A stretch of DNA of 64,000 nt from Sclerotinia nivalis (Eukaryota > Ascomycota > Leotiomycetes > Helotiales > Sclerotiniaceae), in NCBI GenBank assembly GCA_029531795.1, contig JAPEIS010000002.1, forward strand, positions 310,001 to 374,000. The letters are read 5' to 3'. Both the position numbers and the translations under genes were made by a program. The notes beneath the pieces are model-generated. The model saw only the letters and a program-made list of their open reading frames with translations, ran no database searches and was not told where the DNA came from. Below, piece by piece: positions 1 to 64,000 of the stretch. Each line of letters starts with the position of its first letter. Position 1 is the stretch's first letter.

Positions 1-2
1 CT

Positions 3-2534
3 TCGGTATCTTCTGCGACCTCTCCAAGGCCGCAAGGCTTATACGAAGGAGGATTGATGGGAGCTTCGCCACGGCCGCTTACCGGAAACATTCCTCATCC
101 TCAGCACATTTCAATGACATCAGGGCTTCCGCCACCGGGACAAAGTCCCTTCCATCACAGTTACAGCTCCGCTACTACCTCACCAGGCGGAATAGGAATG
201 GAATCCATGGCCTCAAATGGGTCGTCAAGCGGCACTCCAGGTCCATCTGTCGGACAGATGACATCGGCCAACATGCAAGCACAAAAACGAGCTTATCGAC
301 AACGGAGAAAAGATCCCAGTTGTGATGCTTGTCGAGAGCGCAAGGTCAAATGTGATGCGACAGAAACGAGTAGCTGTTCGGAATGCTCAAGTAGGAATGT
401 CAAATGTCAGTTCACTAAAGAGACAAATAGGCGGATGTCTTCCATCAAACAAGTTCAAGATCTAGAGAAACAGATTGCTCAAGTCAAGCGCGAAAATGGT
501 CAATTGAGAGCTATGCTCAGTATGAGAGAGGATCAAATGGATGTCGATGGTGATGGTTTGGCTCAGACATCTGTATATTTACCGGAAATTGGATCGCAAC
601 CTAAAAAAAGACCAAGAGCACCTCCACCGCACGATTTGTCGAGAGTGCAATCAAATATTGGGAATTATAGCCATGGGATCTTCAAATCTCCAGCCCTCTA
701 TCGACAAACAAAAGCACCGGCAAGCTGGGTTTCCCAACCTCCGGAACTACCACCCAAACACCTCGCAGATCACTTATTAAGAGCGTATTATTCATCTATA
801 CATCTCGTAACACCTATATTGCATTGGCCCAATTTTCAGCGCGAATACGAAGAAGTTTATAAAAAGGGCTCCTTCGAAACTTCACCTCGGACTTGGTCTG
901 CACTATTCTTCGCAGTCGTGGCAGTTGGTGTTTTATTTAGCACCGAGCCTAGTATTCAAAGACCTTATAAAGGCAAAGAATACATAGAAATGTCTATAAG
1001 CCTATCGGATCTTTGGAACGACGAATACAGCATAGATCATGCTCGAACAGCACTTCTTACCAGTATCTTTCTCTACGAAATGAATCTCAAATCGGCAGCC
1101 TGGACATGGTTAGGATCAGCTGTTCGTATAGGTCAAGATTTGGGGTTTCACAGCGAGACCGGACCGTGGCAATTAGTTGAAGATGAAATGCGAAGACGAG
1201 TCTGGTGGGGAATCTACATTTGGGATCGTCATATGTCACTTGAGCTCGGAAGACCTCTCCTAATCGACGATGCAGACTGCGATGTTAATCTCCCCAACCC
1301 AATTGACGAATTTTACTTGCACCCTAGCTATCGCTCTCCGCCCACTCCTCAAAATGGTGCGCCATCTGGCCCATCTTCAACATTTCTCGTCCCTGTCGTC
1401 CATATAATGCGTTCAATAGGACCACTTCTCAAAACCCTCAAATTATCCATCATTACCCCCTCTACAATCTCAACCTTCGACACACATTTCTCATCCTGCC
1501 TCTCACACTTCCCACCTCCCTGTCAATTCTCTTCCCTCGACTCCCTCGATCCAACTATGCTAACACCAATCATCCACCTCCTAAACGCACGTCTCTCACT
1601 CCATCGCCACAATCTCATCACCACTTCTCCGCCCGATTTACGCACTAGCGCTATCGAATCCTGTATTCACGATTCCCTAACCAGCGCATCCATACTCACT
1701 CGATCACTCCCCAATTATCCTCCCAATTCATTACAGACTCGTTCATGGGGCCAAACAATTAGCGCAACGATTGTCATGCATATATGGCGTTGTACACTAT
1801 TTCTACTTTTCGGAGGACAATTCGAAGCAGCTATGACGTGTATTAGGGCACATTCTCATATTGGGTATTCGAGAGAGGTAAATGTGGCTTGTGGACGATA
1901 TATTGGATTTTTCTTGACGGTGTTGATTGAGAAGAAGAGGGGTTTGTATTCGGGGGGAAAGGGGAGAGAACTGGGGTATTTGGGTCAGAGGAGTGGGAGA
2001 TTTGAAATGGATGAGGAGGTTTTGGCGTATTTGAGTGCGGATTTGCAGGGGGGTGATGATGCTTGGATTTGGCAGGGGAGAGAGGTGATGGGGATGAGAA
2101 GTCCGGTTGTTGGTGGTGTGGGTGGGACGGGAGTACTTAGTCCGATACTTGGGAGTGGTGGAGAGAGGGATAGGGAGATGAGCGGGGTGAGTGGATTAAA
2201 TGGGGGATTTTTGGTGCTGCGGGAGAAGGAAGCAATGGATTGGGGTGGGTGGGAACGAGTGCAATATCTGGTGGATGTTTTGGCTAGGGAGTCAGCTGGT
2301 GTATCTGCAGCTGGACCTGGGCAAATACAAGGAAACGCAGCATATATTCCCGGATCTCGAGGTGTGTTTGGTTTAGGATTGGGTGTAGGACCGAATATAG
2401 GTGCAGCACCCGGAGTAGCAGGAGGACCAGTGGGAGCAGTCGGGCCTATAGGAACCCCACAAACAAGCCCACCAGCCAAACGAGACGAGCGAAATCGCTG
2501 CAACGAACGAATGAGCATCACAAATATTATCTAA
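3..2534 (+). CDS. Zn2Cys6 fungal transcription factor, 5' end outside window
   Basis: Nuclear DNA-binding regulator of the GAL4-type binuclear zinc cluster family; target genes unknown. Counting residues from one codon before the first internal ATG (57), the zinc cluster runs from residue 90 to 118 with spacing C-X2-C-X6-C-X7-C-X2-C-X6-C. It is followed by a heptad-like stretch (about 130-155) that could dimerise. The middle homology region (fungal_trans) spans about 236-420 and includes the hallmark RRRVWW near 381. The tail after about 620 is Gly-rich and low in complexity. No intron is seen. The frame stays open upstream of ATG 57 to the window edge, so the true start is probably outside and the N-terminus is partial. 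The family call is firm; a regulon cannot be named. Confidence 0.88.
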   Translation, partial: SVSSATSPRPQGLYEGGLMGASPRPLTGNIPHPQHISMTSGLPPPGQSPFHHSYSSATTSPGGIGMESMASNGSSSGTPGPSVGQMTSANMQAQKRAYRQRRKDPSCDACRERKVKCDATETSSCSECSSRNVKCQFTKETNRRMSSIKQVQDLEKQIAQVKRENGQLRAMLSMREDQMDVDGDGLAQTSVYLPEIGSQPKKRPRAPPPHDLSRVQSNIGNYSHGIFKSPALYRQTKAPASWVSQPPELPPKHLADHLLRAYYSSIHLVTPILHWPNFQREYEEVYKKGSFETSPRTWSALFFAVVAVGVLFSTEPSIQRPYKGKEYIEMSISLSDLWNDEYSIDHARTALLTSIFLYEMNLKSAAWTWLGSAVRIGQDLGFHSETGPWQLVEDEMRRRVWWGIYIWDRHMSLELGRPLLIDDADCDVNLPNPIDEFYLHPSYRSPPTPQNGAPSGPSSTFLVPVVHIMRSIGPLLKTLKLSIITPSTISTFDTHFSSCLSHFPPPCQFSSLDSLDPTMLTPIIHLLNARLSLHRHNLITTSPPDLRTSAIESCIHDSLTSASILTRSLPNYPPNSLQTRSWGQTISATIVMHIWRCTLFLLFGGQFEAAMTCIRAHSHIGYSREVNVACGRYIGFFLTVLIEKKRGLYSGGKGRELGYLGQRSGRFEMDEEVLAYLSADLQGGDDAWIWQGREVMGMRSPVVGGVGGTGVLSPILGSGGERDREMSGVSGLNGGFLVLREKEAMDWGGWERVQYLVDVLARESAGVSAAGPGQIQGNAAYIPGSRGVFGLGLGVGPNIGAAPGVAGGPVGAVGPIGTPQTSPPAKRDERNRCNERMSITNII

Positions 2535-3963
2535 CATCAAGCGGGCGAGGATAAAAAGAAGCACAGCGCACTCATCTTCTCAACTCCTCCTCCGAAACAA
2601 CAAAAACAACGCACACAAGCAACAAGAATACCATTCCGCAATAATTAACACTATACCTACCAATACCAATAAAACAGCACGAGCACAAGCACAAGAAATT
2701 TTTCCATTGTACATATTTTTCACAAAACTCAAGATCTAGAGTTCATCTCCCTACCTAGCAGAAGAGGGGATAATTAGAAACGAGGATGGGGGCTAGAACA
2801 AGACAAACACGAATCGAATAATAAATAAATAAATAAATACGAGCCGTTTTTTTTTTACTTTTATCCCTTGTTCCTTATTCCTATCAGCATGGCGTTAGCA
2901 TAGATTTTATATTGATACCTACTTTTAACTATTTTCTTTTGTTTGGTTTATGTTGGTGCGGATCCATGGGTATACACACACGTCCTTTACGTTGCATTAC
3001 CGATTATACAGGAAACAAGTGCGCGCTGGTGGTTTTTTCTTAATTATAGTGTAGTGTGTATTATAATATTGGACAAATTACTCTTATACTCTAAAAATTG
3101 ACCGTATTTTATTTCCATGCCATTTAGAATCTCGTTTGAAATAAGCAGAATCTATACTACAGATCCTAGTTTTCTATTATAGATTCTACTCTTCCATTAC
3201 AAATAACACTATCTCTACACTAACACTGTATATTCCATCTTTATATAAATTCTACTTTATTATCATACATTCCATCTTCCTATCGATTCTATCCCGCTAT
3301 TGTAGAATCTATGCTTTCATTATAGATCTCACCCCTCCACGACAACACCCCCCATAACAAACAACAAATAGAATCTATACTATAGATTCTGTTCTGCTAT
3401 TTAGATTCCACCTTCTCGAATACAGATTCTATTCTTGCAGATAACGGGACAGAAACCAGGATGAACTCAGAGGCAAGAAGAGGGAGGTTAGAGGAAGAAA
3501 TGAAGTATTTCATTAAGTAAGTAGACTGTTAAACGTTGTGTATTTTTCTTCAGCAAAAGAGGGGGGGGGGGGGATTAGTTGTATTTGTGTAGAAGGAAGT
3601 GATCATAATGTAATAGTATCTAACACCCGCCCGAATTCCTTAAAGAATTCCATAGCATCATGATTGGGTTTCTACACGGTGTAAATTTTGAGTTGCGGGC
3701 GATATAGAGGGTTTGCGTAGATCAAGGACTATCATATATCACGGATCAAATCCTTCCATTTAATGAAACCCTAGACCGTAGGTTGAACGAGTTGTATTGC
3801 AGAAAGCTACTACAGTCAGCATTGCGTAGCAAGCACCCGGTGTTGAGTTGTCGAATTTCAGAAGTGAAGTGTATGAGAAGGGTAAAGAGGTAAAAGTATA
3901 ATCATCCACTGACGTAATGCAAAAAACTCAGATTAATCTACTAGATATACAATACAATAACCG
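2535..3963. other. intergenic stretch, convergent 3' ends
   Basis: Lies between two convergent regulator genes and should hold both 3' UTRs. It contains an AAAT microsatellite near 2820-2840, a T9 tract, an imperfect AGATTCTA repeat block (listed separately) and a G13 homopolymer at 3561-3573. No coding region is supported. Confidence 0.6.
3121..3431. repeat. imperfect AGATTCTA/TAGAATCT repeat block
   Basis: About 310 bases in which the octamer AGATTCTA or its complement recurs roughly every 20-50 bases in both orientations, often as a back-to-back palindrome, for example around 3369-3392. The spacers are AT-rich and diverged. It may be a decayed tandem repeat or a cluster of sites for one protein. 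Confidence 0.45.
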
Positions 3964-6727
3964 CTACCAAGTCAGACCATAATTATTACCAGGATGACCA
4001 GTGTAAGCAGGAAGATCTCCATCTAGTAATGTTTGCCAGTATTCCCAATCCATCGGCGTAATATCAGGCATTGAAGTATCCAGGAACGAATCCGAGGCCA
4101 GCCATGGTTGCTCTTGGGGCATTTGCATTGGAATTTGCATTGAAGGAGCTGATTGTGACGATTGTGGTGGTGGGATGTAATCGGGTGGTTTTTGTCTAAC
4201 GTAAGATTCAGCTGTAGCGGGCATTTGCCAGTGATTTACCGTTCTGAATGGATCCGAAATATCATCATGTTGCTCTACAGATCTTTGAACGTGGTCGTGT
4301 TTTTGCCTTTGGGATCGCAAAATTGATATAAACCTTGGTGGTGTGACTTGATCTGGTGAACTTCCACTTTCTTCTCTTTTTTCCCAAGCTTTGAGTACCA
4401 AGTTACCCAAGGCAAAATAGAGGCTGTTCTTAGTATCATTAAGCATTTCTGCACGAAAGTCATATGCAAGTTCGACTTGATGCCATGCTTTATCCACCAA
4501 TTCTCCCCTTTCTCTCCGTCGAAGTTCGCTGAGCAAGTATATAAATGTATCCACTTGAAAATGTACATGAATATGCCAGAGATACCTTTGGACAAGCTTT
4601 TCGGAATGACCTATGCCATCATATTCAAGCATCTTCAATGATTCATTAAAAAGCATATCTCTTTCCTTCTGTGGCATACTCGCACCTTTATCAGGATATT
4701 GTCGTGGGTGATGAGCCATTAATCTCATCGTACAGATGACTGATTTGGCAACATATATCGACAGTAAATGTAAAGGTATTGATGGATCACAATATTGTAA
4801 ATACTTATCCTGAAGTCTGGCCTCCAATTCATCGATAGTCTTATCTTTTTCAGCGATAACATTCGAAAACGGAGGAATATGCGATGGTCCACCATGATGA
4901 CCACCTCTATGACCACCTCGGCCACCACCTTCACCTCCATGTCCATGTCCATGACCTCCATTGCCAAAGCTATTAGCTTTTCGAATAGCTTGCGAGACTT
5001 CATATCGAATACAACAGAAAAGCATTTCAGTTGCTCCGGCTCGTTCAGGTGGAGGTTCTGTCATGTCGGGAGTGAGATCACTATCACTAACATTGAGTGG
5101 TAACTTTGTATCGAATTTCGCAAGCCACTGCGTAATATAGGTCAGTAAAATTTGAATAGAAATGGAGAAGGAAGACGATAAATGAATGTTGAGAATGGGG
5201 TGAGTTGCGACATAGAAGGAAAATATATACTTACAGCAGGGAATCCTGCGCCACATAATTTTGCAGCAAAACCATCAAGGAAAACTACCTGCCACCAAAC
5301 TCTCCTTCTCATTTCTGTGTCGAAAGGAGACAAATTATGAGAAGATCCATCACGATGAATACCCAATCTTTGACCAATTCGAACAGCAGAACCTGTCAAG
5401 ATCCAAAATGCATGAGCATCATAATGCTTACGAGCTGCAAGCTATTGATATGGGGTTAGAGACAAAAATACAAAATTAGTTGCAGTGGTGCCAGGAAAAT
5501 ATAGTGGTGTTTGGCGATCATTTGAGTAGAAGGAGACAAGGAGTAGTAGGGCTAACTTACGAGAAATAAACAATAGGCTTGTAATGCCGTCAAATTCAGG
5601 GATTTAATATATTTGACATTGATAAGAGCTTGTTGTGTAGCATGAGAGTATCTCGATAAAAGTACGGATCTTGGTTCATTGAAAGTACTCTCACACTCAT
5701 CATCTTTTAGTGAGCCGATGGATAGAAGGTATATAACGAACATTAGAGCTTCTGTAGGTTTCGGAATATGATCCATATCTGAAGTTGCTTCTAAGATCAT
5801 CTCCTGAACTGTCGGAGCATGAAAAAGTTTTATCAATGGGTTCACATTGGTCAGAAAGATTTGCCATAACCTGAAAATTGTAACAGGTTGTGGATGTAGG
5901 CTTCTCAGATTTCCTTTTGAACTAATCAAGTTCCCAAAGAGGATGGTTGATTCTTCTGGGAAGAGGGAGTTATCATTATTATTATCATCATCTTCTGATG
6001 ACACTTGAAATGCATCTTTTGGATCTTGTAATTCATTACTGAGATTCTCCCAAACAGTGCTAAAGTTGGTTAGCAAATAAATTCTAATCCAAAGGGATTC
6101 TAAAAAGAGCTCGCACTTTTCTATGTAACGAGAGTTACCATGTTTAGAAAACAATTGACCTTTTCCAACTTTAGAACCATGAGGGCAACCCATGGGATGA
6201 TGCCCATGTGATTCATGAGGGCCATGAGGATCGTGAGGACCATGATTACGTCGATGTTTGTGTGGCCCAGATTGATTCTCATTATTGTCGGTCCCGGTAA
6301 CCGTGGTAGCTTCTTTACCTTTACTGGTACTTGATAAAACTTGGCGAGTAGAACTTGATTCATCAGGACCTCCATCGTCAGTACCACTTGCATTTGCACT
6401 TCCAACGCCACCAGTAACACCATCCGCAGCACCATCATCCTCAATCCGAATTCCATTAACCCTCAATAAATGTTCATATTTCCTCAATCTTGCAGCCACA
6501 TCCAATTCACTAAGTTTACGTCTTCTTCGACGTGGAGCAGCAGGTGCACTGGGGATACATTCAGCATGTGCTTTAACACAATTTGAACATTTAGGTTTTT
6601 GTCGATCGCATCGTACTTTTCTCTGTTGACAGAGAATACAAGAATGACCACGGGTTATCTTTTGATGTATTGGTGGTTGAGTTGGAGGTGGGATTGTAGA
6701 ATCAGGAGGTTGTGGAGAGGACTCCAT
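3964..6727 (-). CDS. Zn2Cys6 fungal transcription factor, four exons
   Basis: Nuclear zinc-cluster regulator. Residues 30-57 have the classical C-X2-C-X6-C-X6-C-X2-C-X6-C spacing, followed by a basic RRRRRK run. The middle homology region is joined across introns and includes TGSAVRIGQRLGIH and MRRRVWW. My gene model is 6727-6117, 6059-5561, 5441-5235 and 5127-3964, giving 826 residues. The introns are 6060-6116 (57 nt, in frame, with a CTAAC branch and TTTAG acceptor), 5442-5560 (GTAAGT) and 5128-5234 (GTAAGT/CGCAG). All junctions keep frame; removing the 57-nt intron restores a typical RYIEN..WENL motif. A His/Gly-rich insert lies in exon 4. The gene is divergent from the transporter relic at 7.7-9.2 kb and may once have controlled it (inference). 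Confidence 0.87.
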
Positions 6728-7680
6728 GATGATGTGAAGATATACAACAGTTAAGGTATGAGTGGATGATAATTGATGTGGTGAAGGAGTCGTGAATTGA
6801 CGACGTAAATGTTTTACTTGACTCGTGTGGCCAGAGATTCGGAACGTTCGGGAGTTTCATCGAGATTTCTTTTTCAAGATGTTATAGATAAATCTCACTG
6901 ACTTTTGCTGTTGATCGAGTTCGTGATCATTACTTCAACATGAAACATGAAGTTTTCAAATCCGTACAAATTCTCTTTTCTCGATATCAAGTGATATTCA
7001 AGAGGGAGTGAGGCTGATTTGATAGCATGGTGATGTTGTATTGATGAGCCTTTGTCGATGTGTTTGGGGGGGTTTTTTTTGATCAATTTCCCGAGGTGTC
7101 TGGTCGGAGGTTCGGTATTTCTTCGGTCCCGACAACCTTTGAAGCTTTCTTATTGGTTTAGAAGGAGGTGAAAAAGCTCGTGAGGCTCATTATTACTTCA
7201 ATTGATAGGACAATAATATGAAGGTAGAGGGATGGTACAATTCATCTGTCTGTTGAAAGGAAATAAATCATTATAATTCATTTTTTTTATATAGAAATTT
7301 AACAGCCTTTTATTCTCACCTTCTGTTGTTCCTCGAATATTTTGCTCATCCACCACCTCAATACGTTCTTCATTTATGTTTTCTGATCCAGAGTCCCAAA
7401 GCCGGCGACTTGATGTTGTAAGCTTCCTAGCTCAAGAACCATTGCCAGCTCAAATTTCACAGATTGCACTCAATATCCGACTATCGAGATAAAATTTCCC
7501 GGAAATGACGAACGGGAAAAGGCTCAAGATGGTACGCGCTACGATTGAGTCAAATTCTGCTCAAACCACGACAACGAGCTCATTTGGCGTCCCCTTCACT
7601 TCCAAATACATATTTTCTCTTCCTTACGTGTTCCAAAAGATCCTTTCAGAGACAACCACTGTCGATCTGATATGCTTCAG
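6728..7680. other. intergenic, divergent promoter region
   Basis: Lies between the start of the minus-strand regulator and the surviving part of the transporter relic. It should contain the regulator's promoter. The N-terminal transmembrane segments expected for the transporter are not recognisable here in any frame. A G/T-rich run is at 7062-7080. Nothing else is supported. Confidence 0.5.
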
Positions 7681-9202
7681 ATAATGGGGCTACACTCATC
7701 ATGACCGACAACGTGCCACTTCATCGTCGCCCTCTGTTTATTGGTAAGAAATAAAGCATGACCGAAAGCTGAGTACTTCAAGCCAACATAAAAATGAAGG
7801 TCTATTCGGGTGTATATTCGCGATTGCAACTGTATGTGGACCTATTCTTGGAGGTGCCCCCACTATAAAGATCAATTGGAGGTGGTGTTTCTACATCAAT
7901 CTTCCGGTGGGCGGAGCTGTTGCGTTTATTCTCCTCTTCGTTGTCAAAGGATCACCAAGTAAAAACACGGATACTTCTCGCCAAAGACTTCACAAATTGG
8001 ATCTAATAGGAATGCTCGTCTTTATACCAGGCATCACTTGTATACTTCTGGCATTGCAGTGGGGAGGAAACAAATATAGCTGGGAAAATGCGAGAATCAT
8101 CGTCCTTTTTATATTGGGTGGGATTCTCCTCATGCTTTTCATTATCATCCAGTACAAAGCCGGAGAAAATTCCACGATACCAGTTTGGATTATCAACCAG
8201 GGATCTATCGCGTCGGTAGTATGGTTTTCCTTCTCCAATCCCTGTTCTATGTACATTTTTATTTACCATATACCAATCTGGTTCCAAGCAATTCAAGGTC
8301 TTGACGCATTCAACTCTGGTCTTCATACTCTTCCATTGGTATTAGCTCTAGTCCTAGCCAATCTCTCGGACGGAATTTTTATAAAAGCCACCGGCTACTA
8401 TGTACCAATGATAATCGCATCTTCAATCATCGCACCAAATGGTGCAGGACTTCTCACCACACTATGAGTAGATAGTGGACCAAAAGAATGGATGAACTGG
8501 CAGGTTCTTTTTGGATGGGGTCTTGGTCTTGGTATGCAGCAAATCAGTTTGGCAATTCAAGCATGTCTTCCAGATGATAATATATCAACTGGTCTTGCAC
8601 CTATAATCTTCGTACAAGGTCTTGGTGATACGATTTTCGTCACTGTTGGTCAAGTTATCTTCTCACATCAATTGGCTAAGAACCTCTCGGCTCTTGACAT
8701 TCCTTCCCTACCAGCATCACTCATCTTGCATACCGGTGCTACAAAACTCCGAGAACTCATCCCTGAAAAATAACTAGCAGAGGTTTTGATAGCATATAAT
8801 ACAGCGATTGCGAAGACTTTCCTCGTAGCTATCGTAACGAGTGCGTTTACCATTTTCACTGGCTTGACTATGGAATGGAAGAACATAAAGAAAGTCAAGA
8901 GAAATCCGGCAGTTACAAGTCATTCTGCTAGTCATGAGGAACGCCCAAAAGTAATGCGTTACGCTTGGAATTCTCCATGCGTACAACTTGGACTTGTTGA
9001 TTTGAATTGCAAGAGTATTAATGTAGATTCAAAATTAATCAACAATGATGTTCAACAACAATCGGAGACGATTAGCGAGGAGAAAGAAAAATCTTGTAGT
9101 ACGGAGACTAGTATTAATGTTACGAAGATTTCTGGTGGTACGGAGATTGATACAGTTGTGGTTTTGGGGAAGAATGGTGATAGTATTGTGGTTGTGGGAT
9201 GA
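7681..9202 (+). pseudogene. decayed MFS multidrug transporter (DHA2-like)
   Basis: Remnant of a 14-helix drug:H+ antiporter. A short exon (7681-7743) reads into NVPLHRRPLFIG. A 56-nt intron (7744-7799, GTAAGA/AAG) then joins it to a frame encoding the MFS segment with GPILGGA and NWRWCFYINLPVGG. The same frame runs through several hydrophobic helices to 9202, but is broken by TGA at 8465-8467 and TAA at 8771-8773. Recognisable transporter sequence resumes directly after each stop. The first four or so helices are missing upstream. A CAA-to-TAA or CGA-to-TGA change would fit C-to-T mutation. It could still make truncated products. Family assignment is secure; the original substrate is unknown. 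Confidence 0.82.
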
Positions 9203-9441
9203 AAGAATACGTTTGGGATGAGAGGATACTTGTGGAATGATGATTATTATCAATGATGAATGATGGATATGAACTGAGGAAATATAAAAGTTGGACTACA
9301 GTTCGACCTTTATGTGGTTCTGGTCTAATGGTTAGACATAATACTTTATATAAACATGAGATAGAAAATGATATTCTCAGACTATGAACATGTCATCATG
9401 TCTTCTTTCAAGTGAGACATTGTGAATATGGATAGTTGGTT
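9203..9441. other. intergenic, downstream of transporter relic
   Basis: Presumed former 3' flank of the transporter relic. Around 9313-9345 a short stretch resembles a tRNA A-box region, but no B-box or complete tRNA follows. The last five bases (9437-9441, TGGTT) match 9971-9975 and may be a target duplication. Confidence 0.4.
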
Positions 9442-9970
9442 TGTGAGAATTCCTAATAAGTTATTAAATCACTTAATAATATTTACCGAACCAATAGTTA
9501 TATGATCACGTGATATATTAATAATATGATTTCATATTATTAAATTTTATTATTATATAAAATTTCGATCATATATCATATCAGAATGATTTATAATGGA
9601 ATAGAATGAAATGGAAGCATATAGAATTTTCTTATTCTCAGATTGAATACTATTGGTTATTATTTCCTTTTATTATATAAAATGATTCTATAAGATTCGA
9701 TTTAAATCGATCTTATTTATAATCATAGAATAGTGTAGAATCTCATTAAAATCTATAAATACGAAGATCTTCTTCAAAGAATTCTTCGAAAAAATAAGCA
9801 GATAAAAATTCAATATTCAATATATATATAATTCTGACTTCAATATTCTATTGTTCATATATTCGATCACTCCTAAGCTAAATACGACTAAGTCTTCCAC
9901 TATTATAATAAATAATATTATAGTATTATTATTATATTATTTATTATTATCCGATCAACCTCCTCCGAGA
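9442..9970. mobile_element. AT-rich block, probable RIP-degraded solo LTR
   Basis: A 529-bp, strongly AT-rich segment beginning TGTGAGAATTCC and bounded by the 5-bp direct repeat TGGTT (9437-9441 and 9971-9975). It holds a TATA-like TCTATAAATAC near 9750 and several AT palindromes, as expected for an LTR with its own promoter. The right end reads GA rather than the usual CA and no internal region is present, so the call is tentative. The alternative is simple AT-rich intergenic DNA. Confidence 0.42.
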
Positions 9971-9975
9971 TGGTT

Positions 9976-10297
9976 TAAATGCAAGAGATGATAATTGGGA
10001 TATTCGAATCATAAGTATTTAACTGGAGCTTAACGAGTAGAATCAAGGGCTTTGGTAGTGTGAAGTTCTTTGGGCTTTACTTTGTATACTAATACTAATG
10101 CCAATGACTAAACACACCAAGTAAACCTCGCCGCACTCAACCCCAAAAACAATCAGAATATACACACAACCAAACCCCACCAGCAATCTCAACAAGTACA
10201 TCTAAATCTCTATCTAAATCTCTATCTCTATCTCTATCTCTATCACCAACCCCTCTCATCTAAACACCCCACAAAACCCCTCGGGGATGGTGGGACC
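9976..10297. other. intergenic, 3' flank of PAQR gene
   Basis: Contains a CTATCT/CTAAATCT microsatellite at about 10200-10243 and the likely 3' UTR of the minus-strand PAQR gene. No coding sequence is seen. Confidence 0.5.
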
Positions 10298-11761
10298 TCA
10301 AGTGCAACGAAACTCCTCAGAATGTATATGATCAAAGGCTCTCAATAGCCCAACCATATGAGCCAATCCTGCGAAAATAACCATGAAATGAAGAATTTGA
10401 TGGCTGGAACCTACGATGTCGTGTCGTCGCGGAAACCATTTTTCGGGGATCTGTGGGTGTTGGGTTAGGTTAGGTTAGGTTGTTGGTTTTGATGTATTTG
10501 TGGTATATTCCACCCTTCCCCTTCTCCTTTCCCCCCTCGCGAAAAAGAAAAGAAAGAAAAAAAGAAACAAAACCACTCACCCGAACAGCATAAGTAACCG
10601 CCCCGAACAAATTCAACCCGGCCATAACCCCCATCCAATCCAAACTCATCCTGCACCTCTGGATCTCGTACCCATACGAAAGAACCCCATGCACAATAAA
10701 TATCACTGAAGAAAGTCCCAGACAACTATACATGACCGCTCTATAGGGTCTTAGTGCCGGATTGCGAAATTGGGGATACAGAGTTGTAATTGCGCAGACG
10801 GTTGCTAGGATGGATATCTTTTTGTTTTTGTTGTTAATTTTAGAGTTTTTTTTGGTTTTTTTGGAGGGGACTTACCATGCTCCAGTATGTTTTTTGGATC
10901 GACTGATCGCAGTAGAATCCATAGTAGACGGTGGGGATTGTGGAGCCCCACATGAGGATTACGACGCCGAGGTAGTCGAGTTGATTTCCTAGGGCGTTTA
11001 TTCTTTTGCTGTGGTTTGCGAGGATGTGGAAACTTTTTGGGTGGTGGTGTTAATTGGGGGGATTAGTTTAAAGGGGGAGATGTTGGAGGGGAAGATATCA
11101 AGATTACATACGTAGCCGACAGTAGAAAACATATTGCTACCCCGAAGAAAAAGGTGGAAAATACTATTATATCTGCTAGTGTGGCGGTGGCATAGCGAAG
11201 AGCTATTTGTCGATAGAGTATAAAGGGGAGTGTGGCGAAAAGAAGGGAGCCGAAGAGGTGGGAATATATATTGACTAGTGGAGGATTTTCTCTTAGCTGT
11301 CCTTTGAATACTTGAATATGGAATGTGATTACTTACTCGTCTCGTTATTTATATAGCCTAAACTATGGAGAGATTTGAGAAGTGAATTTGAGGCTGGTCT
11401 GTATTGTGTTAATCGTATCATATATGCTTTCGTAGTTTATGGTATGCAAAACAAAACCTAGCGGTATCCTAATAGGATATATTCGTTGTCTCTAGAGTAT
11501 CAAAAGTGTAAGCTAGTTCCATTTCCATATCAAGGAAGAGAACTAACTGCTGCCATTTTTCTTTAGTATGTTGTTAGTAATTGTACTGTAAAGAGCCGGG
11601 ACTATTGGAGGAAACATACGAAGCTCATGCCATTCGAGGAGATAACTTCCTACCGAATGACCATTTGGTGTTTTTCCTGAATCCCACAGTACGGATTTGC
11701 TGATTTCTGCTTGGTTATTTAGACCCCGTTTCCCTAGACGCCGAATTGATATTGCCGACAT
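10298..11761 (-). CDS. PAQR / haemolysin-III family membrane receptor, eight exons
   Basis: Seven-helix membrane protein of the adiponectin-receptor/Izh group, linked in fungi to sterol, lipid and zinc homeostasis. Exons joined by homology: 11761-11620, 11560-11548 (13 nt), 11491-11462, 11398-11337, 11274-11112, 11032-10876, 10817-10581 and 10450-10298. They total 957 nt (318 residues) with every phase consistent. Hallmarks are DNEYILLGYR, LGYINNET, NIYSHLFG, LLSATFHILANHS, GNQLDYLG and a C-terminal SSHQILH; the His and Asp residues expected to bind zinc are present. Seven splice junctions are ordinary, but the exon-3 donor at 11461-11460 reads CT where GT is expected. The gene is therefore either spliced non-canonically, mutated there, or misassembled by one base. 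No long ORF betrays this gene because the exons are short. Confidence 0.85.
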
Positions 11762-12308
11762 CTTCAACGAGCAAACTTTCAAATATGAGTCTATATCCGC
11801 TAAACGAGTAGCAATGTATCAAACGAAAGAAAGAAGATCTATGTTCTAGAGCCTGCGAAGAAAATCGTCTATCTTATTCTTTGTTAGTATCACATGATTA
11901 TTTGATCCGGAAAAAAGTAATAATATTAAGACAAAGGCTCTAAAATATTGAACATACAAATAAATCTGCGTCACGTGTGCGGCCTGAATCACAATACTAC
12001 CTACCATTTCCGTCTATTTCTGCATACAACCCCCCTTGGTTCTTGGTTGGTATTATCCTAGTTTTGGGGGTTTTTTCAGAGTAGGGTTGCCTTCGCATTT
12101 GGTCCAATACAAATACATGTGAGCGATGTCTATGAAACGAATGAGGCACGGAAAATAGTGATGGATAAGGAGGTAAGTTCAGGGGAGAGAGAGCATTAAG
12201 TGATGATATTTCCCATCGCGCTGGCACATCTTCAAGTTTACTTGCACAAACTCAATTCAAACCATCTAGTCGAGCGCTATTCTCTCCATATTTCTTGCCA
12301 ATATAGCG
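11762..12308. other. divergent promoter region
   Basis: Sits between the starts of the PAQR gene (-) and the membrane-protein gene (+), so it should carry both promoters. A CACGTG hexamer occurs near 11972, a possible bHLH/centromere-box-type site. No gene is seen. Confidence 0.5.
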
Positions 12309-14166
12309 ATGCTATTCTCCACTTCTTCTATATTTTTCTATTTTTCCTTAATTTCTACATCAACAGGTGCACCATTTCTCAAACCCAGCAACGAGACAAC
12401 CACAGGATGGGTAGCCGATCCCAATGGCCGAGGCACATTTTCCCTCGTCGTTTCTTGTCTCTTGACTTTATCGCTTTGTGTTTGGTCGGCTATGCATCTA
12501 AATATTCCTAGGCCAGATCATCCTGCAATTCATGAATATATCAGAGGAATTAAATGGAGGATTGTGGGGGTTTTTGCCCCAGGGTTGGTCGTGTTTGCAG
12601 CCTGGAGACAGTATAATTCTGCGGCGGCTTTGCGGGATTCGGTTCAGAAAAGAATCACGGAGGGTGTGCAATCTCAGGATGGGAGATTCGAAGAGGCAAT
12701 TATTCTGTTCTCTCTTCTCAGTGAGCTACTTTGAAGAAGATTCATTAGTGGGAGACTTATCAGGTTACTAATAGTTATTAGTTTGGAATTCCCGCGCCCA
12801 AATTCGAAGTACAGGAAATCATTTCACCTTGGACTACCGTTCACGGCTTCTATGCCGGCATGGGAGGCTTCGTGTTCGACTTTGAAAACACCTCAGACAA
12901 CACTCCACCATTCATCCCCCCTTACACCCGCCTAACACTCACCGCCCGTGGCGTCAGTCTCCTAGCACAATGCGGCCACCTACCCAACATAAGCAAGCGA
13001 GAGATAGTCGACAAAAGTAAAGCCGACACGATGGCCAAACTCCTCGTTATTCTCCAAGTGTGCTGGATGCTCGTACAAGTCATCGGACGACTAGTGGCTG
13101 ATCTTCCAGTCACTCTTCTGGAAGTTAATACACTGGGTCATGTTCTTTGCGCTTTTATCATCTATCTATTATGGTGGCATAAACCTCGCTCTATAATGGT
13201 ACCTACGAAATTGGAAGGGGACTGGGTCAAACCTCTTTGTGCGTATATGTATATGAGTAGTCAGATTAGTGGACACGATAGCAAACATCCCGGAATTCTC
13301 AAGCGATCATGGAAGGATTCGGAACTATCGAGATTCGCGTATGTTCCTCCCGAAACGAGTGACGGAGCTCCTGAGGAACTTATAAGTAATATCACGCCAT
13401 CCAATCCCACAGCAGAGAAAACTCCCAACTCCGACCTCGATACCACAATCGCAAATCTACATGAAGCGGCCAAAAAATCCCCACACGGATTCTTCGTCCC
13501 GTCAAAATCCTACCTCAACGCAAACGGTACATCGAAACGGGACCCCGACGAAAAAGAAAATGCACAATACCTCTTAACCGCCAGTCCGGAACAACTTGCA
13601 CGATGGCATCTAGCAGCCCAAGCAATCCACACCAACCCCGCCCTCCACTCACGCTTCACACCCCACCGCAGCAGCAGCACTCCACCCCACAAACAACGCA
13701 CGAACCACTCCTCGAACAACTCCTCTCAATCTCCTCCTCCAACTGGCCCAGCGAAGATCTCCTCCGCAGCACCGGCGGCCTAATAATGGGCATGACACTC
13801 TGGCTCGCCAGTATCCTCTTCGGGTGCGTGCACGCAGCCGCGTGGTACGATTACTTTCCGTCATTATTCGAACAATGGATGTGGCGCGCCAGCGCCATCT
13901 ATATTATATTTTCCGGGGCGTTATGGTTATGTATTAATGGGGTTGCGCGGGCGAGTAAACGGGTGGATGATTTTTGGGATCGGTTTCTCGCGTTGAGGGT
14001 AAATGGGTTTGTGTATGCTGCTATTGGGTTTTTGTGTACGGTTTGTGGCGTGGCGTATGTGGTTGCGAGGGTTTATTTGGTTGTGGAGGCGTTTGTTAGT
14101 ATTAGGAAATTACCGGTTGGGGCGTATGGGACGCCGGATTGGACGGTGGTTGTGCCGCATTTGTAG
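12309..14166 (+). CDS. fungal multi-pass membrane protein of unknown function, frameshifted
   Basis: Member of a common uncharacterised fungal membrane family. It starts at ATG 12309 with a hydrophobic signal sequence, then GWVADPNGRGTFSLV, PWTTVHGFYAGMGGFVF in the middle, and a C-terminal block ending with AYGTPDWTVVVPHL. Several transmembrane helices are evident. An intron lies between about 12721 (GTGAGC) and 12809; the acceptor is uncertain. The central frame (through EQLARWHLAAQAI near 13584-13625) differs by one base from the frame carrying the C-terminal helices (from about 13700). No GT occurs between 13584 and about 13810, so a canonical intron cannot bridge them. A one-base deletion, an assembly error in the CAG-rich tract, or recoding are the options. 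Function unknown. Confidence 0.68.
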
Positions 14167-14974
14167 TTTGTTTTTGTTTGTTTTTGTTTGTTTTTGCTGT
14201 TTGTTTTTGTTGAGAGGGTGACGATATGAGATAAATGTATGGATTTTGAGCGAAGTTTGTTGAGGGGGTAGGAGGTGGTATCGATGGTTGAGATAGATTC
14301 ACCTGAGGATATTGAGGTGAAGTACCGGTCATTCACGAGATTCTATTCCGCACAGACAACCAGGTTCCCTGGACTATTATCATGAGAAGACTCATCTCGG
14401 CTTAAACCATCCCACCTGCACCACAATACCTCGACCCAGAAATACCCACTTGAACATTCTCCAAATCTGACATCAGCCCTCTAATAAAAACATAAAGTCT
14501 TTCTCTTAGTCAAATCACAAAAAACACAAAACTTCCATGTTATCAACCATACAACCAACCCCTTAACATCCAACCCCTTAAGCTTGTATTCATATTGATT
14601 TGGCCTTTAGCGAACCCGGAATAAATCATTGAAAGAATACTTTGATATCATGTTTGTATGTATATAACTTCTACTGACTGCTTGTTTAGGATTTTGATTC
14701 AGTTAATATACAGACTGGAGATTTTTCATATCTGTGAGGTAATTTGGATATAGGGAAAAAATACTTCGTTTTCTTTACTAATTTTTCTTATTTTTTTATT
14801 TTAATAACTCGCTTGAGTATGAGTATGAGTAAAGAAAATTTCTCCCTGTAGCTATACCGGACACTTGTACAAAGATTTAGCTCTGCATGGTAATCCCTAT
14901 ACACGAACACAGCACTCTGACCATTCCACCCCAAATAATCCTACTCCTCCTACCCCCTCCCCCCGCGGCTTCCT
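14167..14974. other. intergenic
   Basis: Begins with a TTTGTTTGTTTTTG microsatellite just after the stop codon (14168-14210), then AT-rich sequence with a GAGTAT repeat near 14815-14830. Frames open across 14865-15422 exist only because of the adjacent hexanucleotide repeat. No gene is supported. Confidence 0.45.
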
Positions 14975-15134
14975 CAGACCCAGACCCAGACCCAGACCCA
15001 GACCCAGACCCAGACCCAGACCCAGACCTAGACCTAGACCCAGACCTAGACCTAGACCTAGACTCAGACTCAGACTCAGACTCAGACTCAGACTCAGACT
15101 CAGACTCAGACTCAGACTCAGACTCAGACTCAGA
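14975..15134 (+). repeat. hexanucleotide satellite CAGACC to CAGACT
   Basis: 160 bases of 6-bp units that change in order from CAGACC, through mixed CAGACC/TAGACC, to CAGACT. Because the unit is a multiple of three, all frames stay open and would encode Asp-Pro then Asp-Ser, Arg-Pro then Arg-Leu, or Gln-Thr dipeptides. An ORF from 14865 to 15422 has a fairly protein-like acidic tail after the repeat (15170-15300), so an orphan gene cannot be excluded, but I see no splice or homology support. Confidence 0.8.
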
Positions 15135-16358
15135 AAACGAATATGGGGATCAAAATATGTCGCAATCTGCTCTACTCCTAACTACGCAGATTATAACAGC
15201 GATGAATCGGCGGACGATTATCCATATACGCTGGAAACATCATCGCTAGATGATCACCATCAAATGCTTAATGCGCGGATTATAGATTATTTTGATGTGT
15301 ATAAGAATGAAAATAATCAAAAATCCTCATCCCTATCAACCTCTAGTCTTATATTCCCATCAACCCCTCATTCTCACCTCTTTCACCTCTCATCCACCTC
15401 CCAAAACAAACTCACGCATTAAAAAATAATACAAAAGATTATAATACTCAATATATATATAGATATATATAGAAATATGCGAAAGAGGAGAAGAGAAGAG
15501 ATGTCATCAAACGATTAGTAAATGATGAAATTTAATGGGGTGTAGGGAGTGAGGAGTGAGGAGTGGGGAGTAAGGGGAGAGAGAAGAGGGAATGTTTAGT
15601 TGGATGGGAAGGTGATAGATTGGAGGTTGGAGGGGGGATGAGGGATGTGGAGGGTATGGGGGTGGAAGGAAGGGGGGGAGAGGTGTGGAGCGGGGATTTT
15701 GCGGGAATGGAAGGAGAGGATTTGAAAGGGAGGGAAGGGGGGGAGATGGAAATGGAGGGAGGTTGTGCAGGTGGAGGAGGTGGGGTTAGAGGGGGTTTTA
15801 CCGAGAGGAAGAGAAAAGAAGTGAGGTTGGTGGGGAGGTAGTAGTGGGATAGAATAGAATGCAGATAACAATATTTGATAGTAACAATAGACAGTTGACT
15901 AAACGCTAAATGTTTAACAATAAATCGGTTTCAAACCTTCAATAGACCATAATCCAATATCTTCAAATAAAAGAGATGGAAAGCTTCAATCACCGTCCAA
16001 AGAGAAATGTAATAATGTCATGATCATCGGATGATAGTATGTTCTACTTCGGATAAACCTTTTCTATAAAGTAATGTCTCTACATCAATCTAATTTCGTT
16101 TATCTACTTAGACTCGACGATACAACTTTCCGCCACTCCTCATTCAGACCGGAATCTCTCACTAAATAACCCCGCATTGCATGTTAAACATTCATTGCCA
16201 GTATTAACCACAAACTCGCATATCGAAAGCTACTGTCCCGCGCCAAATTGTTCCATTGTGGAAGAACATAATAGAAATATTTCAAACTTTCCTTCTATAT
16301 TTTCCAACCCAAACTCAAATAGTTCAACAGCGAGACTTTGAGTGATATCCCAGGAATC
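15135..16358. other. intergenic with purine-rich tract
   Basis: From about 15540 to 15845 the plus strand is almost free of C and dominated by G and A, with GGAGTGAGGAGTG-like units. The rest is AT-rich and holds the 3' flank of the TLC gene. Open frames in the purine tract are compositional. Confidence 0.45.
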
Positions 16359-17431
16359 CTACTTTGCTTTGTCCGCTTTTGTGATCTTCTCCTTGGTAGA
16401 AAATCTTTTCGATACCGCTGAAATCATCTGTTTAAACCAATAGATATTCAACAGTGTTAACATGGTATTTGTTCCCAGATAACCCCAAGCTAACCATACT
16501 GGCAATGTCAAGTCTTCAGATGATACGGAGGATCTAAAAAGTTCCCATTCGGGATCTCCAGGAATTGCGAATTCGGGGATGGATATTGTGGTGCTTGGAG
16601 CATGATAAACCTTCCATATATCTTGGTATAGCATTGCTGATTGATATACACCCCATACGAGACGACATGAGAAAAATGTAAATAGTAGAACAATGCCGTT
16701 GTAAAGTTGAGCCCGGGATCCCGTCATATTGAGTTCATCGAAGAACCAGTGAATATTGAGGAATGGAGTAGAAAGCTCGTAGAGAACGAAGTTTAGACCG
16801 TAATAATTCGCAAATGGTCTCTAAGTATCCCAAGCATTAGCATATATTCGCGTAGTAATATTTGACAAGTATTTGGTAAAGGACTCACGAAACCAATGCC
16901 AACCACCAAAAACGCACAAACCGCATGTATCAACGAGCTCAAACCAAGAACATCTAAATGAACAACGCTAGCCATCAAATCCCATAAGAAATATCCCATA
17001 GCAAAAGCTTGGACAAGAGCTCCAGCTCCGGTATAACCCCATATTCTACCCGTCCAGTCCATGTTCCATCGTTCTTCGTCTGTCCATAGCACCCATAAGG
17101 CTAATGTACATATCAATGTGGATTGAACGAATGAGACGACATGAATGTTCCAGTTGATCTTACTCCGAGGGGCAAGGGATGGATAGATATTTGGGAAGAG
17201 CTGAGATGAGATAATGTGCGAGCCATAGGTATCGATGAAGGTGTAAAAACAAAATGCAACGATTATTTCATGTAAGTGAAAAGGTAAACTCTGTAAGCTG
17301 AGATGATCGAATAAAACTTTTCCTTTCGTCACAAATATCTCTGGCGCAGAGAAAAATGGATCGAGCATCTTGGGGATATGATTGTGAAAATTCGATGTTT
17401 GTCCCGCACTTCCCCAGTGTCTTAAATGCAT
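16359..17431 (-). CDS. TLC-domain (TRAM/LAG1/CLN8) membrane protein
   Basis: Multi-pass membrane protein of the TLCD4/TMEM56-like TLC group; members act in lipid handling in the ER or plasma membrane, but the exact role here is unknown. Two exons, 17431-16889 and 16820-16359, joined in phase 0 across a 68-nt intron (GTGAGT donor, CTTAG acceptor), give 334 residues. The TLC core is visible as PLHFHE-like FHLHEIIVAFCFYTFI, INWNIHVVSFVQSTLI, TDEERWNMDW, WGYTGAGALVQAFAMGYFLWDL and, after the junction, YELSTPFLNIHWFFDEL and LFTFFSCRLVWG. The C-terminus is Lys-rich. I chose ATG 17431 because the longer frame begins at a non-ATG codon. Confidence 0.88.
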
Positions 17432-19083
17432 ACTGCTAAAGTCCAATCAAGTAAATCAAGGCCTGAAATTTCAGCCTCGCACCCGATGGCACTGCATAAT
17501 CGCTCCCCCTTGCCCTCACCCTTGCATAGAAAACGCATTCCCATTGGAGCTCAAGTACGATGAATGCTGCAATAACTTTTGCTGCAACCAAAATGTAGCG
17601 GGAGCTCTTTCGGCAATTACATCTTGGCCCAAAGCAATCTTCAATCAACATCTTCATCTTGCCATGATAGATCGAGTCTTAAAGCAAACCGTACACTTGT
17701 ACGATTCGGAGTGGGTACATAGACCCATGAACATCGGATCAAAGAAAGGATTTTTTATTCCATGTGCAATGGACCTACAGAACTAGTAAGTATTTCATGA
17801 TAATTGTACGCGCAATGTTCATGAGTTTTGTTGAAGTTTACGTCTCAAGCCAAAACGTTCAGCAAGAGAAAAGTTGAGGTTATAATAGACTTTAGACTTT
17901 TCTTCAGCGACGAATGGCCATTCCCGAAGTATAACCCGAAAACACGTGACACAATCCTTTTGCCTCACCAATTTTCCATCCCAAGTTCAAAACTTCATTG
18001 ATTCACCTCAACAAGTTTCATCACATCATAACAAAACAAAATGATCATATCTTCATCTCATCCTCCGCCTTTTCGAAACCTTAAAAGAACATATAATCAG
18101 ACGATATCAATGTATGGTTGTACCTTCAACCCATGCCATTGAAACTTGGGACGTTTTAAAGGCTGTTGGAATTTGTTACATTGTTACACCTCCGTGCTTC
18201 AGGATACTCGCTTGCTTATAATGCCATGGGCGGACATGATTGAAGCCGAGAGACACGAGAAGATTGGAATTTCTTTTTAATGTATATTATGAGTAAAAAA
18301 TTGTCAATGGGAATCGAGTTTGTGGTTTGGTAGAGAGTTGAGTAAGATCTTATTGCACATATATACAATTGATGAAGAATCACTCCAACAGTTGAGTTCA
18401 ACTTCTGTTATATGACCACGGAAGCCACCGTATAAGAGGCCAAAAAAGTAGCCGATATACTATTTTCGAAGAGCCCTACATATATTACCCCAATCATATA
18501 CATTTATTTAAAGTCCAAGCATATCATTCAAACATGATACACACCATCTCATCTTCAAAGAGTTACATGCCAAGCCTTCACTCCTGTCATCATCATCCGT
18601 ACTTTTGGTTCCCGCCGTCAAAAGACCTAACCCTTGGAGTTTGAAAACCCCCTTCCCTAAACACTCTAATGTTGTTTTTTGTCACAACCTCAACCTTCAT
18701 CATGACCTTGGATATACTTGGTTGAAGGAATTGTATTAAATTTTACTCATGAGTATCATCAAAGCTGGAACAATCATGACAAGCATATTGAAGATCATTC
18801 AATTCTTTGTTTTTGCTTAATTATGCCTTCTTTCCTCTCCAGTGTAGGTTATTACTTTTGGTCTTCATCTCTTGGCTTTTTATTTTGTCTACTATTTTTT
18901 TCTCTTTTCATTCTTCCTTTTTCATCTACTATATTTTGAAAATATATACGTATTCTTTAATTGTTTTGTCGGCGAGTACGATATACAACATTCATCATCA
19001 AGCGCAAGTCGCCATTATTTTATTGCATCAATCTTAAGCAAACTTATACTGTCGTTTTTGAACTTCACAAAAATTCTATCAAA
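17432..19083. other. divergent intergenic region
   Basis: Between divergent TLC and cupredoxin genes. It contains a CACGTGAC site near 17943 and a T-rich, pyrimidine-rich leader at 18830-19075 just before the cupredoxin start. A 33-codon ORF at 18041-18142 is noted but not supported. Nothing else is recognisable. Confidence 0.5.
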
Positions 19084-20142
19084 ATGCTTTTCACACAAAC
19101 TCTATTCCTTTCTGCCTTGAGCATCAGCAGTGTCTTTGGTAAATCCTCCATCCGGTTCCTCTCAACTCAATCCGACTAACCCTCTCCCTACCAGCTGCCA
19201 CCAACACTTCAACTTCAACACCTCAAACCCACGTAGTCCGCGTTGGCTCCACCAACAATTCCATAAAATATATTCCCGACAAAATTTCCGCTCAAGTAGG
19301 CGATGTAATCCAATTTCAATTCGCAGGAGGAAACCACACTGTTACCCAATCCACTTTCGATGCACCCTGCGTACCAATTAGTCAAAGCACGAACAACACT
19401 GGAGTCTTCAGCGGCTTCATGAATGTAGCTGCTAGTTTAAATAGTACCGGTATGGTTCCGGTATTTAGTATGCCGGTAAAGGTTGCCACACCAATGTGGT
19501 TCTATTGTAGTCAGGCTAAACATTGCCAAAAAGGAATGGTTTTGGTGGTTAATGAGAAGTATGTTTATTTCATTCCAGGTTTTCTCTCCTCTCTGCAAAG
19601 AAGCGAAAAACAATCACTAACATGTAAATATCTAAAGCACAAAAGCAAACGCCTCCCGTTCTCTCTCCAATTTCGCAACTCTATCTGCTAAAGCACCAGC
19701 TAATCTCTTTCCTACACTTAATGGTACCTCTTCTACTGCTTCAACCTCTACTTCAGGTACATCCGGCACTTCATCCACATCGAATTCCAATTCCGGCTCT
19801 TCCTCTGGCTCCTCATCAGATTCTTCAGATTCAGATTCTTCAAACTCAAACTCAAACTCAGATTCCTCCTCAACCCCAGACTCCACAGCAACAACACTCA
19901 GCCCCTCCGCCTCAAGTACATCCTCAGGAACATCCTCAAGTAACAACGGAGATTCATCTGGTTCAGCAGCATCATCTGCATCCGGATCTGCATCATCTGG
20001 ATCATCCACAACAACCCCCGCCCTCGCAACCGCAACCGCGAATGCAGCTCCAGGAATCAGTACGAGATTTGCTGTATTCGGAGTACAGAATGCATTTACT
20101 TATGTAGGAATTCTTGGGGTTGGGATATGGATTTTATTGTAG
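19084..20142 (+). CDS. GPI-type cupredoxin, serine-rich extracellular protein
   Basis: Secreted, probably GPI-anchored copper-binding (type 1) protein of the plastocyanin-like class found on fungal cell surfaces. Exons 19084-19138, 19195-19558 and 19638-20142 give 307 residues. The introns (56 and 79 nt) have GTAAAT and GTATGT donors and clear GACTAAC/CACTAAC branch points. The N-terminus is a signal peptide. The cupredoxin fold follows, with the Cu-ligand set His (GGNHTVTQS), Cys (WFYCSQ), His (AKHC) and Met (QKGMV). Then comes a long Ser/Thr/Gly/Asn tail, likely O-glycosylated, ending in a hydrophobic GPI signal (TYVGILGVGIWILL). An oxidoreductase or copper-scavenging role is possible; no substrate can be named. 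Confidence 0.88.
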
Positions 20143-21017
20143 ATAGATAGATAGGTAGATGGATGGACTGATTAGATGGAAAGAGGGATGGGGGATAGAA
20201 ATAAACCCTTTTTCAAATTTAATATTAAGATTGGATTTGGATCTATGGAGGTAGACAATATTTTTATTTTTATTTTGTTTTTGGTTTTTGGGGAGGGGGT
20301 TGAAAATTTAAAAGATCTACTTGGTTGATGGAATTAATGAGATGGAGTCAGCGTATAAAAACTTTAAGCTGGATGGGTTGTACTTTGATTGTGCTTTGAT
20401 TGTGCTAGACGCTAGACACGACGAGGTTTGATGAGAGATAGAGATAGAGATAGAGATGAGGTGATGTTGCGTTAATGTCATGCGGGTTATTTCCTACTAT
20501 GCATACTAGGTACATAAGATCTTACATATCGTACATGATACCGCGTTCTGTGAACGGGACGCGATGATGGGGTATGAGGGTTTTCTTTCTCTTTTGTTGG
20601 TTTAATTTACTGGGGGTGTATGTAGTGAGATAGAATAGATTATTGTCATATGTGATGACTAGGGATTTTGAAGGTATTGTGATGATATATCTGTGTTAGT
20701 ATTTGCTCAGCGAGAGGAGATAATGCATAGAATAGGTAGCTCTTGAATAATCGTCGTGTTGAAAATATGTAGATGACTTCTTAAATTTGTCCATAGTAGC
20801 TCTTGTGAGTATATTGATATTATTATGGTAACTCCATATCCAAGGCAATACTCATAAACACAACACCTCTCCGTGTATCATCCAGTAACGCCGAATACTG
20901 CCCGCTATTTCCTTCCTCGTGAATATTCCCTCTTTCAATACGAAAATGAAAGCGAAAGCGAAAGCTCATAGCAGCATATAATATTCATCCTTCCAAATTA
21001 TGACTATCTCCACTCTT
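20143..21017. other. intergenic, convergent 3' flanks
   Basis: Holds a GATA/GATG microsatellite just after the cupredoxin stop (20141-20170), a GAGATA run near 20435-20460 and an AAAGCG run near 20945-20965. No gene is seen. Confidence 0.5.
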
Positions 21018-21895
21018 TCAAAAATCCAACAATAACTGCGGTGCCATTTTCTCTAAATCTTCAACCTAAACCCCAAAACACAAAGTTAGCTACTCCATTC
21101 CAATCCATTCCAACCAATTTCCCCCAAGTATCAAAGATCAAGTATAAAATATGAAAGAAAAAAAGAAAAAGAAAAAGAAAAAGAAAAACATACCTCCCAA
21201 AATCCTCTCTCTCTCCTTCCATGCGCATCCCAAATCCTCGTAACAGCTTCTCTCACAAATACATCCATGTATTTTCCCACGGCCTTATTCGCCTCTTTTG
21301 AAATCCGTGAGTTAGGTTCTGTAAATAGTTCGTGGATGATTTTGGAGAGGAGATCAGGGGGGATGGTGGTGCGGGTATCGGAGTCTTCCGAGTCTTCTTG
21401 TTCTTCGGCGGATTGTTGGTTAGGCGGATGCGTGCGGCTGGGCTTGGGATTGGAGGTGGATTTGGAGGTGGTTTTATGGGGAGGAGATAACATTTCTAGG
21501 TCTGAGTCCGAGGATTGTGGATCGCCATTGTCATTGTTGTTTGCTTTTGTTTTTGTTTTCGAGGCTGAGGTTGAAGGCTTCGATGTAGCGGCAGAACTTT
21601 TTGATTTAGATTTGGTTGCAGACTTAGATGTAACAACAGGCTGTGAGGCGAATGGATCGTCGCTTTCTTCTTCTTCATCTACATCGACATCGACATCCAT
21701 TTCTGAGTCTTCGAGTTGCGGGGTAGGAGTTTTGGAGACGCGGGGTTTCTTGAGGGCCGGAGCTTTGTCTTTTGGGGTGGATTTTGCTTTGGAGGCGGAT
21801 GTGGAAGTGGATGCTGAGCCTTTGGGGCGTCCGCGGGGTTTGGATGGACCTGCTTTGGTGGATTGGCGTGGGGGATTGAAGGGTTTAGGTGGCAT
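21018..21895 (-). CDS. MHF2: CENP-X / Mhf2 histone-fold protein
   Basis: Histone-fold partner of CENP-S/Mhf1; the heterotetramer works at the inner kinetochore (CENP-T-W-S-X) and with FANCM-type helicases at damaged replication forks. Exons 21895-21194 and 21065-21018 join in phase 0 across a 128-nt intron (GTATGT donor, TTTAG acceptor) that contains a GAAAAA microsatellite. This gives 249 residues. The first 170 or so are a disordered Lys/Ser/Pro and acidic extension starting with PRGRPKG, an AT-hook-like motif. The fold follows as PPDLLSKIIHELF, ISKEANKAVGKYMDVFVREAV and, in exon 2, VEDLEKMAPQLLLDF. I chose ATG 21895; the frame extends further upstream only into the 5' flank. The upstream region is interrupted by a LINE. 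Confidence 0.9.
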
Positions 21896-22023
21896 GATTG
21901 TGAGATGGATGTCAGATTGAGTATTCGATCGGTTCAATTGTGCGGTATGCAATATGCAATATGCGGTATGTGAAGTGTGGTTTATGTAATTTGAATTATT
22001 GCAACGGCGATTTAGAATTGACT
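21896..22023 (-). promoter_or_regulatory. CENP-X 5' flank truncated by LINE insertion
   Basis: Only about 140 bases of original upstream DNA remain next to the start codon before the LINE target duplication at 22024-22036. This includes GCAATATGC/GCGGTATG repeats at 21945-21970. The rest of the ancestral upstream sequence should now begin at 35574. Confidence 0.55.
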
Positions 22024-22036
22024 TGATTTCGCCCTT
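22024..22036. repeat. LINE target-site duplication, left copy
   Basis: The 13-bp sequence TGATTTCGCCCTT here recurs exactly at 35561-35573, on the other side of the LINE. It is immediately followed by the (GT)n tract that forms the LINE 3' tail on the minus strand. Confidence 0.8.
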
Positions 22037-22063
22037 GTGTGTGTGTGTGTGTGTGATATTTTT

Positions 22064-22140
22064 CGTCCGAGGCTCTGTGCGAAGCACAGGCCTCAAATTC
22101 CCAATTGGGACAAAGGACGCCAGGGGAGGAAGGCCCCTGG
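22064..22140 (-). other. hairpin cluster in LINE 3' UTR
   Basis: Three back-to-back foldable units: a stem of 11 pairs with one bulged base and a GAA loop (22069-22094), a CCCAATTGGG palindrome (22100-22109), both enclosed by CGTCC/GGACG (22064-22068, 22115-22119), then a CCAGGGG/CCCCTGG stem (22120-22140). The position next to the element's 3' tail fits an RNA structure read by the LINE reverse transcriptase (inference). Confidence 0.5.
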
Positions 22141-22432
22141 GTTTCTAATTAGCTAATCTAAATTTACTAATATTATATATGCTAAATGCTTCAATAGGGT
22201 TTATATAATTACTATTGTATATTGAATTAATTTTTTAGATGGATATTTCAGTTGTCCTTTATAATATAATTAGATCCTTCGATTCCTGATCTCCTTTTCT
22301 TTGTTATTGCAATCGAGCTTTTTAATGTGATTTTGTTAATATAAAGATTTTTTTTTTTTTTTTTTAGTTTATACAAATTCAATCTTTCCGAACCAAAACC
22401 CAACGCTTTATACAAAGAAAATCCAAAAATAA

Positions 22433-22463
<31 letters not shown>

Positions 22464-22819
22464 TCAAAGCAATCCTTCAATCAATAAATTGTATAGGGAA
22501 TCGAGGATATATATCCTAATAGAACCTTATAGATTTAAACCAAATTACTAATTTCGCTACTCCTTTTATACTTCCCAAAAGATAAGGGATAGCTTCAGAT
22601 GGTAGTAACTTTGAAAGGGTTTTTTGAGCATTTCCAATTTTACAAAAGTAAAAATGAAAAGGGGATTTTCTTTTCCTATATAAATATAGCATATAAGCAT
22701 TTTCGTGATTGAGGCGATCGTGATACACTATGAAATCGCTATATTGAGATCTAGCTACTAGGATATATTTTAGTATTGTTTGATCAAAAGAAAACATAAT
22801 CGATTTGTTATTATAAATT

Positions 22820-25800
22820 ATAAAAAGATTATTATAGCTTTGTGGTGCTGTGATTGTTCATAATTTAGCTTTTGCTGATTTAGCATTCGTTTTAGCGATT
22901 CTTTTCAAGGAGGCGAGAGTACAGATAGGATCAGATGGGAATAGGAATACTGCTCCCTCTTTAGCTGCTTTATCCACTGCTTCGTTTCCGGGGATATCTA
23001 GGTGCCCAAGAACCCATCGAATTCGAATTGAACCAGGGCGAGTATATAGTAAGCAGGGCCTGAAAGGCCAAACTGTAATTAGTTCGCAGAATTCTTCAAA
23101 TATAGATTAAGAGGATCCAATGGAATGAAAACCTAATTGTATAGCAACCTTTAGGTTATCTAAGAAAACCTAGAGGTTTGTAACGAATCTAGTTGAGGGT
23201 AATTGTATTACTGTTTAAGTACCTTTCAAAACTGCAGTTATTTCGGTATCGAAGATTTCAGTATTACAACTTAATAAAAAAGCCTATCGATCCATTTACA
23301 GATTGTATTGATAAATCATTGATCCATTTTTTGTAGCACTATCCAAAACTTCGCTTTTCGAATTATTAAAGAAGACTTGTAAATCACTTTTTGGAATCGT
23401 AGATATAAACCTTTCGAAATCCTTAACTGTTCGTTCCTTCGAATAACCAAAAGGATCACCGATCCGGATTTCTATAATAATATACGATTCTTTGTTTTTT
23501 CAAAGGGAAAAAACAATTGGATTGATATATTCAGCTTTTGGAAGAGCTAGGATAATTCTTGAGAATCTTGATTCAGTAGTTCTAGCTCCAGTTTTGGCTA
23601 GGATATTTTTGGTTCGAATTCGAAGGGGATGTTTAGGATCTAGTCGAGCTGTTCGGATAGCGAAGTTCTGGGATATCAAATTTAGTTCAATCTTAGGAGG
23701 CATCAGATTTGATTCCTTATATAAAGCAGCAGTATTAATTGTACAGAATACAGAGAGGATTGTTCGAGTGCTAGCTAATACAATTTTATTCAAAAGCTTC
23801 AAATTATCACCGAGGCAACAGACAGGACAACAGGAATCACTTTTATTAATAAGACGTAGCTCGAAGAGCTACGTTTCTACAGAAGGAACGTTTCCTTTAA
23901 ATACATTTGTGTGTGCTAGGGCTCCGAGCCCTAGCGCTCTTACAGGGTACGATCACCGAGCGTGCCCCGCTCGGTGCTGGATCGGACAGGTGGAGCCTAC
24001 TAAAGGGGCCGGTCCAGTGGCCCGGCCCTGGCCCCGTGACACAAATGTTCATCTATTTGATTCGAGATTGTGAAGTTTAGGCCTCGTTTCTTAGTTCGGT
24101 CAGGCCATCAGGTTTCGGTTACAAAGTAGTATTTCTTCAGAATATAGATTGTAATCGTTCTTTGAAGCAAAATTGATAGGATACCTCAGATTATCCTTTC
24201 AAGCGAATATAATACATTCGCAATTGTGAGAGTTTTAGTTGAAAGGATCTGGATATGAAATTTAAAACTCAGTTTCCTATCAAAGTAAATCCTCAATTAT
24301 CTTAATAAGTCTGGTTTCTCCATTATTGAAAGATTTTCTGTATAGATAATAAGGCTTTCGATACCTTTCCTGGAATTTTTGAAAAAGTAAATCAATTCAG
24401 ACTTTATAGGATCAAAAATGATCCTTTTAGATTTGCTCCAATCCAAAGCTTTCAGCATTTCGGATTGTAATTAATCACAATTAGATTGTAAACTTGAAGA
24501 AAAAGCTACTAATACAATATCGTTTGTATATCCAAATCTTCGAATAGGATTGCCTAATCAAAACAAAGAGGCTATATAAAGCATAAAAAGGATAAGCGAA
24601 ATTGGAAAGTTTTATAACAAACTACATTCAATACTAATATTGGGCCCTGTTTCGCCATCAAGCCGAATACAAATTGTTCGATTTGTAGAGAACGATTGTA
24701 TCCATCGAACTAGGTTATCAAACCATCCTTGTTCCCTAAATCGGCGAACCAAACATCCTGGGAGAATAGTATTAAAAGCATTTTTGATATTTATAATTAA
24801 TAAGATAACTTTAGAATCTGAATTCAAAGCCATTTCCAAATCATATGTAAAACAAATTATAAGATCGACTAATGAACACAAAGGAAGCACTCCGAACTGT
24901 TGTTTGGCTAATACTTTGAGGATTATAACAATCCAAAACATCTTCTTTGCAATCAAACATTCGAGATTTTTTTCTAATACTGAAAGCAGGGCTATTGGTT
25001 TATAGGATCTAAGATTTGTACAATCTGATTTGTTCGGTTTCGGAACGATAGCTATAATCGCTAATCGGAAGCATTTAGGGTGATAACCTATTTCGAGGCA
25101 TTTTTGAAAGAATTATAAAATATATAATTCGATCAGTAACCATACTAATTGTAGGATCTTGGTAGGGATCTCGTCTATTCCTGAAGCTGTATTACCCATA
25201 TGAAGGATAGCAGTTTGAATATCCTGAATTGTAATAACAGGAAAGGCAATTGAACGAATGGAAGTTGAAAACGATTCAAATAGGATATCGTTAATTTCAA
25301 TTATATTAATCAGTAGATTATTGATGAATAGATCTCTTTTAGTTTGAATTATTGTAGTAAGAGAATGATTTAAAGGATTTATTAAAGGAGGAGTTCGATA
25401 TATTCTAATTAATTGATATTATTTTATTATTTTAAAGATATCTTTTATTTCCTTAATTGAATCAAACTTAGAAAACCAGAATTCCTTTTTCGTTTTTTTG
25501 ATAACTTTTCGAAGATTTTGTTTTGATTTTGAAAAGTTGTTCGTTCGGTTTTCTTGAACAGCTGTCCGGCAGGTCTCGTTCCATTATGGTTGATCTGTAT
25601 TTCGGCCGAATGATCTTTAAGCTGATCCTATATATACTGATTGTAGAGTTTGAGTGATATTTAAAGTTAATTTATCAAAATCTATGGTTGTATTCAAAGC
25701 TAGTAGATTTAGATTCAATAGATTCTTTATTAATAAAATAGAAAAGAGTTTTTTATTTAATATATTGATTCGGAGTCTTTGGATCGGATCCTAAAATCTT

Positions 25801-26290
25801 GTATTCTAATTCAAAGTTGTTAATAAGAATCAATAATTGGAAATTGTATTCAAATATAGTACAAAAGTTGTATTGACTGTATATGATCCTGAAAGAAAAA
25901 CTAGATCGAGAATGTTATCTAAATTGTAAGTAGGTTCATCAATTGTAGAAAGAAAATTGAAAGAATTTGTATCTAGTTAAATTGTAAAAGATTCTGTAGA
26001 ATTTGAATATAAAGAACAAAAGGAATTCTATTTCGAATAATAAAAATTTAGATCCTTTACAAGAAGTATAGAATTTAAAATATTCAAAAATAAATCAAAG
26101 AGAGTTTGTATTATTTGGTTTTCATTTGTATAACCTTTAGGAGTATTATAAATATTAATGATTGTAAGAATAGAATTAGTTAAAGATTGAATTTGTAAAA
26201 ATAATAAATTTCGAAAGGATACAGGCTGGAATTGATTAGCTCGAATATCTGTATTTTTTCGGGTATAAGACATTATACAAGATCAAGTTT
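22820..26290 (-). pseudogene. LINE ORF2 relic: endonuclease, reverse transcriptase, RNase H
   Basis: Coding remnant of the LINE polyprotein, read right to left. An endonuclease piece (26273-26028) contains ILTIINIYNTPKG and a degraded DLNF. The reverse transcriptase block (24956-24612) contains LAKQQFGVLP, INIKNAFNTI and LVRRFREQGW. A linker (24130-24050 and 23804-23500) contains WPDRTK and ISNQIDEHL, then KLLNKIVLAS on the other side of the solo LTR. The RNase H end near 23060-22860 contains IRWVLGHLDIPGNEAVDKAAKEGA-like sequence. Multiple stops, and Gln or Trp codons turned into TAA/TAG/TGA, make it non-functional. Confidence 0.8.
23805..24041. mobile_element. solo LTR inserted in LINE ORF2
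   Basis: A 237-bp segment with inverted ends TATCAC...GTGACA (ancestrally TGTCAC...GTGACA), flanked by the exact 5-bp duplication CAAAT (23800-23804 and 24042-24046). It interrupts the LINE frame exactly between the conserved EHL and KLLNK residues, so the empty site can be read. It is visibly GC-richer than the surrounding RIP-damaged DNA. Internally it folds into a series of perfect short hairpins: 23854-23874 (9 bp, GAA loop), 23883-23897, 23915-23935 (CCG loop), 23954-23976 (8 bp) and 24005-24035. Its source family differs from the full-length Gypsy nearby. Confidence 0.78.
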
Positions 26291-27585
26291 CCCAATTATC
26301 GAATGGTATGAAAGTTTTATAAACAGGATAGGATTTAGTAATTCAGTGTGAGATATCTGAGAATATATAAAATTCTTAAATTAGAATTATATTAATATAA
26401 GAATCATTGATTAAAGAAAATGCTAATTTGTATAAAGTAACATTTTTGGTTATATTAATTTGTAAAATAATCAATGGTTTAGAAGATAATCTAAGATTAT
26501 ATATTAAAAGGAATCGAAAAAAAAGAAACTTTTAATGTAATGAAACGATTAGAAAAATTAGAAGGGGGTGGTATCAATGAAGATAGTATTAAAGGAATTC
26601 GGATTGAAATTGAAGGAGTAATAGGTTTCTCTATAGGGGAATCGGCTTTTGGGGTTCGAAAGCATTTTGTATTAGCACAAGCTCTAGCCCTAGCTTCTTT
26701 TGAGGTTTTCTGGATAGCTTGTTTTTCCGATTTGCTTTTGGGGCCTTTGTTAGTAAGACGAAGGGGGCAATGTAGATCGTCTACAGGATAAAGGCCTCTA
26801 CAATGTAGGCACCTCGTTGGGCAAGTATGGGTTGTATTGTATCGGGTTGAATGATTCTTTTCTGTATGTTCGATTGTACTACAGATTCGGCATCTTTCTA
26901 AACGAGAGCAAACTCGAGTATTGTACTATTGAAAGTATCAAATACATTGGATTATCTTGGGTTTGAAGATGATTTGAGAAATATTAATTGTAATTCCTAG
27001 AATCCGAAGATTCTTGAGAAAGACTATATATTACAAAATTAGAAAACTCAAAAACCAAATAGAATTATATAATCCGGATTCTTTGCTTTGTATAGATTTA
27101 ATTACTTAGATCGTTTATTATCCTATATTATCGTTGATAGTGTCGAGTATAGTTTCCGATTCGATTAGGACGATGATCAATTATTATGAATTTCCTAAAG
27201 TTATAATAGTTCGTAGAATATAATTCAATCGATATATAATCTATAATTGTTGTCGTTCGATTTTGCAGATTTCGAATACTTTTTCGATTATATTTGAAAG
27301 GTTTTCTAAAACTGTTAAGTTCGCTAAAGAATTCGTATATAGTACAAACCCAGTATTTATTGTTTGAACTTCTTTTAGAAGTTTAGCATCGTTTTCTAAT
27401 TGTCCTTTCAATATACTAAGTATAGCAAAGGAACCAGTTTTTCGAATTGGATGGTCGAGTTTAATTCGAACAAAAAGGCGAGTATCAGTTTTGTATAAGA
27501 TTTGAGATTGAGTTTTGAATTGAGATCCGATTCGGTTCCCAGTTTTTGGATTTGTAGGTTGTATAATTAATAGTAAAAAAGTTGT

Positions 27586-27840
27586 TGTGACGATCCTGTT
27601 ATTCTATTATACCATAAATGCCTTAGGCCATTCTTTCGGCTTTTGGTCCCCTCCGAAGGGACCAAAATGCCTCAGGTTATTATTTCATTTATTTTACCCT
27701 GTATTCACTTAAAGCTTTGGTCTTCTCCGAGGGGATTATAAAAGGCTCAACTCTATTATATTTGGTATAATAATTTGTTATTCTTTAGTATAGATTAATT
27801 GATTCATTTTATTATATTTTGGATTAAGATTATCGTTATA
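27586..27840 (+). repeat. Gypsy 5' LTR
   Basis: 255 bp, collinear with 34748-35002. It contains a 10-bp-arm hairpin (TTTTGGTCCC at 27641-27650, GGGACCAAAA at 27658-27667), a second weaker hairpin near 27718-27734 and a TATA box at 27737-27744. The last bases read TA where the 3' copy has CA. Confidence 0.9.
27737..27744 (+). promoter_or_regulatory. TATA box in Gypsy 5' LTR
   Basis: TATAAAAG at LTR position 152; the 3' LTR has the same motif at the same offset (34899-34906). It sits directly after the second LTR hairpin. Confidence 0.6.
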
Positions 27841-28049
27841 TTATAATAAACTCATTAGTACTTTTGAGAAGGACAGAATATCCTTTGGGAAGGCTATAAT
27901 ATCCCCTAAGAAAGCCAGAATATCTAGCTAGTTATATTTATCGAGGTTATTGAACTAATGAAACTCTTTATATATATCCAACTAACCTTTTCGAATTTTC
28001 ATCGATATCATTGTTATATTTACCTGTTCGAGAAAACCCTGTATATCTT

Positions 28050-29314
28050 TACTTATTACTACTGAATCCGTTGCAACGGAATTACAAGCTCAAATCGAAC
28101 AAATTAGACAAAAGGAAGATCCTGGATTTGATACAAGAGTCGACGAAACAGTAGCTATAAGTCTGTTTTTGTATCTACCAATTCGAAAAGAATTAGTTCC
28201 TTTTGTAGCCGGAACAACAAATCTTCAAAGCCTATAAAAAGAAAACCACGAAATCCAAGTTCAAAATTAAGTTATATTAGAACAATTGGATCAGATTCAT
28301 TTCGCTTTAGTTAGTTTTTTACAAGAAAGATCTTTTGATATAAACGATAACAAACCTTCTTTTCGTTCTCGAATATAACAATAGCATTCTCGATAGATTG
28401 AAGATCCCGATATTGTTATATTTAACAAAAAAGGTCTTATAATAGAAAAAAGATCAATATCTATAGTATCTTTTTATAGAAGATTCAATACAAGAATGAA
28501 AGACTCTAAACCCCTTAGCAATAGAGTCAACCTTTCCTTCGAATCATAGAGATTCTTTGCAGAAGGAAAACTCTTGGATAATGCAGATCACTATCTGAAC
28601 AAGAGTACGAAAGTTCGCACTATTTTCCGATGGACTATTGGTGATGCATAATAGCATCTAAAGCTGAAAATGATTCGAAAGGAGTTTGCTATATACCAAA
28701 GCATTTTGGATTATCTTGGTTTTATTTACCTTGCATTTAATCGATAGGAATTGGTTATAAACGAATTTCGATTTCTACGAATGGGAATTATAACTTTCTA
28801 TCAATTTTATATGCAATTCTTAGAATTTGCAATAAAAGTCGATTAACTAGAAGATTTCTTTCGAAGAGAATTCATTTCGAAGCTTTTCTTCTTGTTGAAA
28901 GTTGTGATAATAGTTATTATGGATCTTTACCCCGATTTCCAGGGTTATATAAATCATTTAACGAATGTAAATACAAGGATGTATATTGTGAATCAGAAAT
29001 ATATTACAATGATTAGGAATCTTGGTCGAAAAGCTCCCTTGCTTGATAATTGCGCTAGGAGTTCTATCCCCTTGTATAACAATGCCAAATCAGAACGTAT
29101 GGAAAGGGAAAAATCGGCTACCCCTAGTTTCATACCGAATTTCAAGTCTCATTCTTTTGCCTCATCCTTTACTTGCTTCAAATGCAAAACCCTTAATTGG
29201 ATTAAGGATTATATTTGTCCCTTTAACATTCATAAAATTGATACAGCCTCCGAAGATAAAGAAACCCTTTCGGAATTTCCTGATTCCGATTTATATGAAT
29301 CGGGAAAGGATTAG
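28050..29314 (+). pseudogene. Gypsy gag relic
   Basis: Degraded capsid region of the Gypsy element. Coding-like fragments begin after about 28050 (ATELQAQIEQIRQKEDP-like). The longest open part, 28892-29314, ends with a damaged zinc knuckle reading CFKCKTLNWIKDYIC in place of the usual CCHC box. Stops are frequent. Confidence 0.6.
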
Positions 29315-29448
29315 TCCTTGGGAAAGTCTTCTCTTAAGGTTATCAATATGATCTCAAATATATTGATTTTCGGAGTTTTATAGGTAGCGATAGCTTTCTA
29401 TTTTTTTGTCATCTTTTAGTTTATGGTTTCTAAATCCGGTTTTCTGTA

Positions 29449-32400
29449 TTGATGGATACTGGTGCGTTTGCTTATTTGTTTATTAACACTCGTTTTGTAT
29501 ATCAATTTTCTCGATGTACTAGCATCCCTATCACTCCTTTGAACAATCCTATCCCTGTTCAAGGATACGATGGTCGGCAAGATGTTGCTGTTATTCATTC
29601 TATCCGTTTAATATTCCGATTGGACGGTAAAACTTTCCTTCAAGTCTTTTTTTTATTAATTGATATAAAAAGGGATATCATTATTGGAGATTTATGATTC
29701 AAAGTTTATAATGTAATATCTAGATTTTTCAATTATCAATTAATATAATCAAAGGATTTATTATTAATCCTATGCTTTTCAAGGAATATAATCATCTCTA
29801 GAAAATCTCTTTCAGCCCCCAAGCTATTATTTAACCCCGAATTTGAAAAAGATATACGACGATGTGATATTTTTTTCGAAATCGATTATTTAGAATTTTC
29901 TCTTTCTTTAGTTAGATTCACCATTAAGTACGAATGGGATTTACGTACTAGCCTTCAACAAATAGAAAAGGAATTCCAGGAAAGCTCATTTGTCGAACGA
30001 AATTTGCTTCTCTCCGCAGGGATCAAAACTAAGAATTTGCTTTCTTCCGTAAAAACCAAATCAATTAATTGCTTTGCATTTTTAAATGAATTGTTTTCCG
30101 AATATTATCAATTAATCTATCTTTTATAAATCGTTGTTAATATTATTGTGATTTTTGTTGAAGTTTTCAAAATGTATAATCGTTATTGTAATAACACCAT
30201 CTTTTCCACTAGCATTTATGAAATCAATACAGTGTTAGAAAATCGAATACGGAATTCGAATGACGAAGAGCTTCAGGAACTGATCCAAAGAATCCCCCAG
30301 GCTTACTATAAATACCTTGAAATCTTCTTCAAAAAGGAATCAAATAAATTGCTACAATATACCGTATACGATCATAAAATCGAAATTCCCTTCGATATAC
30401 AATTCAGGACTAGCCCGATATACAATATATCTTCGAAAGAATTACTAATTGTAAAAGAATATCTAATAGACAATCTAAATTTTTTTTTTATCAAAGTTAG
30501 CTTCTCTTCCTTTGTTACATTTGTACTCTTCGTTTCCAAGCCAAATAATAGCTTATATTTCTGTATCGATTTTCGATGCTTTAATATGCTTATCAAAAGA
30601 AATAAATACCCTCTGCCCTTAATCGACAAAACACTAGTACACATATCGAAATCGAAAATTTTTACGAAGCTGGATATCCGGCAAACATTCCATCGAATTC
30701 GTATACACCCTGATTCCGAAGATTTAACCATATTCCGAATCCGATACAGAATTTATAAATGTAAAGTTTTACTTTTCGGATTAATTAATGGTTTTATTAT
30801 TTATCAGCGTTATATAAACGATGTTCTTTTTGATCTTTTGGATATAATGTATACAGCTTACCTAAATGATATTCTGATTTACTTTGAAAACGAATCAGAG
30901 TACGAATTGTATATATTACAAATCCTTGATTGTCTCCGAAAAGTTAATTTATAGACCGATATCAATAAATATGAATTCAGTATTAAAAGGACTAAATACT
31001 TTGGTTTTATTATCTCTACAGAAGGAGTGGAGATCGATCTATAGAAAATCGAAGTCATAAAAGAATAGAAAGTCCCTATAAATATTAGAGGAGTATAATC
31101 CTTTCTAGGGTTTTGTAACTTTTATAGACGTTTTATACAAGATTTCGGACGAATCGCTCGTCCTTTGATCAATCTGATCAAAAAGGAAACTCTCTTTATA
31201 TGGGACAACGTTTATACCACTGTTTTCAACCGCTTTAAATAGACTATGCTCCAGACCCCTGTATTGAAGCATTACCAATTATATCTTCAGATTATGATTG
31301 AAATAGATACTTCAGACGATGTTATCAGCAAAATGCTCTCTCAGCTATACAACGACAATCAATAATATCCTATCGCTTTCTTTACCAAAACTATACTTCC
31401 GGCCAAAATGAATTATACCATATTCGATAAAGAAATACTTGCTGTTATCAAGGCCTTTAAAACCTGAAAAGCAGAACTTATAGGTTCTCCTTATTATATT
31501 AAAGTCGTTATCGATTATAAAGCTTTGAAATACTTTATAACCAAGAAAACCTTGAATCAATGACAAACAGAGTGATCTGAAACTTTAGCAAACTTTTGAT
31601 TCGAAATATCATATCGATCGGGAATCAATAATATTGTAGCAGATACCCTTAACTACTATGATCAAGAAATAGAAACATAGGAAACAGTATGTTCTGAATA
31701 TCACATTCAAATTTTACTTCCACCAAAAATTCTTGACAAAAGTATATTGGACGAATTCAGTATGAAGAGAGGAGAGATAACTGCGATCCTAACTATTGAA
31801 ACAAAAGAACTTAACCTTGTAGATCGTATTCTACAAACCAACCGTATATATCCTTTTGTACAACCAGAACGCGATTTGGCTGTTAAACTGAAAAAAGGAT
31901 ATTTCATGTGTAATGGTTTATTACTCCATAAAGACCGATTAGTTGTGCCCGATGTAGATAATCTCTATACTAATCTTATAAAGAAAGCCTATATCCAAAT
32001 CTCTTCAGTTTATCCTGATAAAACCAAAACGAAATTGATCATAAAAAAGCGGTATTTTTGGAAAGGAATAACTGATTATATCGACCAGTATATCGATAAT
32101 TATACCATTTGCCACAATTATCATATCCCGAAAGATCGAACGCCTGGTTTTTTGTATCCTTTGTCTATTCCTGTCCGACCATAGACAGATGTATCAATAG
32201 ACTTTAAATCATTTCCGAAGGATAAGTACAAATACGATAACGTTTTTATAGTTATCGATAAACTATCAAAGCAATCAATATGTATCCCTTGCTATTACAC
32301 TACAATTACCCGGAAAATAGCTTTACTATATCTAAACCACATCTACCATTGAAAAAGCATCCCAACTATTATTACATTTGATAAAAATCCGCAATTCATT

Positions 32401-33420
32401 TCCAACTTCTGGAACGAATTCATATGAATCCTAGGCGTCAAATTAAAACTGTCCACAACCTACCATCCTCAAACAAATGAACAAACCGAAATTATAAATC
32501 AATATCTGAATCAACGATTCCAATCCTATATCAATTATTATCAAAACAATTGATCGGAACTTTTGTGTATGATAGATTATATACAATTCATTATACTCTA
32601 CGAAAGTTTAAGAATATCCTTTTTCGAATTTCAAAACGGATATTCTTCAATTACTTCTTTCGATTGGAATAGACCCTCTTCCAACACCCCTTATACAGTT
32701 ACAGAAAAGTTGAACTACACTAACATACAGACTTTCTCCAAACATATATATAAGACTTGGAAAATAGCTAAAGATATCCTTTCTAAAGTTCAACAAAAGA
32801 AAATAAAGGATATCGATCGCTATCAACAATTTGTCGACTTCCAAGTAGAAGACGAAGTATATATAACTACTAAAAACTTCATTACAGAAAAACCTAACCG
32901 CAAACTCGATCTGCAGATAACCGGATTATACCATATACTCGAAAAAGTCGGCCATTCGTATCGATTGAACCTTCCTGAAAGTATACAAATCCATAAAATC
33001 TTTTCCCCCGATAAACTACAAAAAGCTACAGGAAACCTAATTCCCGGACAACGTATCGAACCTCCTCCATCTATTATAGTAACAGCAAATACGGAATTCG
33101 AAATGCAACAGATCCTAGCATCGAAACTCCTCCACAGATAGATCCGATACAAGGTAAAATGGATAGGATACGATGATGACTCTATATAATATTATTGTTC
33201 CGATGTTATATATGCTCCGCATAAGATACGGAAGTTCCATATTCAATATTCTAAAACTGTAGGACCTCCTAATCATCTTTTTGAATGAATAAGAGTTTGG
33301 GAAAATAGTAACGACGACTACAACGAATTCGCAGATGGTAAACCTATGAATAGAATCACAAAACAGAATTATTTGTCTACTCTCCCTCCCTTCGAAATAA
33401 AAATTGCATCTAAATTATAA
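29449..33420 (+). pseudogene. Gypsy pol relic: protease, RT, RNase H, integrase, chromodomain
   Basis: The protease piece 29449-29697 keeps the catalytic MDTGA. The reverse transcriptase (30148-30954) keeps FTKLDIRQTFHRIRI and LFGLINGF, but the active-site box reads AYLNDILIY, losing a catalytic Asp. RNase H (about 31180-31670) keeps DKEILAVIKAF. Integrase (31747-33140) keeps the zinc-finger H/C pattern (ICHNYHIPKD), DFKSF, FDKNPQF and the TEIINQ Glu. Its Trp codons before TDVSIDF and SELL have become stops. The C-terminus (33090-33270) has a chromodomain-like IRYKVKWIGYDDDS, which in related elements directs insertion to heterochromatin. Confidence 0.85.
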
Positions 33421-33599
33421 TTCACTTCAAAAAATCATTTGTTATTGTTTTTGCTTTTTCTGTTGTTTATTTGCTTACTTTGATTTTTACCTTATTTTTT
33501 CTCTTTTCTTACTATTATTCTATTCAACATACAATAACTATATTTCCATCAAACCGATTCAACTCATTGAAAAATATCTTTTTCATTATAAATTTTCTA

Positions 33600-34715
33600 G
33601 GAAGTCTATTCAGTTCGCTTCGAAGAGCTGCTGCGGTTTCGTTCTCAAACAATCCCGCCGACGATCGCTCCTCTCCTTCCGCCTCTTCCTCTTCGAGGCT
33701 TGCTACACTTCCTCTTGTGGTGGAAAATGATGGCCGCTCTTCTTCTGAGCGAGATAAGAGCTCCCAAATAATCGCATCTCCGAATGGCGAAGAAATACAT
33801 TTCTTCAATATCATCGATTTTATCGAAAATCACCTAGATATGCCTATCGTCGATGTAGTACAAATGGTCGATATGGCTAAAACACAAGCTGTACAAATTA
33901 ACATTGGTCTCGAAGATTTTGTTTATCGCCTCAACGTATTCGAAAGAATAAGACAATTTTATAAACAGTTGAATATGACGAAGGAGGATACGAACGAAAA
34001 GTATACGAAATTCGTCGAAATGGCCGATAGAGGTAAACATGCGAGGCTCGATATCGAACTCTCGCAGAAAAGACTAACTATCTACATTTAAGGCAAAATA
34101 TTAGCTTTAAAGCTATTTATTAAGGCTTATCCAAAATGACAAACGAATGCTACTCTCGCATCCAAACTCGTTCACATCGTAATCACAGCGACCAGCGGTA
34201 TTAATGTATACCGAGCTCTGAATACTGTTATCATCGAGCGTTTTCAGCAATACGATCACGAAGATAAGAGCAATAGAAATCGAATTCCGGAATCCGCTAC
34301 GATTAACATGAAGCATACACAGACATTCGTTAATTCCAAAAATGATATCCTTTACCCCTTCTATACCCTTTCCTTTATGAAAAATAAAGGACTTACCATA
34401 CTACCTTATAACCTTCTCGGAAAATACAAAGAAAAAGAAATTGATACTACATCAGATCGATTCGACAATGAACCTCTTCGTTATTGCGATATTACTACAT
34501 TGAATATAGTATTCGATATACCGAATCATACACATAAAACCAGACAATCCGCGAAAACCCCTTCAACTCCGATAAAAAAGGCCTTCGCAAAACCTATCGA
34601 AATCGAAACCGACGACGACGATTCTATCCCTAATATACCACAAAAGAAAAGAAAAGCTGTATTGGTAAAACAAAAATCTGTTTCGTCGATACGAAAAGTT
34701 AGGAGGAAGGTTTAA
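33600..34715 (+). pseudogene. extra ORF between integrase and 3' LTR of Gypsy element
   Basis: A sense-strand frame follows pol and runs to 34715, just before the polypurine tract. It is interrupted only by TAA at 34089-34091 and TGA at about 34137, in the same frame. The encoded protein has a Ser/Asp-rich start, a helical middle (FFNIIDFIENHLDMPIVDV, NVFERIRQFYKQLNMTKED) and a basic C-terminus (KKRKAVLVKQKS, IRKVRRKV) like a nuclear localisation signal. I recognise no family. It is much less damaged than pol, and the 33630-33760 stretch is GC-richer than its surroundings. Envelope, regulatory or captured host function are all possible. Confidence 0.55.
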
Positions 34716-34747
34716 GGGCAAGTCTGTTTTCTTTAAAGAAGGGGTGA

Positions 34748-35002
34748 TATAACGATTCTGTTATTCTATTATACCATAAATACCTTAGACTATTCTTTCA
34801 GTTTTTGGTCCCCTCCGAAAGGACCAAAATGCCTCAGGTTATTATTTCATTTATTTCACCCTGTATTCGCTTAGGGCTTTGGTCCCCTCCGAGGGGACTA
34901 TAAAAGGCTCAACTCTATTGTATTTGGTACGGTAGTTTGTTATTCTCTAATATAGATTAATTGATTCATTCTATCATGCCTTGAATTAAGATCATCGTCA
35001 CA
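34748..35002 (+). repeat. Gypsy 3' LTR
   Basis: 255 bp matching 27586-27840 in order and length. It preserves the terminal GTCACA; its first bases are TATAAC instead of TGTGAC. It carries a GTCCCCT-CCG-AGGGGAC hairpin near 34882-34898 and a TATA box at 34899-34906. Followed by the target duplication GTTGT. Confidence 0.9.
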
Positions 35003-35560
35003 GTTGTAGTCTTTTGAGTATAAATAGAATCCTTAAGATATTGGATTGTAGAAAAGCCTTTTATAAATTTAACAATTTCAAATGCAAATACTGATTAAAA
35101 GGTTTGTATATCAGAGCTAAAGAGATTAACAGAAGTTTTAATAGAAGATTTGATAAATCGAAAAGAATGAAATCCATTAATAAATATATCGAAATACTTA
35201 TTTACTGTAAAAGAGATATCAATATATAACACAATCAAAAATTTTCGAAATCGAACAAAAAGAACTCAAACTACTTCGGTATTGAGATAATCGTTTTATA
35301 ACAAAACGATAAAACTAAAAATCTATTGATCTTCATTTGCTCTATTAATAACAATATTAATTGTATTAATAAAGGCTTGGGAAAGAAAAGAAATCGAAGG
35401 AGTGGAAGGCATGATAGTGGAAACGCATCCATACAGCGCCTGCCGGGGCTGAAAAGTTTCGTTTTTAAATCCTATAGATGATAAGAATGATCGATTGATC
35501 AATAAAACGCAATAATAAACGCGTTTTTCGAAAAATTCAATTCTTCGAAAATGTTTAATG

Positions 35561-35573
35561 TGATTTCGCCCTT
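35561..35573. repeat. LINE target-site duplication, right copy
   Basis: Exact copy of the 13-bp sequence at 22024-22036. Marks the 5' end of the LINE on the minus strand. Confidence 0.8.
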
Positions 35574-38500
35574 AAGTGAGAGATACGCGACGCGAAACGG
35601 AACGTCAACATGTGACCAACAATACGGTGACCATTTCCCCCCTTAAATTATGAAAAAACCAGAATTCCGCGCTCGAAAAATCATCCCGCTACAGGATCAA
35701 CAAAGCAGCAAAATAAAGAGAAATAAACTCATTATTACTCGATTTAGTTTAGATTCATGAGATAATTGAATATATTCATGAGACATGCAACAAAACTTTG
35801 AGAAGGGAGCTAAGGAAACTAGGGATGCGAGAGGGTAAATTGAAGGAGTGGAGGAAAGGAGGTGGATTTTGGTGAATTGTAGTCTGTCTCATTTTTTACT
35901 GCGGGTGGTGATTTGGTTTGAGTTGGGTTGATGGTTGGGCAAGTTGCTGCTAATTAACATGGTGGTTAAAAGACTTGGGTCGATGATTTGAAGCGTTGCT
36001 GTTAATTAACATATGAGTTATGGTGCGAGTGTATCGTTGAGGGGTAGGGACTTTGTCCTGTACATTATATCTGCCATTTGTCGACAAAGATGGTGAGACT
36101 TACATCGTGCAAGTTTCGAAATTGTTCTGGTACTTTGTAGCGTTTAAGTATACGCGTCTTCCAAACTCAATGCACCCTTGTATCAGGGGCCGGTAAATTG
36201 GCTTTACTCCTTTTCCAAATGCTACCTGATACAGCATTCTTCCGCCATTAGAAGCCACAAGAACGTTCAACTGTTACTTTAGGTGATAGACGATGCTCAT
36301 ACTGTGATCACCAACTAGAGATCATGAGCCCAGAATAAGATGCCAGGAGTCCATCTGGGTTGTGGATACACTAGACAAATTATCGAATTTGAGGGGCAAA
36401 ATCCAGCTGTCTATTGCAAGGAGAAAAGCATCGGAAGTGTCGAGGTAAAGCCCGGCCCATTTGTTTCTACAAATGGATTGTCTAAAACGTTCTCGGTATA
36501 TTGTGCTTTTCTCATACTGATTTGCTTTTTGAGTTCTGCTTCAACAATGTATCGGGATGAAGTTCGAATTTTTCTTCACCACGTTAATATCTATGCTTGC
36601 TCCCATATCAACGGAATTTCAGACCATAGCTACGCTACCACATAGCGTTTCAGCCTCTAGATAGTCGTCCATCAACAAACTACCTCTAAGGTGAATGGAA
36701 AATCTCAATCAACCACTGACGAGGTGGGCTCTTTTTTGTGGGCCTGGGGAAGGTTGGAGACGAGGTAGGTTCAAAATTCGCTACAGATGCAACCATAGGA
36801 ATTTCTGGGATATCTGTATAAACACAAGATGCTTGAATCTCTAGCGGATATTGACCTGGCAAGACTTTGGCTTTGCAAGTTCTTAGGATCTCTTCCGTTG
36901 CAACATACCTCATCGTTTGTGGTTCACACATCTCTATTCTTAGCTTGCGATCACACACCATTATAAAGTAATGCCATGAAAATTACCATCCCTGTCATTG
37001 TCTTTTTATTTTTTTGGTGTTGCTTACAACAATGGATCCTTCTATCTTATTGTCACAAGAACTTGTATCTATGTAGTAAAGCAAATTAGCAATTCTGATT
37101 TTTGACGAGCACGCAATGTTGAAATTGGAACGTAAAGCAGCTTATCCGGTACTTGTCTTGTGAGTCCTTCAACTTCTCTAGCCAGATTATTTGACCATTG
37201 TGAGGATCTTTGGTTGATTCTGAATCAGGTTTATATAGTGTCTGAAAGAGTTTGGTTAGGAATGATGTGTAATAATCACTCGCAATACCTTCATCGCTCT
37301 CAATACCTTACCCTACGCAGTTTATTTGTACTCGCTCCTATATATAAGCACTATCCTCATACTTCCTCTTCCTGTGACCCGTCTAGACAATCTTTCGATG
37401 GCGGGATTCTAGGTTTGTGGTGGAGATTGTAACTATCTGACCGCGCGAACGTTTTTTTGACTTAAATGGCAGTGGAGTTCATGTGTATCTGATGCGATAA
37501 GAGTTCAGTAATCTGATACCTTCACGTTGTCAATAATTGAGCTGCTATCAGTCTGCTCTTTTTAATACCATTAGTCAATATCATTATCTTCATATTTCCT
37601 CGCAGTTACTGTTGCGCGTGACTGCTATTATTGTTGTTGGAAAGTTTCAGATTGCTGACACTGATTATTGTTGCTTAATATCTCCATCGGCCGAGAGAGA
37701 AGTACCATACCTATCAATTCATTTAAATCTCCCTGTCCCCACTCCAAGTACTAAGAAACCGCGGTATTGGAGTTTGTGTATAGAACTGCGTGCAAAAGCA
37801 AGAGCAATACTTGGTGGGTCGCGAATATTTGCAATCATCTTGTTGCGAAGCCGGTAAAGTTTGATAATGTTTGGTGAAAATGTAATGGATGTCAGTTATG
37901 AAGTGATTAAAAAGAGAATTATGTTATCAACTATGAGGAACTGGACTTTCTTTGTAACTATCACAAACAAACTCCACCTATATTCATTAGTTCAGCCTCG
38001 CAGACCATATATTGTTTGTGTGACTGACATTGTCTTGCTCTATCATCTTCCAAAATTTATTCTGCGAAGCATTCCCTCAAAGCCACCACTCCGGAAAACG
38101 TTTTCTTGAATTTGTTTAAAACTTCTATAAAAAGAGTTTTTGTCTTTTATAAAATATCTTCGATCATTTAGCTAGATGTATCCTGCATTAACAGTAATCA
38201 CCTAATCTTCAGATCCCGCTTCTTTAAGATTCTACTCAATCCAAGCATTCGCTCCTTATTCTACGGGAAGGACTCGGACATTGACCTCTCATAATTCCTC
38301 ACTGCTTGGACTTTGACCCTTATTGTCCCAATCCAACAGCGAGATTCAATTGCATTAGTTTGTCATTCGAAGATAAGATTGTTTTCCGTAGGCTGGATGA
38401 AGTGTTCAAATCTTCAGGTTTCGTGATTCTGAAGTGCGACATTCACTATTCCTTTTCGGCTGCTTCCTATATTTGCGCTTTCACTCCACCAGGCTAATAA

Positions 38501-41500
38501 GGTAATGTTAACGAAAGTAGTCTTGGCTTTGTGTCGCGATATGAAAGATGAGAAGTTCTCACGGCATTTCCATAGCATGGTTCATTAGATCATAGCTTTA
38601 CTTAAAAGCATCGCCGACTTTGCTCACATAATTATTGTCATAGTCGATAGCATATAACTAGTATTTGCCGTTTGTCAAGCAGAAAAACCATCACTGTCGT
38701 TGACGATGCCGCTCCCGTCTGCCACTCCAGGTCAAATGAAGTTAATATAAACCATCCGTATGGAGGCCTTAAACGAGCTTCTAGCTGATTCAATGAGAAT
38801 TTTTCCTGTGCTTGTACCTGCGCAATGTCATCACTTTACTGTGAAGAAGAAAATTAGGCGGAGGGATGAATATTCTTTTATACCCAATCTTACCGCGCAG
38901 AAAAGTTTCATTTCATTTGAGTTCCAAGATTAAGCCCCGAAATCAACCCCGAGTGGCACTTTTAAGTCACCCAAATCCAGTACCTTCCTTAATCAAGCTA
39001 GCCTTTCCTCGATTCCTTAAGCTGAGCATATAAGAAGTCCTATTCTTCTAGTTATTCTGATATCTACAAGTCAAGTTACGGTGATATCAAATCAACCATC
39101 AATGTACTGAACGGCCTGCCAGCTGATGTGGAAGTCTGCTCGAAGAAAAAATGAGGTGGAGTGAAAAATTAAGATTTTCTACCATCCTTTGGGTTCTCTA
39201 ATTGTTGCTCGGTGAAAAACTTTATTGGATATTTTGCTATCGATTTGTGTTGAGTTTGGCTGCCGTTGTTTTCGCAAGTAATATCAGTGTATTTCCTGTA
39301 GCAACGTCGCAAGCATTAATTGTCTCGGTTTACCAGTGCTGAACATCTACTACCATTCAGTTTACCCTTCCGACTCTTTTTTAACTTTTTTGTATAAGCA
39401 TTTGAAGAACCGGAATTTGATTTAGTGGTGGCTTTATATACCAACTTTAAATTTTTATATACATCCAGCATTATTTTATCTGGATGTATTCACCTTTACC
39501 CTAGGCCATTATCATTCTGGCTCACCGATCCATTTTTACTTCCTTCTTATCACATTCTGCCTGAGCTCATGACCGGCACTTTCCATCTAGCATAAAAATG
39601 TCCACAGCTTTATTCTACGCACAGCAAACATAGAAATTCAGAGCCTGGATCGAGAAACAGGGATGTAATCACTCATCAAAAAGTGTTGTGTGATTATTAT
39701 AGAAAACTTTCCCCAGAAGAGTATACGAGATTCCAACCTGCAGACGGCGGCCATCTTCTTGAAAGCATCTGTTTTTGTCTATTGTTATCACGGTTGACCG
39801 GTTGTTGTTGTTAGCGAACATTAGATCACCAATCCATGAACTCATCCTTGGGTTTACACTCTATCAGTTTCAATCTCTTTCGTAATCTCCATTCTTCCGA
39901 CTTTCAGGAATGACGTCCCAAAAAGCTGTCATCTTAAAGGCCGGACAAGCCAGCTGAACTTCCTCCATTGAGAACAAATCATTGCAAATAAGAGGCTTTA
40001 TATAATTAGCCTCACTTTGTGAAAGCTAGTAGGATCATTAATATCAATTACTGATAGATTACTAATAAATTTAGAGGTATTTACCTGCCTTTCAGTTTGT
40101 GGCTCATCGAGATTCTCAAAGTCTTTTTTTTAACAGGCCCCCGTGTTAACGTTCTGATATAAAAAACCTTCGTCTACTCTATCCATAAAATCTCATTCCT
40201 TCGGCGAGTACGCACTGCAGCATATATAATAGTTCATTTCAAAAACATTTGCTATGAACGCGTGGATGCAGGAATATGGAAATACTAGGAAATACGACCA
40301 ATAAAAGAGGCCGAAGAGAGAAACTGGGGATTTATTTTTGAAAGTATTGTTGTCACCTATAATAAATATGGTTCATCGTTTTTTGATGAGAATTATTTGT
40401 CTTGATCTATTTTATTGCCAGATGTAAGAATTAGACATTCATGCTAAATATCTTTGATGTCCTTCAACCTCTATCTCCAAGCAGATTCATCCATACACCT
40501 TATGATAAACACCGAGGGGCACAGCAAGCCCTATATGATCCTTCCATTTTTGTTTGTCAAATGCATTGGGGCAACTTATAATAAGGGCCATGTGACTTCT
40601 GATAGTCTAGTCAAATTGCACGAAGCCTTGCTTCTTCAGTATATTTTTTCAGAATTAAGCTCTGGTGCCAATTTAGCTAAAGGCATTTCTGCTGAATTCT
40701 TTCGCATTGTATCGGATCTCTAGCTCGATACTGACGCGAGGTATATAAAATTCCAATCATTATTGGTAGAATTCATGGGACGAGTTAAATGCGAATCAAC
40801 AACATCCGAGGATCCCATCTGCTTAGATTCTGTTACATAATCAAGAAAGAAGAGAATTGAGGAAGAGATGTGTACTAGGGATGAATGACTAGCCTCTTTA
40901 TTAATGAATCTAACTATTCAGTATCTCCTCCGTCTTCTTCATCATTGAGTACATCGTCATTATCACCATCGCAGTTTTTCACTATCGGTATAAGGGGGTG
41001 TTTTCTTTCAAGAATCAATAGCCTTTTGTTTGAGAACAGTACTCTCAAATTCAGGTTATATTTGTTCCATTTCAACCGTTTCCTCATTGAAAGGGACTTG
41101 AGATGTGATCAGAACTTCTGAGGATCTTACTATAGAGGATTTTATTTCTGGAGATGTGCATTTAGATCTCACAGTGAGATTACAATCCCGCTCAGTGAAT
41201 CCCATGAAATTTCAGTATGAATCATGGGTCTTTTCCAACTCTCATTTTTTTGCTTTTGCTCGGATGCTTTTAGATTCGATATCCAAGTATATAAGGATAC
41301 ATTCTCCTCGTGTGGTTGAAGTAAACACAAGAGATACAAAGGTTTACAAAAACCAAAGGGCGGCAAGCAAACGGTTTGAATAATGCTGGCCTTTGATTTT
41401 GGGTAGTTTACCGATGCAGGGAATTCGGGAGTAAGTCGCCAGGAAGTACTAGTGGCCTGCGAAATTGATAATAAGCCAGAATGAAGGAGCAGTTCACAGA

Positions 41501-42838
41501 CAATTTTCTTTCAAGCACAGTCAATAGTTCAAAACTTTATGTCGGACTCAATGATGACTGATTATCTTTTCTAAGCATAGGTGAATTCGGTCGAGCCTCT
41601 CCATACCAAAAGGGTATGACTAGATGCTGTCATTGTCCTTGATTCGATACATTTATTGTCATCTTCATCAATGTCACTTGCAACAGTTAGGTCGCACAAC
41701 CTTCCCCCAAGCAAACTCAAATTTCTCACTCATCTCTATCGTCTGTTAAATCACTATCTTTCCTCGAATATTGTTCGAAAGGAATCAAAGCCTTGGTATT
41801 GGAGTATGTCTATGTCACTGATATCATGAAGAAGGAAACAAATGTGATTATAGCGAGGTATATATAATGCCCTGACGCGGACAACGGTGTGGCAGGGGTT
41901 TGAGGATCTTAAGTAACGTGTATTTTGGTCGAGAATCTAAAATTGTATGCACAAATGCTCACTGGTCGTAAAGCTGAAGTACGTAAGACTTATTACTACT
42001 AATTTATTCCTATTCATTTAACTTAATTGACAAGCCAATCTTAGGAAAAGCCGGCTCCGAGCACAGTCTTATGATCTCCGCGCGCGATGTTCAAACCAAT
42101 AATGGCATTTTATAATTAGCAAAAATTTCACGGCGAGATTGTCTACTCGCGCTGTTCCGGATACTTGTTGTCAATTAATTTTGTACTTTATGATTACCAC
42201 TGATTGCAAGACTTGTATCTTTAAAGTTTAGATTATAAATCTATTCTAACTTTAAGCTCCCGATTAGCCCTCGAACTATACTTCTACTAGGGAACCTCGA
42301 TGAGAAACAGACTGAATCCTGGAGGGTGAAAGCCGTAGTTCTATAATACTTGGAAGAACAGAAGCAGCGGCAGGGCACAGGGTATTTATAGATTTCGGCG
42401 AAAGAACTTGGAGGATAGTTGTCATAAGAATTCACCGGAAAGCTTTACTATGGGGGAGAAAATATCAGTATGGCGGTATGCTTGCCATCGTTCTTTATGT
42501 TCGTTGCTATCAGTATATGTCACCATCATCATCACAATCTCGGTTACACAATTTTTTCGTTGAGGAATATTATAGAGCTTTACGCGCTCTGCATCTCCTC
42601 AAAAAGCCTACTCGGGTCGATGAGTACTCAGTATTCAACCCTTTTCATTTGCAATAATTAATAACTCAAAAATGGTTGGGATTCCGAACAAACTTGAAAT
42701 AAAATTGTCAAGGGTGGTAAAGACACGTGACCTTACCCCCCATGTTCAAAGACCATTTTCCTATGCTGAACCTTTCATCGCGTCTGCTTCCTTCATGCAT
42801 GAAAACTGATTCAAAAGATCACAAAACATTTCTCTTTC
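35574..42838. other. 7.3-kb stretch without recognisable genes
   Basis: No frame exceeds about 106 codons, none shows a known domain, and I could not join frames through plausible introns. Composition is moderately AT-rich, less extreme than the RIP-damaged LINE. A few phrases recur in diverged form, for example GGTATTGGAGT near 37763 and 41799 and GCGAGGTATATA near 40737 and 41872, hinting at an old duplicated or decayed element. A 91-codon minus frame at 36686-36961 looks mildly protein-like but has no support. Confidence 0.5.
35585..35599 (-). promoter_or_regulatory. candidate cell-cycle boxes of the former CENP-X promoter
   Basis: ACGCGA followed directly by CGCGAAA, resembling MBF and SBF sites used by G1/S genes. 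If the LINE is removed along its duplication, these bases would lie roughly 150-160 bp upstream of the CENP-X start codon. The assignment to CENP-X is inference. Confidence 0.4.
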
Positions 42839-45800
42839 CTAAAAACCATCAAAGACTAAGAGGCTTTGAATATTGGCTTTGCCAAAACCCTGCTGCCGCA
42901 ACATTTCCCGACCACGATGAACAGGGAATTCAGCAACGACCATAATTCTGATATCCTTAACACAAACGCCAGCTTTAACCAACAATTGTAGCACCGCGCA
43001 AAGTGTCCTTCCCGTCGCGAGCACGTCGTCCACTATTACCACTGAATTACCTCCGCGGACCAGGTCCCGATCGATCTCAAACCTCTTCTCTTTTGACTCA
43101 TGGAATTCCGTCGAGGAGATATGTGATGGGGATTTCGGGACCGAAATGGTAGGTGGGGGAAGTTTGCCAGACTCACGAGTCAGAACCAATGGTATACCAA
43201 GCACCATCGCCAAAGGTGATGCAAATACATACCCGCCGGTCTCGCAACAAATCAACTTATCGATCTTAGCCCATTCACCATTGAAATGATTCTGTAGGAG
43301 AGTGGTGACTAGGGCCAGTCCACCCGCCTGTTGAGAGATGTCAAGCACATGACGGAAGACTATCCCAGGGCGTGGAGAATCCGGTACCGCACGTACCATA
43401 CTAGCTAGTCGCATCAGGTCCTCGTGGAGGAGTGGAAGGAGATACTGCTTGGCAAATGCTTTCGCCGCCTCGTTTCCATCTTTTTCATTGTCGAAGATGA
43501 GACTAGGGCGATAGTGTAGTGTTTTTGAGTTTAATTCACTCTTGCTGCATGCGTCTTTACTTTCATTATTATCGTTACCGCCGGAATGATGCCCTTTGCG
43601 AGTCGACCGCACCATTTGGCCAGCTTTGATCCGAACATCAAGAAGCCTTCTGTCTGGTACGAGATGCCAGAATGTCGCTACCGGTGCCTCGTCTCTCATT
43701 CCAGTGATTAGCAACACGTCAACATCGACAAAATCATGAACGATATTCTGAAAGTGTTCCATCGGTAGCTGAGGCCGTTGTGCCACCTGATCGTGATAAA
43801 ACACCGTCAACGCTTGACGGTGTTTCTCCTTGTAGGAACGATCGGAAAGAAGCCTATTTAGGTCAGCTCCGGTAGCTGTCGCATATTCTCGCTTGGTAAC
43901 ATCGCTAATACTTGCTGAACATGCTGTGAATGTTCTATGAGGGTATGTAGTTATTTCTGAGACAAAAATATCGGCGCAATAATCCTTACCGGCTGCGCTA
44001 TCACCCGTGACAAGAATGATGAGTTTTTGTTTCACCGGTGGTGGTTCTAGGAGCGGACAGGCGTACGCTATCACATTATATGGATCCAAAGTACACTTCA
44101 GTCGGGCTAGACGTGGCAGATTTGGCCCAAAAGCTTTAGCTGCTAGTGCTTTGTCCCTAGGGTCTGGCCCAAGGTCGGCGCCGTACACTCCACTACAAAA
44201 GGGCAACAAGTTTCTCGCAACATTATAAACCCACTGTACAGCAGTTTGAGCAGTTTCGGTTCCATTCTGGTCGCGGGGCCACACGCCAGTTATAACACAG
44301 GCAAAATCCCAATCGCGACAGCCGAAAGCCGTGGCTTCTGTGGCTATATTACGTACCGCTCCATCACCTTGCAGTAGATGGAAATAACAGAGTTGTGAAG
44401 GGCGAGCCTGGATTGCCGCTAGCAAAATATCCGCGATGTGCACCTCTGCAATGTTCTTCAAGAATAAGCATCGTTTGAAGGAGGAGGTTTTGCCACAACC
44501 GTGTCCGCCGTGCATCTCAGACATGTACATTTCGGTCTCGAACAAACCGACACCGTCCACTATTTTATGTTTGTTCTCTAAACCCAAGATGTTGATTGCG
44601 GATTTGGGCGCCTCAGATGCTAGTATGGATGTGGAAGCTTCAAACAAGGTCACTCCAAGATGCAGCTGGTCGAAGTCCCAATAGAGATATGCGTCTATGG
44701 ACCAGTTCTGAGGAAGATGCTTGGCAATGGAGTTGACATCGGATAGTTTGTTCCGCGCCGAAGTTTCGGACCTCATTGGGAATACCCAGTTTCGGACAGA
44801 ATAGGTCGGAGCTGGGTAAGCCTTGAAAGTAACGCTTATCACAATACCGAAGTTAGTGCCAGCTCCTCTTATTGCCCATAACAAATTAGTTTCGTCTTTG
44901 GTGCGCACTGCTCCAGCTGGCACATATTCGGTTGGTACTTGTCCGACATAAATAACTTGAGCAGAGTCAACGCTGACAAGCACAGCACCTACGATACTGT
45001 CGCATGCGAGCCCGCGAAGCCTAGTTAGGTGCCCAATGCCGCCTTGTAACCACAAACCAGCACCTACACTTGGGCGGGACCCCAGAGGCACTGCCAAACC
45101 CGACGGTGTGATCTTGCGGACAATATCTTCAGTCTTACACCCGGCCTCAGCTACGACCAAATATTTAGATTTGGAGTAAGTATCAGTTTTGCCTATATCG
45201 TCACTGGACGTTGCAATGTGTACTTGGTTAAACGCTTCCATGTCGACAGAAAGGACGTTGGGCCACATACAATGACCACTGTGGCCCCCACCGATAACAG
45301 TAAGTCCAAACTTATGCTCCAAAGCCCATTGGACAAGATGTTGGACGTGTTGTACCGTTGTTGGTTTGAAGACATCAGCCGGCTGGTGCAAGCGAGCTTC
45401 CCAGTTTTTGACTTTTCTCTTCGTTCTCACCTGTCCCAACTCTGAGTTTTGATTGGGTAAATCGATCGCACGTCTATTGAACGACACCATACGTTGAGGT
45501 GCGCTGAACGAGAGGTAACTTGGGCGCGTTTCTTCATTGCAAGTTGAGGCGCGACATATTTTAATCCACTCGCCTCGAACAGCCTCGTCTGACTCCACAT
45601 CTTGCTTGACGTAACCCGCGATGAAAGGAACAAAACTATTCAGTATTCCGTCGTCATTTTCCACAGTAACAGTCGCAGTAGGGAAAATTGCTGTGTGCTC
45701 GCAAGCCAATCCCTCAAGATCGAGAGCTTCGTCGCGGTGAAAAATCACTACTTTTCCATCTTCTGGACCTTGAACAAGTAGATCTAGCGCACGCCGTACG

Positions 45801-46318
45801 AATTCATGTTTGGGATTCATGCCATACATGCTGTGACAGAAAAGAACAACGTCGAACCTCCCCTCATCATCAGTCTGTGTGCCATCCCTTGGCTCAGTGT
45901 CAAGAGCAAAAGGGGCCCGATAGATGTTAGGTGGCCGTTCCAAAAGAGGCAGCGCGGACTCCAATTTTGATGAAGAGGAAAGCCAATCTTCCAATCTTGT
46001 AGCTGACAATAGATTAGGCTCAAATGCAGTGTATCTTCTAATCTTACGTCTTAGATGAATGGGCAGATAACCAAGTATGCTTTTAGAACCAGGTCCGATT
46101 TCAAGTACCGAAACATTGGGGCGCGATTTCAATAGAGAGGTCAGAAGCTGATTGAGTTGTGGAATGATGAAGTCTTGGTATGACGTCCATCCTGAGCCAT
46201 GCATCAATATGTCGAAACCGGCATTGTACTGCGTATCGGATAGCGGTTGATTTAAGGACGACGTGTTTGCCGTGTCCCACTCCTCGAGGGCCTGCTTCAA
46301 GTAGTCGAAACTGGCCAT
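42839..46318 (-). CDS. four-domain fusion: methyltransferase, BBE oxidoreductase, P-loop kinase, phosphoribosyltransferase
   Basis: Single uninterrupted frame of 1159 residues. (1) About 1-260: class I SAM-dependent methyltransferase, motif I VLEIGPGS at 71-78. (2) About 310-760: berberine-bridge/PCMH-type FAD oxidoreductase. GGGHS at 343-347 supplies the His for covalent FAD. The second site reads LWLQGGIGH, without the Cys of bicovalent enzymes. The end has the typical LDPYNVIAYACPL. (3) About 764-960: P-loop domain, TGDSAAGKD at 771-779, with the layout of animal-type phosphomevalonate kinase (REYA..TGADLNRLL, SYKE). (4) About 982-1159: adenine-phosphoribosyltransferase-like, with ETGGYVFASPLA, ESGKLPPPTIS and the PRPP loop VVIVDDVLATGRTL at 1093-1106. 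The key residues look intact, so all four domains could be active. Same strand as the GTP cyclohydrolase gene upstream. Substrate unknown. Confidence 0.88.
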   Translation of the reverse strand: MASFDYLKQALEEWDTANTSSLNQPLSDTQYNAGFDILMHGSGWTSYQDFIIPQLNQLLTSLLKSRPNVSVLEIGPGSKSILGYLPIHLRRKIRRYTAFEPNLLSATRLEDWLSSSSKLESALPLLERPPNIYRAPFALDTEPRDGTQTDDEGRFDVVLFCHSMYGMNPKHEFVRRALDLLVQGPEDGKVVIFHRDEALDLEGLACEHTAIFPTATVTVENDDGILNSFVPFIAGYVKQDVESDEAVRGEWIKICRASTCNEETRPSYLSFSAPQRMVSFNRRAIDLPNQNSELGQVRTKRKVKNWEARLHQPADVFKPTTVQHVQHLVQWALEHKFGLTVIGGGHSGHCMWPNVLSVDMEAFNQVHIATSSDDIGKTDTYSKSKYLVVAEAGCKTEDIVRKITPSGLAVPLGSRPSVGAGLWLQGGIGHLTRLRGLACDSIVGAVLVSVDSAQVIYVGQVPTEYVPAGAVRTKDETNLLWAIRGAGTNFGIVISVTFKAYPAPTYSVRNWVFPMRSETSARNKLSDVNSIAKHLPQNWSIDAYLYWDFDQLHLGVTLFEASTSILASEAPKSAINILGLENKHKIVDGVGLFETEMYMSEMHGGHGCGKTSSFKRCLFLKNIAEVHIADILLAAIQARPSQLCYFHLLQGDGAVRNIATEATAFGCRDWDFACVITGVWPRDQNGTETAQTAVQWVYNVARNLLPFCSGVYGADLGPDPRDKALAAKAFGPNLPRLARLKCTLDPYNVIAYACPLLEPPPVKQKLIILVTGDSAAGKDYCADIFVSEITTYPHRTFTACSASISDVTKREYATATGADLNRLLSDRSYKEKHRQALTVFYHDQVAQRPQLPMEHFQNIVHDFVDVDVLLITGMRDEAPVATFWHLVPDRRLLDVRIKAGQMVRSTRKGHHSGGNDNNESKDACSKSELNSKTLHYRPSLIFDNEKDGNEAAKAFAKQYLLPLLHEDLMRLASMVRAVPDSPRPGIVFRHVLDISQQAGGLALVTTLLQNHFNGEWAKIDKLICCETGGYVFASPLAMVLGIPLVLTRESGKLPPPTISVPKSPSHISSTEFHESKEKRFEIDRDLVRGGNSVVIVDDVLATGRTLCAVLQLLVKAGVCVKDIRIMVVAEFPVHRGREMLRQQGFGKANIQSLLVFDGF

Positions 46319-47300
46319 GTTATTTCAGTATGAACGATAAATGAGGAAAAAACTAGGCTCAATGGAAAAAGAGAGATAGCTATATACATATCGCAACAAA
46401 CATAAAGGTCCATGACAAGAGGTCTTGCAGCCACTTGCCTGAAACTCCACAATGGAAGGTGATGCATTTTTGAAAACTAACAGTGCGTTTGTGGAAACAT
46501 CAAACTTGTAAGAATTAACCACTTACGAGAACAATTTCCACTATTACTTCGCAATCAACGAAATTTGAAGGATAGATGGTTCAAGTCGTTCTTGTTGGGC
46601 AGCAAAACACAGAATGTTTGATGGAAATGTTTTTATCACCTCGGTGCTGGCCATCGGTCTTCATTATCATGGTAAGATTGTGTTGATTGATGCTACACAG
46701 ATATTTAGAGGTTGCCTGCTAAGTGAGCTTCAAGCTCGATGGCGAAGACATAGCATGAGGCTAGTGCACATGTCCTTATCCGCTAGTATTGTAATAGGAG
46801 ATGAATAAATAGGTTCAGGATGCGCGTCGCACATATCTTGATTGACTTGCAGTTATACATGCAATCTTCGGCACAAATTGTGACCGGTATAGTGGCTGGT
46901 GCAGAGGCTGACGGATTGTCTTGTTCCTGCATGCATTGTGTAACCGGTGGTTGGCTGGTGCGACGGACACAAGACGGAACCAATAATTAATGCCATGATG
47001 ATATACTCTATTGGAAACATTCTATTCAGCATGAATGAATTTTATGTCTTTGAGCCCCAATTACAGGCAGAAAGAGCTAATGTGATGCCATAACAGTAGC
47101 ATCTCTCATGAAGAGGCATACCTCTTTTTACATTTTCTGCTATCGAGCCAAGAAAACTGGATTGTGTCACTTAGAAAAATATCAACTTGTCATTACAAGA
47201 ACTCGATTCCATGTGTTTGCTGTCACTCTCGACCATATCTATCAGCTTTAGGTACAAAATTCTCGCGATCTTCCATTTTCTTCTACTACCCAACTAAAGT
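46319..47300. other. intergenic between the fusion gene and GTP cyclohydrolase
   Basis: Should contain the promoter of the fusion gene. An imperfect duplication (46879-46914 and 46936-46977) shares TTGTG, ACCGGT, TGGCTGGTGC and GACGGA blocks in order and could be paired regulatory sites. No coding region is supported. Confidence 0.45.
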
Positions 47301-48445
47301 CTAGCCCCTCCGTCTCATACCGAGTAGAGCATGAAAGTTTCTCTGTTCATTCATGTCATCTTTCAACAGGCCACTCATGCATTTAGTCCATGTCAAGGGC
47401 CCCGTCTTCTCTACACCTCTCATCATCATGCACATGTGTCTGCACTCCAGAATCACAGCAACTCCTAGCGGATCTAACACCTCCTCTATCGCGTCTGCAA
47501 TCTGCTTCGTTAACCGTTCCTGCACTTGTAATCTGCGTGCGAAGATTTCAACAATGCGCAGTAGTTTCGACAATCCGATAACCCGACCGTTGGGAATGTA
47601 TCCAATGTGTACCTTGATTTTTTATGTTAGTCTATGAATGAATGGCAAACAAAAATATGAGGAAAACACATTTCTGGAATGGATCTAGTAGATGGTGCAT
47701 AGTGGATGTACGGATTCATGATCCGAATTCAAAGTTGAATATAAATGTTTCCCAAGACTTGTTTGTACACTCCAAACAAATGGAATCATCCAATACATAT
47801 CGCATAGGAGAATAAAATTGGAGCAGAAAAAAATTGAGGGTTAGACTAATCCTGCATGAAATTCATGGAGAGTTTCACGATCCATGCACCCAGAAGTGAA
47901 TCAATACACGGCGCGTTCAAAGGAGCAAAACCTACCTTTCCAAAAAACGGTAACATGTGATGCTCACACAAGCTAGAAACATCAATGTCACTTACAATGA
48001 CGACATCCTTCGTATCGACATTGAAAATGGCACCGTTAACCACATCTTCCACCCTGCCTTTATATCCTTTGGTAAGGTCTAGGAGTGCTTTGGCGTAGCG
48101 GCTAGGTGTCTTTTGAAGGCCTTCACGGTCTGGATTCTCGCCGACCTGCAACAGGAGTGTTTTTACTGTGGCTGCTATCTCACTTTGGGTAGATGAGGGG
48201 AATGGGTCGTCTACAATCTGGCTAGAGTGTGATTGTACGACGAGAGTTTCGTCTGAGGTATTAGCTGAACGTTTTAGATTAGCCACAAAGTTGTGAAGAG
48301 AATGGAAGACATGCTTACGTTTCTCGATGGTATCATGATCAATCGTTTCTTGAACAGTGATCTTCTTCAACAAAGCTAAAAATTCGATCTCGTTCTTGCT
48401 GGGAAGACTCGGGGCTTCATTTGCGGAACCAGAGTTGGTAGACAT
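47301..48445 (-). CDS. GTP cyclohydrolase I
   Basis: Converts GTP to 7,8-dihydroneopterin triphosphate, the entry step for folate, biopterin and, in bacteria, 7-deazapurines. Exons 48445-47936 and 47612-47301 join in phase 0 across a 323-nt intron (GTAGGT donor, CAAG acceptor), giving 273 residues. The zinc ligands and active-site motifs are present: [14 protein letters not shown], then after the junction [31 protein letters not shown] and [11 protein letters not shown]. In exon 1 a possible 54-nt in-frame intron (48265-48318, GTAAGC to TTCAG) would remove 18 residues of the variable N-terminal arm. The N-terminal extension is normal for fungi. The location next to the fusion gene suggests a specialised paralog; whether a second housekeeping copy exists cannot be seen here. 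Confidence 0.9.
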
Positions 48446-51400
48446 AATTTGTGACTGAAAACTGCTTCAAGAACTTGCAATGTTGATTGAATTGATAATT
48501 TGACAAGAACATATGGTAGAAGCTTTATTTAAATGAACTGTTTTTTGTTTGTGAGGTGTTTGAAATGCTGCAGCATCCCAGACCTCTCTCTTGTAGTCAT
48601 GATTCGGTATCAAGGTTTGGGTTCCATACAGCTTCTGAGTCTTGACAAATAACAAAGGTTTCTATGGAATCTTTGGATATCAGTCGAAATGGATCGCAAA
48701 CCGCGGAGTTGTTGTGCTTTTGATCTATTTTATGAGATCAATTTGGTATGATGTCTCACTCATCAGATGTTTACCTTTTCTATAGGGAATCATATGGGCA
48801 AACACCATGCTAAAATTACATTTCTTCTCGAACTTCTATGTAGTATACCATAAATTTGCTTCCTGGTAATTAGAACGGTTTAATACATGCCAGTGCCTCG
48901 CCAACAAGGTGTATGTATTCCAGTGTAAAAGGCATGAGGTCAATTTTGTTTCTGGCTAGATTATCACGTCATGCCCAACGCATCTTTTCGAAAGTTTTGC
49001 GACGTCATTTGAACCTCTGAACATTCTGGTCACCTTTAAAGAGTATATTTAAGCATATTCCAACCAAGACTTACGGGCTTGCCTTGATATCTTCTATATC
49101 GTATGGATCCGTGATATCTCGTCTACTTCAATAATCGTGATACTTGACAATCATGGCTTCAATATGTTCTCTGGGCACACTGGGTACAGATGTACAACTT
49201 TTAAGGGAAATCCATCTCCCGTCGAACTGGTGCTTAATATATTAGGATAAGTATTGTGATAGATGGAGCGTATGTGAGCCTAAAGGAAGCTGAAACTATC
49301 AATTAGACGGCAAGGATTTGGCCCGAAGATTACAGTCTTAGTTAAACTCTATAATTTCATAACTGAGTCAACGACATCTTTAACTATCTAGAGTAAATAA
49401 CAAATTATATAAACTACTCTACGTTCTTCATCAATCCCCCATACCGAAACTTTGGAGCTATCACCTAACAATGCAAGGAAAACAATCTCAAATACGATTA
49501 TGATCGCAAATCCGATGTTTGATTATCCTACAGGAACAGAAAGATTGAGGGGTCAATTGGTAGAAACAGAAGGTATATAGGAAGAAATAATCACTGTTGA
49601 TTCTCTAGAACTATTGCTAGCTACTTATTATTACTCGTTCGAGTAGTACTATTGATATATCTTCGCTGTCATTATTCTAATCATGGAGCACTAAACTTAT
49701 TTCATTATTACCCCGCTTTCTTGCCGATAACTGGATTGACATCTCAATTTCTCAAGTCTTTTTTTGTCTCTGCAACAGGATAGTCGTTCTGCCGTGACGC
49801 AGCAAAATTTGCCTGGGATAGCGAAGGAAAAAACGGTATAGTTATGAAAAGAAGGGATAGAGACTCATGTTCTAAACTGATGCCATAGGAATGAAAGATG
49901 GTGGTAGTTTGGGGTATGAATGGATGGATGAATAATTTGAATTATAAAATCTGTGTATGGAAAAACTTTCTGATCTAGATTCTCATCTATTGCGATAACC
50001 TTGTCTTCCTAGCCTAGTCGAAGTGATTTAATGACAAGTTATATAATCTTCCATGTCGTTGATCTTTTCTCATATTCATAAATGAGAATAGAGATGTGGC
50101 GAATTGAATTCAGGAGACTTAATTTTAGATATCGAGCAAGTATTCCGGTAATGGAAAAGCGACACGGGCTGGGAAGCATGAGATTTGCGTAGAATAGGAA
50201 GATAAGGGAAAGATTGAAATGTTCTAATAGGGTGCTGTTTTTGAAATATTACTGTCTGAGAACAGAAGTGCAATGGAGAGATGACAGTATCTATACCCCG
50301 CCATTGAGGACATTCACTTGTTTTGACGGTTGTAGCAAATATGTATAAAACCCATCATCTCTCCTATTCCTAAATCCCCAGCTCCGAAGTTCACTAAAAT
50401 AAGCGAGAATTATATCCTCCCCTATCCCTCAAACCTATCCTCGCTATCCACAATATTAAGTGTAACCGCACTTCCTAGAAGCTTCTTTGGGTATGCCCTA
50501 AGTGACAAAATCGAAAAACTGAGATTTTCAGGTCAATTTTGCTGACGGAAAATGGAACAAGAAGATAAAAGCTTGAGAGGAGAGGTTATTGCTGGAAAAG
50601 GAAATGATAATTGGAATGTTGTTGTTATTGTTATCATTGTCCAGCCGAGCATTATAATTACTGTCAATTCCTGACATAATACCACATCACTTCTTCTTGT
50701 CATCGTGCCCGATCTTCCCACAGAATTCACCGCCTTCTCGCTTATTTTCAGGAGAAGATAGTACGCCACACGGGGATAGTTGTAATCAGAGAAGAGAGGA
50801 GGAAACACCCATGAAGCATTTGAATGTAGTAATAATATCTCCGTCACCGTTTTTTTTATCTCGAGGAACAAGGCCTTTATATTAGATCGATGTCAAAATT
50901 GAAAAGGAAAAGTTCCTTCAGGGGCTGGATGGACGGATAAGTGGTTGAATGGGAGGTGAAGCCTAGGTTTTCTACTTCTAGAGCCAGCAATATCATGTAC
51001 CAGCATATCTGGAGCGAACTACTAGAGGTTCTATTTAAGTATACCTTCATCTGCTTACTTCCGAATAATGTCTCTGGCACAACGCAAGCTTGCTGTATAC
51101 CCCGCTAATCCCCGTCGAATATGTGTCGTTAAAGCTACGAGAAGTAGGAAAAGGGAATGAAGGAGAGATTTCATAGCCTATTATTGGCACAAGTTACGTA
51201 CGTGTCTTTTAAATGAATTGAAAAGGTCATGAAATAGATGAATATTACGTATAAAGCTGATTATACGTACATCTAGATAGATGAGAATATAAATTCCACC
51301 CCCTTCTCTTACCTCTCCTCTCTCTCTTTTCTCCCTATATCATCATATCTCCAAGGCGAGAAGTTGATTGTATAAATAAATAAGGGTACTTTCTGAGTGA

Positions 51401-52232
51401 TATCCTTAGTGCATGGAATTTTCCAAAAAAAAATTTAGTTTAAATTTGATATTCGGGGAATATATGGACTGTCACATAAATATGTTTATGATGACAAAAA
51501 ACAGCGCTAACAACAAAAATTCAAATTCTATCATCGTGATTCATTTTCATCATCTGGCGGAGTTTCATCAAAGTTCAAGTTAATGAGCCATAAGGAGGAA
51601 ATAATTAGAAGGAAAAAGGTAGAAGAGAAGGATATGATTGTCGATTTTATGGTAAGATGAGATAGAGTAGATTGTTGTTGCTTGATGGGGTTATTGTTAC
51701 TTCATTCTAATCTCCATTACTACCATTCGTTTCTCATCATCCAATCATCATTGCCCAACCTCACAATCCCAGGATCCCATTCTACTCTACCACCTAAAAG
51801 ATTTACCAAGAATCTCCTCCCAAATTTCCTCTCACTCAAATGCTTTAAATTTTCGCAACCTATGTACCGAGAAGAATTCCCTACGACGAAGTTCTTCGGT
51901 CTATAATATCTTTACCGCAAAAACAAAGGAGAAAGATGGATTTATATAATCTCTCCAGAACTTTTTCCACTATCCACTTCTTTCTCTTCACCTCTCCACT
52001 TCTTTCTCTTCACCTCTCCATTTCTCTTTTCCAAGCATCTACAACAAACTTAAATTCTTAATCTTAACTTCAGATAATGGAGGAATCAAAAGATTTATGA
52101 TATCGATTTTGCTATTGTTGTTGTTATTTATATATCTATAGAATAATCAACAATACAAAATCACCGCCATATCCATCTTAAACTAATATCACTATTCATT
52201 ACCACCATCTTCATTTTCTCACCCTCTCCAAA

Positions 52233-52307
52233 CACCGTCGCCGTCACCATCACCGTCACCATCACCGTCACCATCACCGTCACCATCACCGTCACCGTCA
52301 CCGCCAC
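52233..52307 (+). repeat. ACCGTC/ACCATC minisatellite
   Basis: About 75 bases of alternating CACCGT and CACCAT units. Frames across it are open only because of the unit length; no gene is inferred. Confidence 0.8.
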
Positions 52308-54186
52308 CTTCTCACACCCCGTTCTTCCTCCTCACCTTTTTTCCCTGCAGAACCCATGCCATCTCAAATTCCCACTACAAACATCCCACCTCCTGATCTT
52401 CTACCTCAAGAACTTTATTCTCATCTCTACCCATGACAATAGATGATTACCATGCAGTATCTAGACAGGAAAAGAAAAAGGAAAAGTAAATGAAAAAGAA
52501 GATATTTATATACCCCTTCCTACCCTTCCCCATCTCCATCCTCGGGTGATACTACTACCCAACCCCATGAAGTACTACTCCCAGAACCAAAAAAATACCC
52601 GCATACTATCACCAGCGCTCCCCATTCAAAATAATCCCCTAACTAACCCATTAATATAAATCAATAACAAACCACACCCTCACCCTATATAAACCCCATG
52701 CCCTCTCCACCACTAAAATCTTCATACATAGCACATTCTTCGACCTATTGAAAGAGGAGGACTTGTGGGCCAAGCTAAGGGAGATCGAAATGGTCTATAC
52801 GTTCTTACTGGATTTTTTCATAATATATTATATGATCATTGGGTTCCGGTTCCGGTTCGGGTTGTGATTATGATTGTGAATCTGTAGAAAAGATGGTGAA
52901 GGTAGCCAGGACTATTGTCAAATCCGTATTTATTTATCAGCGCAAAAATATCCTTATTGTCAACTAGAAGATATCATTATCGTTTGCTTAATCTAAGATT
53001 GATAGACTATCTATTATCATTCATTCAACCTCCATCCCCAACTCATAACTCCCCAATTCAAAACCAGCTATCTTTCCACTTCCAACTTTCCCATCTAAAA
53101 ATAACCCATAGACATAAGAGAGAAGAGTAAATCTCAAACTTGTCTGCTGGATATGATCATTGTTTTCCAATATTTACGAAGAAGAAAAGCAGAATCACAC
53201 ATAGAAGAAGGGGGTTTTATAGTAAGACGTCGACTTACCCCTTTACATTTACAGCCGTATTAACGATCATCACTTTGATATATATTTTTCCGAAAGAATT
53301 GTGAATAGATAGATTCATGGACCTTGCCATGTTCTCCTATCAATCAATACCTAAATAGGTATATATATAATATAACTCTTCGAGCGGAAATCTGTAATTT
53401 TTCATGCCCTTTAAGTTTGGTGTAGAGTACCAAAATTGTATGTATGATTTATGAAGTAAATACGACTTATGAAACTCTTCTTACTTTATATTCTAGTTCC
53501 TCGGAGTATTCTCTGCGAATAACGGCGGTGGAGGGACAGCTTGTATGAGTTTTTCTCTCTCCCCCCTTTCCCCTCCCCCCTTGGATTTCACCAGTATTTC
53601 TCCCCCTCTCATTTCCCCTCTCTCTCTTTACCTCACCCAATATTCCTCTCCATCTTCTATCCAAACACTCAATTCCCAATTCGAATCCTCAATATCCAAT
53701 TTTCGAATCTCAAACATCCAGAAAATAAAAACCATAAGAGAGAAAAAAAGATAGAAAAAAAAAGAAGAGTATTATCTTTCCTATTATTACAATCATTTCC
53801 CTTTATTTCTTTTCTCTTCTCTTCTTCTTTTCTTTTCCCTCTTCAACTATTAAATTATTCAAACCATTCTAAAATCAATTATAAAACTCTATTCCTATTA
53901 TTTTGTTAAAAAATAAATCTCTTCTTTATCTACTTAGTAATATAATTATAATTATAATTACTTCTTACTATATACTATTTCTCTTTATTTATTTATAATC
54001 AATATTCACTTCCTCTTCTTATTCACTCCCTCCTCTCCCCTCATTCACTCCTTTTTTTATTCATTCCCGTTCTTATTCTATCTTTATTTTTCCCACTTCC
54101 TCCCATTCCCTCTCTCCCCATCTCCCCCTTTTCTATACCTCTCCTTCGCTCCATTCCCCCCTCTCTTGTCCATTCCCTTTTCCTCT

Positions 54187-54250
54187 TTCATTCTTCTTTC
54201 CTCCTTCATTCTTCTTTCCTCCTTCATTCCCCTTTCCTCCTTCATTTCCC
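54187..54250 (+). repeat. 18-bp pyrimidine tandem repeat
   Basis: Three to four copies of a TTCATTCTTCTTTCCTCC unit within a kilobase-long pyrimidine-rich tract. Confidence 0.75.
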
Positions 54251-55074
54251 CTACTTCCACCTTTACTCATTTCTCCTTTCCTCCTTTCTTTATCTCTTTC
54301 TTTCCTCATTCACCCCCTTACCATCCCTCTACCCTTCATTCACCCACCACTCATCACCCCCTACATCAGCCCCAATTACACAGCACCCATAACTCACCCA
54401 CACAATCCAAAAAAAAAAACAACCCTTTCTCTTTACTCCCTCTCCAAAATCCAAAAACCACACTTCACTTCACTTCAACTCAACTCAAACAACTCTGTAT
54501 ATAGGAGATGGAGATGGATGGGGTTGGAAGAAAGAGGAGTTAAGTTTGTTATATACACTTTATTTATTTATTGATTGATTGGTTGATTGCACTCTAGTAC
54601 TTTAAGACACGGAAACTCTTATATTCTGTATATCCTAATCGCAAACACTAACTACACTGCCCTGCCATTGGTATTCTCTCCGCTTTCCAAACCATCCTTC
54701 AAGTCACGGTCCCCCCCCACCTCAAATAACCCAACCATGCAAATCCAACCAAGCGAGTAGAAAAACCCAATCCCAGTTCATAAATCATAAACCGCTCCAC
54801 CAAAACCATCCAACCCAAAAGCAGCCCTTAAAATCCTAAATTCCTGCCATTTCCTTTCCCAAAGACAAGAATCAAAGATAACAAATCCGGTGCTAAATGG
54901 ACGGATGGATATACAACTATTTGAACTCCAACTCCCTTGTTCCCAGCTCCATCCAATGTACTATCCTCCTACCCTATCCCATTATTACAAGAATTTTAAT
55001 CACCCTAGCCATCCTTAGTCTACCCACCAGAATATAAACATCTCTTTCTACTTCACATCCCAAGGACAACCCCA

Positions 55075-56827
55075 TCATCTTCCGTGACTTCTCCCTCTCG
55101 CAGGAGTAACACTACTAGCTGGTGCACTGATATCCCTTCTCATTCCACCCTCCACCATTTGTTTTTTAGGTGTCATAGTACCGTTCGCCAAACTTCTTGC
55201 TCTACCTCTTCTTTCTCGAATCATTGCTAGAGCTTCTTCTCTTGACATTGTTGGGTTTAGTGCTGGGTCATTTGTGTTATTTGGAAGCGTGGAAGTGGTT
55301 GGTGTGCTTGGAGTCATGGGAAATGTTTGATCTTCAGAGGGATCGGCGAGTGGGACGCGGGTTGTAGTTGAGATTGTATGGAAGGTTGGTTCATGGTAGT
55401 GATGGTGATCGTGATGAGCTTGAGGGTGGTGGATTGTGGTTGAAGTGGAATTATTTAAATCTTCAGTGTCTTCAGCTTCGACTTCTGGTATATTGATAGG
55501 GCTTTGAAGTGATCTGCAAGTTTTTGGACTGGCTACTTCATCGAATATTGAGAGAAGGGAGGTATTGCTATCAGAAATGAGAGCCGCAGTTGGTGGATCG
55601 TGAGATGGTGTTACTTCTCTTTGTGAGTTGGTAGAATGATTCGATGGTTGTTGGAAATGCATATTAGTTTCCGAGTTGGAATTTTCCATAGATCTTGAGG
55701 AAGACTCTTCAGGTACTGATTTAAAGATCCCTTCAGAAGGTATAAAAACAGTTCTTGCAGCTTTGGCTTGTCTTGTTGGATCATCATTAAGTTCTTGAGT
55801 ATCTGTTGACTTTCTTTTGTTGGACTTTGGTTCGCATACATGTATGCTAGATTCCATTTCCAAAAACTCGACTTGATCAAGGGCTCTGTTTGCTCTTTGA
55901 ATCTCCCATTCCAACTTCAGTCTAAGTTCATCAAGTTCTTCCTGACCAGCTCCAGATGGTGAAACTGTAAGAGGATCTATTGATCCTCTAATCTTCTTTG
56001 GTGATGTAAATTCGTCCTTGGTGGATTGTGGTAATGGTATTCGTCCTTCTGCTGCAATTCTGGCGATTTCTTCATTCTTAGCAATCATCTTGAATGCATC
56101 TCTTTCCTGTTCCACCAACTTGATCTTTTCTTGTAATCGTATCAATTCTTCCTGCACTGTAGCAAGTTGATGTTTTGCTGCAAATGCTTCTTGTTCTCTC
56201 TTCACACTTCGACTCCTTTCCTGCTCTAAACCACCTTGAACCATTCTTAGTGTATCTCTCGAAGCTTTGAGTTCTTCTTGTATTTTGACAACGACAGATT
56301 GTGATTTGAAACCTTCTTTTCGAACTTTTCGAATTTCTTTTTCCCATAATGCTTGTGTGTGTGAATGTGTTTCTTTGGCTCGACCGTAATTTTCCTGTAA
56401 GATGAGGGGTTAGCAAAGATTCAAAATGATGCGCATATTGATAACATACCATAACACTTTCAAGTCTTTCTCCGACCTTTCTTTCCCGTTCCTTTCCTTC
56501 CTCAACCTGCCTTCGTAATATTCTAGCTTCATCTCTATATCGGCGCATCTCACTCTCTGCTTCCTCTCTCCCCACCATCGCGCGCTTCAAAGCAGCATCA
56601 TTTGTCTTTCTTTCCAGTTGCTTTCCCTGATAAGCCAGAGAGTTAAACTGAGCAATCTTATCGTTGACTGAACTATCTCTTGAATGTTTGCTAGCTTTCG
56701 ACCCGTTTTCACCAGTAGGAGATGTTGGTAAATCCCATTGTCTTTGTTGATTAACGCGTTCAGGAGAAACTTGATGTAATGGAGTACCTGGAGGACAATT
56801 CTCCGTAAGTTTCTTTGGTGAATCCAT
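55075..56827 (-). CDS. coiled-coil protein, Cut12-like (spindle pole body)
   Basis: Two exons, 56827-56450 and 56394-55075, joined in phase 0 across a 55-nt intron (GTATGT donor, CTTACAG acceptor), give 565 residues. Residues from about 50 to 260 form one long charged coiled coil: KIAQFNSLAYQGKQLERK, ALKRAMVGREEAESEMRRYRDEA, VRKEGFKSQSVV, REQEAFAAKHQLATVQEEL and NEEIARIAAEGRIPLP. This resembles the conserved coiled coil of fungal Cut12-type spindle-pole-body proteins, which I infer as its role. The C-terminal half is disordered and rich in Ser, Thr, Asn and His, with SP/TP sites (SPKKIRG, TPKKQ) that suit mitotic kinases. The family call rests on recognition of the coiled-coil segment and could be wrong in detail; the gene model is firm. 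Confidence 0.72.
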
Positions 56828-57281
56828 TTTGGATTTTGATTGTAACCAGAAATCTATTATAATTACAATATAATTTTTTGTGTATGGAGTCTTGAAAGAA
56901 TTGATTAAGTTGATGGAGAAATTGTTGTAAAGATGGTCCAAGTTTGGATTGTTTACTTTACTAGTGCTTATTTTGGTTTAGTGTGGTTGCCGGGAGAACA
57001 ACAAAAAGTTAGATTTGAAATCTGGACTGGAACAACACAAAACAAGAAGACAAAAAAGATGGGATGAAAATATAAATATGAAGTATTTATAGAGTGAAAT
57101 TATCAAAAATTTGCATGAGGATGATATTTTGGAGATTATGATAATACTTGATGGTAAATTGAGTTGTTATTTTCCAATTATATTATCTATCATGAACTTT
57201 TATCAAATCCGAGTTCATCAATCACCACCAAAACATAAAGTAACATTTACCTGCATTGAATTTGATACTGTACATACAGTA
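56828..57281. other. 5' flank of the Cut12-like gene
   Basis: AT-rich region expected to hold the promoter of the minus-strand coiled-coil gene. No other signal is seen. Confidence 0.45.
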
Positions 57282-57579
57282 TGACGCTCCGCTGGGCCAC
57301 TGCCGTGGGGGCTTTTTCGCTTCGCTCTAGAAGTGGAAGTCATGATAATTATTTTCTATTTTCTATTTTCTATCAGCTTATAATGCCTCTAATAATAATC
57401 ATATAATACTGAAGGCACGCAGATCGTATTCTATGATCTATTCGGAGTCGCCGTTGTTGTGGTCGTGTTCTTACGCGAAAAATTCCGGTATCTTTCCTCC
57501 TTCAACTCTACAACACAATTTGAGCTTCTGAATAGTCTGCCCCCACGGCAGTGGCCCCCGGAGGGCCAGCGGAGCGACA
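57282..57579. mobile_element. 298-bp element with GC-rich terminal inverted repeats
   Basis: Left arm 57282-57312 starts TGACGCTCCGCTGG and includes GCCACTGCCGTGGGGGC. The right arm (57539-57579) is its reverse complement, apart from one mismatch and a 10-base insert (CCCCGGAGGG on the plus strand) that itself makes a TGGCCC/GGGCCA hairpin. The centre is AT-rich and has no ORF. The ends are TG...CA. No target duplication is visible (CAGTA on the left, TCTCA on the right). It could be a MITE or another non-autonomous element, or a regulatory palindrome. Confidence 0.55.
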
Positions 57580-59016
57580 TCTCAATATAATGGCCGATCC
57601 CATTCTTATTAACTGGGGCAAGCCCTCAAAACCCCCATTTCCTTCTCTGCGCTCGATTTCTCGGTGTACTTCTGATAACTTTATCAAGTTGCTTCACCCA
57701 GCCAATTTTTATTGTCCTAATACCAGTCAATCGATCAAGCTCATCTCTCCCAGTTCAACTCGCTCTAGCATCACGACTTTCCTGTTCGCAATAGTCAAAT
57801 ATCCCTTCTCAAAGTATGGTTTGTATTCTCATCCATCCATCCATCCATCCATCCATCCACCAATATGATCATTGAGTCCACTCGAAAAGGTTCCTCAAAC
57901 TGTCACCTTTTCATTCAATTGACCAACCTCACTCACCCTTATATATAAAATATCATCACATGCTGATCCTCCATATTGTGGCTTCTCTCTTCAAAAGATT
58001 CAAGCGTGTCTCATCAATCACCACTTTTCTATGCTTACTGATTGACTCGCCAAAACCACAATACCCACAGAAGCATGACATTGCAGTTCAAAATACCAAT
58101 AAAGCACACTAAATACTTTGAAAACAAAGAACTTGGCCTTGGATGAAAAATGATGGAGATAAAAAGGAAAATTTGTGAAACGACAATATGTTTTATAGAA
58201 GATTTTCCGTCCTTCATAGATATTATGAAAATGTCTACAACTTCCGATGAACAAAAACCGATGGAGTGTATTGACCAGGCACATACATGTTTCTTCTAGA
58301 ACCCTTGATTCTGGATATTTCATTGGGTTGCAGAGCTCGGAAAAGATAGGGTGAAAAATTGTAGGCGAATGATGGATTTTGTATGGAAAGGGAGCGAGTG
58401 GTGGTAGAGGAAAGAAAAGGAAGGAAAACAAGTCTTATATCAAAAGGAATTGATCTATTGATCTCAGTACGACTAAATATATTTGTCTAAGAGAATCAAT
58501 TGATGAGCGATAACAATAACTGTAAGAAGAATTAAAAAGATAGTATAGTATTGTAAATCTTTCTTGATTTTCTTTTTCAGCCGTATCAATTCTTTGCCGC
58601 CAACAAGGTAGATGGACAGATAGATACATCCATACATATACATAGATACATCCATACATACATCCATACATACATCCATACATACATAGCTGGAGGCTCT
58701 TTCGTCCGTTGTCCGTCAAATCTTTCAAAGATTCTTATTTGCTGTAAATTGTGGAGGGGAAGAATTAGAAAAATCCTCGCGTCCGTCCGTTCACTCACTA
58801 AACTCAATTCGTAACCAATTCCCACTTAGCGCACACTCTCTGTGGGTAATTTCGGAAGCTGTCCTTCTCACACTTCTAACATAAAATCTTTTTCCTTGAG
58901 CCAAAATAACAACTTCCTTCTTCCCATTCTTCTTCTTTTTCCAACATTCAACATTCAACCTTAATACCATCTCCTCTCAATCCTTTTTAGATCTTTAGAT
59001 CATCAATACCGTCAAT
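57580..59016. other. intergenic, upstream of ADP/ATP carrier
   Basis: Contains an (ATCC)n microsatellite at 57831-57859 and a CATACATC repeat at 58617-58690. The T/C-rich segment 58900-59010 is a typical promoter/leader for a highly expressed fungal gene. No other gene is supported. Confidence 0.5.
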
Positions 59017-60634
59017 ATGAGCAACTTACCACCAAAGAAGGAGTCCGTTATGGGCGTGTAAGTTTTATACTTTTTTTCTTTTCCATCTTTCTGTTCTCTT
59101 TTTCCTTGTGATTGCGATATGGGAATTTGGACATTTTCGGAATGCCACATCTACAACTATATCAACATCCACCTTGATCGAGCCATGAAAGAGATCAATT
59201 GGATTATTGAAAGAATATCGCCATGATTACTATGATACATCAATATTCTCAAAGCTTGCGTTGTTTGATCAATGGCATTCCGTCCAAAAATTCCCATCAG
59301 CCCGCGTTCGCACAAACGAATTTTTAAATCAACCATGATACTGACAATATTTTAATAGTCCTCCTTTCGTCATTGACTTCTTGAGTACGTTGATCCCAAT
59401 ACTCCGAAACCAACATATATGACAGTCTTTTTCGATGGATTTCGAAGACGTGATGGATTTTGGAGGATTTATATGTAATTTACAGGATACTGATTTGTGC
59501 GATAGTGGGTGGTGTCTCCGCTGCCGTCTCCAAGACCGCTGCTGCTCCCATCGAGCGTGTCAAGCTCTTGATCCAAAACCAAGTATGTTTATTTCGGTCA
59601 TTTCTTCTATTCATTCTTTTGGATACCTCAATTTGTACATGCATATGTACAGATTGAAGTAATGCATATTTTCCATTTCTTCCGATATCTCGTATCTGGA
59701 AAATATCTGGAAAATCATTACCCCGAAAATAATTCTATCCCACCTTTTAGATTATATTTACTAATGCAATCTTTCTACAGGATGAGATGTTGAAGACTGG
59801 CCGTCTTGACCGCAAATACGATGGTATCGTTGAGTGCTTCAAGCGTACCACCGCACAAGAAGGTGTTGCCTCCTTATGGAGAGGTAACACTGCCAACGTT
59901 ATCCGTTATTTCCCTACACAAGCCTTGAACTTCGCTTTCCGTGATACCTACAAGTCGATGTTCAACTTCAAGAAGGACCGTGATGGATATGCTAAGTGGA
60001 TGGCCGGTAACTTGGCTTCCGGTGGTGTAAGTGTTTTCCCCTCGAAATATCTTCATCATACAAATACTAATTTCTACAAAAGGCTGCTGGTGCCACTTCC
60101 CTCCTCTTCGTCTACTCCCTCGATTACGCCCGTACTCGTCTTGCCAACGATAACAAGAACGCCAAGACTGGTGGTGACCGTCAATTCAACGGTTTGATTG
60201 ATGTTTACAAGAAGACCCTCGCTTCTGATGGTATTGCCGGTCTCTACCGTGGTTTCGGTCCTTCCGTTGCTGGTATCGTCGTTTACCGTGGTCTTTACTT
60301 CGGTATGTACGACTCCATCAAGCCAGTCCTCCTTGTTGGACCTCTTGAGGGTAACTTCCTTGCGTCCTTCTTGCTCGGATGGACTGTCACCACTGGTGCC
60401 GGTATCGCTTCTTACCCATTGGACACCATCCGTCGTCGTATGATGATGACTTCTGGTGAGGCCGTTAAGTACAAGTCTTCCTTGGATGCTGGTCGTCAAA
60501 TTGTTGCCAAGGAGGGAGTTAAGTCTCTCTTCAAGGGTGCTGGTGCCAACATTCTCCGTGGTGTTGCAGGTGCTGGTGTCTTGTCCATCTACGATCAAAT
60601 GCAAGTCTTGATGTTCGGAAAGGCATTCAAGTAA
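59017..60634 (+). CDS. aac: mitochondrial ADP/ATP carrier
   Basis: Inner-membrane antiporter that exchanges cytosolic ADP for matrix ATP. Exons 59017-59057, 59359-59384 (26 nt), 59506-59582, 59781-60026 and 60083-60634 total 942 nt (313 residues); every phase matches. Three mitochondrial-carrier repeats are present with their PX[DE]XX[RK] signatures ([22 protein letters not shown]), six helices and the family-specific nucleotide-carrier motif RRRMMM. The first intron is long for this genome (301 nt). Codon use is strongly biased toward C-ending codons (GGT/GCC/ATC/AAG), unlike neighbouring sequence, as expected for a highly expressed gene. Confidence 0.96.
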
Positions 60635-63600
60635 ATGTATGTAGAATGGATTTAAGGGGATGGTTGATGTAGCAGTGGTTTATGATAATGAGAAAAGAGC
60701 GCCTGGGGTCGGTCGTGGTTGAAAGCGACAAGGTTGAAGTTGTACAGACATCCATTGCTATGGTGTTGGGGCAACTTGCAGTGATAGTTTGCCATAAAAA
60801 AGAAAAGACAAACTAGTCGCTGCTGTACTTTATTACCTAAGCAATTTCCCTGTTCCCTTTTGATCTTGTCGTCTTGAAGTCTGGTCTCATTTGGCTTTTT
60901 TGGTGTGGAAAATTTTCTTTTGCATGCTTATTTGACTCGATAAATAGAATGTGAAGATGGATGATGGTGGAGTGTTAAAAGAATATGAGATTTTATAAAT
61001 ATTTGATTGTTTGATATCGTGTCATTGTCATCAATGAGTTCATATTGTGATGTGATACTAGACTGTTGAGATGCTATGGACATATGCATGTATGTGTATG
61101 TGTATGTGTATGTGCTCGTGTACATACCATCAACCTCAGTAGGAATGAAGTGGTTGAAGGTTGAAGGTAATACAGGAGTTATCTATTCTCTGAATCTGGG
61201 TTTGGGTGTTTGGTTACTGGTGGGTTAGTTATTGATGGGTTAGTTATTGATGGGTTAGTTATTGATGGGTTAGTTATTGATGGGTGAAATATATGTAAGG
61301 GATGAATGAGGGATGAATGAGGGATGAATGAGGGCTGAATGAGGGATAGATAAGAGATGAATGTAAGAGTATGTTTTGAGATCAGATTATGTGGTTTGGT
61401 GGATTGGCTGGATGGGGTAATGGGGGATTTTGAATGGAAGGGGGGCGGTGAAAAGTTGAAGAGCTTAAGGATACAGAAGGGGAAGGGGCTGTATAGAAGC
61501 GGTTTGGGTGGAGGGATGGGTTGAATTGAAAGGTTGGATGGATAAATGGATGGATAGTTGAGGAAAAGGGATGGTATAGTATATATAGATTTGGATGGAT
61601 AGATTGGAGTTGGAGTTGGATGGAAGGAAGGGTTGGATGGATGGATGGGTTGGTGAAGGGCTGATGGGATGATGGGGGAGGGGATTGGAGAGGGGAAATG
61701 GAAGTTAGTATCGGAATTGTGGGAAGGATTGGTATGGAAGGGTGATTGTAGTTTAATGATCAGATGGGTAGTGTGTTTGTAGGTATTGATGAGAGGTTTA
61801 TTAGTAACAAGTAAATCATCAATGAAATGGAATGGATTCGAAATGATAGGATAGGATAGGATAGGTCTATTGGGTCTATTGGGCGAGCGTGGGTGGGTAA
61901 GGGGATGGGGGGGGGATAGAGAAGAGAGAGGAAGGAAATTGCTAAGGTAAAGCTGAGGGGGAGGATGGGGGTGTGTGTTGGGAATTGCTTGGATTTGATG
62001 ATTTTTTTTGTTAAGGATGGTGTGGGTGGTTTGAGGGAGGGGTTTATAAGGGGATTTGGGGGGTGGGGGTGGGGGGTGAGATTCAAGATAGAGGCTGGAG
62101 GATGAGGAAGTGGATTAGAAAGTGTAGATGGGTAATACTAGTATGTGGGTATTGTGTATGGGTATTGTATTTGTAGTGAATTTGGGCTTTAGGTTTATAT
62201 AAGCTGTATAACTTTCATTTTCTTATGCTCTTAAATTATTTGATTTATTTTATTTGATATAGTTTAATATTTGGGATAAAACCTTTCATAATTGGGATTG
62301 ATAATTGGGGTTTGCCGATAAGAGATTTTGGTAGTAAAAGTAAAAGATAAATGATGTCGTTGAAAGTATAGGAGAGGCGGTAGGGATGGGAGATAGTAGG
62401 AATGGAGGGGAATGGAGTGATGGTGGTAATGTATATAATAGCAGTAAAACAAAGCATAGACTTTTCAAAATGGAGCTTAACATTATATAGAGGAATACAG
62501 CGGAAGAAAAGGAAGAGCAGAGAACGAAAAAGAAAGTGGTCTAAGACTACAGATCTTCGTGATACTCACTTCAGGGGATTGATTTATGATGTTAGAATAT
62601 TTGTGAGGAGATGAATGGACGGGAGAAGGGATTTTTATAATGGGGTTTAAAGAATGAGAAAGATATTTATGAGGCACAGGAGGCGAAAACGAAAGATGGA
62701 AAGGAGGAGGGAAAAAGAGGAAAGGGAAAAGGAGAAGGAGAAGATAGAAAAGATGGATGTCAACTGCAAGATAGAAATAAAGTTCCACGGGGAGCGGGGA
62801 TAGGTTTAAATGGATGTGTAAAGGAAGTGAGGTATTATGAACCGATAATTGAATAAGACTAGATTATCAAACAGAATAAGAATTATCAGCAAGACTATAA
62901 AACAAGCGTAACTCCCTGATTTCGGCTTTTCCCTGTAGACATAATAGTCAAATTACTAATTTGATACCAGGTCTGCAATGCAGATCGTGGTTTGTAATGA
63001 CTAGATAGAGATGAGTTTGAGATACTGACGAGAAGGGATTGAGGAAGTAGAGAGTAGAATTTTGTGAGATGGCGATGAGTGCGCGGAGTGACGAATGGAT
63101 ATAGATTCGAGGTGACTGGTAAGGATTGATAATAATGTTATTTGAGAGTTGAGAGTTAACCAAAAGGCGAATGATGGGAAGAACAATGATAAATTAAACA
63201 ACAGCAGAAGATGAGAAATAACATGGCTAAGTATTTTATATGAAAATAAAGAGATATTCAGGAGTTAAACTGATTGTTACAGATCAGAAAGTAAGAGAAG
63301 CTCGAGGAAGATAGACAGCCATGGCGATACATGGTCCAAAAACTAACTTTGCTTAATGAAGGTATAACATGAAAGAGAAGAATTTTATGGGAGAGCAGTG
63401 ATGCGGAGTTGGAAGAAGACGGATTAGGGGGTAATAAGGAGAGAGAAACTAGAGTGAGAAGGATAGCAGAGAAAGGGTCATGGGGCTGAATTTCGTGTTA
63501 GGGTATATAAACAACATGTCAGTATCCATTCTAAAAAAAAAAAATTCTCATAAGGGTTATTAGACGTGAACTAAAATCAAAGGCACATGAGCTCGGATAG

Positions 63601-64000
63601 TTTGAAATTGTGTGTGGGTGGGCTGAAGGGAAATTATTTTGGGAGAGGTGGAGGGGAAGTCGCGAAGGAAAGGATGAAGAGGTTGCGCGGAGGAAGAGGC
63701 AGTTGAATACATACGGACCGCTGGAGTATGATGATGATGACAACGACAAAAAAACAGCCTTTACAATAAGAAGGTTAATGATGGCAATTATATAGAATCA
63801 TCAAATGATTTTCTGGTGGATGGATATATCGATTGATCCTTTGAATTAAATGAATATTAGAGGAAAAGATAGAGGAAGGAATAAATATGACATCCTGTTT
63901 TGGTATTGTCATCCCCTAAATGTTTACACACAATTTGTAATAGAAGGAGAAGGAGATAGTTTTATAGGAGAGCTGAGAGACTTGGTAGGATTTGGGATGG
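60635..64000. other. 3.4-kb stretch without recognisable genes
   Basis: After the carrier's 3' UTR the plus strand becomes strongly C-poor and purine/T-rich (about 61200-62120). It contains GTATGT repeats near 61090-61112 and GGATGAATGA units near 61298-61340. Short minus-strand frames here are compositional. It may be the upstream region of a gene beyond the right edge. Confidence 0.45.
61222..61285 (+). repeat. 15-bp tandem repeat
   Basis: Four copies of a GGGTTAGTTATTGAT unit, followed by several GGATGAATGA repeats. Confidence 0.8.

Follow-up and report, generated by a model that had tools for sequence, protein, structure and literature searches.

A widespread four-module enzyme fusion in Pezizomycotina, examined from its locus in Sclerotinia nivalis

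Judged on its sequence, one gene of Sclerotinia nivalis is a genuine member of a predicted four-enzyme fusion family of Pezizomycotina, in which a methyltransferase, a flavin oxidase, a kinase and a phosphoribosyltransferase module are joined in a single polypeptide (Table 1). It lies in a stretch of 64,000 nucleotides of contig JAPEIS010000002.1 (positions 310,001 to 374,000; hereafter the window) and occurs as one full-length copy in the 50.3-Mb genome of 31 contigs. An earlier sequence-only reading of the window had proposed four enzyme modules in one polypeptide, and domain search of the 1159-codon frame bore this out. It had also named no known example of the four-part combination; the combination as such is not new, being common in public ascomycete sequences. 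The fusion is thus already present in databases, and no published description of it was found in the open-licence literature searched (titles and abstract starts). The notion that it is unique to S. nivalis was rejected, as homologues occur in many other fungi.

Table 1 Features of the fusion gene and of the neighbouring GTP cyclohydrolase I gene (GCH2) in the window
Feature	Position in window	Strand	Basis
Four-module fusion ORF, single exon, 1159 aa	42839..46318	minus	1159-codon frame and homologues
Module 1, residues 1-290, putative class I SAM methyltransferase, histamine-N-methyltransferase-like fold	45449..46318	minus	
Module 2, about residues 300-757, putative BBE/VAO-type FAD oxidase	44048..45421	minus	FAD_binding_4, PDB profile matches, residues
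Module 3, about residues 762-925, putative phosphomevalonate-kinase-like P-loop kinase	43544..44035	minus	PF04275, residues
Module 4, about residues 965-1159, putative APRT-like type I phosphoribosyltransferase, non-APRT hood	42842..43426	minus	PF00156, APRT structures, residues
GCH2 exon 1	47936..48445	minus	splice sites inferred from sequence and homologues
GCH2 exon 2	47301..47612	minus	splice sites inferred from sequence and homologues

The family and the integrity of the fusion

Homologues were taken as the best 120 of 1075 and the best 120 of 1084 matches (E <= 0.001), together 140 different proteins, from a search that admits only proteins 0.55-1.75 times the query length. These listed homologues come from Sclerotiniaceae, other Leotiomycetes, Xylaria and its kin, Trichoderma, Gaeumannomyces and Aspergillus, and also from Dothideomycetes, lichens, Geoglossum and Orbilia. 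All but one exceed 1080 aa (139/140), and for 11 of the 140 the contig is 3.8-4.6 kb long; because only 352-1236 bp are left there outside the coding sequence, any introns in these 11 genes are correspondingly bounded. The near-full-length homologues, those on short contigs among them, support the earlier view that the frame is a single gene, as does the initial methionine, M1, which is invariant in 49 aligned rows. The sole short protein in the list, P0019 of S. sclerotiorum (902 aa), misses its N-terminus and some of the transferase in the public model, and is either a mis-model or a decaying gene.

That an assembly or annotation artefact has joined separate genes might be suspected from the oddity of the combination and from the incomplete S. 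sclerotiorum model, but near-full-length homologues recur across many assemblies, and we regard such an artefact, or read-through of separate genes, as so improbable on the homologue evidence that it was rejected. The modules might instead have been joined for co-expression or assembly while serving unrelated reactions, and no shared substrate has been demonstrated; however, the fusion is whole in 139 of the 140 listed homologues and no split version was seen among them, within the 0.55-1.75 length range of the search, which makes this reading distinctly improbable.

Versions of the fusion outside fungi were sought by scanning contigs with two peptide patterns (WLQGGIGH and DLGPDPRD). The prokaryotic scan returned one Spirochaete locus, matching the APRT part alone, and the viral contig scan returned no match; with two patterns, both are weak negatives.

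Conserved motifs of the four modules

Residue counts given as x of 140 refer to an alignment of 140 sequences, made up of the window's protein and 139 homologues, with ten Sclerotiniaceae rows among them. The motif residues are near-invariant across this alignment and are kept also in the fast-diverging Sclerotiniaceae, so the suggestion that the motifs were intact, and the frame no decaying accident, stands. Mean pairwise identity is of the same order for each of the four modules, all of which are conserved. Phosphoribosyltransferase, kinase and FAD domains were detected in every one of the 34 full-length homologues scanned; in these and the window's own piece (35 rows), Methyltransf_23 reached E 0.001 in 10 and the BBE C-terminal model reached E <= 0.001 in 5. 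An AlphaFold model of the full-length protein (pLDDT 62.9, pTM 0.38) was too poor to show domain contacts.

Module 1 carries a motif I of the form LEIGPG, E100 and the segment FCHSMYGM, and E73, G75, G77 and E100 are present in all 140 aligned sequences. Its fold resembles that of histamine N-methyltransferase, and small-molecule N-methyltransferases top the fold-match list; searching with the methyltransferase sequence as query yielded chance and repeat matches only. Module 2 matches FAD_binding_4 (E 5.9e-13, 49.1 bits against a cut-off of 26.4) and keeps the histidine of GGGHS (H346), the position for a putative covalent FAD, in 139 of 140 sequences. The C-terminal BBE domain of Pfam stays below its cut-off (15.8 versus 20.6 bits), leaving a tail that is BBE-like. 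In BBE enzymes a second covalent link to FAD is made through the cysteine of G-x-C-P-T-V-G; the segment of module 2 matched to it by eye reads G-S/A-R-P-S-V-G, with R415 in 139/140.

The kinase domain PF04275 is found in module 3 (E 1.7e-19, 70.3 bits versus a cut-off of 33.8), and the fusion is its only match found in the S. nivalis genome. The equivalog model of animal phosphomevalonate kinase, TIGR01223, is not reached (34.3 against 188.15 bits). K778, D779, K809, R834 and R875 are each present in 140/140 sequences.

Module 4 matches PF00156 (E 1.4e-21), with structures of adenine phosphoribosyltransferase (APRT) among its matches. Its PRPP loop, VVIVDDVLATGRT, conforms to the pattern VVVVDDxxATGxT, and D1098, G1103 and T1105 are found in all 140 sequences, D1097 in 139 and T1102 in 136. 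We take the arginine of D/E-x-RGF and the flexible Glu-Tyr-Gly hood to be functional features of APRT. Where human APRT aligns with its DSRGF arginine, all 140 sequences have glycine (G1028), and in place of the hood (human YSLEYG) stands K-x-x-S-[HYN]-x-S-S. This segment, too, is conserved (S1065 and S1068 in 140/140, K1062 in 137/140, S1069 in 136/140), R1048 and K1052 are invariant in the alignment, and R989, in the base-side FR, is kept in 117/140. APRT equivalog cut-offs are not reached, the best score being 97.8 bits against 125, and TIGR01090 giving 84.9 against 185.85. An ordinary, separate APRT that keeps DARGF and KEYG is present on another contig (C17) of the genome, so the fusion transferase is not needed for adenine salvage, and the idea that the fusion replaces a missing ordinary APRT was rejected. 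Module 4 appears to be built like an APRT but, by its residues, should not be filed as one, and the absence of the two APRT features argues against a plain APRT step.

Because those two features are missing, the transferase may be non-catalytic, and the altered site points to a regulatory function or else to a new specificity for the base. The regulatory reading would make module 4 a PRPP sensor gating the other three enzymes, comparable to the PRT domain of the Bacillus subtilis PurR repressor, which binds PRPP without catalysis. It accounts for a kept PRPP loop beside the glycine and the absent hood, and PurR is among the profile matches (1p4a, 1o57). Against it, PurR scores far below the APRTs, R1048 and K1052 never vary, and the replaced hood is conserved as expected of a working site; we consider a sensor unlikely.

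A neighbouring GTP cyclohydrolase I and the gene tree

GCH2 lies upstream of the fusion on the same strand, 982 bp from the fusion ATG, and contains one intron of 323 nt (GT..AG). GTP cyclohydrolase I is the entry enzyme of pterin biosynthesis. The protein matches PF01227 (E 1e-70, 237.3 bits versus a cut-off of 27) and has the CEHH and HMCM motifs, which we take to be the zinc motifs of GTP cyclohydrolase I. It is 100% identical over 235 columns to an S. nivalis protein (P0122) whose gene model is without some stretches, and 52-56% identical to the genome's other GTP cyclohydrolase I copy (contig C1, 8080969-8081588). In a tree of 26 proteins, from which the C1 copy was left out, GCH2 clusters with its counterparts from other Sclerotiniaceae and from Astrocystis and Annulohypoxylon, and is separated from other fungal GCH1 (support 100/99).

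The position of GCH2 was surveyed in eight other Sclerotiniaceae species among the listed matches (P0121, P0123-P0129), each list ending at 120 entries. In Stromatinia cepivora the locus tags of fusion and GCH2 are consecutive (EAF04_006573 and 006574), and in Botrytis galanthina they are neighbouring (BGAL_0364g00050 and g00040). In S. trifoliorum the two genes are listed from a contig of equal length, and in Monilinia they are 38 tags apart, again on a contig of equal length. For B. cinerea they are listed from different assemblies; B. convoluta, B. deweyae and B. byssoidea have GCH2 and no fusion among the matches listed, and Ciborinia, B. elliptica, B. fragariae and B. narcissicola have the fusion and no GCH2 among them. 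A duplicated GCH1 is linked to the fusion in some Sclerotiniaceae, namely the window, Stromatinia and B. galanthina, and is not shown to be adjacent in most species. The B. cinerea GTP cyclohydrolase named in PMC6557632 is Bcin02g03810, not the GCH2 match BCIN_03g00960.

A coding-score scan of open stretches of at least 40 codons, which short-exon genes would escape, found no further cluster genes by the fusion and GCH2 at 36-42.8, 46.3-47.3 and 48.4-55 kb. Elsewhere in the window, about 36 kb from the fusion, are a Zn2Cys6 regulator-like frame (5555-6856, minus) and an MFS/TRI12 transporter-like frame (7748-8464, plus). Low-complexity frames with Arg-Pro, Asp-Pro and Asp-Ser repeats occupy 14829-15422. 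An AT-rich block at 24000-36000 (GC 0.29-0.35) contains reverse-transcriptase-like open frames at 24615-25112 (minus) and 30130-30951 (plus), and dinucleotide ratios of the RIP type are unremarkable across the whole window, this block included. The segment 52000-64000 has a GC skew of -0.40 to +0.54 and pyrimidine-rich frames.

In a comparison of 42 chosen fusion rows, identity is 63% between Botrytis and the Sclerotinia clade, and 57-63% between either of them and the other groups. Those other groups (non-Sclerotiniaceae Leotiomycetes, Dothideomycetes, Sordariomycetes, Eurotiomycetes, Lecanoromycetes and Geoglossum/Orbilia) show 76-82% identity between and 76-84% within groups. As no more than a rough control, its within-class pairs being close relatives, ordinary GCH1 from seven ascomycetes was put through the same calculation and showed 86-94% identity inside a class and 66-75% from one class to another.

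In a fusion tree of 55 rows, the ten Sclerotiniaceae form one side of a branch (support 100), and outside this family the tree mixes classes, the class having been looked up for seven species. Constraint of groups, which were defined once an initial tree was available, was rejected for ten Lecanoromycetes (p 2.6e-78), seven non-Sclerotiniaceae Leotiomycetes (p 1.9e-78), two Hyaloscypha (p 0.012) and Lasallia with Umbilicaria (p 0.018). The simplest reading of the mixing at 76-82% identity is horizontal transfer of the fusion gene between fungal classes, though it may instead reflect old paralogy through duplication with loss. Counting against transfer, two Xylographa rows held together were not rejected (p 0.376), and Aspergillus, Gaeumannomyces, Lachnellula, Monosporascus and Xylaria each group as expected. 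Some lichen rows are metagenome assemblies, and the homologue lists favour sequences near the query.

Proposed function and comparison with known enzymes

We favour, at a probability of roughly 40%, a role of the four-enzyme polypeptide in a specialised metabolism of nucleotides or bases. The C-terminal transferase would bind PRPP and add phosphoribose to a base, probably not plain adenine, and the adjoining kinase would then phosphorylate the phosphorylated product of the transferase. A comparable pairing is known from salvage enzymes, some of which join a uridine kinase to a uracil phosphoribosyltransferase. Oxidation and methylation of the ring, whether ahead of ribosylation or following it, would fall to the flavin oxidase and the histamine-N-methyltransferase-like domain. 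The earlier reading had likewise suggested that the four parts could work one after another on a single base. The GCH2 beside the fusion offers a concrete chemical clue: in some Sclerotiniaceae it may feed a GTP-derived, pterin-type precursor into the pathway of the fusion or into a linked one.

The same domains could instead serve to break down or salvage modified nucleobases of plant or microbial origin, such as N-methylated purines or cytokinin-like bases, with oxidase and methyltransferase altering side groups and the C-terminal half turning the base back into a nucleotide. Fungi of soil, of lichens and associated with plants occur widely among the listed matches, as this would lead one to expect; however, a methyltransferase is unexpected in a demethylating route, and the adjacent GCH2 of Sclerotiniaceae is left unexplained. 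We hold such a role, as a whole and in this division of labour, to be possible though doubtful.

A more specific version of the favoured biosynthetic reading is an enzyme assembly line on one polypeptide that makes a modified nucleotide and has been passed horizontally between classes, its PRPP transferase having a new base specificity, and that in some Sclerotiniaceae forms a minimal two-gene cluster with a dedicated GTP cyclohydrolase I for a pterin- or deazapurine-type nucleoside. This full combination is speculative and quite unlikely to hold in every part. A protein of about 1160 residues that keeps the motifs of four modules in a large part of a fungal subphylum points to an undescribed series of reactions, which expressing one gene could reveal, and horizontal gain of the fusion gene would parallel how fungi acquire useful accessory pathways.

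As a whole, the fusion matches public fungal records of the same family in module order and length, at 56-90% identity; these carry names such as 'phosphoribosyl transferase domain protein', 'FAD-binding PCMH-type domain-containing protein' and 'adenine phosphoribosyltransferase', the listings giving names and no function. Taken singly, each module resembles a known enzyme and departs from it. Module 1 has the fold of histamine N-methyltransferase at 11% identity, and a shared fold does not imply a shared substrate. Module 2 has the FAD domain, the GGGHS histidine and domain-long profile matches in common with berberine-bridge-enzyme-like flavoenzymes, 6-hydroxy-D-nicotine oxidase and EncM, but falls under the cut-off of the BBE model and has its own C-terminal substrate part. 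Module 3 shares with animal-type phosphomevalonate kinase the domain match, the P-loop GKD and residues aligning with what we take to be K48 and R73 of that enzyme, whereas single-sequence comparison with solved phosphomevalonate kinases gives E values of only 0.04-0.09 and its P-loop is without their KRK. Module 4 has the fold, a PGIxFR-like segment and the PRPP loop in common with human, yeast and bacterial APRT, and differs from them in the glycine that stands for the DSRGF arginine and in the hood that replaces YSLEYG.
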